From Actinomyces denticolens (lineage in GTDB: Bacteria > Actinomycetota > Actinomycetes > Actinomycetales > Actinomycetaceae): 64,000 nt of DNA. Made by a program: the position numbers and the translations under genes. The notes beneath the pieces were generated by a model that searched no databases, was not told where the DNA came from, and saw only the letters and a program-made list of their open reading frames with translations. The stretch spans positions 62,001 to 126,000 of the forward strand of contig NZ_MVIW01000002.1 of NCBI RefSeq assembly GCF_002072185.1, in the 5' to 3' direction. Shown here one piece after another: positions 1 to 64,000 of this stretch; the stretch's first letter is position 1, and every line of letters begins with the position of its first letter.

Positions 1-893
1 GACAGCAGGATCCCGTCGACGCCGAGGTCGACGAGCCGCTTGGAGTCCTGCACGTTCTGGACCCCTTTGACGATGATCTTGCCCTTCCACATCGAGCGGA
101 TGACGGAGAGGTCGGCGTCGGAGATCGTGGGGTCCATGACGGAGTCGAGCAACTCGCCCACCGTGCCGCCGGTGGACGACAGGGATGCGAACTCGAGCTT
201 CGGGGTGGTCAGGAAGTCGAACCACCAGCGCGGGTACATCGCCGTGTTGAGGACTGTCCCGGCGGTGATCTGCGGCGGGATGGAGAATCCGTTGCGCTTG
301 TCCCGCAGACGGGCGCCCGCAGTGGGCACGTCAACGGTGAACATGAGGGTGTCGAAGCCCGCCTTCTGCGCGCGCTCGACCAGGCCGTAGCAGATCTCGC
401 GCCGGCGGGTGACGTAGAGCTGGAACCAGTTGCGGCCGGTGGGATTGGCGGCGGCGACGTCCTCCATGGACGTGGTGCCCAGGGTCGACAGGCTGAAGGG
501 GATGCCGGCGGCACTGGCGGCGGTGGCCCCGGCGATCTCGCCCTCGGTCTGCATGAGGCGGGTGAATCCGGTGGGGGCGATGCCGAAGGGCAGGGAGGAG
601 CGCCCGCCGAGGATGGAGCAGGAGGTGTCGGTCTCCGGCGCGGGGCGCAGGATGTCCGGGTGCCATTCGATGTCCCGGAAGGCCTGGCGGGCGCGGCGCA
701 GGGAGATCTCCTCGTCGGCGGAGCCGTCGGTGTAGTCGAAGGCCGCGGCCGGCGTGCTGCGCTTGGCGATAGTGCGAAGGTCCCAGATCGTCTGGGCTGC
801 GGCGAGGCGGCGACGGCGCCCGTTGAAGTCTGGAGTCTTGAACTGCAGGAGCTCGAAGACCTCGGATGGTCTGGGGAACTGGCGCTTCACCAC
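1..893 (-). CDS. lldD: FMN-dependent L-lactate dehydrogenase / alpha-hydroxy-acid oxidase, C-terminus cut by window edge
   Basis: Oxidises L-lactate to pyruvate and passes electrons to the respiratory chain; family members are peripheral membrane flavoproteins. Reading down from position 893, the protein has the family N-terminus with FDYTDGSADEE, then GIAPTGFTRLMQ, an SLSTLGTTSMEDVA stretch, NWFQLYV, and near the window edge the FMN-contacting lysine in GKIIVKGV. About 297 residues are visible; the His/Arg catalytic region lies outside. The GTG at 893 is preceded at 901-906 by AAGAGG-type ribosome-binding sequence; a second GTG follows directly. Upstream lie a promoter and an iron-box-like site. 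It stands apart from the lutABC lactate operon of the same strand, so two lactate oxidation routes coexist. Family assignment is firm; L-lactate as substrate is inferred from context. Confidence 0.9.
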   Translation of the reverse strand, partial: MVKRQFPRPSEVFELLQFKTPDFNGRRRRLAAAQTIWDLRTIAKRSTPAAAFDYTDGSADEEISLRRARQAFRDIEWHPDILRPAPETDTSCSILGGRSSLPFGIAPTGFTRLMQTEGEIAGATAASAAGIPFSLSTLGTTSMEDVAAANPTGRNWFQLYVTRRREICYGLVERAQKAGFDTLMFTVDVPTAGARLRDKRNGFSIPPQITAGTVLNTAMYPRWWFDFLTTPKLEFASLSSTGGTVGELLDSVMDPTISDADLSVIRSMWKGKIIVKGVQNVQDSKRLVDLGVDGILL

Positions 894-992
894 GGGGCTA
901 CCTCTTTGTCGACTGGTGGTGCCGCAGTCGGCGATGGCCGCTGCGGCGATCGGATAAGGCCGGGACCTTGGTCTAGGTCTGGCGCACGCCGA

Positions 993-1021
993 AGTATGCT
1001 CTGCGACAGTCAAAATGGCAA
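993..1021 (-). promoter_or_regulatory. Candidate lldD promoter
   Basis: On the minus strand TTGCCA (1021-1016) and CATACT (998-993) are separated by exactly 17 bases, a good sigma-70-type layout. It would give an untranslated leader of roughly 90 bases before the GTG of lldD at 893. The -35 hexamer overlaps the iron-box-like palindrome at 1019-1037. Confidence 0.5.
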
Positions 1022-1037
1022 GGCAAGCCTTACCTGT
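1019..1037. promoter_or_regulatory. IdeR/DtxR-type iron box candidate
   Basis: Read on the minus strand the site contains AGGTAAGGCTTGCCTT, matching 12 of 19 positions of the IdeR/DtxR consensus TTAGGTTAGGCTAACCTAA as I recall it. It shares AGGTAAGGCTnnCCTT with the site at 37455-37473 in front of the iron transporter. It covers the -35 element of the lldD promoter candidate, which suggests iron-dependent repression of lldD. Confidence 0.5.
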
Positions 1038-1039
1038 GT

Positions 1040-1098
1040 GGGCGCCGGGGCGCGGATGCCCCGGCGCCCTCCGGGACAGGGGGCGTCGGGGCCTCCGG
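1040..1098 (-). terminator. GC-rich hairpin downstream of the polyol dehydrogenase
   Basis: Positions 1040-1051 and 1058-1069 form a perfect 12-bp inverted repeat with a 6-base loop. A second, overlapping pairing uses 1058-1069 and 1081-1098. The part from 1058 to 1098 is closely similar to the hairpin at 5334-5381. Both sit just after the last gene of a minus-strand operon, so a transcription terminator is likely, although no U-tract follows. Confidence 0.5.
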
Positions 1099-1172
1099 TA
1101 TCGCCGGCGAGCCCGATCATGGGGATCGGCGCGCTGGGGCTCTCCTGGGCCGTGGGGCGCCGTGACCGCGGC

Positions 1173-2624
1173 TCAGTCCTCGTTGAGCGTGGCCTCCATC
1201 CGGGCGCGCGCGCCCTGCTCCTTGATGGCGGCGAGCTCGGCGAGGAAGGCGGAGCGGAATCGCTCGTCGGCGTCCAGACCGGAGAAGATGTCGTCGTTGC
1301 TCAGGAAGGCGTCCTCCTCGCCGTCGCGCTGGCGCCGCCCGTAGTCCTCCAGGTGGTCCTGTGCGTCCGGGATCGGGTTCCCGGCCTCGTCCATGCCCTC
1401 GGCGCACCAGGCCCATGCGGCGCACAGCGCCGCGCCGAGGCGTATGGAGCGGCCCGCCTCCAGGTTCTCCCTGATGGTGGGCAGGACGAACTTGGGCATG
1501 CCGGAGGGCCCGAAGAAGGCCAGGCGCGCCAGGGTGTCGGCGATCGCCGCGTTCGTGAAGCGCTCGAACAGCGAGTCCACGTAGGCGGGCAGATCGATTC
1601 CCGGCACCGGGCGCAGTGTCGGCAGGGCCTCGCGCTCCAGGTAGGCGCGGGTCCAGGCGGCGATCTGCGGGTCGGCGGCGGCCTCGTGCCCGTAGGTCAT
1701 CCCCAGTGGTCTCCCCCAGTGCGCCAGCGCCTGGTGGGAGGCATTGAGCAGGCGCAGCTTCATGAGCTCGTAGGGGACGACGTCGGTCACCATCTGCACG
1801 CCGACCTCCTCGTACGGCGGGCGCCCGGCGGGGAACCCGTCCTCCAGCACCCACTGGGTGAAGGGCTCGGCCACGACCGGCCAGGCGTCGTCGACGCCGA
1901 GCTCGGAGCGCACCAGGGCGATGTCCTCCTCCGTGGTGCGGGGCGTGATCCGGTCCACCATGCAGTTGGGGAAGGAGACGCTCCTGTCGATCCAGTCGGC
2001 CAGCTCGGGGTCGCTCAGCCGGGCCTGGGAGACGATGGCGGTGCGGGCCACCTTCCCGTTGCCCGGCAGGTTGTCGCAGCTCATGACCGTGAACGGGGCC
2101 GTGCCCTCCTCACGGCGCCGCCGCAGGGCCTCCACGATGTAGCCGAAGGCCGTCGTCGGCTCGCCGGGGTTGGCGGCGTCGTGGACCGCGCCCTCGGCGT
2201 CGGCGCGGAAGACGCCGGTGGCGTCATCGATGTTGTAGCCGCCCTCGGTGACTGTCAGGGAGACGATGCGCGTGGTCGGCGCGGTGAGCGCGTCGAGCAC
2301 CTCGTCGCGGGCCTCGGGGGCGTAGAGATAGCGGTGGATGGAGCCGATGATCGAGGGCTCCAGATGGCCGTCGGGGTGCTTGAGGGTGAGCGAGTACAGG
2401 GTGTCCTGGCTGGTCAGGGCATCGCGCATGACGGCGTCGGCCGGGAGGAGCCCGACGCCGCAGATGCCCCAGTCCAGCGCCTTGCCCTCGCGCATGAGGC
2501 GGTCCACGTACATGGCGTGGTGGGCGCGGTGGAACCCCCCGACGCCGAAGTGGACGATCCCGGTGGTGATCGCCGAGCGGTCGTAGGTGGGGGCGAGGGG
2601 CGAGTCTGCGAGGCTGGTGGTCAT
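1173..2624 (-). CDS. Long-chain polyol dehydrogenase (mannitol 2-dehydrogenase / D-arabinitol 4-dehydrogenase family)
   Basis: NAD-dependent oxidation of a polyol to a ketose (mannitol to fructose, or D-arabinitol to D-xylulose). The 483-residue length fits the family. The N-terminus carries the nucleotide-binding stretch IVHFGVGGFHRAHH (about 23-36); the catalytic signature lies in MKLRLLNASHQ with Lys289, Asn294 and His297, spaced as in Pseudomonas mannitol 2-dehydrogenase. The ATG at 2624 follows a GGAGAG ribosome-binding site. It lies 160 bases downstream of a polyol permease and forms an apparent two-gene operon below a DeoR regulator. In Klebsiella the same family pair is DalD and DalT of the arabinitol operon, so D-arabinitol is at least as likely as mannitol; a xylulokinase for the product is at 49.1 kb. 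The exact substrate cannot be read from sequence. Confidence 0.85.
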   Translation of the reverse strand: MTTSLADSPLAPTYDRSAITTGIVHFGVGGFHRAHHAMYVDRLMREGKALDWGICGVGLLPADAVMRDALTSQDTLYSLTLKHPDGHLEPSIIGSIHRYLYAPEARDEVLDALTAPTTRIVSLTVTEGGYNIDDATGVFRADAEGAVHDAANPGEPTTAFGYIVEALRRRREEGTAPFTVMSCDNLPGNGKVARTAIVSQARLSDPELADWIDRSVSFPNCMVDRITPRTTEEDIALVRSELGVDDAWPVVAEPFTQWVLEDGFPAGRPPYEEVGVQMVTDVVPYELMKLRLLNASHQALAHWGRPLGMTYGHEAAADPQIAAWTRAYLEREALPTLRPVPGIDLPAYVDSLFERFTNAAIADTLARLAFFGPSGMPKFVLPTIRENLEAGRSIRLGAALCAAWAWCAEGMDEAGNPIPDAQDHLEDYGRRQRDGEEDAFLSNDDIFSGLDADERFRSAFLAELAAIKEQGARARMEATLNED

Positions 2625-2784
2625 GGTGCTCTCCTTGAGTCAGTAGGGGCGATACGGTGCAATATGGCGCAGTACGGGGATGGATGGCGAGGGATCTGGA
2701 CGGCTGCCGCGCCCATGGGCCGCCCGGCGGATGTCTGGGACCGCTCGTGCGCGGGCCGGGCGGTGCCCATGGGGCGCGGTCGCG

Positions 2785-4107
2785 TCAGGCGGCCGCGTGG
2801 CCGGCCTCCTCCTTCGGCTTGTCGGACAGCGCGGGCGCCGAGTGGAGGATTCGCGCGTTGCCGGGCAGTTTGAGTGCGAAGCACAGCAGGAAGGAGACGG
2901 CGTAGATGAAGGCCAGCGCCATCCCGGGCCAGAAATAGCCCTGCGCGGTGTTCTCGTCGCCCAGGAGCATGGTGACGATGGCGGGGCCGACGAATGCTCC
3001 CAGACCGGCCCCGAGGTTGAGGATGGCCAGGGCATTGCCGGTCTCGCCGTGCGCGTGGGCGACGAGCAGGGGAGTGGTGGGCACGTGCGCGCTCAGGCCG
3101 ATGCCGATCCCGGCGGTGCCGATCGCGATGAGGAAGAAGTTCGGTCCTGCGATGATCGGGATGAAGTACATGTACACCAGGGACGCGAAAGTAATCGGCG
3201 TGGCTGCCCACTGCAGGGTGTTCCTCCATCCGATCCGGTCGCCTGCCACGCCCCAGAAGACGTCGCCGATGATCGCGACCAGGCCGAACACCGAGAACTC
3301 GAGGATCGCCTGGGACTCCGGCATTCCGAATACCTTGTGGAGGTAGACGACGTAGTAGGCCTGCATTCCGTACTGGCCGGAGAGGTTGATGATCTTGACG
3401 ATGCCGCCGATCGACACCTTGGGGTAGCGCCAGAGGACGGACACCGCCGAGCCGACCGACTTGGCGATCGAGATCCCGGAGGTCTGCGTCGCCGAGGGGT
3501 GCAGTCGCAGGAAGAGCATCGTGATAATGCCGCCGATGGCCGCGAGGATCCAGCCGGCCCACAGAGTGGCGATGTGGCCGATGGCCGGCAGGAAGAAGCT
3601 CGAGAAGTAGGAGCCGAGGAACTGCATGCCCAGGGAGAAGGCGAACCAGAACCAGCCGGAGACCGAGGACTGGCGCTCCGGGGGCGTGACCATCATGGTC
3701 CAGGTGAGGTAGCCGTAGGCGAACATGGGGTAGCCGAATCCGCGCAGCCCGTAGAACAGGAGGACGAGCGGCATCGAGTGGCTGGGGATCCCGACGAGGA
3801 TGAACAGGGCGTCGAAGATGAGGAAGGACATCAGGCCGGTGAGCATGACGGCGCGGCAGCCCAGGGCGTCGCACAGCGCTCCGGAGAGGAACGCGGCGAT
3901 CGCGACGATGACGCCGTAGAAGGAGACGATGGTCGACCCCTGCGCCACCGTGAACCCGACGTCGTCGGAGGAGAAGTAGTTCGTGATCCACACGGCCTCG
4001 ATTCCGTCGCCGATCACGAAGATGACGACGCCGAGGAAGCCGAGGGCGAGGTTGGTGGGGAATCCAGTCTTCTGGATCGCTGCGATAACAGGATTGGAGC
4101 TAGGCAT
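2785..4107 (-). CDS. MFS polyol permease (RbtT/DalT-like)
   Basis: Predicted proton-coupled uptake of a polyol across the cytoplasmic membrane. The 440-residue protein has about 12 hydrophobic segments. The family loop between helices 2 and 3 reads SGALCDALGCRAVMLTG, and the matching loop in the second half reads GVAGDRIGWRNTLQ. The GLRGFGYPMFAYGYLTW stretch resembles ribitol and arabinitol permeases. The ATG at 4107 has only weak ribosome-binding sequence. Its partner downstream is the polyol dehydrogenase, so the carried compound is probably that enzyme's substrate. A palindromic operator candidate at 4150-4165 lies about 45 bases upstream. Substrate range is inference from family memory and gene pairing. 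Confidence 0.8.
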   Translation of the reverse strand: MPSSNPVIAAIQKTGFPTNLALGFLGVVIFVIGDGIEAVWITNYFSSDDVGFTVAQGSTIVSFYGVIVAIAAFLSGALCDALGCRAVMLTGLMSFLIFDALFILVGIPSHSMPLVLLFYGLRGFGYPMFAYGYLTWTMMVTPPERQSSVSGWFWFAFSLGMQFLGSYFSSFFLPAIGHIATLWAGWILAAIGGIITMLFLRLHPSATQTSGISIAKSVGSAVSVLWRYPKVSIGGIVKIINLSGQYGMQAYYVVYLHKVFGMPESQAILEFSVFGLVAIIGDVFWGVAGDRIGWRNTLQWAATPITFASLVYMYFIPIIAGPNFFLIAIGTAGIGIGLSAHVPTTPLLVAHAHGETGNALAILNLGAGLGAFVGPAIVTMLLGDENTAQGYFWPGMALAFIYAVSFLLCFALKLPGNARILHSAPALSDKPKEEAGHAAA

Positions 4108-4149
4108 TCAAGGCTCGTTTCGACGGGACTGCGTTGTCTTGGATGTCGT

Positions 4150-4165
4150 GTCAGATCCTTCTGAC
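4150..4165. promoter_or_regulatory. Operator candidate upstream of the polyol permease
   Basis: GTCAGATCCTTCTGAC is a perfect palindrome with 6-bp arms and a 4-base centre, about 45 bases before the permease start and facing the DeoR gene. It is a reasonable binding site for that regulator. The rest of 4108-4437 holds GC-rich sequence, including a G/C-run segment at 4380-4420 downstream of the DeoR gene that may act in termination; I see no gene there. Confidence 0.4.
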
Positions 4166-4437
4166 GGATCCAGCATCGCCGATCGGAGCATGCCTGGTAG
4201 TGACCAGTCGAGGATTCCCGACTGCCGATTCACCGTTGGGGGCCGATCCTCGCGTCGATTCCGCCGGCGCGGCTGAGCGGCCCCGGTGATGCTCCGGGAT
4301 GACCGGTTCGCCGTGCCCGGATGACCGTTATCGACCGGATCGGTGCCCGCTGAGCGGCAGGGCCGGGCCGGGCGGGCCGACCCGCCCTCGAGGGGGGCGG
4401 GGGGGGCGGCCCGCCGCGGCCACTGGGCGGATCCTGG

Positions 4438-5289
4438 TCAGACCCGATCCAGCCGTCCCCCGGCGTCGACGATCCGGCGGGCGATCGATGAGCGCAGCTC
4501 GGTGCCGGTGATGATGCGCTCGAACTGGCGCGCGTGTCCGAAGCGGCACAGGGTGGAGCGCGCGAACTTCGTATGCGAGCCCACGAACAGCGCCCGCTGG
4601 GACACGGACAGCGCCGTCTCCTTGACCTCGGCCACTGAGGCATGGGGCGTGGTGAGCCACCCATCCAGATCCACCCCGTTGGCGCCGATGATGGCCAGGT
4701 CGGGCTGCATGTCGCGCAGCATTCTCGTGGCCCACCGCTCGACGCTGGCAGCGGTCACATGGCGCACCCGGCCGCCCAGCACGATCACCGTGGTGCGGGG
4801 GCGCTCGCACATCTCCAGGGCCGTGGGCAGGGAGGCGGTGATGATCGTCAGATCCCGGTCCGTGGGCAGGGTCCGGCCGACGAGGAGCGGGTGGAAGCCC
4901 TCGTCGAGGAAGACGGTGTCGGCGGCGCCCAGCCGATCGACGGCGGCCTGGGCGATGCGCTCCTTCTCATCGGCCAGGTGGTCCTTCCTGTAGGTCAGGG
5001 TCGACTCGAAACTGGAGGCCTCGGCGATCCTCACCCGCCCGTAGGAACGGGTGATCGCATGCGTGTCCTCGAGCTCGCGCAGATCGCGCCGGATGGTCTC
5101 CACGGAGACCCCGAAGAGGCCGGGCAGGGAGGATACGGCCGCCTCGCCGGTGGCCCTGAGATGGGCGAGGATCGCCTTGCGCCGCTCGGGCGCACCCAAC
5201 TGCTCCCCGTGCCGACCGGTCGGCGTGAGGGGCCGCCTGCCCTCGAGATGCGACGGATCCGCTGTGATCTCAGTGCCCATGCCCTCCAT
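4438..5289 (-). CDS. DeoR/GlpR-family transcriptional regulator
   Basis: Probably a repressor of the adjacent polyol permease-dehydrogenase pair, released by a phosphorylated sugar. The N-terminal winged helix-turn-helix includes RRKAILAHLRATGEAAVSSL and the family recognition stretch SVETIRRDLRELE (about 60-72). It is followed by the DeoR sensor domain with DTVFLDEGF, an IITASLPTALEM stretch and GGRVRHVTAASV. At 283 residues it is slightly long; the first 30 residues are extra. The start at 5289 lacks a ribosome-binding site; another ATG at 5280 follows GGAGGG too closely. A TGACAT hexamer ends 6 bases before 5289, so a leaderless start is possible. The inducer is unknown. Confidence 0.85.
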   Translation of the reverse strand: MEGMGTEITADPSHLEGRRPLTPTGRHGEQLGAPERRKAILAHLRATGEAAVSSLPGLFGVSVETIRRDLRELEDTHAITRSYGRVRIAEASSFESTLTYRKDHLADEKERIAQAAVDRLGAADTVFLDEGFHPLLVGRTLPTDRDLTIITASLPTALEMCERPRTTVIVLGGRVRHVTAASVERWATRMLRDMQPDLAIIGANGVDLDGWLTTPHASVAEVKETALSVSQRALFVGSHTKFARSTLCRFGHARQFERIITGTELRSSIARRIVDAGGRLDRV

Positions 5290-5333
5290 CGTGGCATGTC
5301 AGCGGCGGATATGGGAGGGGAGCGGGGGATGCG

Positions 5334-5381
5334 CGGAGGCCCCGGCGCCCTCTGGGACAGGGATGGGCGCCGGGACCTCCG
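5334..5381 (-). terminator. Hairpin after the lut operon
   Basis: Arms 5334-5350 and 5365-5381 pair at 16 of 17 positions around a 14-base loop. It lies about 75 bases after the lutC stop on the same strand. The sequence is a near-copy of the hairpin at 1058-1098, so the two appear to be one repeated terminator unit. Confidence 0.55.
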
Positions 5382-5456
5382 GTTCTCCACGGCCCGAGGG
5401 TGAACATCCCGGGCGGTGGAGCCTTGGGCGGGGCTGGATCGCATCCGGCCCCGCGG

Positions 5457-6107
5457 TCAGTGCGCGATCACGACCCCCAGGTTGCGGGGCCCGTGGACCC
5501 CGTTGACGCGGATGAGCTCGATGTCGCTCGTGGCCGACGGGCCGGCGACCCAGGTGGTCGGGCGGGTCGGGTTCTCCCCCAGGATGTCCACGGCCTGCGG
5601 CACCGTGGGCTGGATCGACTCGCGCTCCAGGATGATGACGTGGCGGTCGGGCACCAGGGAGATCGCGCGGCGCCCCTGATCGGGCTCGCCATCGAGGCAG
5701 ATCGTGCCCGACAGGGAGATCGCGGTGCGCGAGCAGGTGACGACGGCGTCGATCCCGTCGAGCTCGAGCGTGGGGATCGGGTCCTGACGGGAGTCCTCGC
5801 GGACGGTGCGCCCGTTCCTCGCCGCGGCCTCCTTGTAGGCCTGCGGGAGCCCTGAGGGGACCACGACGGTTGTCGCGTCGGCCAGGAGGGCGTCGATGGC
5901 GTCGAGGATGCCGGCGTCCTTCGTCTCGACCCGCACAACGGCGTTGTAGTCCTCCAGTTTCTCCACCATCTCCGCCACGACGGGCTCGGAGCCGGGCGGA
6001 TTGACTCCCTGGCGCGTGTAGGCGCGCGGGACGGGCGCGGCCGGGGCGGTCTGGGAGCGGGAGATCGCCTCCCGGGCTCGCGAGAGGATCACGCTGCGGG
6101 CGTCCAT
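5457..6107 (-). CDS. lutC: Lactate utilization protein C (LUD domain)
   Basis: Third subunit of the LutABC complex, which oxidises L-lactate to pyruvate with iron-sulfur clusters in many Gram-positive bacteria. The 216-residue protein is a single LUD domain: MDARSVILSRAREAI at the N-terminus, ADATTVVVPSGLP in the middle, DAVVTCSRTAISLSGTI, a DRHVIILERESI strand and the C-terminal GPSATSDIELIRVNGVHGP motif typical of LutC. The ATG at 6107 shares one base with the lutB stop (TGATG), which signals translational coupling; an in-frame upstream start would run through lutB and is rejected. It is the last gene of lutA-lutB-lutC and is followed by a hairpin at 5334-5381. Confidence 0.93.
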   Translation of the reverse strand: MDARSVILSRAREAISRSQTAPAAPVPRAYTRQGVNPPGSEPVVAEMVEKLEDYNAVVRVETKDAGILDAIDALLADATTVVVPSGLPQAYKEAAARNGRTVREDSRQDPIPTLELDGIDAVVTCSRTAISLSGTICLDGEPDQGRRAISLVPDRHVIILERESIQPTVPQAVDILGENPTRPTTWVAGPSATSDIELIRVNGVHGPRNLGVVIAH

Positions 6108-7660
6108 CACTTGGCCTCCTTGCTGCTCGCGGTCGACTGCGGGTGCGTGCGCCTCCACCACTCGCGGAAGGTCTCCGCGGGGGCGGCGGGCACGTCGCGA
6201 GTGCCCGTCCACATCGAGGCGGGGAAGGGCAGGGAGCCGATCTTGCCGTCACGGTCGATCAGGCGCGTGGCCTTGATCGCCTTCGTGGCCGTGGTCCAGA
6301 CCCTGCTGCTCTTCATCACGGGGGTGGTGACCCCCATGGCCACGTCCCACATGTCGGGGAGGATCTTGCGCTTGACGTCGACCGTCCTGGCGCGCAGGTG
6401 GACGAGGATCGTCGGGATGTCGATCTTGACGGGGCAGACCTCGCCGCAGGCCCCGCACAGGGTGGAGGCGTAGGGCAGGGTGTGGACCGGATCGTCGTCG
6501 GACAGGCCCTGGGTCAGCTGGGGGGTGAGGATCGCGCCGATGGGCCCGGGGTAGACCGATCCGTAGGCGTGGCCGCCCGTGTGCTGGTAGACGGGGCAGA
6601 TGTTCATGCACGAGCCGCAGCGGATGCAGTGCAGCGCCTCGCGGCCGATCGGGTCGGACAGGGCCTTGGTGCGCCCGTTGTCCATGAGGATGAGGTGGAA
6701 CTCCTGGGGGCCGTCGCCCTCGGTGACGCCCGTCCACATGGACGTGTAGGGGTTCATCCGCTCGCCTGTGGCCGAGCGCGGCAGGAGCTGGGAGAAGATC
6801 TCGACGTCCTGGAAGCGCGGGACGAGCTTCTCGATGCCCATGAGGGTGATGAGCGTGTCCGGCAGGGTCAGGCACATGCGGCCGTTGCCCTCGGACTCGA
6901 ACACGGAGACGGTCCCGGTCTCGGCCACGCCCATGTTGGTGCCGGAGACGGCCACCTTGGCGTGGAGGAACTTCTTGCGCAGATGGGCGCGGGCGGCGGC
7001 CGTGAGCTCCTTGGGATCGTCGGAGAGATCGGCCGGGGCGTCGCCCATGCGGTCCAGGAAGATGCCGCGGACCTCGGAGCGGTTGCGGTGGATGGCCGGG
7101 ACGACGACGTGCGAGGGCATGTCGTCGGCGAGTTGGACGATCATCTCGGCGAGGTCGGTCTCGTTGGCGAAGATGCCCTCGGCCTTGAGGTGCTCGTTGA
7201 GGTTGGTCTCCTGGGTGGCCATCGACTTGATCTTGACGATCTCGTCGACGCCCTTGGATTTGATGATCTCGGTGACGATGGCGTTGGCCTCGGCGGCATC
7301 GCGCGCCCAGTGGACGATTCCGCCCCGGGCGGTCACGTTGGCCTCGAACTGCTCCAGGAGCTCGGGAAGGTTGCTCATCACCTCGTTCTTGACGGCGGAG
7401 GCGGCGTCGCGCAGGTCCTCCCAGTCGGGCATCTCCTCCACGCGCATGGCGCGCTTTCCCCGGATGGTGCGGGTGGCGTGGCCGAGGTTGCGGCGCATCT
7501 GCGTGTTCTGCAGGGTGCGGTGCGCTCCCTTGGTGAAGGTGGTGCCCCAGCGCAGGGGGTCCGTGGGGACGTCCACGGTGGTCGCCCAGCCGCCGGTGTG
7601 GGGACGGTCCTCGGGGCGCTGGTCCGCGCCCGCGGGCATGCCCAGGAATGTCTGGCTCAT
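6107..7660 (-). CDS. lutB: Lactate utilization iron-sulfur protein B
   Basis: Electron-transfer subunit of the LutABC lactate oxidase system. The protein has 517 residues with an N-terminal LUD-type domain (from about residue 60 to 300), then two ferredoxin-like [4Fe-4S] motifs, CIRCGSCMNICP and CGACGEVCPV, and a C-terminal tail with WWRRTHPQ. The ATG at 7660 overlaps the lutA stop as ATGA, and its stop overlaps lutC, so the three subunits are translationally coupled. A longer in-frame reading upstream only shadows lutA. The function as lactate oxidase part is known for B. subtilis LutABC; here it is supported by the neighbouring lactate permease. Confidence 0.95.
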   Translation of the reverse strand: MSQTFLGMPAGADQRPEDRPHTGGWATTVDVPTDPLRWGTTFTKGAHRTLQNTQMRRNLGHATRTIRGKRAMRVEEMPDWEDLRDAASAVKNEVMSNLPELLEQFEANVTARGGIVHWARDAAEANAIVTEIIKSKGVDEIVKIKSMATQETNLNEHLKAEGIFANETDLAEMIVQLADDMPSHVVVPAIHRNRSEVRGIFLDRMGDAPADLSDDPKELTAAARAHLRKKFLHAKVAVSGTNMGVAETGTVSVFESEGNGRMCLTLPDTLITLMGIEKLVPRFQDVEIFSQLLPRSATGERMNPYTSMWTGVTEGDGPQEFHLILMDNGRTKALSDPIGREALHCIRCGSCMNICPVYQHTGGHAYGSVYPGPIGAILTPQLTQGLSDDDPVHTLPYASTLCGACGEVCPVKIDIPTILVHLRARTVDVKRKILPDMWDVAMGVTTPVMKSSRVWTTATKAIKATRLIDRDGKIGSLPFPASMWTGTRDVPAAPAETFREWWRRTHPQSTASSKEAK

Positions 7661-8454
7661 CGGGCCACCCCCGCATCCGCCTGGAAGGCGACGTTGCCGA
7701 TGAAGGGGGCGTCCTTCGTCGAGGCGAGGATCTCCGCGAGGTGCATGATCCGCACGCCCGAGTTCAAGCGGGACAGCCCGCCGCCGATGTGCATGAGGCA
7801 GGAGTAGTCGCCCGCGCACAGGATCTCGGCCTTCGTGGCCTTCACATTGGCGACCTTCTCGGTGAGCATCGCCGTGGACGTCTCGTGGTTCTTCATGGAG
7901 AAGGTGCCGCCGAACCCGCAGCAGACGTCCGCGTCGGGCAGGTCGACGAGGTCGATGCCCTCGACGGCGCGCAGCAGCGTGTAGGGGCGGTCCCCGACCT
8001 TCGCGATGCGCATCGAGTGGCAGGTGGGGTGGTAGGTGACGCGGTGGGGGAAGTAGGCGCCGACATCCGTCAGTCCGAGGACGTCGACGAGCAGCTCGGA
8101 TAGGTCGTAGGTCCGCTCGGCGACGGCGTTGGCCCGTTTGGCCAGGTCGTGGTCGCCCACGTGCTCGGCCACGAGGGCCTGCTCGTGGCGGGTCGCCCCG
8201 GTGCAGGAGCCCGAGGGGACGACGATGGCGTCCCACTCGCCGTCGAGCACGGGCTCGAAGGTCCTCACATGGTTGCGGATGAGCTTGGCGCCCTGCTTGA
8301 AATACCCGGTGTTCGCGTGCATCTGGCCGCAGCAGACCTGCCCCTCGGGGAAGACGACCTCATGGCCGAGCCTCTCCAGGAGCGTGACGGTCGCCTGCGG
8401 CGCTTGCGGGAACATGGTGTCCGCGATGCAGGTCGCGAAGAGCGCGATACGCAC
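7657..8454 (-). CDS. lutA: Lactate utilization protein A (CCG-domain Fe-S protein)
   Basis: First subunit of LutABC. The 265-residue protein has two CCG domains: VVFPEGQVCCGQMHANTGY in the first half and VDLPDADVCCGFGG in the second, with additional paired cysteines in GSCTG and HPTCHSMR; these cysteines ligate iron-sulfur or heterodisulfide-type clusters. The start is GTG at 8454, with AGGGAGG about 8 bases upstream. It heads the operon lutA-lutB-lutC; the lactate permease gene lies upstream on the same strand but behind its own hairpin at 8726-8762, so lutA probably has its own promoter in 8455-8725. The LutA assignment is firm. Confidence 0.95.
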   Translation of the reverse strand: MRIALFATCIADTMFPQAPQATVTLLERLGHEVVFPEGQVCCGQMHANTGYFKQGAKLIRNHVRTFEPVLDGEWDAIVVPSGSCTGATRHEQALVAEHVGDHDLAKRANAVAERTYDLSELLVDVLGLTDVGAYFPHRVTYHPTCHSMRIAKVGDRPYTLLRAVEGIDLVDLPDADVCCGFGGTFSMKNHETSTAMLTEKVANVKATKAEILCAGDYSCLMHIGGGLSRLNSGVRIMHLAEILASTKDAPFIGNVAFQADAGVAR

Positions 8455-8680
8455 GATGAGGACCTCCCTGTCTTCTGTCTCGCGGCGTCGTTGTCCGATG
8501 TTGCCCTCACCCTAGGGCCTTCGTCCCTACTCCAATGACCGCGATGGCCGCGCCTCAGCGCCGGGTGGAGCGAGATCGGGACGCGACCCTTGGCATGCTG
8601 CGGAAACTCGGCGCCGTCGTTGGGCGGGGGCCGGCCAGGGGCGGGGGCCGCGTCGGCGTCGTCAGCTCCTTCCGCGCCGG

Positions 8681-8702
8681 TTATTACGAACGTGTGTCGT
8701 GA
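8681..8702. promoter_or_regulatory. Imperfect palindrome in the lutA upstream region
   Basis: TTACGAACGTGTGTCGTGA has inverted arms matching at 5 of 6 positions around a 7-base centre and overlaps an AT-rich TAATAA hexamer on the minus strand. It is the only low-GC patch in the 347-base gap between lutA and lctP. It could be the lut promoter and operator; no clear -35 was found and no known LldR-type TGGT...ACCA site is visible. The rest of the gap is featureless apart from the hairpin at 8726-8762. Confidence 0.3.
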
Positions 8703-8725
8703 TGTTTTGCCGGCGGGCTCTCAGC

Positions 8726-8762
8726 GAGCCGTCCCCTCGCGCATGGCACGAGGGGACGGCTC
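8726..8762 (-). terminator. Hairpin downstream of lctP
   Basis: Arms 8726-8739 and 8749-8762 form a perfect 14-bp inverted repeat with a 9-base loop, 40 bases after the lctP stop. No U-tract follows, which is common for high-GC actinobacterial terminators. Confidence 0.65.
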
Positions 8763-8801
8763 GGGTGGTGGGGAGCGGTGTGGGGCGCCGCCGCAGGCGG
8801 C

Positions 8802-10496
8802 TCAGCGGATGGGCATGTAGGCGCCCAGCCAGCCCTGCGAGCCGACGAAGACCAGCGCGCACAGGAGGAGCAGCAGGCCGATCGAGTACGGGGCGACCCG
8901 CTTGAGGATCTCGGCGTCCGACCCGGGCTCGTCGATCGCGGTGGAGGCCACCGCCAGGTTCTGCGGGGAGATGATCTTGCCCAGGCCGCCGCCGATCGTG
9001 TTGCCCGCCAGCAGGATGCGCGCGTCGAGACCGGCGCCCTGGGCGGCTGTCGCCTGGAGCTTGGCGAACAGGGCGCCGGCGGAGGTCGCCGAGCCCGCCA
9101 CGCCCGTGCCCACCCAGCCCAGGATCGGGGCGAGGAAGGCGAAGAAGGCGCCGGTCGACGCCAGGGCCGCGCCGATCGCCGTGGTCTGGCCGGAGAAGTT
9201 CATGACGTAGGCCAGTGCCATGACGGAGGCGATGGTCAGGATCGCCAGGCGCAGGTTGTGGATCGTCTTGGGCAGGACGGCGAACATGGCGCCCACGCTC
9301 GTGCGGTAGCGCCCCCCGGAGGAGACGGTGCCGTAGACGATGGCCACGATGATGCCGGTGACGAAGATCCAGGTGCCCGGGTTGGACAGGATCTGAAGGG
9401 TGTAGGTGCCCGAGTCCCAGGCCTTCCCATCGGCATCCAGCAGCTGACCGTGGACTCCGGGCCAGTGGATCGGCAGGTCCTTCGACTCGAACAGCGCGGG
9501 CAGGTCCACGCCCAGCTTCCACAGCTTGGTGATGGCGATGATGACCACGACCAGCACGTAGGGCAGCAGGGCGAGCCCCACGCGGGCGCCGTCGGGCTTG
9601 TCCTCCTCGGCGATGGAGGTGCGGAACTCCTCGGGCGTGGTCGGGGTCCACACGAGCAGGAAGACGTAGCCGGCGGCCAGGCCGAGCAGGGAGGCGGCCA
9701 CGGCGGTCAGCTCGTAGGAGCTCGAGGAGACGAGGAAGTGCCCCGCGCCGGTGGCCAGGCCGATCGCGATCGCCAGCGGCCACAGCTGCCTGATGCCCCG
9801 CATCCCGTCGATGATCTGCAGCAGGACCAGGGGGATGAAGGCGGCGAAGATCCAGGTCAGGTGCCCCATGCGGGTGGCGACCTCGACGGCGTCCTCCCCG
9901 CCCAGCTGGCCGGCGGTGGTGACGGGGATGGCCATGGCGCCGAAGCCGACGTTGATCGCGTTGCCCACGATCGTGGCCACGGCCGCCTTGATCTTGGGCA
10001 GCCCCAGGCTCACCAGCAGGGCGCAGGTGATGGCCACGGGCGCGCCGAAGCCCGCCAGGCCCTCCATGAGCCCGCAGAAGGAGAAGGCGATGATGAGCGC
10101 CTGGGCGCGCTGGTCGCCCTTGCCGATGACGTTGAAGATCGCCTTGAGGTCGGCGCTGCGCCCGGAGGACTCGGTGAGGTTGTAGAGCCAGACGGCGGCG
10201 ATGATGATGTAGACGATCGGCATGAGGCCGAAGACGGCGCCCTGGGTGGCGCTCATGATGGTCAGGCCCACCGGCATCCCGAAGAGGAGGGCGATGACCA
10301 TGGAGATCGCCAGGGAGATGAGCGCGCACCAGTGGGTCTTGACCTTGAAGGCCCCCATGAGGACGAAGAAGGCCGCCAGGGGCACGAGTCCCACGAGGGC
10401 GGTCAGGTAGACACTGTTCCCGACGGCGCTCGTCGACGGTGTGAAGCCCGTCGCGAGGACCGCTGGGAGAGCGCTGGTGGGGAAGGCTGGTGCCAT
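8802..10496 (-). CDS. lctP: L-lactate permease (LctP family)
   Basis: Proton-coupled uptake of lactate (and often glycolate) across the cytoplasmic membrane. The 564-residue protein has more than ten hydrophobic segments and the typical family stretches SFCGLMEGLAGFGAPVAIT, VGNAINVGFGAMAIPVTT, GWVGTGVAGSATSAGALFA and GNTIGGGLGKIISPQNLA, the last being a hallmark of LctP. Length fits the family. The ATG at 10496 has GGAGGTCCTC immediately upstream. It precedes lutABC on the same strand and a lactate dehydrogenase lies at the window start, which supports lactate as the substrate. A hairpin at 8726-8762 separates it from lutA. Confidence 0.95.
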   Translation of the reverse strand: MAPAFPTSALPAVLATGFTPSTSAVGNSVYLTALVGLVPLAAFFVLMGAFKVKTHWCALISLAISMVIALLFGMPVGLTIMSATQGAVFGLMPIVYIIIAAVWLYNLTESSGRSADLKAIFNVIGKGDQRAQALIIAFSFCGLMEGLAGFGAPVAITCALLVSLGLPKIKAAVATIVGNAINVGFGAMAIPVTTAGQLGGEDAVEVATRMGHLTWIFAAFIPLVLLQIIDGMRGIRQLWPLAIAIGLATGAGHFLVSSSSYELTAVAASLLGLAAGYVFLLVWTPTTPEEFRTSIAEEDKPDGARVGLALLPYVLVVVIIAITKLWKLGVDLPALFESKDLPIHWPGVHGQLLDADGKAWDSGTYTLQILSNPGTWIFVTGIIVAIVYGTVSSGGRYRTSVGAMFAVLPKTIHNLRLAILTIASVMALAYVMNFSGQTTAIGAALASTGAFFAFLAPILGWVGTGVAGSATSAGALFAKLQATAAQGAGLDARILLAGNTIGGGLGKIISPQNLAVASTAIDEPGSDAEILKRVAPYSIGLLLLLCALVFVGSQGWLGAYMPIR

Positions 10497-10654
10497 GAGG
10501 ACCTCCGGCGTCGTTGCTGGTCAGTTAGCGGGTCTGCGAGGTGGGGCGGGCGTGGCGCCTCGTGCCATCTGAAGGCCCGGGAAGGGGCGGATCCTGCCGT
10601 GCCGAGTCGCCCGGGCGCGGCAAGTGGACGAACGTCCTAGGCGAGAGTACCCGA

Positions 10655-10685
10655 CATCCCCGGCGCGCGGTGCGAGCCGGGGATG
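10655..10685 (-). terminator. Hairpin downstream of the P-type ATPase
   Basis: CATCCCCGGC at 10655-10664 pairs perfectly with 10676-10685 around an 11-base loop, 62 bases after the ATPase stop. It separates the metal cassette from the lctP promoter region. Confidence 0.5.
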
Positions 10686-10747
10686 CCGGGAGCGGGTGGG
10701 GCGATGGGCCCGCGCCTGGAGGCGCTCCGAGGCCGGCCCGCCGTCGC

Positions 10748-12709
10748 TCAGCGCCGGGGACCGGGGGCCAGGCGCGCGGAGTTGAGGATGAAGGCGCTCT
10801 CGGAGCCCACGTGCACGAGCGCGGCGGCGATCGGGCCCAGCATGCCCAGCGCGGCCAGCCCCATGGCGACGGCGTCCACGGCGATGGTCCCGATGAAGTT
10901 CGCCATGATGACCCGCCGGGCCCTGCGGGCGATGCGGATCGTGCGCGCCAGGGAGAGCGGGTCGGAGCCCACCAGGACGATGTCGCCCGCCTCTCGGGCA
11001 ACATCCGTGCCCGAGCCCATGGCGATGCCGACGTCGGCGGCGGACAGGGCGGGGGCGTCGTTGACGCCGTCGCCGACCATCGCCACGCGATGGCCCGCCG
11101 CGCGCAGCTCGCCGATGATCGCGTCCTTGTCGTGGGGCAGCAGCCCGGCGCGGATCCGCTCGGGGGCCAGGCCCAGCTCCGCCCCGATCCTCGCGGCCGT
11201 CGACGGCGCATCCCCTGTGAGCATGAGGACGTCGATGCCCATGTCCCGGATCCGGGAGAGCATGAGGGCCGATCCCTCGCGCAGTTCATCGGCGACGAGG
11301 ATGGTCCCCGCCGTGGCGCCGTCGACGACGACCTGGACGGCGGTGGTGCCCGCGGGCAGGCCCGCCGCGGAGCCCGTCGGCCCGGCGAGCCCTCCGGGAG
11401 CCTGATCGGCGTCGAGGCGGCCGACCCTCACGCGCCGGCCCTCGACGAGGGCCTCGACCCCCATGCCGGGGGTGTAGCGGTTGGACTCGGGCGAGGGGAT
11501 GGGCAGGCCCCGCTCGCGGGCCCGCTCGACGATCGCCCGCCCGATGGGATGCTCCGTGTTCCACTCCGCGGCCGCGGCCAGGCGGAGCATGGAGTCCTCG
11601 GCGCCCGGGCCGCCGTCGGCGGGGTGCAGCGCGACCACGCGCGGCGCGCCAGTGGTGAGCGTGCCGGTCTTGTCCAGCACGACGGTGTCGACGGCGGACA
11701 GGACCTCCAGATGCGCGCCGTCCTTGACGAAGGCCCCGGTGCGCGCGCACCGGGCGATGGCGGCCAGGACGGCCAAGGGCGTGCCGGCCGCGACGCCGCA
11801 GGCCCCGGCGGCGATGATGACGGAGATCGTGGCCTGGGTGTCCCGCGTGATCAGGAGGGTGATGACCGCCAGGCCGAGGGCCAGGTAGACGATCCGGGCG
11901 GCGAGCACGTCCGCCAGGCGGTGGACGGGGGCGCGGCTGTCCTGCGCGGCGCGCACGGCAGCGATGATCCTCCCGAAGGAGGAATCCTCGCCCGCCTTCG
12001 TCACCTCGAGCTCGAGGGGCCCCTGGGTGATCGAGCCCGCGGGCACGGGATCGCCCTCGCCCACGGTCACCGGCATGGACTCCCCGGTGATCCGAGACTG
12101 GTCGATGTCGGCGCTGCCCCTGCGCACGACGCCGTCGGCCGGGACCCGCCCTCCCGGGCGCAGGGCGATGACCTGGCCCGGGGCGAGGTCATCGATGGGG
12201 ATCTCGCGCTCCTGGCCGTCGATGATGACGCGGGCCGTGCTCGGCAGGAAGGTCATGAGGCCGGTGAGCGCGTCGCGCCCCCGCTCCATGCACAGGTCCT
12301 CCAGCACCTCGGCCACGAGCACGAACTGGGCGATGAGCAGGGCCGTCCCCCACTGGCCGATGGCGGCGGCCGCGGCGATGGCCAGCAGCATGGACAGCTC
12401 CATGCTCATGCGCCGCTCGCGCAGATCCCCCCAGGCCTCGACGACGATGGGCCAGCAGCCCGTCACCAGGACGACGGTGCCGATCGTCGCCAGCGCCCAC
12501 CCCGGCGCGCCCGCCAGTCGGGTGATCCAGGCGGCCAGGGCGCCGATGGCGACGAGGATGATGCGGGAGGCGTCGGCGATCTCGATGCGCTCCAGGAGCG
12601 GTTTGCGGGCCTCGGCAGGAGCGGGCTGCGCGGGTGAGGGCGCGGTGGAGGGCGCCTCGCTCGGGGCGAGGGGTGCGGGCGCAACGCGTTCGGGCGCTGT
12701 CTCAGTCAT
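10748..12709 (-). CDS. P1B-type metal-transporting ATPase with an atypical membrane motif
   Basis: ATP-driven metal export across the membrane. The 653-residue protein has no N-terminal HMA domain but a Pro/Ala-rich start of about 35 residues. The actuator loop has ITGESMPV, the phosphorylation site is VVLDKTGTLTTG, the nucleotide domain has EWNTEHPIGRAI (the HP motif), and the hinge is MVGDGVNDAPAL. The sixth membrane helix, where these pumps normally carry CPC, SPC, TPC or CPH, reads AGACGVAAGTPLA: a single Cys without the Pro. The metal is therefore uncertain. The ATG at 12709 lies 8 bases inside the end of the ArsR gene, so the pair is coupled. I recall similar Actinobacterial pumps with a GAC or PAC-type motif, but their metal is not known to me. 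Confidence 0.9.
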   Translation of the reverse strand: MTETAPERVAPAPLAPSEAPSTAPSPAQPAPAEARKPLLERIEIADASRIILVAIGALAAWITRLAGAPGWALATIGTVVLVTGCWPIVVEAWGDLRERRMSMELSMLLAIAAAAAIGQWGTALLIAQFVLVAEVLEDLCMERGRDALTGLMTFLPSTARVIIDGQEREIPIDDLAPGQVIALRPGGRVPADGVVRRGSADIDQSRITGESMPVTVGEGDPVPAGSITQGPLELEVTKAGEDSSFGRIIAAVRAAQDSRAPVHRLADVLAARIVYLALGLAVITLLITRDTQATISVIIAAGACGVAAGTPLAVLAAIARCARTGAFVKDGAHLEVLSAVDTVVLDKTGTLTTGAPRVVALHPADGGPGAEDSMLRLAAAAEWNTEHPIGRAIVERARERGLPIPSPESNRYTPGMGVEALVEGRRVRVGRLDADQAPGGLAGPTGSAAGLPAGTTAVQVVVDGATAGTILVADELREGSALMLSRIRDMGIDVLMLTGDAPSTAARIGAELGLAPERIRAGLLPHDKDAIIGELRAAGHRVAMVGDGVNDAPALSAADVGIAMGSGTDVAREAGDIVLVGSDPLSLARTIRIARRARRVIMANFIGTIAVDAVAMGLAALGMLGPIAAALVHVGSESAFILNSARLAPGPRR

Positions 12710-13106
12710 GATCCACTCCGATCCGGTGGTCGGCGGGGAGATTCCCGGTGACGTGCTGGGCCTGGAAGACGGCCTGGCGCACGAGGATGCGGGCGTGCTC
12801 GTCGATGAGCCGGTAGTAGACGCGGGGGCCCTCGTTGCGCGAGGCGACGACATGCCCCAGGCGGAGCTTGGCCAGGTGCTGGGAGACGGCCGCGGCGCTG
12901 CGGCCGGTGCGCTCGGCCAGGACGCCCGAGGAGAGCTCGCCCTCCTCCTCCAGCAGGGCGATGATGCGGATGCGCGTGGCATCGGCGAGCAGGGAGAAGA
13001 CCTCGGCCGCGAGCTCGGCGGTCTCCAGCGTCTCGGCGTCGCTCATGGCGGGGCGTGGAACGGTGCCGTCGTCGCGCACGAGCGAGAGTTTAGTGTTTGC
13101 GTGCAT
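12702..13106 (-). CDS. ArsR/SmtB-family metal-responsive repressor
   Basis: Predicted repressor of itself and the P-type ATPase that overlaps its 3' end by 8 bases. The 134-residue protein has the winged helix core VFSLLADATRIRIIALLEEE, the helix-turn-helix VLAERTGRSAAAVSQHLAKL and the wing ASRNEGPRVYYRL, followed by a C-terminal tail rich in His and Asp (QAQHVTGNLPADHRIGVDHD), possibly the metal-binding alpha5 site. No Cys occurs in the recognition helix, so it is not a CadC- or ArsR-type thiol site. The ATG at 13106 has no ribosome-binding site but lies 6 bases after a -10 element, so the mRNA is probably leaderless. The sensed metal is unknown. Confidence 0.88.
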   Translation of the reverse strand: MHANTKLSLVRDDGTVPRPAMSDAETLETAELAAEVFSLLADATRIRIIALLEEEGELSSGVLAERTGRSAAAVSQHLAKLRLGHVVASRNEGPRVYYRLIDEHARILVRQAVFQAQHVTGNLPADHRIGVDHD

Positions 13107-13112
13107 GCTTAA

Positions 13113-13141
13113 ATGGTAGGAGGGTGGCGGCCCGTCCGCAA
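13113..13141 (-). promoter_or_regulatory. arsR promoter giving a leaderless mRNA
   Basis: TTGCGG (13141-13136), a 17-base spacer and TACCAT (13118-13113) lead to an ATG 6 bases later at 13106, which would be at or beside +1. No Shine-Dalgarno sequence is present. An imperfect GCATGC-centred palindrome at the start codon could be the operator. Confidence 0.6.
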
Positions 13142-13160
13142 GGGCCGGGGCTCCCGTTCC

Positions 13161-13324
13161 TACCGTCTCGGCCCGCACCTACCGTCTCGGCCCGGCCTTG
13201 CGCCCTCACCCCCGAGATACCGTCTCGGCCCATTCCTACCGTCTCGGCCCGGCCTTGCGCCCTCGAACTGCGAGAATGAGGGCGCAACGGCGGGATGAGA
13301 CGGTATCTCGGGGTCGAGGGCGCA
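13161..13324. repeat. Palindromic repeat element, family A, extended copy
   Basis: The segment 13199-13324 is a nested inverted repeat. Its core, 13255-13287, pairs TTGCGCCCTC with GAGGGCGCAA around GAACTGCGAGAAT. Outside it lie TACCGTCTC and GAGACGGTA arms, and CCCCGAGATACCGTCTC at 13210-13226 is the exact inverse of 13297-13313. A 29-base unit occurs twice as a direct repeat at 13179-13207 and 13236-13264. Together with further TACCGTCTCGGCCC units from 13161 this looks like a duplicated element. The same core and arms recur at 53134-53240. It fills most of the 310-base gap between arsR and the end of glpK. Confidence 0.75.
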
Positions 13325-13327
13325 CCG

Positions 13328-13357
13328 AGGCCCCCGGCGCGCGGGCGCCAGGGGCCT
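13328..13357 (-). terminator. Hairpin downstream of glpK
   Basis: Positions 13328-13340 pair with 13344-13357 with one mismatch and a very short loop, 60 bases after the glpK stop. A GC-rich terminator for the glp operon is likely. Confidence 0.45.
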
Positions 13358-13416
13358 CAGGGGGCCGGCGGGGAGGGGTGGGAGAACGGCCCAGCCGGCC
13401 GATCAGGGGGTGGTGG

Positions 13417-14943
13417 TTACTTGACGTCCTCGTCCACCCAGTCGAAGGTCCGGGTCACGGCCTTCTTCCACAGGCGGTAGGTGCGGTCGCGCTCGGAGGC
13501 GTCCATGGACGGCGTCCAGCGCTTGCCCTCCTGCCAGTTGGCGATGACGTCGTCGGTGGAGGCCCAGAAGCCCACCGCGAGGCCGGCGGCGTAGGCCGCG
13601 CCCAGCGCCGTCGTCTCCACCACCGAGGGGCGCACGACGTCGCAGCCCGAGATATCCGCCTGGAACTGCATGAGGAGGTCGTCGTGGGTCATGCCGCCGT
13701 CGACCTTGAGCTCCTTGAGCGGCACGCCCGCGTCGGCGTTCATGGCATCGAGCACCTCGGCGGACTGGAACGCCGTCGACTCCTCGACCGCCCGGGCGAT
13801 GTGGCCCTTGGTGACGTACCGGGTCAGGCCCACGATCGCGCCGCGGGCCTCATCGCGCCAGTAGGGGGCGAACAGGCCGGAGAAGGCCGGGACGAAGTAC
13901 ACCCCGCCGTTGTCCTCCACGCTCGCGGCGAGTTCGCCGATCTCCGAGGACGTGGCGATCATGCCGAGGTTGTCGCGCAGCCACTGCACCAGGGAGCCGG
14001 CCACCGCGATCGAGCCCTCCAGGGCGTAGACCGGGGCGGCGTCGCCGAGCTTGTACAGCACGGTGGTCAGCAGGCCGTTGTTGGAGAAGACCGGCTCGGT
14101 GCCGGTGTTCATGAGCGTGAAGCAGCCGGTGCCGTAGGTGTTCTTGGCCATGCCCTTCTCGAAGCAGGCCTGGCCGAAGGTCGCCGCCTGCTGGTCGCCG
14201 AGGATCCCGGAGATCGGGGTGTCCACCAGCAGGCCGTTCTTGCGGCCGTACCCGTAGATCTCGGAGGAGGACTTGATCTCGGGCAGCATGGAGGTCGGGA
14301 TGCCGAAGTCGGCGCAGATGTCCTCGCGCCAGGTCAGGGTGCGCACATCCATGAGGAGGGTGCGCGAGGCGTTGGTGACGTCGGTGGCGTGGACGCCGCC
14401 GTTGATCCCGCCGGTGAGGTTCCACAGGACCCACGTGTCCGGGGTGCCGAAGAGCAGGTCGCCGGCCTCCGCGCGCTCGCGGGCGCCCTCGACGTTGTCG
14501 AGGATCCACTTGATCTTCGTGGCCGAGGGGTAGGTGGAGACATTCTCGCCGGTGATCTGGCGGTAGCGCTCGGTGCCCAGCGGGTCGCCGTCGGCGATCT
14601 CCCGGACGATGTCCCCCGTGCGCACGTCCTGCCACACGAGGGCGTTGTACACGGGCTTGCCCGTGCTCTTGTCCCACACGATCGTGGTCTCGCGCTGGTT
14701 CGTGATGCCGACGGCTGCGATCTCGTGGCGGTTCGTCTCGGCCTTCTGCAGCGCGTCGGCGACGACGGAGCGCACGGACTCCCAGATCTCCACGGGGTCG
14801 TGCTCGACCCAGCCGGGGTTGGGGAAGATCTGCGTGAACTCCTTCTGGCCCACGGAGACGATCTCGCCGGAGCGGTTGAACAGGATGGCTCGAGACGACG
14901 TCGTGCCCTGGTCGATGGCGATGACGTACTTCTTCTCGGTCAT
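13417..14943 (-). CDS. glpK: Glycerol kinase
   Basis: Phosphorylates glycerol with ATP to sn-glycerol 3-phosphate in the cytoplasm. The 508-residue FGGY kinase begins with [19 protein letters not shown] (phosphate 1 motif), has [25 protein letters not shown] for glycerol contacts, [19 protein letters not shown], the ADP-binding [18 protein letters not shown] region and a normal C-terminus. The ATG at 14943 follows AAAGGAAAT; an ATG five codons earlier would start inside that ribosome-binding site and is rejected. It is the last gene of glpD-glpF-glpK, with small hairpins between the genes. The GlpK assignment is certain at family level and fits the neighbours. Confidence 0.97.
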
Positions 14944-14980
14944 GGGATTTCCTTTCACTTCTTTGTGAGGGGGGCGGGTG

Positions 14981-15013
14981 CCGGGGGCGGTCCCGTGAGG
15001 GGGCCGCCCCCGG
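14981..15013 (-). terminator. Intercistronic hairpin between glpF and glpK
   Basis: Positions 14981-14994 and the complementary run ending at 15013 form a 13-14 bp GC stem with a GTGA loop, right after the glpF stop. It may stabilise or partly terminate the upstream message. Confidence 0.4.
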
Positions 15014-15019
15014 TGCGGG

Positions 15020-15784
15020 TCAGGCGAGGTCGCAGGCGAAGACGATCACCGTGGCGACGATGGCGCCCAGGATCGGGCCGACCACCGGGACCCACGAGTA
15101 GCCCCAGTCGGATCCGCCCTTGCCCTTGATGGGCAGGACGGCGTGCGCGACGCGCGGGGCGAGGTCGCGGGCGGGGTTGATGGCGTAACCGGTCGGGCCG
15201 CCGAGCGAGGTGCCGATGACGACGATGATGAGGGCCACGCCGAGGGGGCCGATGGAGCTCTGCGTGTGACCGGACACGAAGACCCAGATGATCAGGACGG
15301 CGGTGCCGATGGCCTCGGTGAGGGTGTTCCAGCCGTAGGAGCGGATCTCGGGGGCGGTGGAGAAGACGCCGAGCTTGAGGGCCGGGTCGCAGTCCTCGTC
15401 GAAGTGCTGCTTGAAGGTCAGCCAGCACAGGACGGCGCCGACGAAGGCGCCGAGGAACTGGGCGACGATGTAGACGAGCACATTGGCGGCGCTCACGGCG
15501 ATGCCGCCGGCCCCCAGCTCCGGTCCGTTGAGCGTGACGCTGGAGTCGAACATGTGGCCGACGACCTTCGCGATCGTCACTGCGGGGTTGAGGTGGCCGC
15601 CGGTGTTGTAGGCGACGTAGACGCCGGCGAACACCGCCAGGCCCCAGCCCCAGTTCACGAGGAGCCATCCGCCGTCCTTGCCCTTGGACTTGGGCAGCAG
15701 GTTCGTCGCGACGACGCCGCCACCGAGGAGGAGGAGGATCGCAGTTCCGAGGAACTCCGAGAAGAAGATCTGAGCAAGGCTCAT
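15020..15784 (-). CDS. glpF: Glycerol uptake facilitator (MIP/aquaporin family)
   Basis: Channel for glycerol diffusion through the cytoplasmic membrane. The 254-residue protein has six hydrophobic segments and the two half-helix motifs GGHLNPAVT (about 63-71) and [13 protein letters not shown] (about 204-216). The Asp after the second NPAR is characteristic of aquaglyceroporins rather than water channels. The N-terminus reads [22 protein letters not shown]. The start at 15784 has weak ribosome-binding sequence (AAAGTGA). Position between glpD and glpK makes glycerol the substrate. It is about the usual length for the family. Confidence 0.95.
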
Positions 15785-15847
15785 GGGAGATTCACTTTCT
15801 GCACGTCAACGTGCCATGAGGGGTTATCAGGGGGAGGGAGAGGGACA

Positions 15848-15873
15848 TGCGCCCGCTCGGGTGAGCGGGCGCA
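15848..15873 (-). terminator. Intercistronic hairpin between glpD and glpF
   Basis: TGCGCCCGCTC at 15848-15858 pairs perfectly with 15863-15873 around GGGT, starting 9 bases after the glpD stop. It may adjust the glpD to glpFK expression ratio. Confidence 0.45.
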
Positions 15874-15881
15874 CGCGCTGA

Positions 15882-17654
15882 TCAGATGGGCCGGGTGACC
15901 TTGGCGACCGCTTCGGCGTCGGTCGTCTCGGCCTCGGCGGCGGCGATCTGCTCGACCCTCTCGGCGTAGGAGGCTAGCTCGGCAGCGGCGTCCTTGTCAG
16001 ACCAACGGAGGAGCGGGGCCATGATCCCCAGGATCTCCTCGGCGGCGGACAGGCCGCGGTCGCGGTGGGAGACGTCCAGGCGCACGCGGTGCAGCAGGAC
16101 GTCCTCGAGGTGCTCGGCGCCCTCGTGGGTGACGGCCCAGGAGACCTCGGCGCGCAGGTAGGTGGGGGCCCCGGCCAGGGGCTCCCCCAGGCGCTGGGAG
16201 TTCTCGGCCTCGGCGTCGGCGTCGATGAGCTCCAGGATGTCGGCCGTCTCGTCCCCGTAGCGGTCCAGGAGGTGGGTGATGCGCGCCAGCGTCCAGTCGC
16301 GCTCCGCCGCGAGCTGGGCGGCGCGGCCGGCCAGCTCCTCGTAGCCCTCGGCGCCCACGAGCGGCAGGTTCTCGGTGCGGCTGGGGTGGGCGTGGGCGAG
16401 GGCCTCGCCCAGGGCGTGGTCGACGGCGTCGACGCCCATGACGCGGTAGGTGGTCAGCTTGCCGCCGGCGATGGCGGTCAGGCCGGGGGCCACGCGGGTG
16501 ACGGTGTGCTCGCGGGAGACCTTCGTGGAGGCCGCCTTGGCGCCGGGCTTGAGGCGGGGCTGGAGCAGCGGGCGCAGGCCCGCGTAGACGCCGATGATGT
16601 CCTCGCGGCGGATCGGGCGGGTGAGCACGGAGTTCGCGTGCTCGAGGACGTAATCGATGTCAGCGCTGGTGGCCACGGGCTTGGCGACGTCCTCGGCCCA
16701 GGGGGTGTCCGTGGTGCCGATGACCCAGTACTCGGGCCACGGGATGATGAAGAGCACGGACTTCTCGGTGCGCAGGAAGATGCCGGTCTCGGCGTCGATG
16801 GCGGTCTTGGGCACGACGATGTGGATGCCCTTGGACGCCAGCACCTTGAGGCCGCCCTCGGTGGTGGCCATGTCCTGGACCTCCTCGGTCCACACGCCGG
16901 TGGCGTTGATGGTGCGGGTCGCGCGGATCTCGATCTCCTCGCCGGAGGCGAGGTCCGTGGCGGTCACGCCGGTGACGCGGCCCTCGCCGTCCTTGAGGAA
17001 GCCGGTGACGCGGGTGCGGTTGGCGGCGTGGGCCCCCAGGCCGACGGCGGTGCGCACGAGGTCGATGACCAGGCGCGAGTCGTCCACTCGGGCGTCGTAG
17101 AAGCGGATGGCGCCGGCCAGGTGGCTGGTGTCCAGCGCGGGGGCCAGGGCTGCGGTGCCCTTCTTGCCCAGGTGCTTCTGGATGGGCACGGTCCTGTGCC
17201 CGCGGGCGCCGGCGACGGCCAGGGCGTCGTACATGCCCACGCCGACGGCGGAGTAGGTGCGCTCGTAGTGGTGCTTGAGCGGCCACAGGAAGGGCTGGGC
17301 CTTGACGAGGTGGGGCGCGTTGGAGGTCAGGAGGCGGCCGCGCTCGGTGAGGGCCTCGTGGACGAGGGCGAAGTTCGCCTGGTAGAGGTAGCGCAGGCCC
17401 CCGTGGACGAGCTTGGAGGACCACGACGACGTGCCGGAGGCCCAGTCGCCCATCTCGACGATGCCGGTGCGCAGGCCGCGGGAGGCGGCGTCGACGGCGA
17501 TCCCGGCGCCTGTGACGCCGCCTCCGATGACCAGGACGTCGAGGGGCTCGTCGGTGGGGCCGTTCGCGGACAGGGCGGCGAGCGCCTCGGCGCGCTGCTC
17601 CCGGTTGAGGGCTGTGGATCGTAGTGGTGCGGGTGCGGGGGCTGGGCTTGACAT
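15882..17654 (-). CDS. glpD: Aerobic glycerol-3-phosphate dehydrogenase
   Basis: FAD enzyme that oxidises glycerol 3-phosphate to dihydroxyacetone phosphate at the membrane and feeds the quinone pool. The 590-residue protein has the dinucleotide fold LDVLVIGGGVTGAGIAVDAA, the glpD signature GDWASGTSSWSSKLVHGG followed by LRYLYQANFALV, and INATGVWTEEVQDM; a C-terminal DAO_C domain contains DRYGDETADILELI and a VTHEGAEHLEDVLLHRVRL stretch. The ATG at 17654 has GAGGAG eight bases upstream; longer readings run into the promoter and are rejected. It heads glpD-glpF-glpK and is divergent from a SorC-family regulator, with a palindromic operator candidate at 17766-17781. Confidence 0.96.
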   Translation of the reverse strand: MSSPAPAPAPLRSTALNREQRAEALAALSANGPTDEPLDVLVIGGGVTGAGIAVDAASRGLRTGIVEMGDWASGTSSWSSKLVHGGLRYLYQANFALVHEALTERGRLLTSNAPHLVKAQPFLWPLKHHYERTYSAVGVGMYDALAVAGARGHRTVPIQKHLGKKGTAALAPALDTSHLAGAIRFYDARVDDSRLVIDLVRTAVGLGAHAANRTRVTGFLKDGEGRVTGVTATDLASGEEIEIRATRTINATGVWTEEVQDMATTEGGLKVLASKGIHIVVPKTAIDAETGIFLRTEKSVLFIIPWPEYWVIGTTDTPWAEDVAKPVATSADIDYVLEHANSVLTRPIRREDIIGVYAGLRPLLQPRLKPGAKAASTKVSREHTVTRVAPGLTAIAGGKLTTYRVMGVDAVDHALGEALAHAHPSRTENLPLVGAEGYEELAGRAAQLAAERDWTLARITHLLDRYGDETADILELIDADAEAENSQRLGEPLAGAPTYLRAEVSWAVTHEGAEHLEDVLLHRVRLDVSHRDRGLSAAEEILGIMAPLLRWSDKDAAAELASYAERVEQIAAAEAETTDAEAVAKVTRPI

Positions 17655-17765
17655 GGTGGCTCCTCGGTCTCGACGGTGAGCGGCTGCGTCTCGGGCGCGG
17701 CTGTCAGGGCGGCGGTTGTTCCCTGTGACACATCGTCGAGGCTTATGAGAGGATGGGCAAGCAGG

Positions 17766-17781
17766 CTGCACGAACGTGCAG
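17766..17781. promoter_or_regulatory. Operator candidate between glpD and the SorC regulator
   Basis: CTGCACGAACGTGCAG is a perfect palindrome with 7-bp arms around AA. It lies 24 bases before the regulator start and about 110 bases before the glpD start, in the only shared promoter region of the glp operon. It is the best candidate binding site of the divergent regulator. Confidence 0.5.
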
Positions 17782-17805
17782 AACTGGTGTGCGGAGCGGA
17801 GGAAC

Positions 17806-18975
17806 ATGACCACTCGGAGTGACGATTCTCCCCGGAATCCCGGCGGTTCTGGTGAGAATTCCACGCAACTGCGGGCCTATGAGGCGGCGTCGATGTACTA
17901 CGTTCAGGGCGAGACGATGGAGGTGATCGCCCATCATCTGGGGGTGTCGCGCTCGACCGTCTCGCGGCTCCTGGATCGCGCCCGGGCGACGGGCATCGTG
18001 CGCATCGAGCTCACCCAGCCCGGTGGCGCCGGCTCCATCGAGGGGAGATTCGCCTCGCTGTTCGGCGTGCGCGCCCAGATCGTGCCCGTGCGCGAGGGGG
18101 CCACGGAGATCCATCGGCTTCAGCAGGTCGCGGGCGTCGCTGCGGCCCGGATGGTCGAGCTGGCCGCCGAGCTGGCCGAACGGCGAGATGCCGAGGCTCC
18201 GAGCGCCCCGGCCGGCACCGGCGCCGAGGCGGCAGGCGCGGAGGAGCTCGGCGAGGGCGGTGGCGGCGGCAGGGGCGGATCCGCGGGCGCGCCCTCACCG
18301 GGTGGTGCCGAGGGCGCGCTGGGCGCGGGCGGCCGGGGCGTCGTCGTCGGCGTCGCCTGGGGGACCACCATGTCCGAGGTGAGCGCGGCCCTGCCGGCGC
18401 GGCAGGTTCCGGGGGTGACTGTGGTCCAGCTCAACGGCGCCACGGACCCGATGGAGATGGGGCCCAGCGCCGGCGAGGTGCTCTCGCGGGTCGGCCACGC
18501 GTTGGGCGCGCGCGTGGTGGCCTTCCCCGTCCCCGCCTTCTTCGATCACGTGGCTACCCGCGAGGCGATGTGGTCCGAGCGCTCCGTGCGCCGGGTGCTG
18601 GCGCTGGCGCGCAGCGCTGACCTGGCGGTCTTCGGCGTCGGGTCGGTGGTCCAGGGCGTCCTGCCCTCGCAGGTCTACGAGGGCGGGCATGTCAGCCGCG
18701 CCGACCGCGTGGCGCTGCGCCGGGAGCGGGTGGTGGGCGACGTGTGCACCGTGCTGCTGCGCGCTGACGGCTCGTGGAGCGATATCGCCCTCAATGCGCG
18801 GGCGACCGGCCCCACACCCGCCCAGCTCGCGCGCATCCCGAGGCGCCTGTGCGTGGTGGCCGGGCGGGCGAAGGCCCCCGCCCTGCTGGCGGCGCTGCGG
18901 GCACGGGTGGCCACGGACCTCGTCGTCGACGACGCGACCGCCCGTGCCGTCCTCGATCTGGCCTCCGCCTCATAA
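17806..18975 (+). CDS. SorC-family sugar-binding transcriptional regulator, divergent from glpD
   Basis: Predicted regulator of glpDFK, probably responding to a phosphorylated triose or glycerol 3-phosphate. The N-terminal helix-turn-helix reads AYEAASMYYVQGETMEVIAHH and SRSTVSRLLDRARATG, followed by the SorC sugar-binding domain with GVAWGTTMSEV, VQLNGATDP, a VFGVGSV stretch and RVVGDVCTVLL. Between the two runs a Gly/Ala/Glu-rich insertion of about 55 residues (roughly 132-187) that I do not expect in the family; codon use there stays normal. The ATG at 17806 follows GGAGGAAC. At 389 residues it is about 70 longer than usual. GlpR of other bacteria is DeoR-type, so a SorC member here is a different solution or has another target. 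Confidence 0.85.
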   Translation: MTTRSDDSPRNPGGSGENSTQLRAYEAASMYYVQGETMEVIAHHLGVSRSTVSRLLDRARATGIVRIELTQPGGAGSIEGRFASLFGVRAQIVPVREGATEIHRLQQVAGVAAARMVELAAELAERRDAEAPSAPAGTGAEAAGAEELGEGGGGGRGGSAGAPSPGGAEGALGAGGRGVVVGVAWGTTMSEVSAALPARQVPGVTVVQLNGATDPMEMGPSAGEVLSRVGHALGARVVAFPVPAFFDHVATREAMWSERSVRRVLALARSADLAVFGVGSVVQGVLPSQVYEGGHVSRADRVALRRERVVGDVCTVLLRADGSWSDIALNARATGPTPAQLARIPRRLCVVAGRAKAPALLAALRARVATDLVVDDATARAVLDLASAS

Positions 18976-18993
18976 CCTCCCCCTCCCCTCCCC

Positions 18994-19073
18994 TTCGCCG
19001 AGACCGGTCGAAAACGTCATTGAAACCGGTCCGCCGACCGGTTTCAATGACGTTTTCGACCGGTCTCGGCGAA
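18994..19073. repeat. Palindromic repeat, family B, copy 1
   Basis: Arms 18994-19030 and 19037-19073 form a perfect 37-bp inverted repeat around CCGCCG. It lies between the convergent SorC regulator and tkt genes. The arm contains GCCGAGACCGGTCGAAAACG, which recurs with small changes at 47943-48023 (complete palindrome) and 60918-60952 (single arm). It could terminate both genes, but it is longer and more conserved than ordinary terminators and lacks a U-tract on either strand. Confidence 0.75.
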
Positions 19074-19084
19074 AAAAGGGCGGG

Positions 19085-21172
19085 TCAGGGGCGGGGCGCC
19101 AGGGCCCGGGCGGCCACCTCGGCGACGTGCTCGCCGGTGAAGCCGTACTCCTCGAACAGGCGCGGTCCTGGCGCTGAGGCTCCGTAGTGGTCGAGGGACA
19201 CGATCGCCCCCGAGTCGCCCACGATCTCGCGCCAGCCCATCGCGATGCCGGCCTCCACGGAGACCCGCACGGCACCGGCGGGCAGCACCGAGGCGCGGTA
19301 AGCCTCGTCCTGCTCGGCGAACCACTCCAGGCACGGTGCGGAGACGACGCGGGTCGGGGTGCCCGCGGCGCCCAGGCGCTCGCGCGCGTCCATAGCCACA
19401 CCCACCTCGGAGCCGGTGGCGATGATGACGACGGCGGGGTCGACCGTCGCCCCGGAGGCGTCAACGGCGTCGGCCAGCACGTAGGCCCCCCGGCGCACCC
19501 CCTCGGCGGCGGCCTCGGGGGTCGCGTGGACCGTCAGGTTCTGGCGCGACAGGACGATGCCCGCCGGCTCGCGGCGACGGCGCAGGATCTCCGCCCAGGC
19601 GGCCGCGGTCTCGTTGGCGTCGGCGGGCCGCACGACGGCGAATCCCGGGATCGCGCGCAGGGCCGCCAGATGCTCGATGGGCTGATGGGTGGGGCCGTCC
19701 TCGCCGACGCCGATGGAGTCGTGGGTCCAGACGAACACCGAGCCGATCCCCATGAGCGCCGCCAGGCGCACGGCCGGGCGCATGTAGTCGGAGAACACCA
19801 TGAAGGTGCCGCCGTAGGGGCGGGTGAGCCCGGCGAGGGCGATGCCGTTGAGGATCGAGCCCATCGCGTGCTCGCGCACGCCGAAGTGGATGGTGCGTCC
19901 GTAGGGGCCGTCGGCCGCGCCAACCGCCAGGGAGGACGGCAGGAAGGAGGGCTCGCCGGCCATCGTCGTGTTGTTCGATCCGGCCAGGTCCGCCGAGCCC
20001 CCCCACAGCTCGGGCACCACGGGCGCCAGGGCGGTCAGGGTCTTGCCGGAGGCGGATCGGGTGGCGACGGCGTCCCCGAGCGCCCAGTGGGGCAGGGCGG
20101 CCTCCAGCCCCTCGGGAAGCCGACCGGCGCGCAGGCGCTCCAGCAGCGCGGAGCCCTCGGGGGCGGCCGTCCGCCAGGCGGCGAAGCGGGCGTCCCAGTC
20201 GGCGCGCAGGGCGGCAGCGCGCTCGGCGGCCCGGGCGCGGGTGTGCTCCAGGACTTCGGCCGGCACCTGGAAGTCAGCCTCCGGGTCGAGCCCGAGGGCG
20301 CGCTTGAGGCCGGCGACCTCCTCGGCCCCGAGCTTGGCGCCGTGCGAGGACTCGTCGCCCTGCTTGGTGGGCGAGGGCCAGGCGATGATCGTGTGCAACC
20401 GGATGAGCGTGGGCCGGGCGGTCTCGGCGCGAGCCGCCTCGAGGGCGGCGTGAAGCGCGTCGTAGTCCTCGCGGTACTGCCCGCCGGCCTTCCAGTCGAC
20501 GTCGATCACCTGCCAGCCGTAGGCGGCGAAGCGGGCGGAGGGGTCCTCGGTGAAGGCGATGTCCGTGTCGCCCTCGATGGAGATGTCATTGTCGTCGTAG
20601 ATGGCGATGAGGTTGCCGAGCTGCTGGGTTCCCGCCAGGGAGGCGGCCTCGGAGGCCACGCCCTCCTGGAGGCACCCGTCGCCCACGATCGTGTAGACGT
20701 AGTGGTCGAAGACGGACTCGCCGGCGGGGGAGGCGGCGTCGAAGAGCCCGTGCTCCCTGCGCGCGGACATGGCCATGCCCACGGCGTTGGCGATGCCCGC
20801 GCCCAGCGGCCCGGTGGTGGTCTCGATGCCGGCGGTGTGCCCGAACTCGGGGTGGCCGGGGGTGAGCGATCCCCAGGTGCGCAGGGCGGCGATGTCGCTG
20901 ATCTCCAGGCCGTAGCCGGCCAGGGCGAGCTGGATGTACTGGAGCAGTGAGGCGTGCCCGATGGACAGCACGAAGCGATCGCGGCCCAGCCAGGCGGGGT
21001 CTGCGGGGTCGCAGGCCATTTCCTTCTGATAGAGCAGGTAGGCGACGCCGGCCAGGGAGATGGGGGTCCCGGGGTGGCCGGATCCGGCCTTCTCGACGGC
21101 GTCGGCCGCCAGTGCCTTCGAGGCGGCGATGGCCTTGAGATCGAGGTCGGTCAACAGCGCGGGCGTGGTCAT
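19085..21172 (-). CDS. tkt: Transketolase
   Basis: Thiamine-diphosphate enzyme that transfers two-carbon ketol units between pentose, tetrose and triose phosphates in the non-oxidative pentose phosphate pathway. The 695-residue protein is full length: KAGSGHPGTPISLA near residue 30-45, the ThDP motif VGDGCLQEGVASEA, the Mg-binding IYDDNDISIEG, the pyrimidine domain with ARSASGKTL replaced here by VATRSASGKT, FGVREHAMGSILNGI, THDSIGVGEDGPTHQPIEHL and a C-terminal domain. The ATG at 21172 has AGGAGGAACGC upstream. It is divergent from the RpiB-like gene at 21514, and the shared region carries two copies of a palindromic motif, so it may be co-regulated with the pentose/polyol cluster rather than be the only housekeeping copy. 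Confidence 0.96.
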   Translation of the reverse strand: MTTPALLTDLDLKAIAASKALAADAVEKAGSGHPGTPISLAGVAYLLYQKEMACDPADPAWLGRDRFVLSIGHASLLQYIQLALAGYGLEISDIAALRTWGSLTPGHPEFGHTAGIETTTGPLGAGIANAVGMAMSARREHGLFDAASPAGESVFDHYVYTIVGDGCLQEGVASEAASLAGTQQLGNLIAIYDDNDISIEGDTDIAFTEDPSARFAAYGWQVIDVDWKAGGQYREDYDALHAALEAARAETARPTLIRLHTIIAWPSPTKQGDESSHGAKLGAEEVAGLKRALGLDPEADFQVPAEVLEHTRARAAERAAALRADWDARFAAWRTAAPEGSALLERLRAGRLPEGLEAALPHWALGDAVATRSASGKTLTALAPVVPELWGGSADLAGSNNTTMAGEPSFLPSSLAVGAADGPYGRTIHFGVREHAMGSILNGIALAGLTRPYGGTFMVFSDYMRPAVRLAALMGIGSVFVWTHDSIGVGEDGPTHQPIEHLAALRAIPGFAVVRPADANETAAAWAEILRRRREPAGIVLSRQNLTVHATPEAAAEGVRRGAYVLADAVDASGATVDPAVVIIATGSEVGVAMDARERLGAAGTPTRVVSAPCLEWFAEQDEAYRASVLPAGAVRVSVEAGIAMGWREIVGDSGAIVSLDHYGASAPGPRLFEEYGFTGEHVAEVAARALAPRP

Positions 21173-21271
21173 GCGTTCCTCCTAGGACGGCGGTCCCTGG
21201 GCTGGGCTGGTGCGGTTGTCGATTCACACACTAACGAAGCACGCCGATGCGCCGGGCGCCAGTACCGCAAC

Positions 21272-21283
21272 GCTCATATGTGC
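21272..21283. promoter_or_regulatory. Operator candidate O1 in the tkt / rpiB-like divergent region
   Basis: GCTCATATGTGC, inside CGCTCATATGTGCG, is a near-palindrome. It matches the second copy at 21373-21388. The 341-base gap 21173-21513 holds both motifs and otherwise no gene or strong hairpin. Confidence 0.45.
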
Positions 21284-21372
21284 GCAGGACCGGCGGAGTG
21301 CCGGGACGCAGGCGGTGTGGGGCGCCTCACGATACCACCGGCCCCGGCGCAGCGGCAGGGGCCCTGCGGAAA

Positions 21373-21388
21373 TTGCTCATGTGTGCAA
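21373..21388. promoter_or_regulatory. Operator candidate O2 in the tkt / rpiB-like divergent region
   Basis: TTGCTCATGTGTGCAA has TTGC/GCAA arms and a CATGTG centre, and shares GCTCATnTGTGC with O1 about 100 bases away. Two sites at this distance suit a tetrameric SorC-type regulator such as the one encoded at 28952-29896. Confidence 0.5.
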
Positions 21389-21513
21389 CCGATTGTCGAA
21401 TTCGGCGCCATTCAGGACCATGAGAAGCGCATATCAACCACCGCATCATCCGCCTCTCCCCGGGGCGTCAACAGCTCCGGACGGAATGGTGCGGGCGAGC
21501 GAGGAGGCCGCAT

Positions 21514-21972
21514 ATGGGATACAGAATCGTCATCGCCTGCGATGATGCTGCCGTCGAGTACAAGGATGTGCTGGCTCGGGATCTCGGGAGCGATCCGCGC
21601 GTCGATGAGGTGATCGACGCCGGCGTGTCGAAAGGGGAATGCATTGATTACCCCCACGTCGCCGTGAGGGCCGCCCGTATGATCTCCGACGGCGACGCCG
21701 ATCGCGGCCTCTTCCTCTGCGGTACCGGCATGGGCATGGCGATCAGTGCCAACAAGGTCCCCGGTATTCGCGCCTCCGTCGCCCACGACTCCTTCTCGGT
21801 GGAGCGCCTCATCAAGTCCAATAACGCCCAGGTCCTCACCCTCGGCCAGCGCGTCATCGGCATTGAGCTCGCCCGAAGGCTCGTCAGCGAATGGCTCGGC
21901 CACGACTTCGACCCCTCCTCGCCGTCGGCCCGCAAGGTGGCCGCCCTGGAGTCGTACGAGACCGGCTCCTGA
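21514..21972 (+). CDS. RpiB/LacAB-family sugar-phosphate isomerase
   Basis: Aldose-ketose isomerisation of a sugar phosphate; relatives act on ribose 5-phosphate, allose 6-phosphate, galactose 6-phosphate or tetrose 4-phosphates. The 152-residue protein fits the family: [14 protein letters not shown] at the N-terminus, the glycine loop [16 protein letters not shown] with the catalytic Cys, and [25 protein letters not shown]. The second-residue region DDAAVEYK differs from the usual CDHAG of RpiB proper, pointing to a specialised substrate. The ATG at 21514 follows GAGGAGG. It starts a + strand cluster with two FGGY kinases, AraL- and AraM-like proteins and its own regulator. A tetrose-phosphate isomerase of the EryI/DerI type is a fair alternative. 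Confidence 0.85.
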
Positions 21973-22062
21973 GCCCCGCCCCAAGCCCATCGCCCCAACC
22001 CCCCTCGCCCGCGCGCCCGGGTGAGGAGCTCCCTGACCACCGCAGCACTTCAAGGACGAAGA

Positions 22063-23028
22063 ATGACACCCGATACAACAATCCCCCTGCTGGAGAACCT
22101 GGACTTATTCTGGCTCCTGGCCGCCTGCGTCGGAGGCATCATCGGCGGCATCGTAGGAGCGAACAACGCCTTCGGATTCACCGGCGTCATGATCCTGACC
22201 GGTTTCGGGATCGCCGCCTCGACGGGCAGTACCTTCTTCTTCGACTATGTCGCCTTCGGCCCCGTCTTCGGCCCGCATATCGCCTTCGCCGGAGCCGCCG
22301 CCGGATCCGCCTACTCGGCGAAGAAGAAGTTGCTCGACACCGGACGGGATATCGATACCCCGCTGGGCAGCCTCAAGGATCCGACGGTCCTATGGGTGGC
22401 CGCAGGATTCGGCGTTGCGGGTTTGATCGTGCAGCGCCTCATCGCCCTCATCCCCTGGTTCGGGACCCACACCGACTCCGTGGCCCTGACGGTCTTCCTG
22501 TCCGGCTGCGCCTCCCGGCTCGTCTTCGGATCCACCGGCGTTGTCCACGCCCCGACCCCGCCACAGGGATCGCATCGCTGGCTCGATCACCAGGAGACGC
22601 CGGGGCAGCTCGGCACCGTCGCCCTCGGCGCAGCCGTCATGGCCTCCGGCGGCGCGATCGTGCTGACCTCCTACGCCCGGGCCCACCTGCCCGAGGACGC
22701 GGCAGCCGCGGTGGCGGGCAATGCCCACACCCTGCCCTTCGCCATCTCGGCCCTCTGCATCTTCCTACTGGTGGCAGGGCAGAGGGTCAATGTCACCCAC
22801 CACATCACCATCATCGCGGGCCTGGCCGGCGCGCAGTTCTGGCTCGCCACCGGCAACGGATGGGCGGCCCTGGCCATCGGCACCGTCTTCGGCGTCCTGT
22901 CGGGCTTCGTCGCCGAGTTCATCATCGCTCGCCTCACCTACTACCACGGCGACACGCACATCGACCCGCCGGCCGGGACGATCTGGATCATGACCACCCT
23001 CATCCACCTGACCCTGCTCGCCGTTTGA
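22063..23028 (+). CDS. Unrecognised multi-spanning membrane protein, candidate sugar/polyol carrier
   Basis: I do not recognise this family. The 321-residue protein is mostly hydrophobic, with about 9-10 likely membrane segments, starting at LFWLLAACVGGIIGGIVG followed by GANNAFGFTGVMIL, then GPVFGPHIAFAGAAAG, and ending in GTIWIMTTLIHLTLLAV. There is no signal peptide, ATP-binding site or known transporter signature. Charged or polar pieces lie in loops, for example SAKKKLLDTGRDIDTPLG and HAPTPPQGSHRWLDHQETPG. The ATG at 22063 follows AAGGACG. It is the only membrane protein of the seven-gene cluster and sits second, where a transporter would be expected, so a carrier for the cluster's substrate is the simplest inference. 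An enzyme or accessory membrane protein cannot be excluded. Confidence 0.75.
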   Translation: MTPDTTIPLLENLDLFWLLAACVGGIIGGIVGANNAFGFTGVMILTGFGIAASTGSTFFFDYVAFGPVFGPHIAFAGAAAGSAYSAKKKLLDTGRDIDTPLGSLKDPTVLWVAAGFGVAGLIVQRLIALIPWFGTHTDSVALTVFLSGCASRLVFGSTGVVHAPTPPQGSHRWLDHQETPGQLGTVALGAAVMASGGAIVLTSYARAHLPEDAAAAVAGNAHTLPFAISALCIFLLVAGQRVNVTHHITIIAGLAGAQFWLATGNGWAALAIGTVFGVLSGFVAEFIIARLTYYHGDTHIDPPAGTIWIMTTLIHLTLLAV

Positions 23029-23100
23029 CCCCTCCGCCCCGACCGGGCGTTCCCGGGGCAATCCCGCCCGGAACGCCCCCATGACCCCCAGGAAGCACTC

Positions 23101-23994
23101 ATGAGCGACCCGCGTCCTCCCAGCACCGCTCCGTCCGCCGTCCACGACTGGCCCACCGAGCTCTACGACGCCTACGTCTTCGACATGGACGGCACCATCT
23201 ACCTCGGTGATCACCTCCTGCCGGGCGCCAAGCGCCTCATCACCGAGCTGCGCCGCCGGGCCATCCCCGTGCGCTTCCTGTCCAACAATCCCACCAAGGA
23301 CCCCGACCAGTACGCCGAGAAGCTCGCCCGCCTCGGTCTGCCGACGCCGGTGGGCGAGATCGCCAACACGGTGGTCACCACCGTGCGCTGGCTGATGACC
23401 CACCACCCCGGTGCCACCGTCTTCGCCATCGCCGAGGATCCGCTCAAGCGCGCGCTGGCCCGGGCCGGCATCGCGCAGAGCGAGGTTCCCGAGGAGATCG
23501 ACATCGTCGTCGCCTCCTACGACCGCGCCTTCGACTACCGCAAGCTCCAGATCGCCTTCGACGCCATCTGGTTCCACAAGAGGGCCTTCCTCATCGCCAC
23601 CAACCCCGACCGCTTCTGCCCCTTCCCCGGTGGGCGCGGCCAGCCCGACTGCGCCGCCGTCATCGCCGCTATCGAGGCCTGCACCGGCACCACCTGCCGC
23701 ACCGTCATCGGCAAGCCCAACGCCTCGATGCTCCAGGCCGCCATCGGTGACCTAGACCTGCGCCCCGAGCGCTGCATGATGGTCGGCGATCGGCTCGGCA
23801 CCGATATCCAGATGGCGGTGCGCACCGGCATGCGCTCCGCGATGCCTCTCACCGGTGAGTCCACCCTCGCCGACGCCCGGGCCCTTAACAGCGCCGACCG
23901 ACCCACCTACGTCCTCGACCGCATCGACCGGCTCATCCCCGCCGCCGGCTGGGAGGAACTCGGTTGGAGCGAGGAGGCCGACCCCGTCCCCTGA
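23101..23994 (+). CDS. HAD-IIA sugar-phosphatase (AraL/NagD-like)
   Basis: Phosphatase of the HAD superfamily, subclass IIA. B. subtilis AraL, its best-known relative in an ara operon, removes phosphate from several sugar phosphates and is thought to prevent their toxic build-up. The 297-residue protein has motif I YVFDMDGTIYLGD (nucleophile Asp and acid Asp), motif II VRFLSNNPTKDP, the C2 cap, ATNPDRFCPF, the catalytic Lys in IGKPNASML, and motif IV MMVGDRLGTDIQMA. All key residues are present. The ATG at 23101 follows AGGAAGC. It lies between the membrane protein and the FGGY kinase, as AraL lies beside AraM in Bacillus. The substrate is unknown. Confidence 0.88.
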   Translation: MSDPRPPSTAPSAVHDWPTELYDAYVFDMDGTIYLGDHLLPGAKRLITELRRRAIPVRFLSNNPTKDPDQYAEKLARLGLPTPVGEIANTVVTTVRWLMTHHPGATVFAIAEDPLKRALARAGIAQSEVPEEIDIVVASYDRAFDYRKLQIAFDAIWFHKRAFLIATNPDRFCPFPGGRGQPDCAAVIAAIEACTGTTCRTVIGKPNASMLQAAIGDLDLRPERCMMVGDRLGTDIQMAVRTGMRSAMPLTGESTLADARALNSADRPTYVLDRIDRLIPAAGWEELGWSEEADPVP

Positions 23995-24078
23995 ACCGCC
24001 CCGACCCGCCCGACGCCGCTCACGCGGCGGCACCGCTGCCACGACATGAAGAGACGACACGAAGAACGGAGACCAACG

Positions 24079-25641
24079 ATGGTCAGTCCTGGATACGAAG
24101 GCCCCTACCTGCTCGGCATCGATTTCGGAACGGAGTCCTGCCGCGCGGCGATCTTCGACCTCGCCGGTCACCCGATCGCCTTCACCGCCGCCCCCTACCC
24201 CACAGCCCACCCCCGCCCGGGCCGAGCGGAGCAGAGCCCCGGGGACTGGTGGGACGCCCTCAGGGCCGCCGTCTACCGAGTCCTCAACGAGACGGGCATC
24301 CCCGGCCGTCACATCGCCGGCATCTCCTATGACGCCACCACGATGACCGTCGTCGCCATGGACGCCAATGGCCAGGAGCTGCGCCCGGCGATCATGTGGA
24401 TGGACGTGCGCGCCTCCGAGCAGGCCTCTCGCGCCGAGACGATCGACCACTGGGCCCGTCTTTACAACGGCGGCGGCACCATGGGGGCGACCGCCGAGTG
24501 GTACCCCTTCAAGGCCGCCTGGCTCAAGGAGAATGAGCCCGAGATCTACAGGGCCGCTCACCGGCTCGTCGACGCCCCCGAGTGGCTCACCCACAGGCTC
24601 ACCGGCGAGTGGACCCTCAACATCAACTCTGCGGCCCTGCGCATGTACTACAACCGCGACAAGGGCGGTTGGCCGGTCGAGTTCTACGAGCACATCGGCT
24701 GCGGCGACGTCTTCGACAAGATCCCCGAGCGCGTCCTCGACCTCGGCATGCCCGTCGGCGGGTTGACCGCCGCCGCCGCCGGCGACCTCGGCCTGCTGCC
24801 CGGTACGCCAGTCGCCCAGGGCTGCGCGGACGCATGGGCGGGGCAGATCGGCCTGGGCGTCGTCGAACCCGGCAAGACCGCCATCATCACCGGATCCTCC
24901 CATGTCATCACCGGCCAGTCGCCCAGTCCCCTGCATGGCAGCGGCTTCTTCGGCGCCTACACCGACGGCGTCCTGCCAGGCCAGTACACATGCGAGGGCG
25001 GCCTGGTCTCCTCGGGGTCCGTGCTCAAGTGGTTCAAGGACAACTTCGCCGCCGACGTCGCCGCCGCCGCGGAGCGCCTGGGCTACAACCCCTACAAGAT
25101 CCTCGACGAGCGCAGCGCCCATGTGCCGGTCGGCTCCAACGGCCTCATCATCAACGAGTACTTCCAGGGCAACCGCACCCCGTACACCGACTCCAAGGCG
25201 CGCGGCATCGTATGGGGCCTCACCTTGGGCACCACGCCCGAGGAGTTCTACCGGGCGATCCAGGAGGCCGTCTGCTACGGAACCGCTCACGTGCTGCAGG
25301 CGTTCAAGGACGCAGGCTTCGCCACCACCGAGCTCGTCGCCTGCGGCGGCGCCACCAAGTCCCGCGACTGGATGCAGATGCACGCCGATGTCACCGGTGT
25401 TCCCGTCACCCTCACCGAGGTGGGCGACGCCGTCGTCCTGGGCTCGTGCGTGCTCGCGGCCGTCGGCGCCGGGCAGTACCCCTCCATCCAGGACGCCGTC
25501 CGAAACATGGTGCGCGAGACCGACCGCATCGAGCCGCGTCCCGATGTCCACGAGGAGTACCGGTTCTACCTCGAGAAGTACATGGAGACCTACCCGCGCC
25601 TGCGGGATCTCTCCCACGGGATGGTCGACCACCTCGTCTGA
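24079..25641 (+). CDS. FGGY-family carbohydrate kinase (pentulose-kinase type)
   Basis: ATP-dependent phosphorylation of a ketose or polyol. The 520-residue protein has the FGGY N-terminal motif YLLGIDFGTESCRAAIFDL, GISYDATTMTVVAMD, an IMWMDVRASEQA substrate loop, DAWAGQIGLGVVEPGK, and the C-terminal ATP site ELVACGGATKSRDWMQMHAD. The GTESCR and MWMDVR forms resemble ribulokinase-like and D-ribulose/L-xylulose kinases more than GlpK or XylB. The start at 24079 has GGAG eight bases upstream; an ATG at 24046 is possible but has no ribosome-binding site. The cluster contains a second, AraB-like kinase, so two different substrates, or two phosphorylations, are implied. Which sugar it uses cannot be told. 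Confidence 0.88.
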   Translation: MVSPGYEGPYLLGIDFGTESCRAAIFDLAGHPIAFTAAPYPTAHPRPGRAEQSPGDWWDALRAAVYRVLNETGIPGRHIAGISYDATTMTVVAMDANGQELRPAIMWMDVRASEQASRAETIDHWARLYNGGGTMGATAEWYPFKAAWLKENEPEIYRAAHRLVDAPEWLTHRLTGEWTLNINSAALRMYYNRDKGGWPVEFYEHIGCGDVFDKIPERVLDLGMPVGGLTAAAAGDLGLLPGTPVAQGCADAWAGQIGLGVVEPGKTAIITGSSHVITGQSPSPLHGSGFFGAYTDGVLPGQYTCEGGLVSSGSVLKWFKDNFAADVAAAAERLGYNPYKILDERSAHVPVGSNGLIINEYFQGNRTPYTDSKARGIVWGLTLGTTPEEFYRAIQEAVCYGTAHVLQAFKDAGFATTELVACGGATKSRDWMQMHADVTGVPVTLTEVGDAVVLGSCVLAAVGAGQYPSIQDAVRNMVRETDRIEPRPDVHEEYRFYLEKYMETYPRLRDLSHGMVDHLV

Positions 25642-25673
25642 CACGTCCGAATCCAAGGAAGGAAGCACGATCC

Positions 25674-27062
25674 ATGACACGGTCCTCGGACACCGACCTC
25701 ATCACCCGGGCCCTGGCCACCGCGACCGATACCAGGCGGATAGCCTTCGGCGACGACGTCCTGAGCGCCACGGGCCCCCTCTTCGCCGATCTCTTCCCCG
25801 GCAAGCGGGTCATCATCGTCGCCGATGGGAACACCTTCGCCGCGGCGGGCCGGCCCGTGATGGACTCGCTGGCGGCCGCGGGGGTGGAGGCCATCGAGCC
25901 CTATATCTTCCCGGGCGCCCCCACCCTTTACGCCGACTACGAGAACGTCGAGATCCTGCGCGAGCGCATCAGGCCCCTGACGGACGCCATCGTGTGCTCC
26001 ATCGCCTCGGGCACGCTCAACGACATCGCCAAGCTCGCCTCCGGGGAGCTCTCCCGCCCCTATATGAACGTGTGCACCGCCGCCTCCGTGGACGGCTACG
26101 CCTCCTTCGGGGCCTCGATCTCCAAGGACGGCTTCAAGATCACCCGCAGTTGCCCTGCCCCTGCCGGTCTCGTGGCGGACCTCGGCATCATCGCCGCCGC
26201 CCCCGGGCGACTGACCGCCACCGGATACGGCGACCTCATCGAGAAGGTCCCCGCCGGGGCCGACTGGGTGCTCGCCGACGAGCTCGGCATCGAGCCCATC
26301 GACGACGACGTGTGGGACCTGATCCAGGGCCCGCTGCGCGACGCCCTGGCCGACCCCGGGCGCATCGGCGCGGGAGACCCCGGGGCCATCAGAGGGCTGG
26401 CCGAGGGCAACATCATGTCCGGCCTGGCCATGCAGGCGGCACAGTCCTCCCGCCCCGCCTCCGGAGCGGGGCATCAGTTCTCCCACGTGTGGGAGATGGA
26501 GGGCCACGGCCTGGACTGGGAGCCGCCCCTGTCTCACGGCATGAAGGTCGGTATCGGCACCATCGCCTCCTGCGCCATGTGGGAGGAGATCCTGAGCCGC
26601 GGCCCCGGTTTCGTGGAGGCGATCGACGTCGACGACGTCGTCGCGCGCGCGCGCTCCGACGAGGAGGTCGAGGCCGCCGTGCGCCGGGCTCTCATCCCGC
26701 GCATCGCGCAGGAGGCGGTGGGGCACGCCGTGGGCAAGAACCTCACCGGCGATGCCCTGCGCGAGCGCATCACCGCCATCAAGAGGGCCTGGCCGCGCAT
26801 CGTCGAGCGGGTTCGCCCCCTGCTCATGAGCCCGCAGGAGGTGGCCGACCGCCTCAAGGCCGTGGGCGCGCCCCATCACCCCGAGATGATCGGGATCGAT
26901 ATGGGGCGCTTCAGGGCGACCCACGCCAAGGCCCAGATGATCCGGCCCCGCTACACCATCCTCGATGTCCTGACCGACCTCGGGCTGCTCGACGACGTCG
27001 TCGACGCCCTCTTCTCCCCGCGGGGCTACTGGGGGCGCCATCCCCACGAGGAGCGGGGCTGA
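25674..27062 (+). CDS. AraM-type sn-glycerol-1-phosphate dehydrogenase
   Basis: Family members interconvert dihydroxyacetone phosphate and sn-glycerol 1-phosphate with NAD(P)H; B. subtilis AraM, encoded in the arabinose operon, does this. The 462-residue protein belongs to the iron-containing/glycerol dehydrogenase fold: KRVIIVADGNTFAAAG near residue 44, the pyrophosphate-binding SIASGTLNDIAKLAS (GTLNDIAK at 113-120), DGYASFGASI, and metal ligands expected in GAGHQFSHVWEMEGHG and PPLSHGMKVGIG. The ATG at 25674 follows AAGGAAGGAAG. A C-terminal region of about 100 residues with IGIDMGRFRATHAKAQMIRP completes it. In this cluster it may instead reduce or oxidise another phosphorylated polyol made by the kinases. 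Confidence 0.88.
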   Translation: MTRSSDTDLITRALATATDTRRIAFGDDVLSATGPLFADLFPGKRVIIVADGNTFAAAGRPVMDSLAAAGVEAIEPYIFPGAPTLYADYENVEILRERIRPLTDAIVCSIASGTLNDIAKLASGELSRPYMNVCTAASVDGYASFGASISKDGFKITRSCPAPAGLVADLGIIAAAPGRLTATGYGDLIEKVPAGADWVLADELGIEPIDDDVWDLIQGPLRDALADPGRIGAGDPGAIRGLAEGNIMSGLAMQAAQSSRPASGAGHQFSHVWEMEGHGLDWEPPLSHGMKVGIGTIASCAMWEEILSRGPGFVEAIDVDDVVARARSDEEVEAAVRRALIPRIAQEAVGHAVGKNLTGDALRERITAIKRAWPRIVERVRPLLMSPQEVADRLKAVGAPHHPEMIGIDMGRFRATHAKAQMIRPRYTILDVLTDLGLLDDVVDALFSPRGYWGRHPHEERG

Positions 27063-27146
27063 CCGCCGACCAGGACCCGGCCGGACCCCGGGCGCCCCTG
27101 GCCCCTGATCGACCACCCACCGCGCGACCCTGAATGCGAAGGAGCG

Positions 27147-28877
27147 ATGAGCACCATGACAACCACCCGAGTGCCCTCCAGGGAGGGGACATGCACCCTG
27201 GGTCTCGACTTCGGCACGCTATCCGTGCGCGCCGTCGTCACCCGCGTATCCGACGGCGAGATCCTCGCCGATGCCGTGAGCGAGTACGCCACCCCGATCA
27301 TGGACCGGCGCCTGACCGCCGGTGACAACCGCGAGCTGCCCCCGGAGTTCGCCCTCCAGGTGCCCGGCGACTACCTGGAGTCCATGTGCGCCGCCAGCGC
27401 CGCCGCCGTGCGCGCCTCCAGGGTGAGTGGCTCCGATATCATCGGCGTGGGACTCGATGTCACCTCCGCCACCGTCGTCGTCACCGACTCCGACGGCGTG
27501 CCCATGTGCGACAAGCCCGAGTTCGCCAACAACCCCCACGCCTACGTCAAGCTGTGGAAGCACCACGGGGCGCAGGGCCAGGCCGACCGCATCGTCGAGC
27601 TCGCCAGGAAGCGCGGCGAGGCATGGCTGCCCCGTTACGGCGGCATCCTGTCCGCCGAGATGCTCCTGCCCAAGGCGCTGGAGACCCTCGAGAAGGCCCC
27701 TGACGTCTACGCCGCTGCGGGAGAGATCGTCGACATGCTCGACTGGCTCACATGGCGCCTGACCGGCACTCTGGCCTACTCGGCCTCCGATTCCGGCTAC
27801 AAGCGCATGCTCCAGGACGGCGTCTACCCCTCCGAGGAGTTCCTCGGCGCCCTCAATCCCGACTTCGCCGACGTTTACGCCACGCGAATGAACCACCCGA
27901 TCGCCCCACTCGGATCGGCTGTGGGAGGCCTGACCGCGGAGTACGCCCAGGCCTTCGGGCTGCGCGAGGGCACCCCTGTGGCCGCGGGCAACATCGACGC
28001 CCATGTCCACGCCGCCTCGGTCAACGCGGTTCGCCCCGGTCAGCTCACCGGGATCCTCGGTACCTCGACCTGCTGGGTCCTGCCCGCCGAGGAGTGCGTG
28101 GAGGTGCCGGGCGTCTTCGGCGTCGTCGACGGCGGCATCTCCGAGGGCACATGGGGCTACGAGGCCGGTCAGAGCGCGGTGGGCGACTCCTTCGCCTGGT
28201 TCATCGAGAACAACGTGCCGCGCTCCTACTTCATCGAGGCCGAGTCCGAGGGCGTCTCGATCTTCGCGCTCCTGGCCCGCCTGGCCGCTGAGCAGGAGAT
28301 CGGCGAGCACGGCCTGGTGGCCCTCGACTGGTGGAACGGGAACCGGTCCCCACTGGTCGACTCCCAGCTGACCGGTCTCATGATCGGCCAGACGCTCGTG
28401 ACCCGCCCCGAGGATCAGTACCGCGCGCTCCTGGAGTCCACCGCCTTCGGCGCTCGTGTCATCATCGAGAATTTCGAGTCCCACGGCGTGCCCGTCACCG
28501 AGGTGCGAGTTGCCGGGGGACTCATCAAGGACGGGTTCCTCATGCAGATGTACGCGGATATCACCCGGCGACGTCTGCTGACCGCATCCACCATCCAGGC
28601 CGGGGCCCACGGCTCCTCGATCTTCGCGGCCGTCGCCGCCGGCGCCCACCCGGACCTGCCCACTGCGGCGACCGCGATGGGCGGCGTATCCGAGCGGGTG
28701 TATGAGCCCGACGAGAGCGCGGCGGTTCAATACGATCGCCTTTACGAGATCTACCGCCATCTCCATGGGCTCTTCGGGCGCGGGGACGAGACGATGCACG
28801 CCCTCAAGGCTCTGCGGGCCGACGCCCTCCGGCGCCGGGCGGAGGAGCCGACGCCGAGCGAGGTCGACCGGGACTGA
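27147..28877 (+). CDS. AraB-like ribulokinase
   Basis: Predicted ATP-dependent kinase for a pentulose such as L-ribulose. The 576-residue length and the insertion pattern match AraB rather than XylB. Motifs: CTLGLDFGTLSVRAVVTRV at the N-terminus, the GVGLDVTSATVVVTDSDG strand, KPEFANNPHAYVKLWKHHGA (AraB-type substrate loop), AGNIDAHVHAASVNAV, GTSTCWVLPAEE, DWWNGNRSPLVD, and the ATP motif VRVAGGLIKDGFLMQMYADI. An AAGGAG sits only 2 bases before the first ATG and 11 before the ATG at 27156, so the start may be the latter. No AraA or AraD is encoded in the cluster, so the expected L-arabinose route is incomplete here. It is followed 74 bases later by the SorC regulator. Confidence 0.9.
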   Translation: MSTMTTTRVPSREGTCTLGLDFGTLSVRAVVTRVSDGEILADAVSEYATPIMDRRLTAGDNRELPPEFALQVPGDYLESMCAASAAAVRASRVSGSDIIGVGLDVTSATVVVTDSDGVPMCDKPEFANNPHAYVKLWKHHGAQGQADRIVELARKRGEAWLPRYGGILSAEMLLPKALETLEKAPDVYAAAGEIVDMLDWLTWRLTGTLAYSASDSGYKRMLQDGVYPSEEFLGALNPDFADVYATRMNHPIAPLGSAVGGLTAEYAQAFGLREGTPVAAGNIDAHVHAASVNAVRPGQLTGILGTSTCWVLPAEECVEVPGVFGVVDGGISEGTWGYEAGQSAVGDSFAWFIENNVPRSYFIEAESEGVSIFALLARLAAEQEIGEHGLVALDWWNGNRSPLVDSQLTGLMIGQTLVTRPEDQYRALLESTAFGARVIIENFESHGVPVTEVRVAGGLIKDGFLMQMYADITRRRLLTASTIQAGAHGSSIFAAVAAGAHPDLPTAATAMGGVSERVYEPDESAAVQYDRLYEIYRHLHGLFGRGDETMHALKALRADALRRRAEEPTPSEVDRD

Positions 28878-28951
28878 GCGATACTCATGGCGCTGCGCGG
28901 CGCCTGGTGGGACCGGGACCGCGTAGCGCCCGGCGCCGGGGGAGGATGATG

Positions 28952-29896
28952 ATGAGCGACGCCGAGCGCGAGGCCCTCATGCTGCGGGCCGCCGAGCTCT
29001 ACTACTACGAGCGCCTCACGCAGGCGGCCATCGCCGACCGCCTCATGTGCTCGCGATGGACCGTCGGGCGCCTGCTGGAGGAGGCCCGGGACTGCGGGAT
29101 GATCACCATCTCGATCGTCCACCCCCACGCGCGCGACCGCCCCTTGGAGAACCGGCTGCGCGATGCCTTCGCCGTGTCCGATGCCATCGTCGTCACCTGC
29201 GCGGAGGAGTCGGGAACCGCCCGCCGCGTCGTCGCCTCCGCGACGAGCGACTACCTCACCGGGCTGCGCCCGCGCCCGGCGACCCTCGGCGTGTCCTGGG
29301 GGCGCACTGTCGCGGCGGTCGCCCAGGCCATGCCCGACCGCTGGACGAGCGGGCTCAAGGTCTACCAGGCCTTCGGCGGGCTCATCCGCTCCGATGACGA
29401 TGACGACGTCATCGGGCGATCGATCAGCCTCATCGCGCGCAAGGGGCAGGGAGTCGGGCGCCTCCTGCCCGCCCCGGCCTTCGTGCGCGACGTTGAGCTG
29501 GCCCAGCGCCTGCGCCAGGAGCCGAGCATCGCCCGCACGCTCCGCGATGCCGCTGGCGCCGACACCATCCTCTACTCGCCCGGGGCGATCCGCGACGATT
29601 CCATTCTCGTGCGCTCGGGATACCTCAAGAAGGGGGTGATGGAGCGACTGCGCGCCAAGGGGGCGGTGGCCGACTTCTTCTCCCACTTCGTCGACTCTAA
29701 CGGCGTGCCCGTCATCCCCGAAGTGGAGGACCGCGTGATCTCCATCGGCCTGGAGGCGCTCGCCGGGCCGGGTAGGCGGATCATGGCGGGCTACGGGCCG
29801 GACAAGGCGCTGCCGATGCGAGTTGCCCTCGCCGCCGGCTTCGCCACCGCCGTCGTCACCGATTCGCGCACGGCCTCTGCGATCCTGTTGCGCTGA
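28952..29896 (+). CDS. SorC-family transcriptional regulator of the 21.5-28.9 kb cluster
   Basis: Predicted sugar-phosphate-responsive regulator. The 314-residue protein has an N-terminal helix-turn-helix, LRAAELYYYERLTQAAIADR and SRWTVGRLLEEARDCG, followed by the sugar-binding domain with TLGVSWGRTVAAV, KVYQAFGG, ADTILYSPGAIRDD and GVPVIPEVEDRVISIGLEAL. Three consecutive ATG codons follow GGAGG; the third, at 28952, has the best spacing of 6 bases. It is the last gene of the cluster and its likely targets are the two motifs in the tkt/rpiB-like divergent region. The helix-turn-helix has MCSRWTVGRL in place of the more usual SRPTVSRL, so its operator may differ from those of the other two SorC members here. 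Confidence 0.87.
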   Translation: MSDAEREALMLRAAELYYYERLTQAAIADRLMCSRWTVGRLLEEARDCGMITISIVHPHARDRPLENRLRDAFAVSDAIVVTCAEESGTARRVVASATSDYLTGLRPRPATLGVSWGRTVAAVAQAMPDRWTSGLKVYQAFGGLIRSDDDDDVIGRSISLIARKGQGVGRLLPAPAFVRDVELAQRLRQEPSIARTLRDAAGADTILYSPGAIRDDSILVRSGYLKKGVMERLRAKGAVADFFSHFVDSNGVPVIPEVEDRVISIGLEALAGPGRRIMAGYGPDKALPMRVALAAGFATAVVTDSRTASAILLR

Positions 29897-29969
29897 GCCG
29901 GCCGGAGGCGGCAGCCGCGCGCCCCTCGGCTCAGGGGCGAGGGGTGCGCGAACTGCGGGCCATCAGGTC

Positions 29970-30428
29970 TCAGGGGGTCGCCAGGCTGTGCGAGGCGTTG
30001 TTCTGGTAAAGGTCGAGGAGCAACTGGGCCTCCCCGCCCGCGATGACCTGGGTCCGGCCACCGTAATACGAGTTCTCGTAAACAGTGAGTGTCCTCCCTG
30101 ACCTGTTCCAGACGTACTTGGCGTTGTTCTTCAGGCACTCACCGGCGCCAGTATCGCTGCCCTTGAACTCATAGCACGACGGCTGGGATGCCCCATAGTT
30201 CGGCACGTCGCTGCCGGCGTCGAAGTCGGACACGGCCCCGTCGAACCAGACTCCAGGCATCCCGTGAGTGTTGAATGTATCGTGGTAGAAGCAGACCTCC
30301 CCCTCATCGCAGACTCCGTCGCGCGCGGTGCCGGCCTGAGCCGCGGGCGTGGCGAGAGCGGAGATGCCGAAGGCGAGGGTGGCGATGGAGAGCGCCCCGG
30401 TGAGGCGGCGCTTGGGGGTGATGCTCAT
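29970..30428 (-). CDS. Secreted peptidase-inhibitor-like protein (family I36 type)
   Basis: Small exported protein. A signal peptide is clear: KRRLTGALSIATLAFGISA then ALATPAAQAGTA, with cleavage expected after AQA near residue 32. The mature part of about 120 residues has four Cys (VCDEGEVCFYHD, PSCYEF, GECLKNN) and a repeated Tyr/Gly-rich pattern, with RTLTVYENSYYGGRTQVIAGG resembling the gamma-crystallin-like fold of I36 inhibitors such as the Streptomyces metalloproteinase inhibitor. Length fits that family. It is alone, divergent from the acetyltransferase gene. The target peptidase is unknown; another secreted beta-rich domain is possible. The start at 30428 is supported by the signal peptide. 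Confidence 0.7.
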   Translation of the reverse strand: MSITPKRRLTGALSIATLAFGISALATPAAQAGTARDGVCDEGEVCFYHDTFNTHGMPGVWFDGAVSDFDAGSDVPNYGASQPSCYEFKGSDTGAGECLKNNAKYVWNRSGRTLTVYENSYYGGRTQVIAGGEAQLLLDLYQNNASHSLATP

Positions 30429-30567
30429 GAGTGCGGACCTTTCTGGGATCTGTGCTCCAATGCGTCGTTGACGTCGAGCGCCGGTGCTCGACGTCTCCAG
30501 GCTAAGGAGGAGGCCGTGACGGCCTCCAGGGTGCGCCTACCCACTTGACGCGAGGGGCTGCCTGCCT

Positions 30568-30594
30568 CATCATCCCCGATGACCTGGGATGATG
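30568..30594. repeat. Inverted repeat between the I36 gene and the acetyltransferase gene
   Basis: CATCATCCC (30568-30576) and GGGATGATG (30586-30594) form a perfect 9-bp inverted repeat with a 9-base spacer. It lies in the divergent promoter region, so it may be an operator rather than a terminator. Confidence 0.35.
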
Positions 30595-30630
30595 GAGCAC
30601 CCGGTGATCCCTGGGGGATGAACGGATGGG

Positions 30631-30636
30631 TATGGT
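30631..30636 (+). promoter_or_regulatory. -10 element for a leaderless acetyltransferase mRNA
   Basis: TATGGT lies exactly 6 bases before the ATG at 30643 and no ribosome-binding site is present, the same layout as for arsR, radA and the gene at 61169. Confidence 0.5.
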
Positions 30637-30642
30637 AATCCG

Positions 30643-31266
30643 ATGACCTCCATCCCTGACGACCAGTCCGCCACCACTGGCGTCACCGCCAGTGCCGCCA
30701 CCGGTGCGGGTGCGACCGCTGCGGTTCGGGCGCTGCCGATCCTGCGGCCCGCGCGCCCCGTGGATGTGCGCGCCATCGCCGAGCTGGTCCGCCCCTTCGC
30801 CGAGAGGCGGATCCTGATCTCCAAGGACCTCATCGCCTATTTCGAGGATGTCCAGGAGTTCACGATCGCCGAGCTCCCGCCGCCCCCCGGGGTCGAGCGC
30901 CCCACCGGGATCGAGCCGGGGCGGATCGTGGGCTGCGGCGCACTGCACGTCATGTGGGATGACATCGCGGAGATCCGCACGCTGGCGGTGGACCCCCGCG
31001 TCAAGGGGAGGGGTATCGGCTCGGCGCTGCTGCGCTCCCTCATCATCCGGGCCCGTTCCCTGGACCTCAAGCGCCTGTTCTGCCTGACCTTCGAGGTTGA
31101 CTTCTTCAGCAGGCACGGCTTCCAGGAGATCTCGGGGACACCCGTGGGCACGGACGCCTTCGCCGAGATCGTCCGCTCTCATGACGACGGCGTCGCCGAA
31201 TTCCTGGACCTGGCCCGGGCCAAGCCCAACACCTTGGGCAACACCCGGATGCTCCTGGAGCTCTGA
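30643..31266 (+). CDS. GNAT amino-acid N-acetyltransferase (short ArgA-type)
   Basis: Probably acetylates an amino acid from acetyl-CoA; the short actinobacterial form of N-acetylglutamate synthase has this shape. The 207-residue protein has a low-complexity start of about 30 residues, then LPILRPARPVDVRAIAELVRP, GRIVGCGALHVMWDDIAEI, the acetyl-CoA motif LAVDPRVKGRGIGSALLRSL (Q/RxxGxG/A), and FCLTFEVDFFSRHGFQEISGTPVG, which resembles N-acetylglutamate synthase proteins. Start at 30643 is leaderless, 6 bases after TATGGT. No arginine genes are near. Substrate assignment is by family memory and moderately sure. Confidence 0.75.
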   Translation: MTSIPDDQSATTGVTASAATGAGATAAVRALPILRPARPVDVRAIAELVRPFAERRILISKDLIAYFEDVQEFTIAELPPPPGVERPTGIEPGRIVGCGALHVMWDDIAEIRTLAVDPRVKGRGIGSALLRSLIIRARSLDLKRLFCLTFEVDFFSRHGFQEISGTPVGTDAFAEIVRSHDDGVAEFLDLARAKPNTLGNTRMLLEL

Positions 31267-31433
31267 TCCGGTGCCGGACCCCGAGCGCTGTGATCGCCGA
31301 CGTGCAGCGTGGTTGTGAACGTTCCCCGGGGACGCGTCCGCAACCCCGCGGCGCGTCCGCAACTCAGTCGTGCGGGTTCCGGTGCCCGGTTCATGGCCGC
31401 CCAGCCGCTACGATGCGGGCCCAGGAGGCGCAC

Positions 31434-32462
31434 GTGGATGGAGCAAGCGGATCGGGCACTCTGGGCCGCGGGGGCTCCCCGGCCCGAGGCCGTACCGGGA
31501 GTCCCGCGGGCAGTGCCGGCAGTGCTGCCGACGGTACTGGCCGCGCCGGTGCCACTGGGGGAGACGACGCCGCCTCGGAGATCATCGCGTGGTACCGGCT
31601 CCATGCCCGCGACCTGCCCTGGCGCCGTCCCGGCACTTCGCCCTGGGCGGTCCTCGTCAGCGAGGTCATGAGCCAGCAGACGCCGGTAGCCCGCGTGATC
31701 CCGGCCTGGCAGGAGTGGCAGCACCGCTGGCCGGGTCCCGCCGAACTCGCCGCCGCCCCCACCTCCGATGTCCTGCGCGTCTGGGGCCGCCTGGGCTACC
31801 CCCGCCGGGCACTGCGCCTGAAGGAGTGCGCGGGCGTCGTCGCCGCCGAGTACGACGGCGTGCTGCCCGCTGAGCGAGAGCGCCTCCTGGCCCTGCCCGG
31901 CGTGGGGGAGTACACGGCCGGCGCCGTGCTGGCCTTCGCCCACGGGCGCCGTGCCCTGGCCCTGGACACGAATGTACGCCGCGTCCTGGCGCGCAGCGTG
32001 GGCGGGGAGGCGCTGCCCGCCCCTCACCTGGGTCGCGCCGAGCGCGAGCGCGCCGAGTCACTTCTGCCCCGCGGGGACGCGACGGCGGCCAAGTGGTCCG
32101 TGGCCGTCATGGAGCTGGGGGCGCTGGTGTGCGTGGCCCGCGATCCGGACTGCGGGGCCTGCCCCTGGCGCCGGCGCTGCGCCTGGCTGGCCGCGGGGCG
32201 TCCTGCCGACGCGCATGCGGGCAGGCGCCGGACCCAGGCCTGGGCGGGCACGGACCGCCAGGCGCGGGGCCTGGTCATGGCGGTCCTGCGGGAGGCCCCC
32301 GAGGGGCGCGGCGTCGTCGCCGAGGCGCTACTCGCCGCGGCCGCAGGCGCGGCCAGGAGGGGAAGCGCCGATCCCGGGCAACCCGCTCGCGCCCTGGCGG
32401 GCCTCCTGGCCGACGGCCTCATCGCCACCGACGATGCCGGCTCCACCTACCGCCTGCCGTGA
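31434..32462 (+). CDS. mutY: A/G-specific adenine glycosylase
   Basis: DNA repair enzyme that removes adenine mispaired with 8-oxoguanine. The catalytic domain begins with IIAWYRLHARDLPWRRPGTSPWAVLVSEVMSQQT (read in parts): LPWR, the EVMSQQTPVARVIPAW helix with the catalytic Glu, the helix-hairpin-helix LPGVGEYTAGAVLAFA and the Asp in ALDTNVRRVLAR. The [4Fe-4S] cysteines are in LVCVARDPDCGACPWRRRCAW. A C-terminal part of about 80 residues is short compared with E. coli MutY's NUDIX-like domain, as in other actinobacteria. GTG at 31434 has AGGAGG five bases upstream; the first 50 residues are Gly/Ala-rich. It is 168 bases after the acetyltransferase gene. Confidence 0.92.
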   Translation: MDGASGSGTLGRGGSPARGRTGSPAGSAGSAADGTGRAGATGGDDAASEIIAWYRLHARDLPWRRPGTSPWAVLVSEVMSQQTPVARVIPAWQEWQHRWPGPAELAAAPTSDVLRVWGRLGYPRRALRLKECAGVVAAEYDGVLPAERERLLALPGVGEYTAGAVLAFAHGRRALALDTNVRRVLARSVGGEALPAPHLGRAERERAESLLPRGDATAAKWSVAVMELGALVCVARDPDCGACPWRRRCAWLAAGRPADAHAGRRRTQAWAGTDRQARGLVMAVLREAPEGRGVVAEALLAAAAGAARRGSADPGQPARALAGLLADGLIATDDAGSTYRLP

Positions 32463-32732
32463 GCGGGGCACGGCGGGTGAAGAACCGGCATTCCCCGCTG
32501 CACCGGATGCGTCCTGCGGCGTGGCGGCGATTCCTGCGGGGGCGTCCTTGATGGGAGCGTCGCGCGGGCATCGTGGGGAGCCGAATTCGTCTCCAGGCGG
32601 TCCGCATGGAACTGACGCTGGGTTTTCGTTGAGATGGCGATGAGATCAGCGTGCCGAAGCCGGGCGGTACGGGGTCCGTTCGAGCCGTTCGAGCCGTCCG
32701 AACGGCCAGGGGCGGAGCGGCAGGGACGACCT

Positions 32733-32815
32733 GGGCAGCGCTGGGAGGTCTTGAGCATCGCTGGGACGTTGAGGGCACCACGGGGAGCGATGCTTTCAAC
32801 GTCCCACCGCTGCCC
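32733..32815. ncRNA. Strongly structured intergenic segment with alternative pairings
   Basis: The 684-base gap 32463-33146 holds no convincing gene. Inside it, 32733-32746 pairs with 32802-32815 (13 of 14), AGCATCGCT at 32754-32762 pairs with 32786-32794 (9 of 9), and GGGACGTTGA at 32763-32772 pairs with 32796-32805 (10 of 10). The two inner stems interleave, so they form either a pseudoknot or mutually exclusive hairpins under the outer stem. The strand is unknown. It may be a structured RNA, a leader switch or a palindromic repeat; I cannot match a known class. The rest of the gap shows only a smaller CCGTTC...GAACGG hairpin near 32680-32705. Confidence 0.35.
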
Positions 32816-33146
32816 ATAACGGTCAAGTGCTGCCCAAGACCCCCAGCACTGCTCTCGACGCGACTCGACTCGGGGCGGACCGGGGGCGCCGCTACCCATC
32901 CAGAGGTTCCCGTGCGCCGGCTCGTCCGTGCGCCGATGACGCCACCGACGGCCACCCCGCCTGACGGACCGAGCGAAGAGCATCACGCCGAGGGACATGA
33001 TCTGAGAAGCGCATACGAGCGGTCGACCCCAGCGCAGTGGAGCGAGTTGCGGGGCGCCCAGTCGGTGCGCGAGGACCCCGGGACACGCCATCGGCCTGGC
33101 GGGCCGCTCGCGGGAGGGGTGGGATCCGGGCGGTACAGTCGGCCGC

Positions 33147-34547
33147 ATGGCACATGGACGCGGAGGGGGCAGTGGGAGCAGCGGCGGTTCGGCCAAGGGC
33201 CGGGGGAACGGCCGACCGCGCCCCGCGGGCTCTGCGCGCTCCTCGGCCCGGGGATCAGCCGGCGGGCGCTCTTCCGGCTCATCGTCCCGGATCAGGGGAT
33301 CCTCCGCGGGCCGGCAGGCGCGCTCGGCCAGGAGCGGCGGGGACGCGCGCACCGGGGGCGGCCCCGACCCCCGGCGCCGGCAGAAGGCCTCTTCCCGGCG
33401 CGCCGGCACCGCCGCAGGGGACTCCAAGGACCGCGGCTCCGCCCCGTCCCCCGGTCAGGGATCGCGTCGTGGGCGATTGGACCGCACCGCCAATGCCCTG
33501 AGCACCCAGCGCCACCCCCGCGCCGGGGCCATGGGAGCCGTAAGGGGAGCACTCGCCGCCCTCGTCTCCTCCCGGCCCCAGAGCCAGAAGGGCCCCAGGC
33601 CCTCGTCCTCGCGCGCCTCCGCGCCGAGGCCGTCCGAACAGCGGCCCAGCGGGGGCTCCCGCCGCGCCGCCAGGAGCGCTACGGCGGGAGCGGGAGGCAC
33701 TCAGGGCCCGCGCCGCCCGCGCGGGCAGAGCGGTCAGCGCAGCCAGCACAATCAGCGCGTTCAGCGCAGCGAGCGCGCTCACCGCAGTCCGCGCCCCGCG
33801 CCGCCTCCTCAGCCCCGCTACTGGCTGCGGCGACTGGTGCTGCTGGGCGCCGTCGTCCTGCTCCTGCTGGCACTCGTCTTCGGCATCGTCAAGGGCGCCT
33901 ACGCGATCCGCGACCGGATCCGCGAGCAGGACCGTCGGCAGGCGGCTGAGCAGACGGTCACCCCCTACCCCGCCCCGCAGGCCTGCGCGGCCGACGGCCT
34001 CGGCGTCTCGGTCAGCGCCCCGGAGGAGGTCGCCCCCGGCGAGGGCATGAGCATCGAGGTCACCGCGACGAACAACGGCGCGGATGCCTGCCTCCTGGAT
34101 CTGGGCGGCCAGTCCCTGGGCGCCTCGATCACCTCCGGGGGGAATCCCGTGTGGGCCTCCGACACATGCTCGCCGTCGGCCGATAGCCGCCGGCTTCTCA
34201 TCAAGCCCGGCGGTTCCGCCTCCGCCACCATCACCTGGGACGGGCGGCGCAGTGGGACCGCATGCGCACCCGCCACCCCGACGGCGACCGCCACTGCCGC
34301 CGCCTCGGAGTCGGCCGGCGCGACCCCCGCGCAGACTCCCTCCGGGGACCCGAGCGCTTCGCCGAGCGCCGATCCCAGCGCTGATTCCAGTGCCGGCACC
34401 GACCCCGCTGCCACCCCGACGGCGTCGCCCTCGCCCTTGGCCCCTGCTCAGTCCAACGGGGATGTCGCGACGACGGGCGTCTACAAGTTCCAACTGCGCC
34501 TGGGCGACGCCGCCATCGGCGACGAGAGGGTCTTCGTCGTCAAGTGA
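33147..34547 (+). CDS. Arg/Ser/Gly-rich single-pass membrane protein of unknown function
   Basis: I do not recognise the family. The 466-residue protein has a cytoplasmic N-terminal part of about 225 residues that is almost only Arg, Ser, Gly, Ala, Pro and Gln (for example GSARSSARGSAGGRSSGSSS) and strongly basic. One membrane segment, LVLLGAVVLLLLALVFGIV, lies at about 230-250. Outside is a beta-rich domain with two or three Cys (PQACAADGLGVSVSAPEEV, ACLLDLGGQSL, SDTCSPSADSRR) that resembles DUF4232-type exported domains, interrupted by a Pro/Ser/Thr-rich linker of about 60 residues, and ending in GVYKFQLRLGDAAIGDERVF. TACAGT ends 7 bases before the ATG, without a ribosome-binding site, so the mRNA is probably leaderless. 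It is convergent with disA. The basic tail could bind nucleic acid or acidic polymer. Confidence 0.7.
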   Translation: MAHGRGGGSGSSGGSAKGRGNGRPRPAGSARSSARGSAGGRSSGSSSRIRGSSAGRQARSARSGGDARTGGGPDPRRRQKASSRRAGTAAGDSKDRGSAPSPGQGSRRGRLDRTANALSTQRHPRAGAMGAVRGALAALVSSRPQSQKGPRPSSSRASAPRPSEQRPSGGSRRAARSATAGAGGTQGPRRPRGQSGQRSQHNQRVQRSERAHRSPRPAPPPQPRYWLRRLVLLGAVVLLLLALVFGIVKGAYAIRDRIREQDRRQAAEQTVTPYPAPQACAADGLGVSVSAPEEVAPGEGMSIEVTATNNGADACLLDLGGQSLGASITSGGNPVWASDTCSPSADSRRLLIKPGGSASATITWDGRRSGTACAPATPTATATAAASESAGATPAQTPSGDPSASPSADPSADSSAGTDPAATPTASPSPLAPAQSNGDVATTGVYKFQLRLGDAAIGDERVFVVK

Positions 34548-34683
34548 CGCGGTTGGCGCGGCGCGGGATGGGGGAATCGGCTCGCGGGGCCTGCCGGCGG
34601 TGCCGCCTGAGAGCGCCTCGGCGCCCGATGACGCCGGGGCCCGGCCCGGGCCGACTCCGCGGGCCGAGGCCCGCAGCACTGTC

Positions 34684-35745
34684 TCAGCGCTCGTTGAGGG
34701 AGACCTCGGCGAGGCGGCTCAAGCCGTCGCGCAGAGTGCGGGCGCGGCGCGGCCCGATCCCCTCGACGGCCTCGATCTCCTCACTCGACGCCCCGAGGAT
34801 GCCCTGCAGGGACCCCCAGTGGTCCACGACGGCCCGGATCGCTACCAGCGGCAGCCGCGGGATCTTGGACAGCAGGCGCAGGCCGCGCGGGGAGATGGCG
34901 GCGTCGAGGTCCTGGCCATCAGGACCCCCCAGGCTCATGGAGCGGGCCACCATGGCCAGGTCGAGCAGGGCGGGTGAGCCCACCCACTTCAGGCGCGCGT
35001 CCACCGTGGCGACCTCGAGGCCGTCGGGCAGGTAGTCCGCCAGGAGGAAATCGCGCTCGGCCATGAGGCCGCGCGTGAGTTCCTCGAGCTGCAGGTCGAG
35101 CAGGCGGCCGTCGGTGCCCAGTTCGAGGACGTAGCCCTCGATATCCGAGGCGATGCGCCGCACCATCTCGAGCAGTTGGAGGACGCTGGTGACGTCGCGG
35201 ACGGAGACGATGTCCTCGATCTCCAGGGTGTTGAGCCCGGAGGTGGTCTGGGACAGGCGCGTTGTGTAGCGCTCGAGGGTGGCCAGGGCCTGGTTGGCGC
35301 GGGCCAGGATCGATTCGCTGGGCTCGATGACGCGGCGCTTGCCGTCGATGTACAAGGAGATGATCTGCATCGACTGGCTCACCGAGATCACCGGGTACCC
35401 GGTCTGGCGGGCCACGCGCTCGGCGGTCCGGTGGCGCATGCCCGCCTCCGAGGTCTCGATCGAAGCACTGGGCAGGAGCTGGACATTGGCGCGGCGGATG
35501 CGGGTGGCGGTGGAGTCGATGACGACCGCGCCATCCATCTTCGACAGCTCGCGCAGCCGGGCGGCGGAGAGCTCTGCGTCGATCTGGAAGCCGCCCGAGG
35601 AGATCTCCTCAACCGTCTCGTCGTAGCCGATGACGATGATCGCGCCGGTGCGGCCGCGCAGGATGCGCTCCAGGCCGGCGCGCAGCTCGGTGCCGGGGGC
35701 GACGAGGGAGAGGGTCTCACGCATGAGACTGCTCGTATCGCTCAT
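34684..35745 (-). CDS. disA: DNA integrity scanning diadenylate cyclase DisA
   Basis: Octameric enzyme that makes cyclic di-AMP from two ATP and slows on branched DNA. The 353-residue protein has the DAC domain with IIVIGYDETVEEISSGGF, the DGA motif in SKMDGAVVIDS, the RHRTA motif in GMRHRTAERVARQTG, and SVSQSMQIISLYIDGKR; a helical linker follows, then the C-terminal helix-hairpin-helix DNA-binding part with EIEAVEGIGPRRARTLRDGL. Full length. The ATG at 35745 has AGGAGC seven bases upstream. It lies downstream of radA on the same strand, the usual pairing in actinobacteria, where RadA restrains DisA. Cyclic di-AMP controls potassium uptake in many Gram-positives, and a TrkAH pair lies at 54-56 kb. 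Confidence 0.96.
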   Translation of the reverse strand: MSDTSSLMRETLSLVAPGTELRAGLERILRGRTGAIIVIGYDETVEEISSGGFQIDAELSAARLRELSKMDGAVVIDSTATRIRRANVQLLPSASIETSEAGMRHRTAERVARQTGYPVISVSQSMQIISLYIDGKRRVIEPSESILARANQALATLERYTTRLSQTTSGLNTLEIEDIVSVRDVTSVLQLLEMVRRIASDIEGYVLELGTDGRLLDLQLEELTRGLMAERDFLLADYLPDGLEVATVDARLKWVGSPALLDLAMVARSMSLGGPDGQDLDAAISPRGLRLLSKIPRLPLVAIRAVVDHWGSLQGILGASSEEIEAVEGIGPRRARTLRDGLSRLAEVSLNER

Positions 35746-35929
35746 CAGTGCTCCTGGTCTGGTGCTCGCTCAACGGATGAGTGGCGCCGTCGTGGCTGAT
35801 CCTCCGCCATCGTAGTGGCGGGTCGGGGGCCCGCCCCGGCAAGGTGTTGAAGACCACGGGTTCCGACGCCGAGTTGTTGTCTTCCGGGATCATCGCCGCT
35901 CCTCGCCGCCCTGCGCGGGTGGGCCGGCC

Positions 35930-37342
35930 TCAGCGATGGGGGAGCGCCGCGCCGATGGCCTCGCCCACATGGCTCACCGGCAGCACCCGCATGCCGGGGA
36001 CCTCCCGCAGCTCCTCGGAGCCGGCCAGGGGGACGAGCGCGCGGTCGAAGCCGAGGCGCGCCGCCTCCGCCAGGCGCCGCTGGATGCCGACGGTGGCCCT
36101 CACCTCCCCGGTCAGCCCCACCTCCCCGAAAGCCACGAGCCCCGGCGGCGTGGGCAGGCCCTGGGCGGCGGAGACGATGGCGATCGCCACCGCCAGATCC
36201 GTTGCCGGCTCGACGGCGCGCGCCCCGCCGACGGTGGAGACGTAGACATCCGAGCTGGACGTGTCCACCTTGAGCCGGGCGGCCAGCACGGCCAAGCCCA
36301 TGGCGACACGGGCGTGGTCCACTCCGGACGTGGTGCGGCGAGGCGACCCGGCCCCCGCCCCGGCCACGAGGGCCTGGATCTCCACGGGCATGGGCCGGCG
36401 CTCCTCCAGGGTGACGGTGGCGCAGGTGCCCGGCACCTCGGATCGGGCGGCCGACAGGAAGAGCCCGGAGGGATCGGCCAGCCCCACGATGCCCCGTTCG
36501 CCGAGGTCGAAGCAGCCGACCTCATCAGTGGGCCCGTAGCGGTTCTTCGCCGCCCGCAGGAGCCGTAGGCGGGCGTGGCGGTCGCCCTCGAACTGGGCGA
36601 CGACGTCGACCAGGTGCTCCAGGACGCGGGGTCCGGCGATCCCGCCGTCCTTCGTCACATGCCCCACGAGCAGCACGGGGATGCCGCGCCCCTTGGCCAC
36701 CGCGATGAGCGCGCCGGCCACGGCCCGCACCTGCGTCACCCCGCCCGCCGATCCCTCGACGGCCGCCGAGGCGATGGTCTGCACCGAGTCGACGACGAGC
36801 AGCGAGGGGGAGGCGTCCTCCACATGGCCCAGCAGCGCGCCCAGCTCCGTCTCCGCGGCGAGGAGCAGGGCGTCGTCGATGGCCTCGATGCGCTCGGCGC
36901 GCAGGCGCACCTGGGAGGCGGACTCCTCACCGGTGACGTACAGGACGGGGCCCTCGCCCCGCTTCCGGGCGACGGCGGCCGCCTTGGCCGCGACATCGAG
37001 CAGGAGGGTGGACTTGCCGACGCCCGGCTCCCCCGCGAGGAGCACCACGGCCCCCGGCACGATGCCGCCGCCCAGCACCCGATCCAGCTCGCCGACCCCG
37101 GTGGGGCGGGCCCGGGCCTCCTCCGCGCTCACCTGCCCGATGGGGCGGGCGGGGGAGGCGGGGCGCGCTGCGGGCACCGCTCGGGCAGCCCCCGGGCCCC
37201 CGGCGCCGGTGACCTCCTCCAGGGTCCCCCAGGCGCGGCACTCCCTGCACTGGCCCAGCCATTTGGGGCTCGACCAGCCGCACTCGGAGCAGCGGTAGGA
37301 GGGCTTGGGCGCCTTGGTGAGGGATGCGGTGTTGCTCGGCAT
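35930..37342 (-). CDS. radA: DNA repair protein RadA (Sms)
   Basis: RecA-related branch-migration helicase for recombinational repair. The 470-residue protein has the N-terminal zinc finger YRCSECGWSSPKWLGQCREC, Walker A VLLAGEPGVGKSTLLLDVAA, LYVTGEESASQVRLRAERI, Walker B SLLVVDSVQTI, the RadA-specific AAKNRYGPTDEVG, and a C-terminal Lon-type domain with DVYVSTVGGARAVEPATDLA and GEVGLTGEVRATVGIQRR. Full length. The ATG at 37342 lies 6 bases after a TACTCT -10 hexamer without a ribosome-binding site, so it is read as leaderless. It is the first gene of radA-disA; a gap of about 180 bases separates the two. Confidence 0.96.
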   Translation of the reverse strand: MPSNTASLTKAPKPSYRCSECGWSSPKWLGQCRECRAWGTLEEVTGAGGPGAARAVPAARPASPARPIGQVSAEEARARPTGVGELDRVLGGGIVPGAVVLLAGEPGVGKSTLLLDVAAKAAAVARKRGEGPVLYVTGEESASQVRLRAERIEAIDDALLLAAETELGALLGHVEDASPSLLVVDSVQTIASAAVEGSAGGVTQVRAVAGALIAVAKGRGIPVLLVGHVTKDGGIAGPRVLEHLVDVVAQFEGDRHARLRLLRAAKNRYGPTDEVGCFDLGERGIVGLADPSGLFLSAARSEVPGTCATVTLEERRPMPVEIQALVAGAGAGSPRRTTSGVDHARVAMGLAVLAARLKVDTSSSDVYVSTVGGARAVEPATDLAVAIAIVSAAQGLPTPPGLVAFGEVGLTGEVRATVGIQRRLAEAARLGFDRALVPLAGSEELREVPGMRVLPVSHVGEAIGAALPHR

Positions 37343-37348
37343 GCTCCG

Positions 37349-37354
37349 AGAGTA
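37349..37354 (-). promoter_or_regulatory. -10 element for a leaderless radA mRNA
   Basis: On the minus strand TACTCT is followed by CGGAGC and the radA ATG at 37342. No ribosome-binding site fits, so transcription probably begins at the start codon. No good -35 was found. Confidence 0.5.
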
Positions 37355-37454
37355 TCGAGGGGCCCTGACACGAATGACGGGCGCCTCGGGGAGGCGGGAC
37401 GAGGCCCGAGCACGGGAGGAATAGTTCAGTCAATCCCCGTCACAATACTTGCAT

Positions 37455-37473
37455 GGAGGTAAGGCTCACCTTT
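37455..37473. promoter_or_regulatory. IdeR/DtxR-type iron box upstream of the iron transporter
   Basis: GGAGGTAAGGCTCACCTTT matches 13 of 19 positions of the recalled consensus TTAGGTTAGGCTAACCTAA. It lies just after an AATACT -10-like hexamer at 37444-37449, where bound repressor would block transcription start. It lies about 80 bases before the binding-protein gene and strongly supports iron control of that operon. Confidence 0.75.
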
Positions 37474-37549
37474 CTGAACAGGGTTCTTTCAGGCATTATT
37501 TCCCTGCCGCGCACCGCTGGCCTCCGCCCTCCGTCGATAAGGATCTCCC

Positions 37550-38605
37550 GTGGCCCCTCGCCGACACCTGCTCGCACCGCTCCCCCTCACCCGCCGTGGC
37601 GCCCTCGCCGGCGCCGGCGCGCTCTCCCTGGCGGCCGCCCTGGCCGCCTGCGGCTCCAAGAAGGAGGGCGGCTCGCAGGCCGACGGAGGCGCCACCGCCG
37701 CGGACGGCTCCGCCTCGGCGGCCCCCACGTCGGTCAGCATCGAGGACAACCACGGCGCGGTGACGATCAACCTGCCGCCCGCGACCGTCGTCTCCACCGA
37801 CAACCGAACCTTCGAGGTCCTCGCCGACTGGGGCGTCGCACTCGCGGCAGTGCCCAAGAAGATCATCCCATCGACCATCACCGCCTACTCCGGCGACGGC
37901 GTCGTCGACCTCGGCAACCACCGCGAGCCCGACTTCGACGCCCTCATCGCCACCGCGCCCGACCTCATCATCATCGGCCAGCGCTTCACCCAGCACTACG
38001 ACCGCATCGTCCAGGACAACCCCGAGGCCGCCGTCATCGACCTCGAGCCCCGCGAGGGCCAGCCCATCGACGCCGAGCTCGGCCGCGAGGTGACAGCGCT
38101 CGGGCAGATCTTCAACAAGACCGCCGAGGCGGACAAGCTCATCGCCGACCTCGGCTCCGCCATCGAGAGGGCCAAGGGCGCTTACGACGCCTCCCACAAG
38201 GTCATGGCCGTCAACGTCTCCGGGGGCAATATCGGGTACGTCGCCCCCGGCAAGGGGCGCACCTGGGGCCCGCTCTTCGATCTGCTGGGACTGACCCCCG
38301 CCCTCCAGGTCGAGGGCTCCACCGATGACCACCAGGGGGACGACATCTCCGTGGAGGCCATCGCGGAGGCCAACCCCGACTGGATCCTCGTCCTCGACCG
38401 CGACGCGGCGATCAAGGCGGACGACCCCTCCTACGTCCCGGCCAAGGACGTCATCGCCGGCAATGCCGCGCTGCAGAGCGTCACCGCGGTGAGCAAGGGG
38501 CAGATCGTCTACGCCCCCGCGGACACCTACACCAACGAGTCGATCATCACCTACACCGAGATCGTCACCTCCATGGCCGACGCCTTCTCCGGCAAGGCCT
38601 CCTGA
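37550..38605 (+). CDS. Iron-siderophore ABC transporter substrate-binding lipoprotein
   Basis: Extracellular lipoprotein that binds a ferric siderophore and delivers it to the membrane permeases. A twin-arginine-like start (LTRRGALAGAG) runs into the lipobox LAAALAACGSKK, so the mature Cys is near residue 34. The periplasmic-binding domain has STDNRTFEVLADWGV, LGNHREPDFDALIATAPDLIII and AVSKGQIVYAPADTYTNES, resembling the FatB/YclQ petrobactin-type group. 351 residues, full length. GTG at 37550 follows AAGGAT. It starts a four-gene operon with two permeases and an ATPase behind an iron box. The siderophore type is unknown; no biosynthesis gene is in the window. Confidence 0.9.
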   Translation: MAPRRHLLAPLPLTRRGALAGAGALSLAAALAACGSKKEGGSQADGGATAADGSASAAPTSVSIEDNHGAVTINLPPATVVSTDNRTFEVLADWGVALAAVPKKIIPSTITAYSGDGVVDLGNHREPDFDALIATAPDLIIIGQRFTQHYDRIVQDNPEAAVIDLEPREGQPIDAELGREVTALGQIFNKTAEADKLIADLGSAIERAKGAYDASHKVMAVNVSGGNIGYVAPGKGRTWGPLFDLLGLTPALQVEGSTDDHQGDDISVEAIAEANPDWILVLDRDAAIKADDPSYVPAKDVIAGNAALQSVTAVSKGQIVYAPADTYTNESIITYTEIVTSMADAFSGKAS

Positions 38606-39595
38606 GTGGCGCCGATACCGGGCGCCGATCGGAGGACCCGCCCGCCCCTGCTCGGGCGCAGCCAGCTCATCGGCCTCGTCGTCATCCTCGCCCTGCTCGC
38701 CGCGAGCCTGGCCGCCGGCGAGTACTCCATCCTCAGCGGGGCTGACGGAGCCCGGCTGTTCCTGGACGTGCGCGTCCCGCGCACGATCGCCCTCGTGCTC
38801 TCGGGCGCCGCCATGGCCATGTCGGGACTCGTCATGCAGGCCCTGACCCAGAACCGCTTCGTGGAGCCCACCACCACGGGCACCACGGAGTGGGCGGGGC
38901 TGGGACTCCTGGCGGTCATGATCCTCCTGCCGAGCGCCACGGTGCTCACGCGCATGGTCGGGGCGGTGACGGCGGCCTTCGCCGGCACGATGATCTTCTT
39001 CCTCATCCTGCGCCGCATCAGCCTGCGCTCCTCCCTGCTCGTGCCCATCGTGGGCATCATGCTCGGCGCGGTGGTCAGCGCCGTGTCCACCTTCATCGCC
39101 CTCGAGGCCGACGCCCTGCAGTCCCTGGGGGTCTGGTTCCAGGGCTCCTTCACCTCGGTCTACCGCGGCCAGTACGAGGTGCTGTGGATCGTGCTCGCCG
39201 TCGTGCTCGCCGTTTTCGTCTACGCCGACCGGCTCACAGCGGCGGGACTGGGGGAGGACGTGGCGACGACGATCGGCCTGGACTACCGGCGCGCCGTCAT
39301 GATCGGCACCGGCCTCATCGCGATCGCCACGGGGGTGGTGACGGTCGTCGTCGGCTCCCTGCCCTTCCTGGGCCTCATCGTGCCCAATATCGTGTCCATG
39401 CGGCGCGGCGATGACCTGCGCTCCAACCTCCCCTGGGTCTGCCTGCTGGGCGTCGGCATCGTCACCGTGTGCGACCTCGTGGCGCGCACGATCATCGCCC
39501 CCTTCGAAGTGCCGGTGGCCGTCATCCTCGGGCTCGTCGGCGCCGCGGTCTTCATCGGCCTCATCATCGGCCAGGTGAGGAGGGGGACCGTATGA
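38606..39595 (+). CDS. Iron-siderophore ABC transporter permease (FecCD family), first subunit
   Basis: Inner-membrane half of the ferric-siderophore importer. The 329-residue protein has the FecCD family pattern: VRVPRTIALVLSGAAMAMSG with LVMQALTQNRFVEPTTTG, and SLPFLGLIVPNIVSMRRGDD near the C-terminus, the coupling region that meets the ATPase. About nine hydrophobic segments are seen. It starts with GTG at 38606 directly after the stop of the binding protein, and its end overlaps the next permease by 4 bases, so the operon is tightly coupled. The first membrane stretch begins LIGLVVILALLAASLAAGEY. YclN-type homology is my reading. Confidence 0.92.
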   Translation: MAPIPGADRRTRPPLLGRSQLIGLVVILALLAASLAAGEYSILSGADGARLFLDVRVPRTIALVLSGAAMAMSGLVMQALTQNRFVEPTTTGTTEWAGLGLLAVMILLPSATVLTRMVGAVTAAFAGTMIFFLILRRISLRSSLLVPIVGIMLGAVVSAVSTFIALEADALQSLGVWFQGSFTSVYRGQYEVLWIVLAVVLAVFVYADRLTAAGLGEDVATTIGLDYRRAVMIGTGLIAIATGVVTVVVGSLPFLGLIVPNIVSMRRGDDLRSNLPWVCLLGVGIVTVCDLVARTIIAPFEVPVAVILGLVGAAVFIGLIIGQVRRGTV

Positions 39596-40608
39596 GCGCG
39601 ACCGAAGAGCGGCGCTCCGGCGCCTTCGCCTCGCGGGCCGACAGGCGCCGCTGGTGGCTCCTCTTCCTCGGCATCACCGCGCTCGCCGCCACCTGCGTCG
39701 TCGGCCTCGTCCTCTACGGGAATCCCGCCGTCGTCGGCTCGCGCGGTTTCTGGAGGATCGTCGACCGCCGCATGGACGCGGTCATCGCCATGGCGGTGGT
39801 CGCACTGTGCCAGGCCATGGCCACCGTCTCCTTCCAGACCGTCACCGGGAACCGGATCCTGACCCCCTCGATCCTCGGATTCGAATCGCTCTACCGGGCG
39901 ATCCACACCACGACGATCTTCCTGTTCGGCGTCGCGGGCCTCAACGCCGCCCGCACCACGAGCATGTTCCTGCTCCAACTGGCCCTCATGATCGGGCTCA
40001 GTCTCCTGCTCTACTCCTGGCTGCTCCTGGGCTCGGTCAAGGGCCTCTACCCCATGCTCCTGGTGGGCATCATCATCGGAGCGGGCCTGGGGAGCCTGTC
40101 CACCTTCATGCAGCGCCTGCTCACCCCCAGCGAGTTCGACGTCCTCACCGCTCGCCTCTTCGGCTCCGTCAACAACGCCGACCCCGACTACTACCCGGTG
40201 GCGATCCCCCTCATCCTGGGGGCGGCGATCGTCCTCTACGCCCTGTCCAAGCGCCTCAACGTCCTCTCCCTGGGGCGCGACACGACGACGAGCCTGGGGG
40301 TCGGCCACGCCAGGATCTCCCTGACCGTCCTCGTGCTCATCTCCGTGCTCATGGCCACCTCGACCGCCCTCGTCGGCCCCATGACCTTCCTCGGCTTCCT
40401 CGTGGCCACCCTCGCCTACCAGCTCTCGCCCACCTACGACCACCGCTACGTCTTCCCCATGGCCGTCAGCCTGGCCATGCTCACCCTGTGCGGTGCGTAC
40501 TTTCTCATGAGGAACGTCTTCTCCGCCCAGGGGGTCGTATCCATCATCATCGAGTTCGTCGGCGGGGCCCTCTTCCTCATCGTCCTACTGCGCCGGGGGC
40601 GGCTATGA
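39592..40608 (+). CDS. Iron-siderophore ABC transporter permease (FecCD family), second subunit
   Basis: Second membrane subunit of the same importer. The 338-residue protein has a basic start (SRADRRRWWLLFLGITALAA), the DRRMDAVIAMAVVALCQAMA family helix, SFQTVTGNRILTPSILGFES, GSLSTFMQRLLTPSEFD and a VGPMTFLGFLVATLAYQL coupling stretch. It differs from the first permease in lacking the usual PRxxxxxxxG form, as is typical for the YclO/FatC half. The ATG at 39592 overlaps the preceding stop as ATGA. It is followed after 22 bases by the ATPase gene. Confidence 0.92.
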   Translation: MSATEERRSGAFASRADRRRWWLLFLGITALAATCVVGLVLYGNPAVVGSRGFWRIVDRRMDAVIAMAVVALCQAMATVSFQTVTGNRILTPSILGFESLYRAIHTTTIFLFGVAGLNAARTTSMFLLQLALMIGLSLLLYSWLLLGSVKGLYPMLLVGIIIGAGLGSLSTFMQRLLTPSEFDVLTARLFGSVNNADPDYYPVAIPLILGAAIVLYALSKRLNVLSLGRDTTTSLGVGHARISLTVLVLISVLMATSTALVGPMTFLGFLVATLAYQLSPTYDHRYVFPMAVSLAMLTLCGAYFLMRNVFSAQGVVSIIIEFVGGALFLIVLLRRGRL

Positions 40609-40630
40609 GCCCCCGGCTGAAGGAGACGCC

Positions 40631-41383
40631 ATGATCGACCTGTCCGATGTCCGCAAGGTCTACTCCTCCGAGGTCTCCATCGGGCCGGTGAGCCTGGAGA
40701 TACCCGCAGGCGGGATGACCGCCTTCATCGGCCCCAACGGCGCCGGCAAGTCCACGCTCCTGACGATGATCGGACGACTGCTGGGCATCGACGAGGGCGC
40801 CATCACCGTGGCCGGCAAGGACGTGACCACCACGAGGTCCGCCGAGCTGGCCAGGATCCTGTCCATCCTGCGCCAGGAGAACCACTTCATCTCCCGCCTC
40901 ACCGTGCGCCAGCTCGTGGGCTTCGGACGCTTCCCCCACAGCCATGGGCGCTTGACGGCCGACGACGAGCGCGTCATCAGCCGCTACATCGACTTCCTCG
41001 GCCTGGCGGACCTGGAGTCCCGCCACCTCGACCAGCTCTCCGGCGGCCAGCGCCAGCGCGCCTACGTGGCGATGGTCCTCACCCAGGAGACCGAGTACGT
41101 CCTGCTCGACGAGCCCCTCAACAACCTCGACATCGCCCACAGCGTGGAGATGATGACGCACCTGCGCCACGCCGCCACGGAGCTCGGCCGCACGATCCTC
41201 ATCGTCCTGCACGACATCAACATCGCCGCCCGCTACGCGGACCGCATCTGCGCCATCAAGGACGGCGGCGTCGCCTTCTTCGGCACCCCGGCCGAGGTCA
41301 TGGACCCCGCAGTCCTCTCCGAGGTCTTCGGCACCGACATCACGGTCATCGAGGGCCCCCACGGCCCCCTCGCCTGCTTCTGA
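40631..41383 (+). CDS. Iron-siderophore ABC transporter ATP-binding protein
   Basis: Cytoplasmic ATPase of the importer. The 250-residue protein carries all ABC motifs: Walker A FIGPNGAGKSTLLTMIGRL, the Q-loop in LRQENHFISRLTVRQLVGFG, signature LSGGQRQRAYVAMVL, Walker B YVLLDEPLNNLDI and the switch His in ILIVLHDINIAARYADRI. It resembles FepC/YclP-type ATPases. ATG at 40631 follows GAAGGAGA. It is the last gene of the iron operon; a palindromic region at 41421-41531 lies between it and the convergent SorC gene. Confidence 0.95.
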   Translation: MIDLSDVRKVYSSEVSIGPVSLEIPAGGMTAFIGPNGAGKSTLLTMIGRLLGIDEGAITVAGKDVTTTRSAELARILSILRQENHFISRLTVRQLVGFGRFPHSHGRLTADDERVISRYIDFLGLADLESRHLDQLSGGQRQRAYVAMVLTQETEYVLLDEPLNNLDIAHSVEMMTHLRHAATELGRTILIVLHDINIAARYADRICAIKDGGVAFFGTPAEVMDPAVLSEVFGTDITVIEGPHGPLACF

Positions 41384-41420
41384 GGCGCGGAAGCGGAAAG
41401 GGGCCGGGCTGCGCTCCTCT

Positions 41421-41531
41421 CGCCGACCGGCGCCTCGTGCCCCGAGCGGTGCCGTTCGCACCGAGAGGTGCGGGCTGCGCCGAGAGGTGCGGGCTGCCCG
41501 CTCCAGTGGGTGCGAATCGCACCGGTCGGCG
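41421..41531. repeat. Palindromic and tandem repeats in a convergent gap
   Basis: CGCCGACCGG at 41421-41430 is the inverse of 41522-41531, and GGTGCCGTTCGCACC-like sequence near 41448-41462 is inverse to sequence near 41509-41523 with two mismatches. Between them CCGAGAGGTGCGGGCTGC is repeated in tandem at 41461-41479 and 41480-41498. The whole can fold into one long hairpin and may end transcription from both sides. Confidence 0.5.
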
Positions 41532-41538
41532 TCGGGGC

Positions 41539-42513
41539 TCAGCGCCTCGCGGCCTCCAGCGCGAGAACGGCGCGGGCGGTGGGCTCGTCGGTGGCCAGCG
41601 CGGAGAGGTAGCCGCTGCGCAGGGCCGCCAGGATCGCCGTCGTCTTATCGGCTCCGGCCGCGACCCCGATGACCAGTGGGATATCCGCCAGGCGCTCCAG
41701 GCCCAGGCACAGCGTGCGCTCGCAGATCGCGGTATGCACATGGCGGCCCTCGGCGTCGAGGTGGTGCCCGCAGATGTGGGCGACGACACCCTTGGCCCGG
41801 CACTCGGCGATCACCTCCGGCGTCATCCACCGCCGAAGCAGTGGGCTGACCCCCAGCCCATCGCCGACGGCGCCGATTCCGGTCAGCGCCGCGTCCGAAC
41901 GGGCGGCGAGCTCGATCGTCGTCGAGACCTGCTCCTCCTGTCGCATGCCCGTGGCCATGGCCAGGGAGTCGAAGACGAGCGGCACGGTGAGATTGCGGTA
42001 GTGCCCGCCCAGGCGCAGGGCCATGGAGCGGGAGATGTTGGGGCCGTCCTCCAGGTTGAAGGACTCGCCCGCGCTGCCCACCATCGCCACCACCATCGAG
42101 TCCGGCCAGATCTGCTCCGGCAGGTGGTGCGCCACCGCCCCGACCGCGCGCCCATTGGACACGGCGACGACGCAGCGCCGTCCCACGTGCTCCAGCAGGA
42201 GCTGCCCGGCCGAGCGTGCAAGCTCCGCGCTGACGCCCTGCTCGCCCGCGGGCCGCGCCTCGCAGACCCGGGCCTGCTTGAGGTCGAAGACCCGAGCCAG
42301 CTCCTCCTCGAGCCCTATGAGGCGCTCGATCGGATGGGAGACCGTGATCGTGACGACCCCCTCGCGCCGGGCCTCGGCGAGCATTCGGGAGACCGTGGGG
42401 CGCGAGTAGCCCAGGCGGGAGGCGACCGCCGCCTGGTCGAGCCCGTCCTCCCAGTACAGGCGGGCGACATCGAGCAGCAGGGACAGTCGGGATCGACTAG
42501 CAGCGGCGCACAT
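41539..42513 (-). CDS. SorC-family transcriptional regulator of the ula-like cluster
   Basis: Predicted regulator of the divergent sugar-acid/lactone operon. The 324-residue protein has an N-terminal helix-turn-helix (DVARLYWEDGLDQAAVASRL, GYSRPTVSRMLAEARREG) and a SorC sugar-binding domain with VVAVSNGRAVGAVAHHLPEQ, RSDAALTGIGAVGDG, and GVVAHICGHHLDAEGRHV. The ATG at 42513 has GAGGAGG eight bases upstream. The gap to the first operon gene (42514-42714) has a perfect palindrome at 42612-42627. SorC members bind phosphorylated sugars; here the inducer is probably an intermediate such as a pentulose 5-phosphate. Family assignment is firm, targets inferred. Confidence 0.88.
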   Translation of the reverse strand: MCAAASRSRLSLLLDVARLYWEDGLDQAAVASRLGYSRPTVSRMLAEARREGVVTITVSHPIERLIGLEEELARVFDLKQARVCEARPAGEQGVSAELARSAGQLLLEHVGRRCVVAVSNGRAVGAVAHHLPEQIWPDSMVVAMVGSAGESFNLEDGPNISRSMALRLGGHYRNLTVPLVFDSLAMATGMRQEEQVSTTIELAARSDAALTGIGAVGDGLGVSPLLRRWMTPEVIAECRAKGVVAHICGHHLDAEGRHVHTAICERTLCLGLERLADIPLVIGVAAGADKTTAILAALRSGYLSALATDEPTARAVLALEAARR

Positions 42514-42611
42514 CTGTTCCTCCTCGACTCATCAGGGGTGCGAGCGGGCGGCATTTCCGAGGCCCGTGCTGCGATTCTAGGAACCGCCGGTCGGAGAGTG
42601 CATCGGAGGTT

Positions 42612-42627
42612 GTGAACTTATGTTCAC
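42612..42627. promoter_or_regulatory. Operator candidate of the ula-like cluster
   Basis: GTGAACTTATGTTCAC is a perfect palindrome with 6-bp arms around TTAT in the divergent region between the SorC regulator and the PTE-family gene. GGTTCA half-sites recur before that gene (near 42660) and twice before the MFS gene (46498-46522), so both transcription units may share control. Confidence 0.55.
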
Positions 42628-42714
42628 CGCCCTGATTCGGTCCCCACTGGTCGACTCCTAGGTTCATTCATGCCGGCCGCGCATCGGGCGCGGTCCGTTC
42701 GAAGGAGAACCCGC

Positions 42715-43707
42715 ATGAGCATCGTCCGCACCATCCACGGCGACGTCGAAGCCTCCACCCTCGGCGTCGTCAACGCCCACGACCACCTCATCCGCGTCGG
42801 CGCCGGCGAGGTCTACATCGACCCCGACCACCTCCTCATCGACGAGGACAAGGCCGTCGAGGAGGCCACATCCTTCGTGGCCGCCTCCAAGCGCTTCGCC
42901 ACCTCCGGCACCATCGTGGACATGTGCCCCGCCTCCTCGGGGCGCGGCGTCCTCAAACTGCGCGACGTCGTCGACCGCGTCCCCGATCTCCAGGTCATCC
43001 AGGCCACCGGCTTCCACCAGCAGAAGGTCTACCTCGAGTGGCGCCAGTCCTGGGTCAACCAGTACACCGTCACCGAGATCGCCGACCTGCTCATCGCCGA
43101 CATCGTCGAGGGCGTCGACGCCAACGACTACATGGGGCCGCTCGTCAAGCGCACAGACATCCGCGCCGGCGTCATCAAGTGGGCCACCGCCTACGGCAGG
43201 ATCACCGACTGGGAGGTCAAGACCGGCCAAGCCGTCGCCATCGCCTCCAAGGAGACCGGCGCCCCCATCAACACCCACGTCACCGCCGGCACCTGCGGCC
43301 CCGAGCAGGCGCGCTTCCTCGTCGACCACGGCGTGGCGCCCGAGAAGATCGCCATCGGCCACATCCAGCGCAACTGGGACCCCTGGGTGCACGAGCAGAT
43401 CACGTCCCTCGGCGCCTACGTGGAGCTCGACGGCACCAATCGCATCAAGTACGTGCCGGACAACGCCCGCGTCAACCTCATCAAGACCCTGGGGGACAAG
43501 GGCTACGGCAAGCAGATCCTGCTGGGCACCGACTCCGGCAAGGCCTCCTATCAGAAGGCCTACGGCTCGGTCTCCGGCATCGACTACGACCCGGCCGTCT
43601 TCTGCCCGCGCCTCATCGACGACGAAGGGGTCGATCCCGCCTACGTCCAGGACCTCCTGGTGAACAACGCGGCGACCTTCTTCGCCTTCGAGCCCCTCGC
43701 CGGCTGA
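42715..43707 (+). CDS. Phosphotriesterase-family lactonase
   Basis: Metal-dependent hydrolase of the amidohydrolase superfamily (COG1735 group). Characterised relatives hydrolyse lactones, including phosphorylated pentonolactones; true phosphotriesterase activity is unlikely. The 330-residue protein has all metal ligands: His22 and His24 in VVNAHDHLIRV, Lys155 in AGVIKWATAYG (the bridging lysine), His188 in PINTHVTAG, His216 in IGHIQRNWD and Asp273 in LLGTDSG. The ATG at 42715 follows GAAGGAGA; an earlier ATG is rejected. It starts the ula-like cluster and would occupy the place of UlaG, the ascorbate-6-phosphate lactonase, which belongs to another fold. Its substrate is probably a sugar lactone or its phosphate. 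Confidence 0.85.
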   Translation: MSIVRTIHGDVEASTLGVVNAHDHLIRVGAGEVYIDPDHLLIDEDKAVEEATSFVAASKRFATSGTIVDMCPASSGRGVLKLRDVVDRVPDLQVIQATGFHQQKVYLEWRQSWVNQYTVTEIADLLIADIVEGVDANDYMGPLVKRTDIRAGVIKWATAYGRITDWEVKTGQAVAIASKETGAPINTHVTAGTCGPEQARFLVDHGVAPEKIAIGHIQRNWDPWVHEQITSLGAYVELDGTNRIKYVPDNARVNLIKTLGDKGYGKQILLGTDSGKASYQKAYGSVSGIDYDPAVFCPRLIDDEGVDPAYVQDLLVNNAATFFAFEPLAG

Positions 43708-43722
43708 ACGGGGGAGAGGATC

Positions 43723-44382
43723 ATGGCACCAGAGCCCAGGCTGCAGATCGCCCTGGACACCTTCGACCTGGCCAGCGCGCTCGGGCCGCTTCAGAAGGCG
43801 GCCCCCCATGTCGACGTCATCGAGTGCGGCACCATCCTCGTCCTCGCCGAGGGATTCCATGCCGTGAGGGCCGTGCGGGCCCTCTTCCCGGACAAGGAGA
43901 TCCTCGCCGACGTGCGCATCGCCGAGGCCGGCTCCAAGATCGCCCGCATGGCCTTCGAGGCGGGGGCCTCACTGGTCAGCTGCGTCGCGGGGGCCTCCAT
44001 GGCCACGATCGCGCAGGTCTGCGCCGTCGCCGCCGAATTCGACGGCGAGGTCCAGGTCGAGCTCGCCGACGAGTGGTACGACGCCGACCGCGCTCGCGCC
44101 TGGCGCCGGGCCGGGGTCCAGCACGTCATCGTCAAGCGCTCCCGGGACCGCGAGGCCGCCGGGGACCTGTCCTGGAAGCCCGAGGACCTGGGGCGCATCG
44201 ACGAGCTCGCAGGCATGGGATTCACCGTGACGATCACCGGCGGGGTCACTCCTGCTGACCTGCCGACTTTCGCCGGCCACCCGGTCGGCATCGTCATCGC
44301 CGGGCGCTCCATCGTGGCCGCCGCCGACCCCGCCGCCGCAGCGGCCGAGCTCAAGCGGGCCATCGGGGAGGTGTGGCCATGA
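43723..44382 (+). CDS. 3-keto-L-gulonate-6-phosphate decarboxylase-like protein with altered active site
   Basis: Member of the OMP decarboxylase superfamily, UlaD/SgbH (KGPDC) and hexulose-6-phosphate synthase branch. The 219-residue protein has the UlaD layout: LQIALDTFDLASALGPL, the Glu of VDVIECGTIL (Glu34), and phosphate-binding ITGGVTPADLP and GIVIAGRSIVAAADP. The catalytic DxKxxD of UlaD is changed: LADVRIAEAG has Asp63, Arg65 in place of Lys and Glu68 in place of Asp. The His of the UlaD HRSRD stretch is Lys138 (KRSRD). The gene starts 15 bases after the lactonase gene and its stop overlaps the next start (ATGA). Decarboxylation of 3-keto-L-gulonate 6-phosphate is therefore uncertain; a related reaction is possible. 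Confidence 0.82.
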   Translation: MAPEPRLQIALDTFDLASALGPLQKAAPHVDVIECGTILVLAEGFHAVRAVRALFPDKEILADVRIAEAGSKIARMAFEAGASLVSCVAGASMATIAQVCAVAAEFDGEVQVELADEWYDADRARAWRRAGVQHVIVKRSRDREAAGDLSWKPEDLGRIDELAGMGFTVTITGGVTPADLPTFAGHPVGIVIAGRSIVAAADPAAAAAELKRAIGEVWP

Positions 44383-45338
44383 GCGCGAGCCTCCTGGCGC
44401 CGTCGGCGCCCCCGGCCAGTGCCGCGCGACCTGCCGGCCCGCCCCCGCCCGACGATCCCCTGGCCAACGGCCTCAGCCTGGGGATCTACGAGAAGGCCCT
44501 GCGCGGCCCCGCCCCCGTCGCGCCCCCGCAGTGGCGGGACTTCCTCGCCCAGGTGGCGCAGGGCGGGTTCTCCTTCCTGGACCTGTCCATCGATGAGTCC
44601 CCCGAGAGGGAAGCCCGCCTGGACTGGTCCCGGGAGCAGTGGCGCGCCGTGCGCCGCGCCGCCGAGGACGCCGGGGTGATGATCGGCGGGATCTGCCTGT
44701 CCGTCCACCGGCGCATCGCGCCGGGCTCCGCGGACCCCGCCACGCGCCGTCGCGCCCGCGAGGTCATGGCCCAGGGTCTGCGCGCCTGCCACGAGGTGGG
44801 AGCCCCGGTCCTCCAGATCGCCGGCTACTACTGCTTCTACGAGGAGCCCGGGCCGGACTCGGCGCGTTGGTACGCCGAGCTCCTCACCGACTCCGTCCCC
44901 CTGGCCGCCCGGCTCGGGGTGGTCATGGGCATCGAGAACGTCGACGGCGTCGGCGTCACCTCCATCACCCGCGCCATGGAGCTCGTTGAGGAGATCGACT
45001 CCCCCTTCCTCCAGGTCTACCCGGACCTCGGCAACATCGCCGAGCAGGGTCTCGACCCGCGCATCGAGGTCCCCGCAGGGCGCGGCCACATGGTGGCCAT
45101 GCACGCCAAGGACGTGCGCCGAGGGGAGCCGCGCCGCGTCGAGATGGGCGCCGGGATCGTCGACTGGGACCTCTCCTTCTCCCTCCTGGCCGACCAGGGC
45201 TGGGCCGGGCGCCTCATGATCGAGATGTGGAACGACGACGCCCCCGACTCCGTTGCCAGATGCGTGGCCGCCCGGGCCTTCATCGAGGAGCGGGCCCGCG
45301 CGGCGGGCATCGCCATCGTGGGGCCCGAGGCCCCCTGA
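44379..45338 (+). CDS. L-xylulose/L-ribulose-5-phosphate 3-epimerase (UlaE-like)
   Basis: TIM-barrel epimerase that would convert L-xylulose 5-phosphate to L-ribulose 5-phosphate. The 319-residue protein begins with a Pro/Ala-rich stretch, then GLSLGIYEKAL typical of UlaE/SgaU, GFSFLDLSIDES, MIGGICLSVHRR (the UlaE LSxHRRFPLGS region, here RRIAPGSAD), VLQIAGYYCFYEE, the metal ligands expected in MGIENVD, YPDLGNI, MVAMHAKDVRRGE and MIEMWNDD. The ATG at 44379 overlaps the upstream stop as ATGA. It is the third gene of the cluster, in the same order as ulaD-ulaE. An isomerase-like role on another phosphate cannot be excluded. Confidence 0.88.
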   Translation: MSASLLAPSAPPASAARPAGPPPPDDPLANGLSLGIYEKALRGPAPVAPPQWRDFLAQVAQGGFSFLDLSIDESPEREARLDWSREQWRAVRRAAEDAGVMIGGICLSVHRRIAPGSADPATRRRAREVMAQGLRACHEVGAPVLQIAGYYCFYEEPGPDSARWYAELLTDSVPLAARLGVVMGIENVDGVGVTSITRAMELVEEIDSPFLQVYPDLGNIAEQGLDPRIEVPAGRGHMVAMHAKDVRRGEPRRVEMGAGIVDWDLSFSLLADQGWAGRLMIEMWNDDAPDSVARCVAARAFIEERARAAGIAIVGPEAP

Positions 45339-45483
45339 TCCTCCGGGCCAACCGGCCCGGTACCACTCCACCAGTCCCTGCCCGCACGCGGCCAGCGCCG
45401 CACGACCCCACCACTCGCACGATCCGTACCACCGCACCACTCGGGCCGGACCCGGCCCAGCCCGGAGAACGAAGGAGTTCGCC

Positions 45484-46431
45484 ATGACCTATGACCTATC
45501 CACCATCGGTGAGGGGCAGATCCGCCTCACCTGCGAGCGGGGCGACCGGCTCGTCACCGCCCGCACCCTGCGCATGACCGCCGCCGGCTCGGAGGCCAAT
45601 GTGGCCGGCCTGCTCTCCGAGCTCGGACGGTCGACCACATGGGCATCCAAGCTGCCCAAGGGGGAGCTCGCCGATCGCATCGCCCTGGAGTACTCCGCCG
45701 TCGGCGTCGATATGAGCCATGTGGTGCTCACCGAGGAGGGACGGGTGGCGCTGTACTTCCTCGAGCCCGGGGAGTTCCCCCTGCCCGGGAAGGTCACCTA
45801 CGACCGGCAGCACACGCCCTTCCGCTCCATCACTCCCGCCGACTTCGACTGGGAGTCCCTGCTGGACACCCGCGTCGTCTTCCTCACCGGCATCACGGCG
45901 GCGCTCACCCCCGAGACCGCCGGCGTCGTGCGCTACTTCGCCGACGCCGCCCGCGAGCGCGGCGTCGACATCGCCCTCGACGTCAACTTCCGGTCCCTGC
46001 TGTGGAGCGGGGAGCAGGCGCGCGAGGTCCTCGAGCCCATCGCCAGGATGTCATCGATCCTCTTCTGCTCGCGCACCGACGCCCGCATCGTCTTCGGCGT
46101 CGACGGCGAGGGCGTCGAGGCGTGCCGCAACCTGCGCGAGGCCATGGGCGTGCCCACCGTGGTCTCCACTGATGGGCGCGCCGGCACCTACCTCTCATCC
46201 GAGGGCGGCGAGAGGGTCTTCGACATCAAGTCCGTCACCGTCGTCGACCGCCCGGGGGCGGGGGACTCCTTCGTGGCCGGCACCCTCCACGGCTGGCTCG
46301 ACGGCGACGTGGTCGCCGGCATCGGGATGGGCACACGGGTCGCCCAACTGGCCCTCACCCACCACGGCGACCTCACACATGTGCGTCCCGGCGAGCTCGC
46401 CCTGCTGGGCGGCTCCGACATCGTCCGCTGA
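45484..46431 (+). CDS. PfkB-family sugar (acid) kinase
   Basis: ATP-dependent kinase, closest by look to 2-keto-3-deoxygluconate kinase and fructokinase types. The 315-residue protein has the PfkB signatures: an AGSEANVAGLLSELGRST substrate region, LDVNFRSLLWSG, TVVSTDGRAGTYLSSEGG, and the C-terminal DRPGAGDSFVAGTLHGWL with the catalytic GAGD. The usual N-terminal GE motif is GEGQIRLTCERG. The ATG at 45484 follows GAAGGAG; 145 bases separate it from the epimerase gene. With no PTS in the cluster, this kinase probably phosphorylates the sugar acid carried in by the MFS protein. Specific substrate unknown. Confidence 0.88.
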   Translation: MTYDLSTIGEGQIRLTCERGDRLVTARTLRMTAAGSEANVAGLLSELGRSTTWASKLPKGELADRIALEYSAVGVDMSHVVLTEEGRVALYFLEPGEFPLPGKVTYDRQHTPFRSITPADFDWESLLDTRVVFLTGITAALTPETAGVVRYFADAARERGVDIALDVNFRSLLWSGEQAREVLEPIARMSSILFCSRTDARIVFGVDGEGVEACRNLREAMGVPTVVSTDGRAGTYLSSEGGERVFDIKSVTVVDRPGAGDSFVAGTLHGWLDGDVVAGIGMGTRVAQLALTHHGDLTHVRPGELALLGGSDIVR

Positions 46432-46523
46432 GGCGGCCCGGGGCCGGGCGGGCGGCCTTCTGCCCTCCCGGCCCCGGCGGCCCGGCCCACACACATTGGT
46501 TCAGCAAGGTACAGATAGGTTCA

Positions 46524-47927
46524 ATGATGAGCGCATCGACTCTCACCCCTCCGCGCGGGGCCACCGCCGCGGAGCAGATCGACAACCATCGCCTCACCGG
46601 CCATCAGAAGTCCCTCATCTCGATGGCCATCGTCGGCAACGTGTCGGAGTTCTTCGACATGTTCCTCATCGGCTTCATCATCAACATGCTCTCCAGCGCC
46701 CCGGGCTGGAGCCTGACGGGGATGCAGTCCGGCATCATCCTGGCCGGAGCGGGCCTGGGAACGGTCCTCGGCTCGATCATCTGGGGGCGCCTGGCGGACA
46801 GGATCGGCCGCAAGCAGGCCTTCATCTGGTGCATCGTCGTGCTCGTCGTCTTCACGGCGGCCTCGGCGCTCACTCCCGTCAACGGCTGGATTCTTCTGGC
46901 TGTCCTGCGCACCGGCGTGGGATTCGGCGTCGGCGGCCTCAATATCACCTCCGTGCCCTACGTCCAGGAGTTCGTCCCCGCCAAGCAGCGCGGGCTCCTG
47001 TCCGGCCTGACGAGCGTGTTCATCCCGGGAGGCATCCTGCTGGGCAGCCTGGTGACGAAGTACTTCGGGGACGCGCTGGGCTGGCGCGGCCTCATCGCGG
47101 TGGGCTGCATCCCCATCGTCCTGCTCGCCTGGACGCGAGTGGTGCCCGAGTCGCCGCGCTTCTACCAGACGCACGGCCGTGAGGCCGAGGCGCGGGAGGC
47201 CTACGCCTGGGCGATGGAGATCCCCGTGGAGCAGGTGGCCGCCCTGCCGGAGATCCCTCAGGAGAGCTCGGTGGCCTACTCCACCATCCTGACGCGGTAC
47301 CCGCGCCAGCTGCTCGTGGTTTCGCTGGGCTCCTTCTGCTTCATCCTGGGCTCGTTCACCGTGCAGTCCTGGGGGCAGACGCTGCTCGGGCAGTCCTTCA
47401 AGTTCGACGGCGGCATGGTGGCGACGCTGTTCATCCTCGTCTCGCTCGGCGACCTCCTGGGGCGCCTGGGCTCGGCCTGGATCTCCGACCGCATCGGACG
47501 GCGCCTGACTATGCTCGGCTGCGGCATCATCGGCGGCATCGGCGCGCTCATCGCGGCGCTGTCCACGAGGATGGTCGGCGACGACGGCGCCGCGAGCAGC
47601 GCCGGGAGTGCCGGCTGGGTGTTCTTCATCGGGATTCTCATCATCATGACCTTCGGCGACGGCGCCTTCGGGATCCTCAACGCCTTCGGCGGCGAGCAGT
47701 TCCCGACCTCCGCGCGCTCCACCGGCCTGGGGCTCGGCTATGGGATCGGTGCGATCGCGAAAGTGGCGGGGCCCTACCTCGTGGGAGCCCTCATCGGTGG
47801 GGACAAGCCCACCAGCACCGACGTCGTCTTCGTGCCCTTCCTCATCTTCGCCGTGCTGCTCGTGCTCGGCGGGGTGACCTACATGTTCGCCACCGAGACC
47901 AAGGGCGCCTCCCTCGACGACATCTGA
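46524..47927 (+). CDS. MFS transporter of the ula-like cluster
   Basis: Twelve-helix secondary transporter, probably for the sugar acid or lactone used by the cluster. The 467-residue protein has the metabolite:H+ symporter pattern: FFDMFLIGFIINML in helix 1, the loop IIWGRLADRIGRKQAF, RTGVGFGVGGLNITSVPYVQ, VPAKQRGLLSGLTSVFIPGG, VPESPRFYQTHGREAEA after helix 6, and ISDRIGRRLTMLGCG in the second half. It ends with FATETKGASLDDI. The two adjacent ATG codons at 46524 lack a ribosome-binding site. It is the last gene of the cluster on this strand; a family B palindrome follows. Confidence 0.88.
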   Translation: MMSASTLTPPRGATAAEQIDNHRLTGHQKSLISMAIVGNVSEFFDMFLIGFIINMLSSAPGWSLTGMQSGIILAGAGLGTVLGSIIWGRLADRIGRKQAFIWCIVVLVVFTAASALTPVNGWILLAVLRTGVGFGVGGLNITSVPYVQEFVPAKQRGLLSGLTSVFIPGGILLGSLVTKYFGDALGWRGLIAVGCIPIVLLAWTRVVPESPRFYQTHGREAEAREAYAWAMEIPVEQVAALPEIPQESSVAYSTILTRYPRQLLVVSLGSFCFILGSFTVQSWGQTLLGQSFKFDGGMVATLFILVSLGDLLGRLGSAWISDRIGRRLTMLGCGIIGGIGALIAALSTRMVGDDGAASSAGSAGWVFFIGILIIMTFGDGAFGILNAFGGEQFPTSARSTGLGLGYGIGAIAKVAGPYLVGALIGGDKPTSTDVVFVPFLIFAVLLVLGGVTYMFATETKGASLDDI

Positions 47928-47942
47928 CCCCTCCGCTCTTCG

Positions 47943-48023
47943 CCGAGACCGGTCGATAACGTCATCGAGACCGGCCCACTGCCACAGTGGGCCGGTCTCG
48001 ATGACGTTATCGACCGGTCTCGG
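47943..48023. repeat. Palindromic repeat, family B, copy 2
   Basis: Arms 47943-47981 and 47985-48023 form a perfect 39-bp inverted repeat around CCA. The arm contains CCGAGACCGGTCGATAACG and GAGACCGG, matching copy 1 at 18994-19073 except at a few positions that are changed in both arms. It lies between two convergent genes, as copy 1 does. Confidence 0.78.
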
Positions 48024-48050
48024 TTATAGGGAGAGGTGATGGGCCTGCGC

Positions 48051-48120
48051 GATCTGTGCCGATCTGTGCCGATCTGTGCCGATCTGTGCCGATCTGTGTC
48101 GATCTGTGCCGATCAGTGCT
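48051..48120. repeat. Tandem 10-bp repeat running into the stop codon of the epimerase gene
   Basis: Seven consecutive units of GATCTGTGCC cover 48051-48120; unit 5 reads GATCTGTGTC and unit 7 GATCAGTGCT. The last unit includes the stop codon of the minus-strand epimerase gene at 48113-48115. Because the unit is not a multiple of 3, and equals about one helical turn, copy-number change could alter the 3' region without a frame-preserving pattern. Confidence 0.9.
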
Positions 48121-48874
48121 GGCCGTAGACGTTCTGGTAGCGGTCGTTGAGGCTGTCGATGGCCGCCTGGTCGATCGGGACCGGGGTGCCCCCATCGCGC
48201 GCGATGTGCACTGTGCGCGCCACCTCCTCGCACATCGCCGCGGCCTTGACCGCCGCCCGAGCGTCGGCGCCGATGGTGAACGGCCCGTGGTTGGCCATGA
48301 GCACCGCGGGTGAGCGAGACCCCGACAGCGTCTCGACGATGCCCCGGCCGATCGAGTCGTCCCCGATGAGCGCGAAGGGACCCACCGGGATCTCGCCGCC
48401 GAACTCATCGGCCATCATCGTCAGCACGCAGGGGATCGGCTCGCGCCTGGCCGCCCACGCCGTCGCGTATGTCGAGTGCGTGTGCACCACCCCGCCCACG
48501 CGCTCCATGTGCCGGTAGACGTAGGCGTGCGCGGCCGTGTCCGACGACGGCGCGAGCGAGGCGGGCGTGCCGTCGTCGATCTTGGCCCCGTCCAGGGTGC
48601 ACACGACCATCGTCTCGGGTGAGAGCTGGTCGTAGGTGACGCCCGAGGGCTTGATGACGAACAGGTCCGTCTTCTCCGGCCCGTCGCCGCGATCCACGAC
48701 CACCCTCTCGGAGACGTTCCCAGCCGTCCACACCACGAGGCCCCATCGGGGCAGCTCGGCATGCAGGGCGGCGACCCTCTCACGGGTGACGGCGACGGCG
48801 GAGCGCAGCTCCTCATCCAGCTCGGCCAGGATGATCCGGTGGCCTGAGGGCGTGTTTGATGGCATTGTCGGCAT
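48113..48874 (-). CDS. L-ribulose-5-phosphate 4-epimerase / class II aldolase (AraD/UlaF family)
   Basis: Would convert L-ribulose 5-phosphate to D-xylulose 5-phosphate. The 253-residue protein has the class II fold: LVVWTAGNVSERVVVDRGDG (substrate phosphate site), FVIKPSGVTYDQL, HMERVGGVVHTHSTYATAWA with the zinc-binding HTH pair, and AVLMANHGPFTIGADARAAV with the third His. The ATG at 48874 has GAGGAG eight bases upstream; a start five codons earlier is less likely. It is convergent with the MFS gene and divergent from xylB. It completes the ula-like series (UlaD, UlaE, UlaF types), and its product feeds the pentose phosphate pathway. Its 3' end is embedded in a 10-bp tandem repeat. Confidence 0.88.
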   Translation of the reverse strand: MPTMPSNTPSGHRIILAELDEELRSAVAVTRERVAALHAELPRWGLVVWTAGNVSERVVVDRGDGPEKTDLFVIKPSGVTYDQLSPETMVVCTLDGAKIDDGTPASLAPSSDTAAHAYVYRHMERVGGVVHTHSTYATAWAARREPIPCVLTMMADEFGGEIPVGPFALIGDDSIGRGIVETLSGSRSPAVLMANHGPFTIGADARAAVKAAAMCEEVARTVHIARDGGTPVPIDQAAIDSLNDRYQNVYGQH

Positions 48875-49122
48875 GGTGGTTCTCCTCACTGAGATAACTG
48901 GTGGGCCGAGGCGAGATGCAGTCGCCCGGTGATGGCCCGGTCGGGGTTCGCGAGTCCGCTCACATGCTGATTCGGTGGTTTCCCTGACGGCTCCCGATTG
49001 TCACACTGGTGAGAAGGGGATCTCACTGGGCTGCGCGCACATCGGTGCAGGTCCGCGCGATCCCCGACAGGCGCAGTGACGCGCTCGCCGCGCAGCCCCA
49101 CCGTTTCAAGGGAGAAGGCTCC

Positions 49123-50577
49123 ATGACTTTGGCCGCTGGTGTTGATTCGTCGACGCAGTCGTGCAAGATCGTTGTTCGGGATTTGGTTACCGGTGCTCTG
49201 GTGCGTCAGGGGCGGGCTTCGCATCCCGATGGCACTGAGGTTCATCCTGATCGGTGGTGGCGGGCCCTGGGACAGGCCGTCGACGCCGTTGGGGGGCTCG
49301 ATGACGTGGCGGCCCTGAGCGTGGGCGGTCAGCAGCACGGCATGGTGCTGCTCGACGCCGGTGGTGAGGTGATCCGCCCGGCCCTGCTGTGGAATGACAC
49401 CCGCAGCGCCGGCGCGGCGGGCGAACTGATCAGCGAGTTGGGCGGCGGCGACCGGGCCGCCGGGCGCGCCGCGTGGGCCGCCGCGGTGGGCAGTGCGCCG
49501 GTGGCCTCGCTGACCATCACCAAGCTGCGCTGGGTGGCCGACAACGAGCCCGAGGCGGCCGCCCGCATCGCCGCCATCTGCCTGCCCCATGACTGGCTGA
49601 CCTGGCGTCTGCGGGGCACCGGGCGCTTGGAGGACCTGGTCACGGACCGCTCCGACGCCTCGGGGACGGGCTACTTCGATTGCGTGTCCAACACCTACCG
49701 GCGCGATCTGCTGGCCATGGCCCTGCGCCGCAGCCAGGAGGGGGTCGAGGACATCGTCCTGCCGCGCGTGGCCGGCCCCAACGAGGCCGCGGGCGCCGGC
49801 GGGGCGGATGCCGCGGGCCGCGGCCTGTCCCACCTGGTGCTGGGCCCGGGATGCGGGGACAACGCCGGGGCGGCCCTGGGCCTGGGCCTGCGCCCCGGGC
49901 AGACCTGCCTGTCCTTGGGCACCAGCGGTGTCGTGGCCGCGGTATCGACCACCCCCACCCACGACCCCACGGGCCTGGTCACGGGCTTCGCCGACGCCAC
50001 CGGAGCGTTCCTGCCGCTGGCGTGCACCCTCAACGGCGCCCGGGTGCTGGACGCCGCCAAGACGGTCCTGGGCGTGTCCTACCAGGAGTTCGACTCCCTG
50101 GCCCTGTCAGCCGCCCCCGGGGCCGGGGGGCTGGTCCACGTGCCCTACCTCGAGGGCGAGCGCACCCCCAACCTGCCCGACGCCACGGGGATCCTGGCCG
50201 GCATGACCCTGGCCAACCTCACCCCGGCCAACTACGCGCGCGCCGCGGTGGAGGGCCTTTTGTGCCTCATGGGCGCCGCCCTGGACGCCGTGCGCGCCCA
50301 GGGCGTGGACATCACCGAGGTCACGCTCACCGGCGGCGGGGCCAAATCGGCCTGCGCCAAGGCCCTGGCCCCCGCCATCCTGGGCCTGCCGGTCAACGCC
50401 CCCGCCCCCGACGAGTACGTCGCCAACGGAGCCGCCAGACAAGCTGCCTGGACCCTCGCCGGCACCGACGAGCCCCCCGCATGGGCCCCCACCACCACCG
50501 AGCGCCTCACCGCCACCCCTCAACCTCACATCCGCGCCGCCTACAACAACACAGCACAACTCCTGGAACGAGGGTAG
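49123..50577 (+). CDS. xylB: Xylulokinase
   Basis: Phosphorylates D-xylulose to D-xylulose 5-phosphate. The 484-residue FGGY kinase has [19 protein letters not shown], the XylB-type [14 protein letters not shown] and [58 protein letters not shown] and the C-terminal [20 protein letters not shown]. The ATG at 49123 follows AAGGGAGAAGG. The first roughly 47 codons use T-ending codons heavily (20 of 47), unlike the rest of the gene. It is divergent from the UlaF-like gene, and no xylose isomerase is near. It could serve the D-xylulose made by an arabinitol/xylitol dehydrogenase such as the enzyme at 1173-2624. Confidence 0.93.
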
Positions 50578-50752
50578 GAAAGTCGGAGGCCGCCAGCGCC
50601 CGGCGAGGGCGGGACGTGGGCGGGCGCCGGGGCATCGATCCTCCGGGACATCTGATGATCGCCGTCGGCTGAAGCCGCGGGCCGCGCGCCCGCCTCCGCC
50701 CCGTGCGGCGCTGAATCCCGCCGATCCGCCTGCGCGTCGGGCCCGGGACGAG

Positions 50753-50758
50753 TAGCGT
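50753..50758 (+). promoter_or_regulatory. -10 element for a leaderless dhaK mRNA
   Basis: TAGCGT lies 7 bases before the dhaK ATG at 50766 and no ribosome-binding site fits that start, so the message probably begins at or near the start codon. Confidence 0.4.
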
Positions 50759-50765
50759 CGGTGTC

Positions 50766-53059
<2,294 letters not shown>

Positions 53060-53133
53060 GCCCCCGCCCGGGACGGGTCCGCCCCGGTGAAGACACCCAC
53101 CGGGGCGGGAACCACTCCGGGCCGCTATCGGCG

Positions 53134-53240
53134 TGCGCCTTCAAGCCGCAGATACCGTCTCACCCCGCTCTTGCGCCCTCGAACTACGAGAATGAGGGCG
53201 CAAGAGCGGGGTGAGACGGTATATCGGGGGTGAGGGCGCA
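53134..53240. repeat. Palindromic repeat element, family A, compact copy
   Basis: Arms 53152-53180 and 53194-53222 form a perfect 29-bp inverted repeat around GAACTACGAGAAT. Outside them TGCGCC...AGATACCGTCTC (from 53134) and its inverse ending at 53240 extend the symmetry imperfectly. The core TTGCGCCCTC...GAGGGCGCAA and the GAGACGGTAT arms are shared with 13161-13324. It lies between dhaLM and the epimerase gene, which are in the same direction. Confidence 0.8.
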
Positions 53241-53307
53241 TGATCCTGCGTAGGATGGAGCGGCAACCGGCGCGCGAAGGACAGCGGCATACGCGGGAGG
53301 AACACCG

Positions 53308-54237
53308 ATGATCAACGGAGAGCTCATCGACCTGAGGGCGGGCGACTACGCCGCCCGCATCGCCACCGCGGGGGCCACCCTCGTCCATCTGCGCCGCAGT
53401 GATCGCGACCTCGTCCTCCCCTTCGACGCCGCATCCGAGCTCCCATCGGGTTGGCAGGGCAAGACCCTCGCCCCATGGCCCAACCGGACCGTCGGCGCCG
53501 CGTACGCCTACGGGGGCACCGGCTACCTCCTGCCCCGCAACGAGCCGGAGACGGACTCCGCCCTCCACGGACTGGTCGGCTGGCTCGACTGGCAGGTGGT
53601 CGATGCCGCTGAGGACTCCGTCGCCCTCGAGGTGCTGCTGCCCGCCTCCTACGCCTACCCCTGGTCCCTCGAGCTCTCCAGCCGCTGGGAGCTCGACGCC
53701 GAGGTCGGCCTCACGATGACGCTCACCGCCACCTGCGTAGGCGCGGCACGGCCCTCCACCGCCGTCGTCGGCGCCCCGCTGGCCGATGGGGCCCTCCTCC
53801 CCGCCCCCTACGGTGCGGCCTTCCACCCCTACCTCTTGCGCGGCGCGGGCGCCGATGACTGCACCCTCATCGTCCCGGCCGCCGCGGTGCTCACCGCCGA
53901 TGAGCGCATGGTGCCCAGCGGCCTCGTGGACGTGGCCGGCACCGACTGGGACTTCCGCTCCGGGTCCCCCATGACCGGCGTGAGCGTGGACAACGCCTTC
54001 ACCGACCTGCCCGAGGGCACCTGGCAGGTGCGTGTCGAGGGGGAGGAGGGCGCCGTCGTGCTGGCCTCCGACGCCCCCTGGGCGCAGGTCTACACCGACG
54101 ACGGCCTCGGCCGCCGCGCGATCGCCGTGGAGCCGATGACCTGCCCGCCCAACGCCCTCAACTCCGGCGACGGCCTCCTCACCCTGGCCGTCGGCCAGTC
54201 CCACACTCTCGCCTGCTCCCTGCGCGAGGAGCACTGA
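53308..54237 (+). CDS. Aldose 1-epimerase (GalM-like)
   Basis: Interconverts alpha and beta anomers of free sugars. The 309-residue protein has the family beta-sandwich layout, with APWPNRTVGAAYAYGG (the conserved N/R substrate site), SALHGLVGWLDWQVV (first catalytic His), GAAFHPYLLRG (second His), VDNAFTDL (Asp for the anomeric oxygen) and the C-terminal IAVEPMTCPPNALN with the catalytic Glu. Slightly short for the family but complete. The ATG at 53308 follows GGGAGG. It stands alone after the family A repeat and is convergent with trkA. The sugar is unknown; a helper for the pentose or hexose pathways here is likely. Confidence 0.9.
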   Translation: MINGELIDLRAGDYAARIATAGATLVHLRRSDRDLVLPFDAASELPSGWQGKTLAPWPNRTVGAAYAYGGTGYLLPRNEPETDSALHGLVGWLDWQVVDAAEDSVALEVLLPASYAYPWSLELSSRWELDAEVGLTMTLTATCVGAARPSTAVVGAPLADGALLPAPYGAAFHPYLLRGAGADDCTLIVPAAAVLTADERMVPSGLVDVAGTDWDFRSGSPMTGVSVDNAFTDLPEGTWQVRVEGEEGAVVLASDAPWAQVYTDDGLGRRAIAVEPMTCPPNALNSGDGLLTLAVGQSHTLACSLREEH

Positions 54238-54295
54238 GGGGCGCCGGAGATCGCGCGGGGCGCTCAGGAGGACCGGAGGGGCAGGGCCCCCGCTC

Positions 54296-54964
54296 TCAGG
54301 CACGGTTGGCGAAGCGCTCCAGGAGGTTGGCGTCCCCGCCTACCACGAGCACGTCGTCGGCGGAGACGAGGGTGTCGGTGCGGGCGTACTCGAAGGGCTC
54401 GCCGGGGCTCATGAGGCCGAAGACCGTCACTCCGTAGCGGGAGCGGATGCGGGCCTCGCCGATGGTGAAGCCGTGCAGCTCGGCCGGCGGGCGCATCTTG
54501 ACGATGGTGAAGCCGCCCTTCTCCATCTCGATGTAGTCCAGCATCCGGCCCGACACGAGGTGCGCGGCGCGCTGCCCGGCGTCGAACTCGGGGTAGACCA
54601 CGTGGTGCGCGCCGATGCGGCGCAGGATGCGGCCGTGCGCCCGGGAGATCGCCTTGGCCCAGATCTGGGGGGTCTCGAGGTCGACGAGGTTGCCGGCGAT
54701 GAGCACGGAGGCCTCCAGTGAGGAGGCGACGCCGACGACGGCCGTCCCGAACTCGGTGGCGCCCAGCTGCTCGAGGGCCTCGACATCGGTGGCGTCGGCC
54801 TCGACCAGGGGGATGCGGCCGGTCCACTGGCGCACGATGCCCGGGTCGCTCTCCACGGCCAGGACCTCGCGGCCCAGGCGGTCGAGGGTGGCGGCGACGG
54901 CCGAGCCGAATCGGCCCAGGCCGATGACGAGGGTGGAGTCGGTGCGTGAGGCGGCGGGTGCCAT
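54296..54964 (-). CDS. trkA: Trk/Ktr potassium uptake regulatory subunit (RCK protein)
   Basis: Cytoplasmic gating subunit of a potassium channel-transporter. The 222-residue protein has the RCK_N dinucleotide fold STLVIGLGRFGSAVAATLDRL, ADATDVEALEQLGATEF, and the C-terminal RCK_C part with LHGFTIGEARIRSRYGVTVF and VSADDVLVVGGDANLLERF. One RCK unit only, so it is KtrA/CeoB-like rather than the two-unit E. coli TrkA. The ATG at 54964 follows AGGAGCAG. It is the second gene of a trkH-trkA pair, 59 bases after the membrane subunit. Family members bind NAD(H), ATP or c-di-AMP; disA at 34.7 kb makes the last of these. Confidence 0.92.
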   Translation of the reverse strand: MAPAASRTDSTLVIGLGRFGSAVAATLDRLGREVLAVESDPGIVRQWTGRIPLVEADATDVEALEQLGATEFGTAVVGVASSLEASVLIAGNLVDLETPQIWAKAISRAHGRILRRIGAHHVVYPEFDAGQRAAHLVSGRMLDYIEMEKGGFTIVKMRPPAELHGFTIGEARIRSRYGVTVFGLMSPGEPFEYARTDTLVSADDVLVVGGDANLLERFANRA

Positions 54965-55023
54965 GTCTGCTCCTGAGGAAGATCGGCGGCGGAGTGCCCG
55001 CCGCAGCCCCTAACGGTAGCGGC

Positions 55024-56508
55024 TCAGCCGATGAGGGGGCGCTCCTCGGGCATTCGGATGACGCGGCGCCGCTCGCGCAGGGCCAGGGCGGAGGCTGCGG
55101 TCATCGTTCCGACGCGGCCCACGAACATGAGCGCGATGATGACGTACTTCCCGCTCGTCGGCAGGATCGGCGTGATGCCCGTGGACAGGCCGACCGTCGC
55201 GAAGGCGCTGATGACCTCGAACAGCACGCGGTCCAGGGACAGCCCCGTGATCTCCAGGAGCAGCAAGGAGGCCACGCCCACCACGCAGGAGCCGATGAAG
55301 GCCACCGCCACGGATAGGCGCACGGCCTGCGGCGTGATCCGCCTGCCGAAGATCTCGATGTCCTCATCGCCGCGGGCCTCGGCGACGATCGCCATGAGCA
55401 GGATCGCGAAGGTCGTCACCTTGATGCCGCCCGCCGTCGACGCCGAGCCGCCGCCCACGAACATGAGGGCGTCCTGGAGGAACCAGGTGGCCTCGTGCAT
55501 GTGGTCGGTGCTGAGGAGGCTGAGCCCCGAGGAGCGCGAGTCCACGCCCATGACGAGGCCGTTGAGGATCTTTCCCCCGATGGGCATGGGGCCGAGCGTG
55601 CTGGGATTGGCCCACTCGAAGGCGGTGAGCGCGATCGCCGATCCGGCGGTCAGCAGCGAGTAGGTGGCTAGGGTCAGCTTGGTGTGCAGCGTCCACTGCC
55701 GTGGGCGACGGCGGCGCCTGACCATGTCGAGCACCACGGGGAAGCCGAGCGCGCCGACGAAGGTGCCCACCGCGATCGGCAGCCCCATCCACCAGTCCGA
55801 GGCGTAGGGCGCCAGTCCCTCGGGCATGATGACGAATCCGGCGTTGTTGAAGATCGACAGGGACATGAACGCCGAGTACCACAGCGCCTTGGGGAGGGAC
55901 TCGCCCAGCGTGAGGAACCGGGGGAGCAGCACGATGGCGAGGACCGCCTCGGCTCCCAGCGCCGTGATGACGACGGCGCGCAGCAGGGCCGCGACGTCAC
56001 CCAGTCGGGACTGGTTCTCGCTGGCGGCGAGCATGCGCTGGGTCAGGCCCACGTGCCGGTTGACGGCGAAGGACAGCAGTGAGGCCAGGGTCATGACGCC
56101 CAGGCCTCCGATGGCGGCGCCCAGGATGATGACCGCCTGGCCGAAGGTGGACCAGTAGGTGGCGGTGTCCACGGTGGTCAGTCCGGTGACGCAGACCGCT
56201 GATGTCGCGGTGAACAGCGAGTCGACGAGGCTGGCCGCGCGCCCCGACGCCGTCGAGATCGGCAGGGCGAGGAGGGCCGCGACCGCGCCGATGATCGCGG
56301 CGAAGATGACGACGGCGAGCCGCGCGGGGGAGAACCGGGCGGCTCGCGCCAGGCGGTCGTAGAGTCCCAGGCGCACCAGCAGTCCCCGCAGTCCGGTGGT
56401 GGGACCGCGGTCGGCGGGCATGAGCGCTGCGTCCTCGGGCGCGGTGCTCAGCGCGGAGAGGGGGCCCTGGGGGTGCCGGGGCGACTTGCTGGATGAGGGC
56501 ACGGGCAC
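55024..56508 (-). CDS. Trk/Ktr potassium transporter membrane subunit (TrkH/KtrB)
   Basis: Four-fold repeated membrane-pore-membrane protein for potassium uptake. About 494 residues. Selectivity-filter stretches are visible: TSAVCVTGLTTVDTATYW, FNNAGFVIMPEG, GGGSASTAGGIKVTTFA and ISAFATVGLSTGITPILP, one per repeat. The gating loop of repeat 3 is Gly/Ala-rich. GTG at 56508 follows AAGGGGAC by 7 bases and is preferred; an ATG further in the protein (MPADRGPTT) is possible because the first 30 residues are not conserved. It is followed by trkA. KtrB fits better than E. coli TrkH by length. Confidence 0.93.
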   Translation of the reverse strand: MPVPSSSKSPRHPQGPLSALSTAPEDAALMPADRGPTTGLRGLLVRLGLYDRLARAARFSPARLAVVIFAAIIGAVAALLALPISTASGRAASLVDSLFTATSAVCVTGLTTVDTATYWSTFGQAVIILGAAIGGLGVMTLASLLSFAVNRHVGLTQRMLAASENQSRLGDVAALLRAVVITALGAEAVLAIVLLPRFLTLGESLPKALWYSAFMSLSIFNNAGFVIMPEGLAPYASDWWMGLPIAVGTFVGALGFPVVLDMVRRRRRPRQWTLHTKLTLATYSLLTAGSAIALTAFEWANPSTLGPMPIGGKILNGLVMGVDSRSSGLSLLSTDHMHEATWFLQDALMFVGGGSASTAGGIKVTTFAILLMAIVAEARGDEDIEIFGRRITPQAVRLSVAVAFIGSCVVGVASLLLLEITGLSLDRVLFEVISAFATVGLSTGITPILPTSGKYVIIALMFVGRVGTMTAASALALRERRRVIRMPEERPLIG

Positions 56509-56771
56509 ATTGTGTCCCCTTCCGCGGGGTCCGCGTGTGATCGCGGCGCCGCTTTCGCCTCTTGACCTCGAGCGTTGTTGTGACCAAAATGTGATCTGCA
56601 ACGAGTGGTGCGTTTGGGGACGGGATTGACGTGTGCGCCTGGTGGGACAGGCGTTATATTGAGCCCAGTCCTGCGCGGCGCCGACCGCCCGAGCGGGAGG
56701 GCGCACGCCCCGCGGGTTCCAAGCGCCCTCCAGTGCCTGGGGCCGCCCGCTGCGCACATATCCGAACCTGA

Positions 56772-57029
56772 ATGACGGGATCCGCATCCATGGCACCTGC
56801 CCTTCCCAGTCCTGCCGCCTCCGGCGCCCCCTCCTTCCTCACGGTCGCGGAGGTCGCCGCCATGCTGCGGGTCTCCAAGATGACCGTCTACCGCATGGTC
56901 CACTCCGGCGATCTGCCCGCCATGCAGGTGGGACGCTCCTTCCGGGTCCCCGAGCGCGCGGTGGCCGAGTACCTCTCCGCCGGCCTGGGTGACTGGGGCC
57001 ACGAGGAGACGGAGGCCTCGGGGTCCTGA
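56772..57029 (+). CDS. BldC-like helix-turn-helix (excisionase/MerR-type) protein
   Basis: Small DNA-binding protein of 85 residues. The HTH_17 core reads FLTVAEVAAMLRVSKMTVYR and MVHSGDLPAMQVGRSFRVPE, with the winged helix typical of BldC, a developmental regulator conserved in actinobacteria, and of phage excisionases. No integrase is near, so an excisionase role is unlikely. The start is not certain: ATG at 56772 has no ribosome-binding site, and ATG at 56790 is an alternative. A TATATT -10-like hexamer at 56655-56660 would give a leader of about 105 bases. It is followed by bS22 and murB, a neighbourhood I recall from other actinobacteria. Confidence 0.85.
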   Translation: MTGSASMAPALPSPAASGAPSFLTVAEVAAMLRVSKMTVYRMVHSGDLPAMQVGRSFRVPERAVAEYLSAGLGDWGHEETEASGS

Positions 57030-57202
57030 GACCCGCTAGACTCACCGGGTCACATGAATGGCCGGGTCGAGACATCCCATGAGGGCCCATCACCGCCCTC
57101 GTCCTCACCCGATCATCAGGCCCGTCCGGCCGTGCGCCGGCCCGCTTCCGGCTCCCCCGGGGCGCGGTCGGGCCCCGGCAAGCAAGACTGCGAGGAAAAC
57201 CC

Positions 57203-57301
57203 ATGGGTTCTGTCATCAAGAAGCGCCGCAAGCGCATGGCCAAGAAGAAGCACCGCAAGCTGCTTCGCAAGACGCGTCACCAGCGCCGCAACAAGAAGTG
57301 A
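57203..57301 (+). CDS. Ribosomal protein bS22 (AURKAIP1/COX24-domain mini-protein)
   Basis: A 32-residue, extremely basic protein: MGSVIKKRRKRMAKKKHRKL followed by LRKTRHQRRNKK. This matches the actinobacterial small ribosomal protein bS22 described in mycobacteria, almost residue for residue from memory. The ATG at 57203 follows GAGGAAAACCC. Its stop overlaps the murB start codon as GTGA, so the two are translationally coupled. The gene is easily missed because of its length. Confidence 0.93.
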   Translation: MGSVIKKRRKRMAKKKHRKLLRKTRHQRRNKK

Positions 57302-58491
57302 CGCCCTCTCCGGAGCCCTTCGAGGCTCCCGCCCCGGGCGTGCCCACGCGCGCCCGGGCGCTGGGCGGCCCCTCGCCGTCCTCCCTCGCCGAGCTCACCA
57401 CCCTGCGCATCGGCGGGCGCATCGGCCGCTACCTCGAGGCCTCCACGGAGGAGGAGATGATCGAGGCGATCCGCCGGGCCGATGCCTCGGGGACCCCCCT
57501 GCTCGTGGTCGGAGGCGGCTCGAACATCGTGGCCTCCGACGCCGGATTCGACGGCCTGGTCCTGCGCGACGGCCGCGAGGACGTCCGCGTCGTCTCCGAG
57601 TCCGCCTGCGGCGGCGTCGAGATCACCGCCACCGGTGGCGTCGCCTGGGACGACCTCGTCCGCCAGGCCGTGGCCAGCGACTGGGCCGGGTTCGCGCCCC
57701 TGTCCGGCATCCCCGGCAGCGTGGGCGCGGCCCCCGTGCAGAACATCGGGGCCTACGGCGCCGAGGTCGCCGAGCTGCTCGCCTCCGTGCGGGCCTGGGA
57801 CCGCCTCGCCGGCCGCGTCGTCCACCTGCCGCTGGCGGATCTGCGCCTGGCCTACCGCGACTCCGCGATCAAGCGCTCCCTCACGGATGCCGCCATCGGC
57901 GGCGGGCGCACCTGGGGCCCGACGGGCCGCTGGGTGGTGCTCTCCGTGGGGTTCCACGTTCGCCAGGCCGCCCTCGCCGCCCCCATCGCCTACAGCCAGC
58001 TCGCCACCGCCCTCGGGGCCGAGCTGGGCGCGCGCGTGCCCGCCGCCGACGTCCGCCGGGCCGTCCTCGGCCTGCGCCGCTCCAAGGGCATGGTCCTCGA
58101 CGACGCCGACCACGACACCTGGTCCGCCGGGTCCTTCTTCACCAACCCGATCCTCACCGCCGAGCAGGCCGCGAGCCTGCCCGACGACGCCCCCCGCTTC
58201 CCGGTCGCCGACCACTCCCGCCCTACCGACACGGTGTCGGGCGCCCCCGTCATCGAGGGCCTGGTCAAGACGAGCGCCGCCTGGCTCATCGACCGCGCCG
58301 GCTTCCCCAGGGGCTTCGCCCTGCCCAGCGCGCCGCGCGCCTCACTGTCCACCAAGCACGTCCTGGCCCTGACCAACAGGGGCGGGGCCAGCGCCGCCGA
58401 CCTCACCGCCCTGCGCGATGCGGTGGTCGACGGCGTGCGCGAGCGCTACGGCGTCACGCTCGTCCCCGAGCCCGTCCACGTCGGCTGGTGA
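57298..58491 (+). CDS. murB: UDP-N-acetylenolpyruvoylglucosamine reductase
   Basis: FAD enzyme for the second step of peptidoglycan precursor synthesis: NADPH reduction of the enolpyruvyl ether to UDP-MurNAc. The 397-residue protein has the MurB FAD domain: LTTLRIGGRIGRYLEA, TPLLVVGGGSNIVASDAGFDGLV, ATGGVAWDDLVRQAV, GFAPLSGIPGSVGAAPVQNIGAYG (cut here in motif), FAYRDSAIKRS-type LAYRDSAIKRSLTD, the catalytic Ser in AGSFFTNPIL and the C-terminal LIDRAGFPRGFA. GTG at 57298 overlaps the bS22 stop by 4 bases. Its 3' end overlaps the opposite-strand adenosine deaminase gene by 46 bases. Type I-like length for actinobacteria. Essential housekeeping gene. Confidence 0.95.
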   Translation: MTPSPEPFEAPAPGVPTRARALGGPSPSSLAELTTLRIGGRIGRYLEASTEEEMIEAIRRADASGTPLLVVGGGSNIVASDAGFDGLVLRDGREDVRVVSESACGGVEITATGGVAWDDLVRQAVASDWAGFAPLSGIPGSVGAAPVQNIGAYGAEVAELLASVRAWDRLAGRVVHLPLADLRLAYRDSAIKRSLTDAAIGGGRTWGPTGRWVVLSVGFHVRQAALAAPIAYSQLATALGAELGARVPAADVRRAVLGLRRSKGMVLDDADHDTWSAGSFFTNPILTAEQAASLPDDAPRFPVADHSRPTDTVSGAPVIEGLVKTSAAWLIDRAGFPRGFALPSAPRASLSTKHVLALTNRGGASAADLTALRDAVVDGVRERYGVTLVPEPVHVGW

Positions 58492-59594
58492 GCCAGCCAG
58501 TCGTCCACCTCGGCCAGCCAACGCCGCTTGGACGACTCGCCGGCCAGGCTCGCCCGGATCGAGCCGCGCGCCAGCTCCGCCAGGGCGTCGTCGTCGAGCC
58601 CCTGCGAGCGGGCGATCCCGTACTGATCGGTCAGGCGCGAGGAGAACAGCAGGGGGTCGTCGGCGCCCAGGGCGACCTGCGCCCCGTGCTCGATGAGCGC
58701 CCTCAGCGGCACATCACCGGTGCGGTGGTAGACCCCGAGGCACACATTCGACGCCGGGCACACCTCCAGGCTGATGCCCGCCTCCACGATCGCGTCCAGC
58801 AGGGCCGGATCCTCGCTGGCCCTCACTCCGTGGCCCAGGCGGTGGGGGCGCAGGGCCGAGACGACGTCGCGAACGTGCTCCGGCCCCAGCAGCTCCCCGC
58901 CATGGGGGAGTGAGGCCAGGCCCGCGCGCCGCGCGATGTCGAAGGCGGGGGCGAAGGCGGAGGTCTCCCCGGCCCGCTCATCATTGGACAGGCCGAAGCC
59001 GACGACCTGTCCCGGCCCGTCACCTGCGTGGCGGGCGGCCAGCCTGGCCAGGGCGCGGGCGTCGAGGGGGTGGCGGATGCGGGAGGCCGCCACAATGATC
59101 GCCACCTCGACGCCGGTCAGGGCGGTGGCCTGCGCCGCGGCGTCGAGGATGATCTCCAGGGCGGGCGTGATCCCGCCGACGAAGGGCGCGTAGGAGGTGG
59201 GGTCCACCTGCATCTCCAGGCGCCTCGAGCCCTCCGCGGCGTCGTCGAGCGCGGCCTCCAGTACGAGGCGGCGCATGACTTCCTCGGAGTCGACGAGGTG
59301 GCGGGCAGTGTCGTAGGCGCGCTGGAAGCGGAACCAGCCCCGGTGGTCCGCAGGGACGTGCAGGGGATCGCCGTCCAGGAGCGAGGAGGGCAGGCGCGTG
59401 CGCGACGTCGAGGCCAGCTCGGTGAGGGTGTCCAGGCGCATGGAGCCCGTGAAGTGCAGGTGGAGGTGCGCCTTGGGCAGGGCGGCGAGGTCGCGCGGGC
59501 CGATTCCGGACCGCCGGGTGGCAGCCGGCCCGGCGGGGGATGCGGGCCCCGGGGGCCCTGGGGGGTCTGGGGGCGTGGCTGGCTCTTGGGGCAC
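58446..59594 (-). CDS. add: Adenosine deaminase
   Basis: Hydrolytic deamination of adenosine or deoxyadenosine to inosine in purine salvage. The 382-residue protein has the zinc ligands: HLHLHFTGSM (HxH, near residue 41), LASLPHGGELLGPE (catalytic Glu and His region), LRPHRLGHGVRASEDP (HxGHG), and the Asp pair in ALGADDPLLFSSRL, where most enzymes have NTDDP. The first 35 residues are Pro/Ala-rich. The start is taken as GTG at 59594, with GGGAGA nine bases upstream; longer readings are not supported. Its last 15 codons overlap the end of murB in antisense, and both frames keep conserved-looking tails. Adenine versus adenosine specificity is judged by family only. Confidence 0.85.
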   Translation of the reverse strand: MPQEPATPPDPPGPPGPASPAGPAATRRSGIGPRDLAALPKAHLHLHFTGSMRLDTLTELASTSRTRLPSSLLDGDPLHVPADHRGWFRFQRAYDTARHLVDSEEVMRRLVLEAALDDAAEGSRRLEMQVDPTSYAPFVGGITPALEIILDAAAQATALTGVEVAIIVAASRIRHPLDARALARLAARHAGDGPGQVVGFGLSNDERAGETSAFAPAFDIARRAGLASLPHGGELLGPEHVRDVVSALRPHRLGHGVRASEDPALLDAIVEAGISLEVCPASNVCLGVYHRTGDVPLRALIEHGAQVALGADDPLLFSSRLTDQYGIARSQGLDDDALAELARGSIRASLAGESSKRRWLAEVDDWLAHQPTWTGSGTSVTP

Positions 59595-59666
59595 GGCGGC
59601 GATTCTCCCACGCGGACTGCCCCTGATCGGATGTGCGTCGGCGCCGAGTACGGCAGACTTGTCGGC

Positions 59667-60914
59667 ATGAGTCCATCGTCGGCATCCCGCGAGCCCGAGG
59701 AGGTCGCGCTCCTCACCGGGCCCCGAGCGGCCTCCGTCTTGTCCGCGGCCCTCGCCCCCGCGGGCAGGCGATTGGACTCCTGGGAGGTCCATTCCGTCCA
59801 CCACCGCCCCGGCGCGGGCGTGTCCGTGGGCTACACCGCCGTCGTCCTGTCCGCGGATGGGCGTCGCTCCACCGAGTACCTGTGCGCGACGACGGCGCGG
59901 CTGACCAACCCGCAGGCGCCGGGCCTGACCCGCGTGGCGCCCACCGGTGGGGATGGGCCGGCCGTCCACGTGTGGCGCCACCCCGGGGACCCCGAGCTCC
60001 CCGCCCTTCCCGTGGCCTGCACGCCCTCACTGCTCTCCCAGCGCCTGGGCTCCCCGGTCAAGGCGATGATGGTGGCCTACCGGCCCACCCGCCGCGCAGT
60101 GGTCAAGGTGACCTTCGCCGACTCCTCGACGGCCTACGCCAAGGTGCTGCGCCCCTCCCAGTCGAAGGCCTTCGCGCACCGGCACCGCCTCCTCACCGCG
60201 GCCGAGGTCCCCGCCCCCGAGGTGCTGCGGGACGATCCCGACGGGCTGGTGCTGCTCTCCACCGGCAAGGGGACGTCCCTGTCCGGGCTGCTCAGCCGCG
60301 GCATGGATACCGAGCAGGCCACCCGCGTCTTCTCCCACCTCACCGGCTTGCTCGACGCCCTTCCGCGGGCATCCCTGGACCTGCCGGTTCACCCGGCCTG
60401 GTCCGATCGCGCCCGCCACTACGCGCATGCCGCCGCCACGGTGCTGCCCGAGCACACCGCCCGGGCCCGGGCCATCGCCGACGGCGTCGCCCAGCTCATG
60501 GCCACCTCGGACCCGGGCCCGGTGGTGCCGGTCCACGGCGACTTCTACGAGGCCAACGTCCTCATGGACGGCGAGTCCGTCTCCTGCCTGCTCGATGTGG
60601 ACTCCCTCGGGCCCGGGCGGCGCGTGGATGATCTTGCCTGCCTGCTCGGGCACGTCAGCGTGCTCGACCACCTCGCCCCCGCCTCCTACCCGCGCCTGCG
60701 CCCGGCGCTGGAGACCTGGACGCGCCTGGCGGAGAAGCAGGTGGATCCCGTGGCGCTGAGGGCGCGGGCCGCCGGCGTGGTGCTCTCCCTCGTGGCGGGC
60801 GCCCGGCGCGAGGACGGCGGCCCGTGGCGCGCTGACGCCGAGGGGCGCCTGGCCCGCGCTGAGACCTGGCTCGCGCAGGCCAGGGAGCTCCAGGCCCGCC
60901 GCGGTCCCCACTGA
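59667..60914 (+). CDS. Aminoglycoside-phosphotransferase-family kinase
   Basis: Eukaryotic-kinase-like fold enzyme acting on an unknown small hydroxyl compound. The 415-residue protein has an N-terminal lobe with HRPGAGVSVGYTAVVLSADG, a nucleotide-lobe lysine in STAYAKVLRPSQSK, the catalytic loop VPVHGDFYEANVLMDGESVS (Brenner HxDxxxxN type) and the metal-binding LLDVDSLGPGRRVDDLACLL. No resistance specificity can be inferred; such genes are common housekeeping kinases, for example for maltose, trehalose-related sugars or cofactors. The ATG at 59667 has no ribosome-binding site; CAGACT ends 7 bases upstream, so it may be leaderless. Another ATG at 59631 is possible. It is divergent from add by about 70 bases. 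Confidence 0.8.
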   Translation: MSPSSASREPEEVALLTGPRAASVLSAALAPAGRRLDSWEVHSVHHRPGAGVSVGYTAVVLSADGRRSTEYLCATTARLTNPQAPGLTRVAPTGGDGPAVHVWRHPGDPELPALPVACTPSLLSQRLGSPVKAMMVAYRPTRRAVVKVTFADSSTAYAKVLRPSQSKAFAHRHRLLTAAEVPAPEVLRDDPDGLVLLSTGKGTSLSGLLSRGMDTEQATRVFSHLTGLLDALPRASLDLPVHPAWSDRARHYAHAAATVLPEHTARARAIADGVAQLMATSDPGPVVPVHGDFYEANVLMDGESVSCLLDVDSLGPGRRVDDLACLLGHVSVLDHLAPASYPRLRPALETWTRLAEKQVDPVALRARAAGVVLSLVAGARREDGGPWRADAEGRLARAETWLAQARELQARRGPH

Positions 60915-60917
60915 TCT

Positions 60918-60952
60918 CGCCGAGACCGGTCGAAAACGTCATCGAGACCGGT
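60918..60952. repeat. Family B repeat, single arm (copy 3)
   Basis: One arm only: CGCCGAGACCGGTCGAAAAC continuing to ATCGAGACCGGT, nearly identical to the arms of the palindromes at 18994-19073 and 47943-48023. No second arm follows within the 254-base gap to 61169. It starts 4 bases after the stop of the phosphotransferase gene. The rest of the gap shows a weak TGCGCAT...TGTGCGC pairing near 60960 and nothing else. Confidence 0.7.
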
Positions 60953-61156
60953 TCACATTGCGCATGGGAGTGTGCGCTAATTCCAGCTCGGGCGCCTCCG
61001 CGGGGTGATCGGGCGGTGCTGGCGGTGCCCCGGTCCCCGCGCGCCGCGGTCCGGGATCGGGGGTCCCCACATCGTTCGATTCGCGAGTCGGCAGGAGAGC
61101 GTCCCTCGGCCCCATCGGCGCCCGGGAGCGCGCCATCCCCGCGAGGAGAACGGCTC

Positions 61157-61162
61157 TACGAT
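61157..61162 (+). promoter_or_regulatory. -10 element for a leaderless mRNA
   Basis: TACGAT lies exactly 6 bases before the ATG at 61169; GAGGAG lies too far upstream to serve that ATG, so initiation at a leaderless 5' end is likely. Confidence 0.5.
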
Positions 61163-61168
61163 CCGGAT

Positions 61169-62155
61169 ATGTCTCTGCCCCACGACGGCTCCCCTCCGTC
61201 CGCGGGCTCTCCCGAGCCCGATGATCCCAACGTCTCCTCGCCGATCCCGCCCCCGGGCGCGCAGGTCGTCCCCAGCGATGCCCTCACTGCCGTCACTGCG
61301 GGGACGCCCTCGATGGCCGCGATCCCCCCGCTGATCTCGACACCGTCGTGGATCCCGGTCAGCCCCTCCGACGGATTCCCCCGGTCGGCCCCCACCGGCT
61401 CCCCCTACGCCCCCTCAGGCTCCGACCCCTTCGGAGCACCGATCGGCCGGCCCATTGGGCCCGCCGCTCCGGTGGCGTCGGTGCCCGTTCCGGCGCCGGC
61501 CCGGCAAACCCCGCCCGCCCCTGCGAAGAGGGGGGAACGCGGTCGCACGCGCCTGCTCCTGGGCGCGCTCGTGCTCGCACTGGCCGTCGCGGGCGCCTTC
61601 GGCGGCATCCTCCTCGGCGAGCGCGTCGGCGGACACGGCCGCGCGTCCTCCATCACCGGCGCCTCCGGTGCGGGGGCGCCCTCCTCCACCGCGCCCCGTG
61701 GGGAGTCGAGCGGGGCCCCCTCGTCGGCGCAGGACCAGCGGGCGCCCCTGCCGGTCGCCCCTACCCAGACCGTCGGCCCGGCCATGGTCCCGGTGGACGC
61801 TCCCGCCGGCTCCCTGCCCTACGCCAGCATCTACTCGCCGTCGTTGAACATCAGTTGCGAGCTCACGGCCACCGAGGTCGGCTGTCACGTTTACGAGCGC
61901 GACTACCTCTCCGCCGGTCTCGTGGACTGCTCCTCGCTCACCTTCGCGATCTCCGCGGACTCCGCTGGGAGCCGGCTGCGCTGCGGCGAGCACTTCCTCA
62001 GCGAGGCCGGGATCCCGTCCCATGAGCTCGCGTACGGGCTGACAGCGGCCTACGGCGCCTCCGCCTGTCGCTCGGAGCAGTCGGGGATGACCTGCTGGAA
62101 CCTGGCGACGGGCCACGGATTCACCGTCAGCCGGGCCTCCTACTCGCAGTTCTGA
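61169..62155 (+). CDS. Pro/Ser-rich single-pass membrane protein with a C-terminal Cys-containing domain
   Basis: I do not recognise the family. The 328-residue protein has a cytoplasmic Pro/Ser-rich part of about 130 residues, then RGERGRTRLLLGALVLALAV and AGAFGGILLGER as the single membrane segment. Outside it a low-complexity linker leads to a domain of about 100 residues with Cys at ISCELTATEVGCHVYERD, VDCSSLTFAI, LRCGEHFL and a final ACRSEQSGMTCWNLATGHGF. These six or so Cys suggest disulfides. The C-terminal pattern of short Cys pairs and CW...GHGF resembles exported actinobacterial domains of unknown role. It is leaderless by position of TACGAT. It is alone, convergent with the aminotransferase gene. 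Confidence 0.72.
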   Translation: MSLPHDGSPPSAGSPEPDDPNVSSPIPPPGAQVVPSDALTAVTAGTPSMAAIPPLISTPSWIPVSPSDGFPRSAPTGSPYAPSGSDPFGAPIGRPIGPAAPVASVPVPAPARQTPPAPAKRGERGRTRLLLGALVLALAVAGAFGGILLGERVGGHGRASSITGASGAGAPSSTAPRGESSGAPSSAQDQRAPLPVAPTQTVGPAMVPVDAPAGSLPYASIYSPSLNISCELTATEVGCHVYERDYLSAGLVDCSSLTFAISADSAGSRLRCGEHFLSEAGIPSHELAYGLTAAYGASACRSEQSGMTCWNLATGHGFTVSRASYSQF

Positions 62156-62201
62156 GCAGCGGCGAACCGCGCCCGGGAAGGAGGCCCCGGCGGGAGAGCC
62201 C

Positions 62202-63434
62202 TCAGGCGACCTCGGCCAGGAGCCTCTGGAGACGCCCCACGCCCTCGGTGATCGCGTCGTCGCTCGTGGCGTAGGACAGGCGCAGGAATCCGGACCGACC
62301 GAAGGCCTCGCCCGGCACCACCGCGACCTCGGCATGCTCGAGGGCCAGGGAGGCCAGCGTGGCCGAGGAGTCGATGACCGTCCCGCGCAGGGATCTCCCG
62401 ATCAGCGCCTCGATGCTCGGGTAGGCGTAGAAGGCTCCTCGCGGCGTCGGGACGGCGAGCCCCTCGATGGCCGAGAGCATCTCCACCATGACCTTCCGGC
62501 GCCGGTCGAAGGCCTCGCGCATCCGTCCCACGGCGGACAGGTCGCCGCCGACGGCGGCCAGTGCGGCCCGCTGGGACACGTTGGCGACGTTGGAGGTCAG
62601 GTGCGACTGGAAGTTCGTGGCGGCCTTGATGACGTCGCTCGGGCCGATCATCCAGCCCACCCGCCAGCCGGTCATGGCGTAGGTCTTGGCGACGCCGTTG
62701 AGGACGATCGTGGTGTCCGCCAGCTCGGGGACGAGCGCCACAATGTGGGCGGGCTCGGCGCCGTCGTAGAGGAGGTGCTCGTAGATCTCGTCGGTGATGA
62801 CCCAGATGCCGTGCTCGAGGGCCCACTGGCCGATGGCGGTCAGCTCGGCGGGCGTGTGGACCGCGCCGGTGGGGTTCGACGGCGAGCACAGGAGCAGCAG
62901 CTTCGTGCGCTCGGTGCGAGCGGCCTCGAGCTGCTCGACGGAGACCTTGTACTCCTGGTCCGCGCCGGCGAAGACCTCCACCGCGACGCCGCCCGCCAGG
63001 GCGATGGCCTCGGGGTAGGTGGTCCAGTAGGGGGCGGGCAGGAGAGCCTCATCACCGGGGTCGAGGATGGAGGCGAAGGCCTGGAAGACGGCCTGCTTGC
63101 CGCCGTTGGTGACGAGGATGTCGTCGGGGGAGACCTCGTAGCCGGAGTCGCGCAGGGTCTTGGCGGCGATGGCCTCGCGCAGCGCGGGCAGGCCCTTGGC
63201 GGGGGAGTACTTGTGGCAGGCGGGGTCCTTGGCGGCGGCGATCGCGGCCTCGACGATGTAGTCAGGGGTGGCGAAGTCGGGCTCGCCGGCACCGAAGCCG
63301 ACGACGGGCCGGCCAGCGGCCTTGAGGGCCTTGGCCTTGGCGTCGACGGCGAGAGTGGCGGAGGGGGCGATGGCGGACAGGCGCGCGGAGACCCGGCGCG
63401 CGGGGGAGGTGCTCACTGTGCTCACGGCGCCCAT
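62202..63434 (-). CDS. Pyridoxal-phosphate aminotransferase, aspartate type
   Basis: Transfers the amino group between aspartate and 2-oxoglutarate (class I, subgroup I-gamma as in Bacillus/Thermus AspC). The 410-residue protein has [87 protein letters not shown], the PLP lysine in [20 protein letters not shown], and [18 protein letters not shown]. The ATG at 63434 has no strong ribosome-binding site; GTG codons a few positions downstream are alternatives. The only clear neighbour on the same strand is the CstR-like/rhodanese pair upstream. Aspartate as substrate is by family likeness. Confidence 0.92.
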
Positions 63435-63493
63435 GGTCCCACGGGCCGTGTTATCCGCCTGTCACGCGCAGGCCCCTCGCACCAGTGGTGGTC

Positions 63494-63763
63494 TCATGCC
63501 AGGGACATGAAGAGCTTCTCCAGGCGCGTGGCGTCCAGGGTCTCGCCGGAGGGATCCTCGGCGAGGCATGTGCGCATTCCGGAGGCGATGATGGCGAGCC
63601 CCGCGCGGTCCACGGCCTTGCTCACGGCCGCGACCTGCACGACGACCTCCTCGCAGTCACGGCCCTCCTCCATCATGCGGATGACGGCGTCGAGCTGCCC
63701 GCGAGCCCGCTTGAGGCGGGTCAGCGTGGGTCGCAGGTCCGTGGGGTCGAGCGCGGTGCCCAT
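63494..63763 (-). CDS. CsoR/CstR-family repressor lacking the copper-site His
   Basis: DUF156 four-helix repressor. The 89-residue protein has LTRLKRARGQLDAVIRMMEE, Cys37 in GRDCEEVVVQVAAVSKAV and Cys66 in IIASGMRTCLAED. Copper-sensing CsoR has His four residues before the second Cys; here it is Gly62, so this looks like a persulfide-sensing CstR. The adjacent upstream gene encodes a rhodanese-domain protein, as expected for sulfide/persulfide control. Start at 63763 is chosen because AAGGAGG lies 7 bases upstream; the ATG at 63769 overlaps the upstream stop but is too near that site. Confidence 0.82.
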   Translation of the reverse strand: MGTALDPTDLRPTLTRLKRARGQLDAVIRMMEEGRDCEEVVVQVAAVSKAVDRAGLAIIASGMRTCLAEDPSGETLDATRLEKLFMSLA

Positions 63764-63765
63764 GG

Positions 63766-64000
63766 TCATTCCTCCTTCATCGGGGACGGGACGGCATGGT
63801 CCCGAGCGCCTTGCCCGCCCCCTGCTGACCAGGTGCGGTAGCCGCCGTCGAGATTGCGCGCCTCGCGCCCCTCCTGGAGGAGGATACGGGTTGCGACGTG
63901 GCCGCGCAGGCCCACCTCGCAACTCACCACCAGTGGCCGGTCGGGGAGATCTTCGAGGTGGTCGCGCAGGGTGTCGACCGGGATATTGAGTGCGCCGGGC
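63766..64000 (-). CDS. Rhodanese-domain protein, C-terminal part only (CoA-disulfide-reductase-like)
   Basis: Only the last 77 residues are in the window: ALNIPVDTLRDHLEDLPDRP, the active-site loop VVSCEVGLRGHVATRILLQE and ARNLDGGYRTWSAGGG, ending in SPMKEE. The CEVGLRGH loop and NLDGGYRTW are typical of the rhodanese domain fused to CoA-disulfide reductases and persulfide reductases. Its stop overlaps the following regulator's upstream ATG. The N-terminal part, which would settle the type, is outside the window. A persulfide or CoA-persulfide reduction role is inferred together with the CstR-like gene. Confidence 0.8.
   Translation of the reverse strand, partial: PGALNIPVDTLRDHLEDLPDRPLVVSCEVGLRGHVATRILLQEGREARNLDGGYRTWSAGGGQGARDHAVPSPMKEE

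Follow-up and report, generated by a model that had tools for sequence, protein, structure and literature searches.

What does a gene cluster do that resembles an arabinose operon and contains neither AraA nor AraD? The question is raised by a locus in a 64,000-nucleotide stretch of the Actinomyces denticolens genome (the window), in which seven genes, all on the + strand, occupy positions 21514–29896 with intergenic gaps of 32–90 bases. A preliminary description had listed these genes and a divergent transketolase, and our analysis confirms both. The relevant features of the window are as follows.

19085..21172, − strand: transketolase, divergent from the cluster (PF00456, 427 bits; next match in the genome, 173)
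21514..21972, + strand: RpiB/LacA/LacB-family isomerase (PF02502, 143 bits), predicted D-erythrulose-4-phosphate isomerase
22063..23028, + strand: MEM, a membrane protein (321 residues) whose family is unclassified, candidate small-polyol transport protein (other start, GTG at 22021)
23101..23994, + strand: HAD-IIA phosphatase, AraL/PGP-like (TIGR01460, 106.2 bits; cut-off, 100.15)
24079..25641, + strand: FGGY kinase 1 (FGGY1; PF00370 and PF02782), putative tetritol (polyol) kinase (other start, ATG at 24046)
25674..27062, + strand: long G1PDH-like dehydrogenase (PF13685, 101.6 bits), putative polyol-phosphate dehydrogenase
27147..28877, + strand: AraB-like ribulokinase (TIGR01234, 620.8, cut-off 583.25; PRK04123, 652.5, cut-off 428), optional pentulose arm
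28946..29896, + strand: SorC-family regulator (PF04198, 153 bits; other start, GTG at 28907)
48113..48865, − strand: AraD, L-ribulose-5-phosphate 4-epimerase (PRK06557, 363 bits; cut-off, 251), outside the cluster here, beside AraB in several relatives

The arabinose operon of Bacillus subtilis is araABDLMNPQ, and the cluster resembles it in combining AraB, an AraL-like HAD protein, and an AraM-like protein, with AraD present in relatives. It differs in having no AraA and no ABC transporter, in having AraD outside and on the opposite strand, in having a dehydrogenase that scores far under the G1PDH cut-off, and in having RpiB and a second kinase. The absence of AraA, supposed in the preliminary description, extends to the whole genome (no PF02610 match); the supposed absence of AraD holds for the cluster but not for the window.

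A neighbourhood search recovered the same gene set in many genera, and this recurrence is more than chance. Loci were labelled by best phmmer matches to the window proteins and to two proteins of locus L084, using score thresholds set by us, and 2 of 80 loci (L166 and L170), in which no membrane gene was called, were excluded. MEM, the HAD phosphatase, FGGY1, and the dehydrogenase occur together in 41 of the remaining 78 loci, and these 41 core loci include 37 with RpiB, 29 with AraB, 16 with transketolase, and 14 with AraD; because genes in the fetched loci were called by a codon-usage script with greedy selection, which misses genes, these counts are lower bounds. The recurring core comprises RpiB, MEM, the HAD phosphatase, the FGGY kinase, and the long dehydrogenase, sometimes with transketolase; AraB and AraD are optional. 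Among 149 related genomes, 20 carry the MEM gene, and 19 of these have the long dehydrogenase, vs. 2 of the 129 non-carriers. This tally counts strong matches (long form, at least 43% identity), leaves out 7 of 28 genomes whose matches were all weak, and scores two genomes with fragmented matches (G312 and G369) as positive. AraA shows the reverse distribution (1 of 20 carriers vs. 63 of 129 non-carriers). The Fisher tests on these co-occurrences take no account of phylogeny.

The cluster is thus not an ara operon stripped of AraA and AraD, as had been suggested: AraA is depleted among carriers, and the core, with AraB and AraD as its optional part, is independent of them. Adjacency of AraA and AraD in relatives, which the preliminary description had named as evidence against its reading, was found for the AraD half, with AraD beside AraB in 7 of 20 loci in other genera of the family; the AraA half was not, AraA being present in a single one of the 20 carrier genomes. 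A related possibility is that the operon serves L-ribulose catabolism with Bacillus-like AraL/AraM accessories, fed by L-ribulose uptake or pentitol oxidation instead of by AraA. The AraB scores above two ribulokinase cut-offs and the AraD genes in the window and in relatives point to it, but the other five genes are found without AraB or AraD, AraA is depleted, and one genome (G326) has the cluster, including AraB, and no close AraD (best E, 1.3e-15). We consider this improbable. Weaker AraD-like genes occur without AraB in L029, L039, and L168.

The gene of the long dehydrogenase had been described as "AraM-type"; its product is indeed a relative of G1PDH, but a distant one (NF002022, 164.5 bits vs. 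a cut-off of 413). Residues D187, H267, and H288 are invariant in 48 of 48 sequences, and Gly266 is present in 42 of 48. In Bacillus, AraM feeds PcrB. PcrB (PF01884) was found in 0 of 15 cluster genomes by a search whose control was positive in 7 of 14 genomes (5 above the cut-off), including B. subtilis and archaea. Glycerol 1-phosphate as the end product, proposed in the preliminary description, is not supported in view of this absence, and synthesis of glycerol 1-phosphate for lipids was rejected on the same ground; that the compound is made for lipids or another polymer, as the G1PDH homology might suggest, is very improbable, the kinases and SorC/DeoR regulators suggesting catabolism instead. 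Within the P. australiense family, 87 of 197 genomes contain a match of some kind to the long G1PDH-like family, usually a strong one. Paralogues of the dehydrogenase stand with a glucitol-type PTS in L201–L204 and are paired with an FGGY kinase in L205, L206, L207, L209, and L210; they are thus neighbours of something producing polyol phosphate.

The membrane protein, described as unrecognised, indeed matches no model of Pfam or NCBIfam at E ≤ 0.001, yet it belongs to a large family, relatives of which are encoded in 327 of 367 pattern-matched stretches of the GTDB collection. The family is mostly actinobacterial, with members also in records named Vibrio, Thioclava, and Alkalibacterium. MEM has about eight to ten hydrophobic stretches, and an alignment of 69 sequences (A2), which took in 68 of 76 listed homologues, reveals invariant G66, G70-P71, D138, W173, H246-H247, and D301-A304. 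At 31 loci with MEM and without the long dehydrogenase, a GlpK-like neighbour is present in 17 and a GlpD-like neighbour in 14, and a homologue lies beside alcohol and acyl-CoA genes on the one Rhodococcus plasmid examined of four found. We therefore dropped MEM as a marker of tetritol loci alone, since it also adjoins such genes and DhaK, DhaL, GlpK, and GlpD. DhaK-like and zinc ADH genes are present in some relatives of the cluster (L027, L029, L144, and L150).

These glycerol-type neighbours of MEM bear on a further explanation, in which glycerol is the substrate of FGGY1, the product is sn-glycerol 1-phosphate, and this is oxidised to DHAP by the dehydrogenase, a G1PDH homologue. Genes resembling glpD, glpF, and glpK adjoin the cluster here and in close relatives, consistent with such an enantiomeric glycerol pathway. 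However, RpiB, transketolase, and a transaldolase-like gene (in L027, read by eye) would have no function in such a pathway, the usual glycerol genes are present in these cells anyway, and a glucitol-type PTS accompanies paralogues of the dehydrogenase; we regard the pathway as distinctly unlikely.

RpiB bears on the size of the substrate. Four cluster RpiBs score 137–153 against the erythrulose-4-phosphate isomerase model NF051858, all below its cut-off of 240, and the range for five non-cluster RpiBs from genomes with the cluster is 60–112; for the window, the values are 145.6 and, for the other RpiB of the genome, 62.9. Against the general RpiB model, PRK05571, the order is reversed (134–140 for cluster RpiBs vs. 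179–193 for the others). The ribose-5-phosphate isomerase model TIGR02133 (cut-off, 168.2) is passed by 3 of 4 scanned cluster RpiBs (169.6, 174.2, and 183.7) and missed by 0.4 bits by the window RpiB (167.8). An alignment of RpiBs (A4) took in 17 of 40 together with that of L213. Each of the 15 cluster genomes examined encodes a further RpiB outside the cluster, and the cluster RpiB was accordingly rejected as a sole ribose-5-phosphate isomerase.

The two kinases and the TIGR02133 scores could instead indicate a pentitol pathway, in which the substrates of FGGY1 and AraB would be ribitol, L-arabinitol, or pentuloses derived from them, a pentitol phosphate would be oxidised by the dehydrogenase, and the route would deliver pentulose 5-phosphates to metabolism. 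FGGY1 is below every NCBIfam cut-off (best ribulokinase model, 279 vs. 428), its nearest models are ribulokinase and xylulokinase, and no erythritol kinase model is among its matches. The majority of core loci with AraB, the use of adonitol reported for Propionibacterium freudenreichii, and the presence at 1173–4107 of a transporter of the RbtT/DalT type and a member of a polyol dehydrogenase family are also consistent with this pathway. It would have no need, however, of its own RpiB of an erythrulose-isomerase-like subfamily in genomes that have another RpiB, and AraB was not called in 12 of the 41 core loci. We judge it rather unlikely.

The reading that we favour, at a probability of about 0.5, is that the operon encodes the catabolism of a small sugar alcohol by a route that opens with a kinase; a tetritol such as erythritol would be its likeliest substrate. 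MEM would admit the polyol; FGGY1 would phosphorylate it; the long dehydrogenase, judged by the contexts of its paralogues, would oxidise the phosphorylated polyol to a tetrulose phosphate; and RpiB, joined in some genomes by a second TIM, may convert the tetrulose phosphate to D-erythrose 4-phosphate, as the subfamily scores suggest. Transketolase would feed D-erythrose 4-phosphate into the pentose phosphate pathway. At a guess, the HAD protein (best model PGP_euk, 149.6, below its cut-off of 201.95) might clear away side products or wrongly phosphorylated compounds. AraB and AraD may form an arm of their own, separable from the rest, through which L-ribulose or a comparable pentulose enters. 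Much of the polyol, tetrose, or pentulose route first proposed is retained: it is catabolic, has two kinases, exits through transketolase, and favours tetroses; what falls away is its glycerol 1-phosphate end product. Two features of the source genome (G000) qualify the assignment. Among 15 genomes examined, at least two TIMs are present in G489, G437, G377, and G439, but the source genome has one, so that a step acting on L-erythrulose 1-phosphate is without an ascribed enzyme there. The transketolase beside the cluster is the only full-length one in G000, G330, G343, G489, and G438, and its location may therefore reflect housekeeping use.

The SorC regulator may bind a paired motif between the transketolase and rpiB genes, at two putative sites kept in close relatives.

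21272..21283, no strand assigned: operator-like site GCTCATATGTGC
21375..21386, no strand assigned: operator-like site GCTCATGTGTGC

The palindromic form of the motif occurs at 5 sites vs. 2.11 expected, and 8 of 100 shuffles contain as many, a number not clearly above chance. A scan of 21100–30100 for promoters and terminators revealed nothing above chance (promoter-like, 0 vs. 0.7 expected; terminator-like, 1 vs. 1.3 expected).

The proposed pathway has counterparts in known systems. We take DerI of Mycolicibacterium smegmatis to be of the RpiB type. The tetritol pathways of that organism (EltD, LerK, LerI, and DerI), as outlined in PMC10733421, likewise lead from erythrulose phosphates to erythrose 4-phosphate, through isomerisation by DerI, but place the dehydrogenase first and the kinase second, whereas we propose a kinase followed by a phosphopolyol dehydrogenase. 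With the Brucella and rhizobial erythritol locus (eryABCD, TIM, and RpiB), as portrayed in PMC3522698, the cluster shares an FGGY kinase, a phosphopolyol dehydrogenase, RpiB, and a SorC- or DeoR-type regulator, and, in P. freudenreichii, a second TIM. It differs from the Brucella locus in having a PF13685 G1PDH-like enzyme in place of the GlpD-type (COG0578) EryB, in the addition of the HAD protein and MEM, and, for the cluster of the window, in having no TIM. The open-licence literature yielded no description of the cluster and no erythritol phenotype for Actinomyces species.

Tentatively, and at somewhat less than even confidence, these elements can be joined into a pathway that mirrors the erythritol route of Brucella. 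The kinase would act on the opposite end of erythritol to give D-erythritol 4-phosphate, and a dehydrogenase of the sn-glycerol-1-phosphate family, rather than the sn-glycerol-3-phosphate family, would oxidise this to L-erythrulose 1-phosphate, sparing the racemisation needed by Brucella; MEM would be the founder of a new small-polyol transport family, and the genes would be those missing for propionibacterial erythritol fermentation. The putative genome of P. freudenreichii DSM 20271, a strain stated to use erythritol and adonitol, contains the cluster and a second TIM. According to a 2015 study, all 21 P. freudenreichii strains used both compounds, and its authors "failed to reconstruct" both pathways and supposed them completely different from known ones (PMC4437456). 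Since ribitol is used too, the phenotype cannot tell a tetritol from a pentitol. The title of Wawszkiewicz (1968), on erythritol metabolism in Propionibacterium pentosaceum, names L-erythrulose 1-phosphate, the expected product of G1PDH-type oxidation of D-erythritol 4-phosphate, and the cluster occurs in a related group of organisms. Aldolase cleavage of the phosphate had been suggested for P. pentosaceum, as PMC10733421 recounts; the cluster in the window yielded no aldolase of this kind.

The cluster gives the widespread long G1PDH-like family a likely role in polyol-phosphate oxidation and brings to light, in MEM, a family outside Pfam and NCBIfam whose members are found alongside genes of glycerol, dihydroxyacetone, and tetritol type. 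It provides concrete candidate genes for the unexplained erythritol fermentation of P. freudenreichii, a cheese bacterium, and, should the stereochemical argument prove right, one pathway would exist in two mirror-image versions, each with a dehydrogenase recruited from a different, unrelated family.

The seven-gene cluster in the window is real and conserved. Its genes are separated by gaps of 90, 72, 84, 32, 84, and 68 bases, and family models assign all but the membrane protein; their order is listed here, together with a separate AraD gene:

21514-29896, one direction: RpiB, 321-residue membrane protein, HAD-IIA phosphatase, FGGY kinase (FGGY1), 462-residue G1PDH-like dehydrogenase (long dehydrogenase), AraB, SorC regulator
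48113-48865, minus strand: AraD, passing its family model, inside the window and outside the cluster

The transketolase gene (tkt), divergent from the cluster, is the sole full-length copy in the genome (427 bits, versus 173 bits for the next match). The identical order, including transketolase, is present in A. gaoshouyii, A. timonensis, and two further comparison genomes (G327 and G326); the first two are the closest named matches listed for the membrane protein, a list from which very near genomes may be missing. Between tkt and rpiB lie the only two exact copies of GCTCATRTGTGC in 64 kb; allowing up to one mismatch there are 4 sites versus 0.61 expected, as many being obtained in 1 of 100 shuffles. 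Both copies are retained in A. gaoshouyii, A. timonensis, and G327, and one in G326, and GCTCATRTGTGC may be a SorC operator. Directly left of tkt (13417-18975) are glpK-, glpF-, and glpD-like genes, named by reading, and a divergent second SorC-family regulator, assigned by model; this neighborhood is retained in A. gaoshouyii and A. timonensis.

A search of the GTDB collection yielded 367 pattern-matched stretches, and 327 of them carry a gene related to that of the membrane protein; the best 80 of the 327 were kept, their neighboring genes were labeled via a custom gene caller, and the 78 loci with a called membrane gene were counted. The long dehydrogenase lies within 9 kb of the membrane gene in 47 of the 78 loci, and HAD, FGGY1, and the dehydrogenase all lie beside it in 41. 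Among 149 related genomes, the long dehydrogenase is present in 19 of 20 membrane-protein carriers versus 2 of 129 others. Because the 41 core loci hold AraB in 29 and AraD in 14 (RpiB in 37, transketolase in 16), AraB and AraD look like an addition to a core. AraD without AraB was found in none of the 78 loci at the thresholds set for this analysis.

The preliminary description had read the cluster as an ara operon lacking AraA and AraD, a frame that is partly wrong. AraB does exceed two ribulokinase cut-offs, and a whole-genome profile search found no AraA, yet AraD is present in the window, AraB and AraD appear additional, and AraA occurs in 1 of the 20 membrane-protein carriers versus 63 of 129 non-carriers (Fisher p=1.4e-4, a value that ignores relatedness). 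As to AraA and AraD adjoining in close relatives, AraD is beside AraB within the cluster in other genera of the family (7 of 20 loci), and among the carriers AraA is present in that one alone. G326, having AraB in its cluster but no close AraD, counts against a tight AraB-AraD tie.

The remaining 31 loci, which have no long dehydrogenase, carry near the membrane gene GlpK-like (17), GlpD-like (14), or DhaK-like (4) genes, or no labeled partner (8). On a Rhodococcus plasmid (one inspected of four found), the membrane gene sits between alcohol dehydrogenase and acyl-CoA genes. Passage of small polyols would be the simplest factor common to these settings. The neighbors of the membrane protein in Mycolicibacterium komossense (L133:774-15735) are a second TIM and a RuBisCO-like protein, two GlpK-like kinases with a GlpD-like enzyme, a class II aldolase, and a G1PDH-like enzyme of the short kind. 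This set, which resembles those of L117 and L127, may belong to a further pathway for a tetritol or an acid sugar. Plasmid clusters of Rubrobacter radiotolerans (L232) and R. indicoceani (L233) combine transketolase and rpiB with several FGGY kinases and a kinase of the DhaK family, and also carry HAD, GlpD-type genes, and one or two genes for G1PDH; the hypothetical protein at L232 4810-5766 is the membrane protein. At L214:10454-12058 (genome G520, 2,495,001 bases), FGGY1 is called as two pieces, through a true break or a sequencing error.

In the long dehydrogenases, D187, H267, and H288, which we take to be metal ligands, are retained in 48 of 48 sequences. Next to the metal His, 42 of the 48 have Gly, whereas the four solved G1PDH sequences that match best, two of which are near-identical proteins, have Glu; Glu is also present in the other six (L119, L122, L128, L137, L146, and L154). 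Paralogues, 43-45% identical (L210, 53%), occur in two further settings. In L201-L204 (Propionibacteriaceae), the paralogue follows glucitol-type PTS genes with a PRD regulator (identified by Pfam in L203, by reading in L201 and L202, and by gene lengths in L204) and is the sole recognizable catabolic enzyme, suggesting an unassigned PTS polyol pathway. The partner of the paralogue in L205, L206, L207, L209, and L210 is an FGGY kinase. Since each setting has a neighboring maker of polyol phosphate, we interpret the members of the long family as polyol-phosphate dehydrogenases. PcrB, a bacterial consumer of G1P, was found in 0 of 15 cluster genomes by a search whose control was positive in 7 of 14 genomes, 5 above cut-off.

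At least two RpiB genes are present in each of the 15 cluster genomes tested. On the NCBIfam D-erythrulose-4-phosphate isomerase model, cluster RpiBs score 145.6 (window), 137.4, 141.4, and 153.3, all below the cut-off of 240, and the values for five further RpiBs from genomes with the cluster are 62.9, 60.0, 69.8, 111.6, and 104.8; on the general model PRK05571 the ranking is reversed, with cluster RpiBs below the others. Scores on the ribose-5-phosphate isomerase model TIGR02133 (167.8, 169.6, 174.2, and 183.7; cut-off 168.2) count against the erythrulose reading. A second TIM lies next to an RpiB in Propionibacterium australiense (L222:4943-8711), ~18 kb from the main cluster; this RpiB scores 128.8 on the erythrulose model, and genes reading like PdxA and DUF1537 acid-sugar enzymes accompany the pair.

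The Brucella erythritol locus comprises an FGGY kinase, COG0578 dehydrogenase, TIM, RpiB, and DeoR- and COG2390-type regulators (PMC3522698). The window cluster has a G1PDH-like enzyme in place of the COG0578 (GlpD-type) dehydrogenase. COG2390 regulators are of SorC type. The cluster is present in named Cutibacterium, Acidipropionibacterium, and Propionibacterium records. G489, which appears to be P. freudenreichii DSM 20271, has a locus of DeoR, RpiB, membrane protein, HAD, FGGY1, dehydrogenase, AraB, and transketolase; like Brucella, it has a second TIM, next to DeoR, with an ordinary TIM elsewhere, whereas the window's genome has one. DSM 20271 uses erythritol, adonitol, and glycerol (PMC4619572); in another study, use of erythritol and adonitol is reported for all of 21 P. 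freudenreichii strains, neither pathway having been reconstructible (PMC4437456).

From gene families, gene order, co-occurrence, and RpiB scores, all read from sequence, we infer the substrate, direction, and uptake of a pathway in which a polyol would be taken up, processed by FGGY1 and then the long dehydrogenase, and converted by RpiB, plus TIM where present, to erythrose 4-phosphate, which would enter transketolase. A stereochemical argument supports erythritol as substrate. The Propionibacterium kinase reportedly yields D-erythritol 4-phosphate, whose configuration beside the phosphate is that of sn-glycerol 1-phosphate; Brucella EryA is said to yield L-erythritol 4-phosphate, which matches sn-glycerol 3-phosphate, and the Brucella dehydrogenase is of GlpD type. 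Erythritol is supported because G1PDH-type oxidation of D-erythritol 4-phosphate would give L-erythrulose 1-phosphate, the compound named in the title of a 1968 Propionibacterium study. Mammalian PGP and yeast Pho13 remove 4-phosphoerythronate, and by analogy one guess for HAD is the same role. Weak points are the single TIM of the window's genome, which leaves the step from L-erythrulose 1-phosphate unassigned there, and a suggested aldolase cleavage of this compound in P. pentosaceum (PMC10733421).

Two other sugar loci lie in the window. At 41539-53059 are SorC, phosphotriesterase-like, UlaD-like, UlaE-like, PfkB, MFS, AraD (minus), XylB-like, DhaK, and DhaL genes (DhaK and AraD confirmed by models, the rest named by reading translations), and a similar set adjoins the main cluster in L118. 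At 1173-5289, a mannitol-dehydrogenase-family enzyme, an RbtT/DalT-type transporter (384.7 bits; cut-off 375), and a DeoR-like regulator likely form a pentitol locus, which could feed ketopentoses to AraB or XylB.

The earlier idea that these genes form an unusual route for a polyol or tetrose is supported. Our verdict is that the cluster probably encodes kinase-first polyol catabolism in which the dehydrogenase comes from another family and the membrane protein from an unclassified one.
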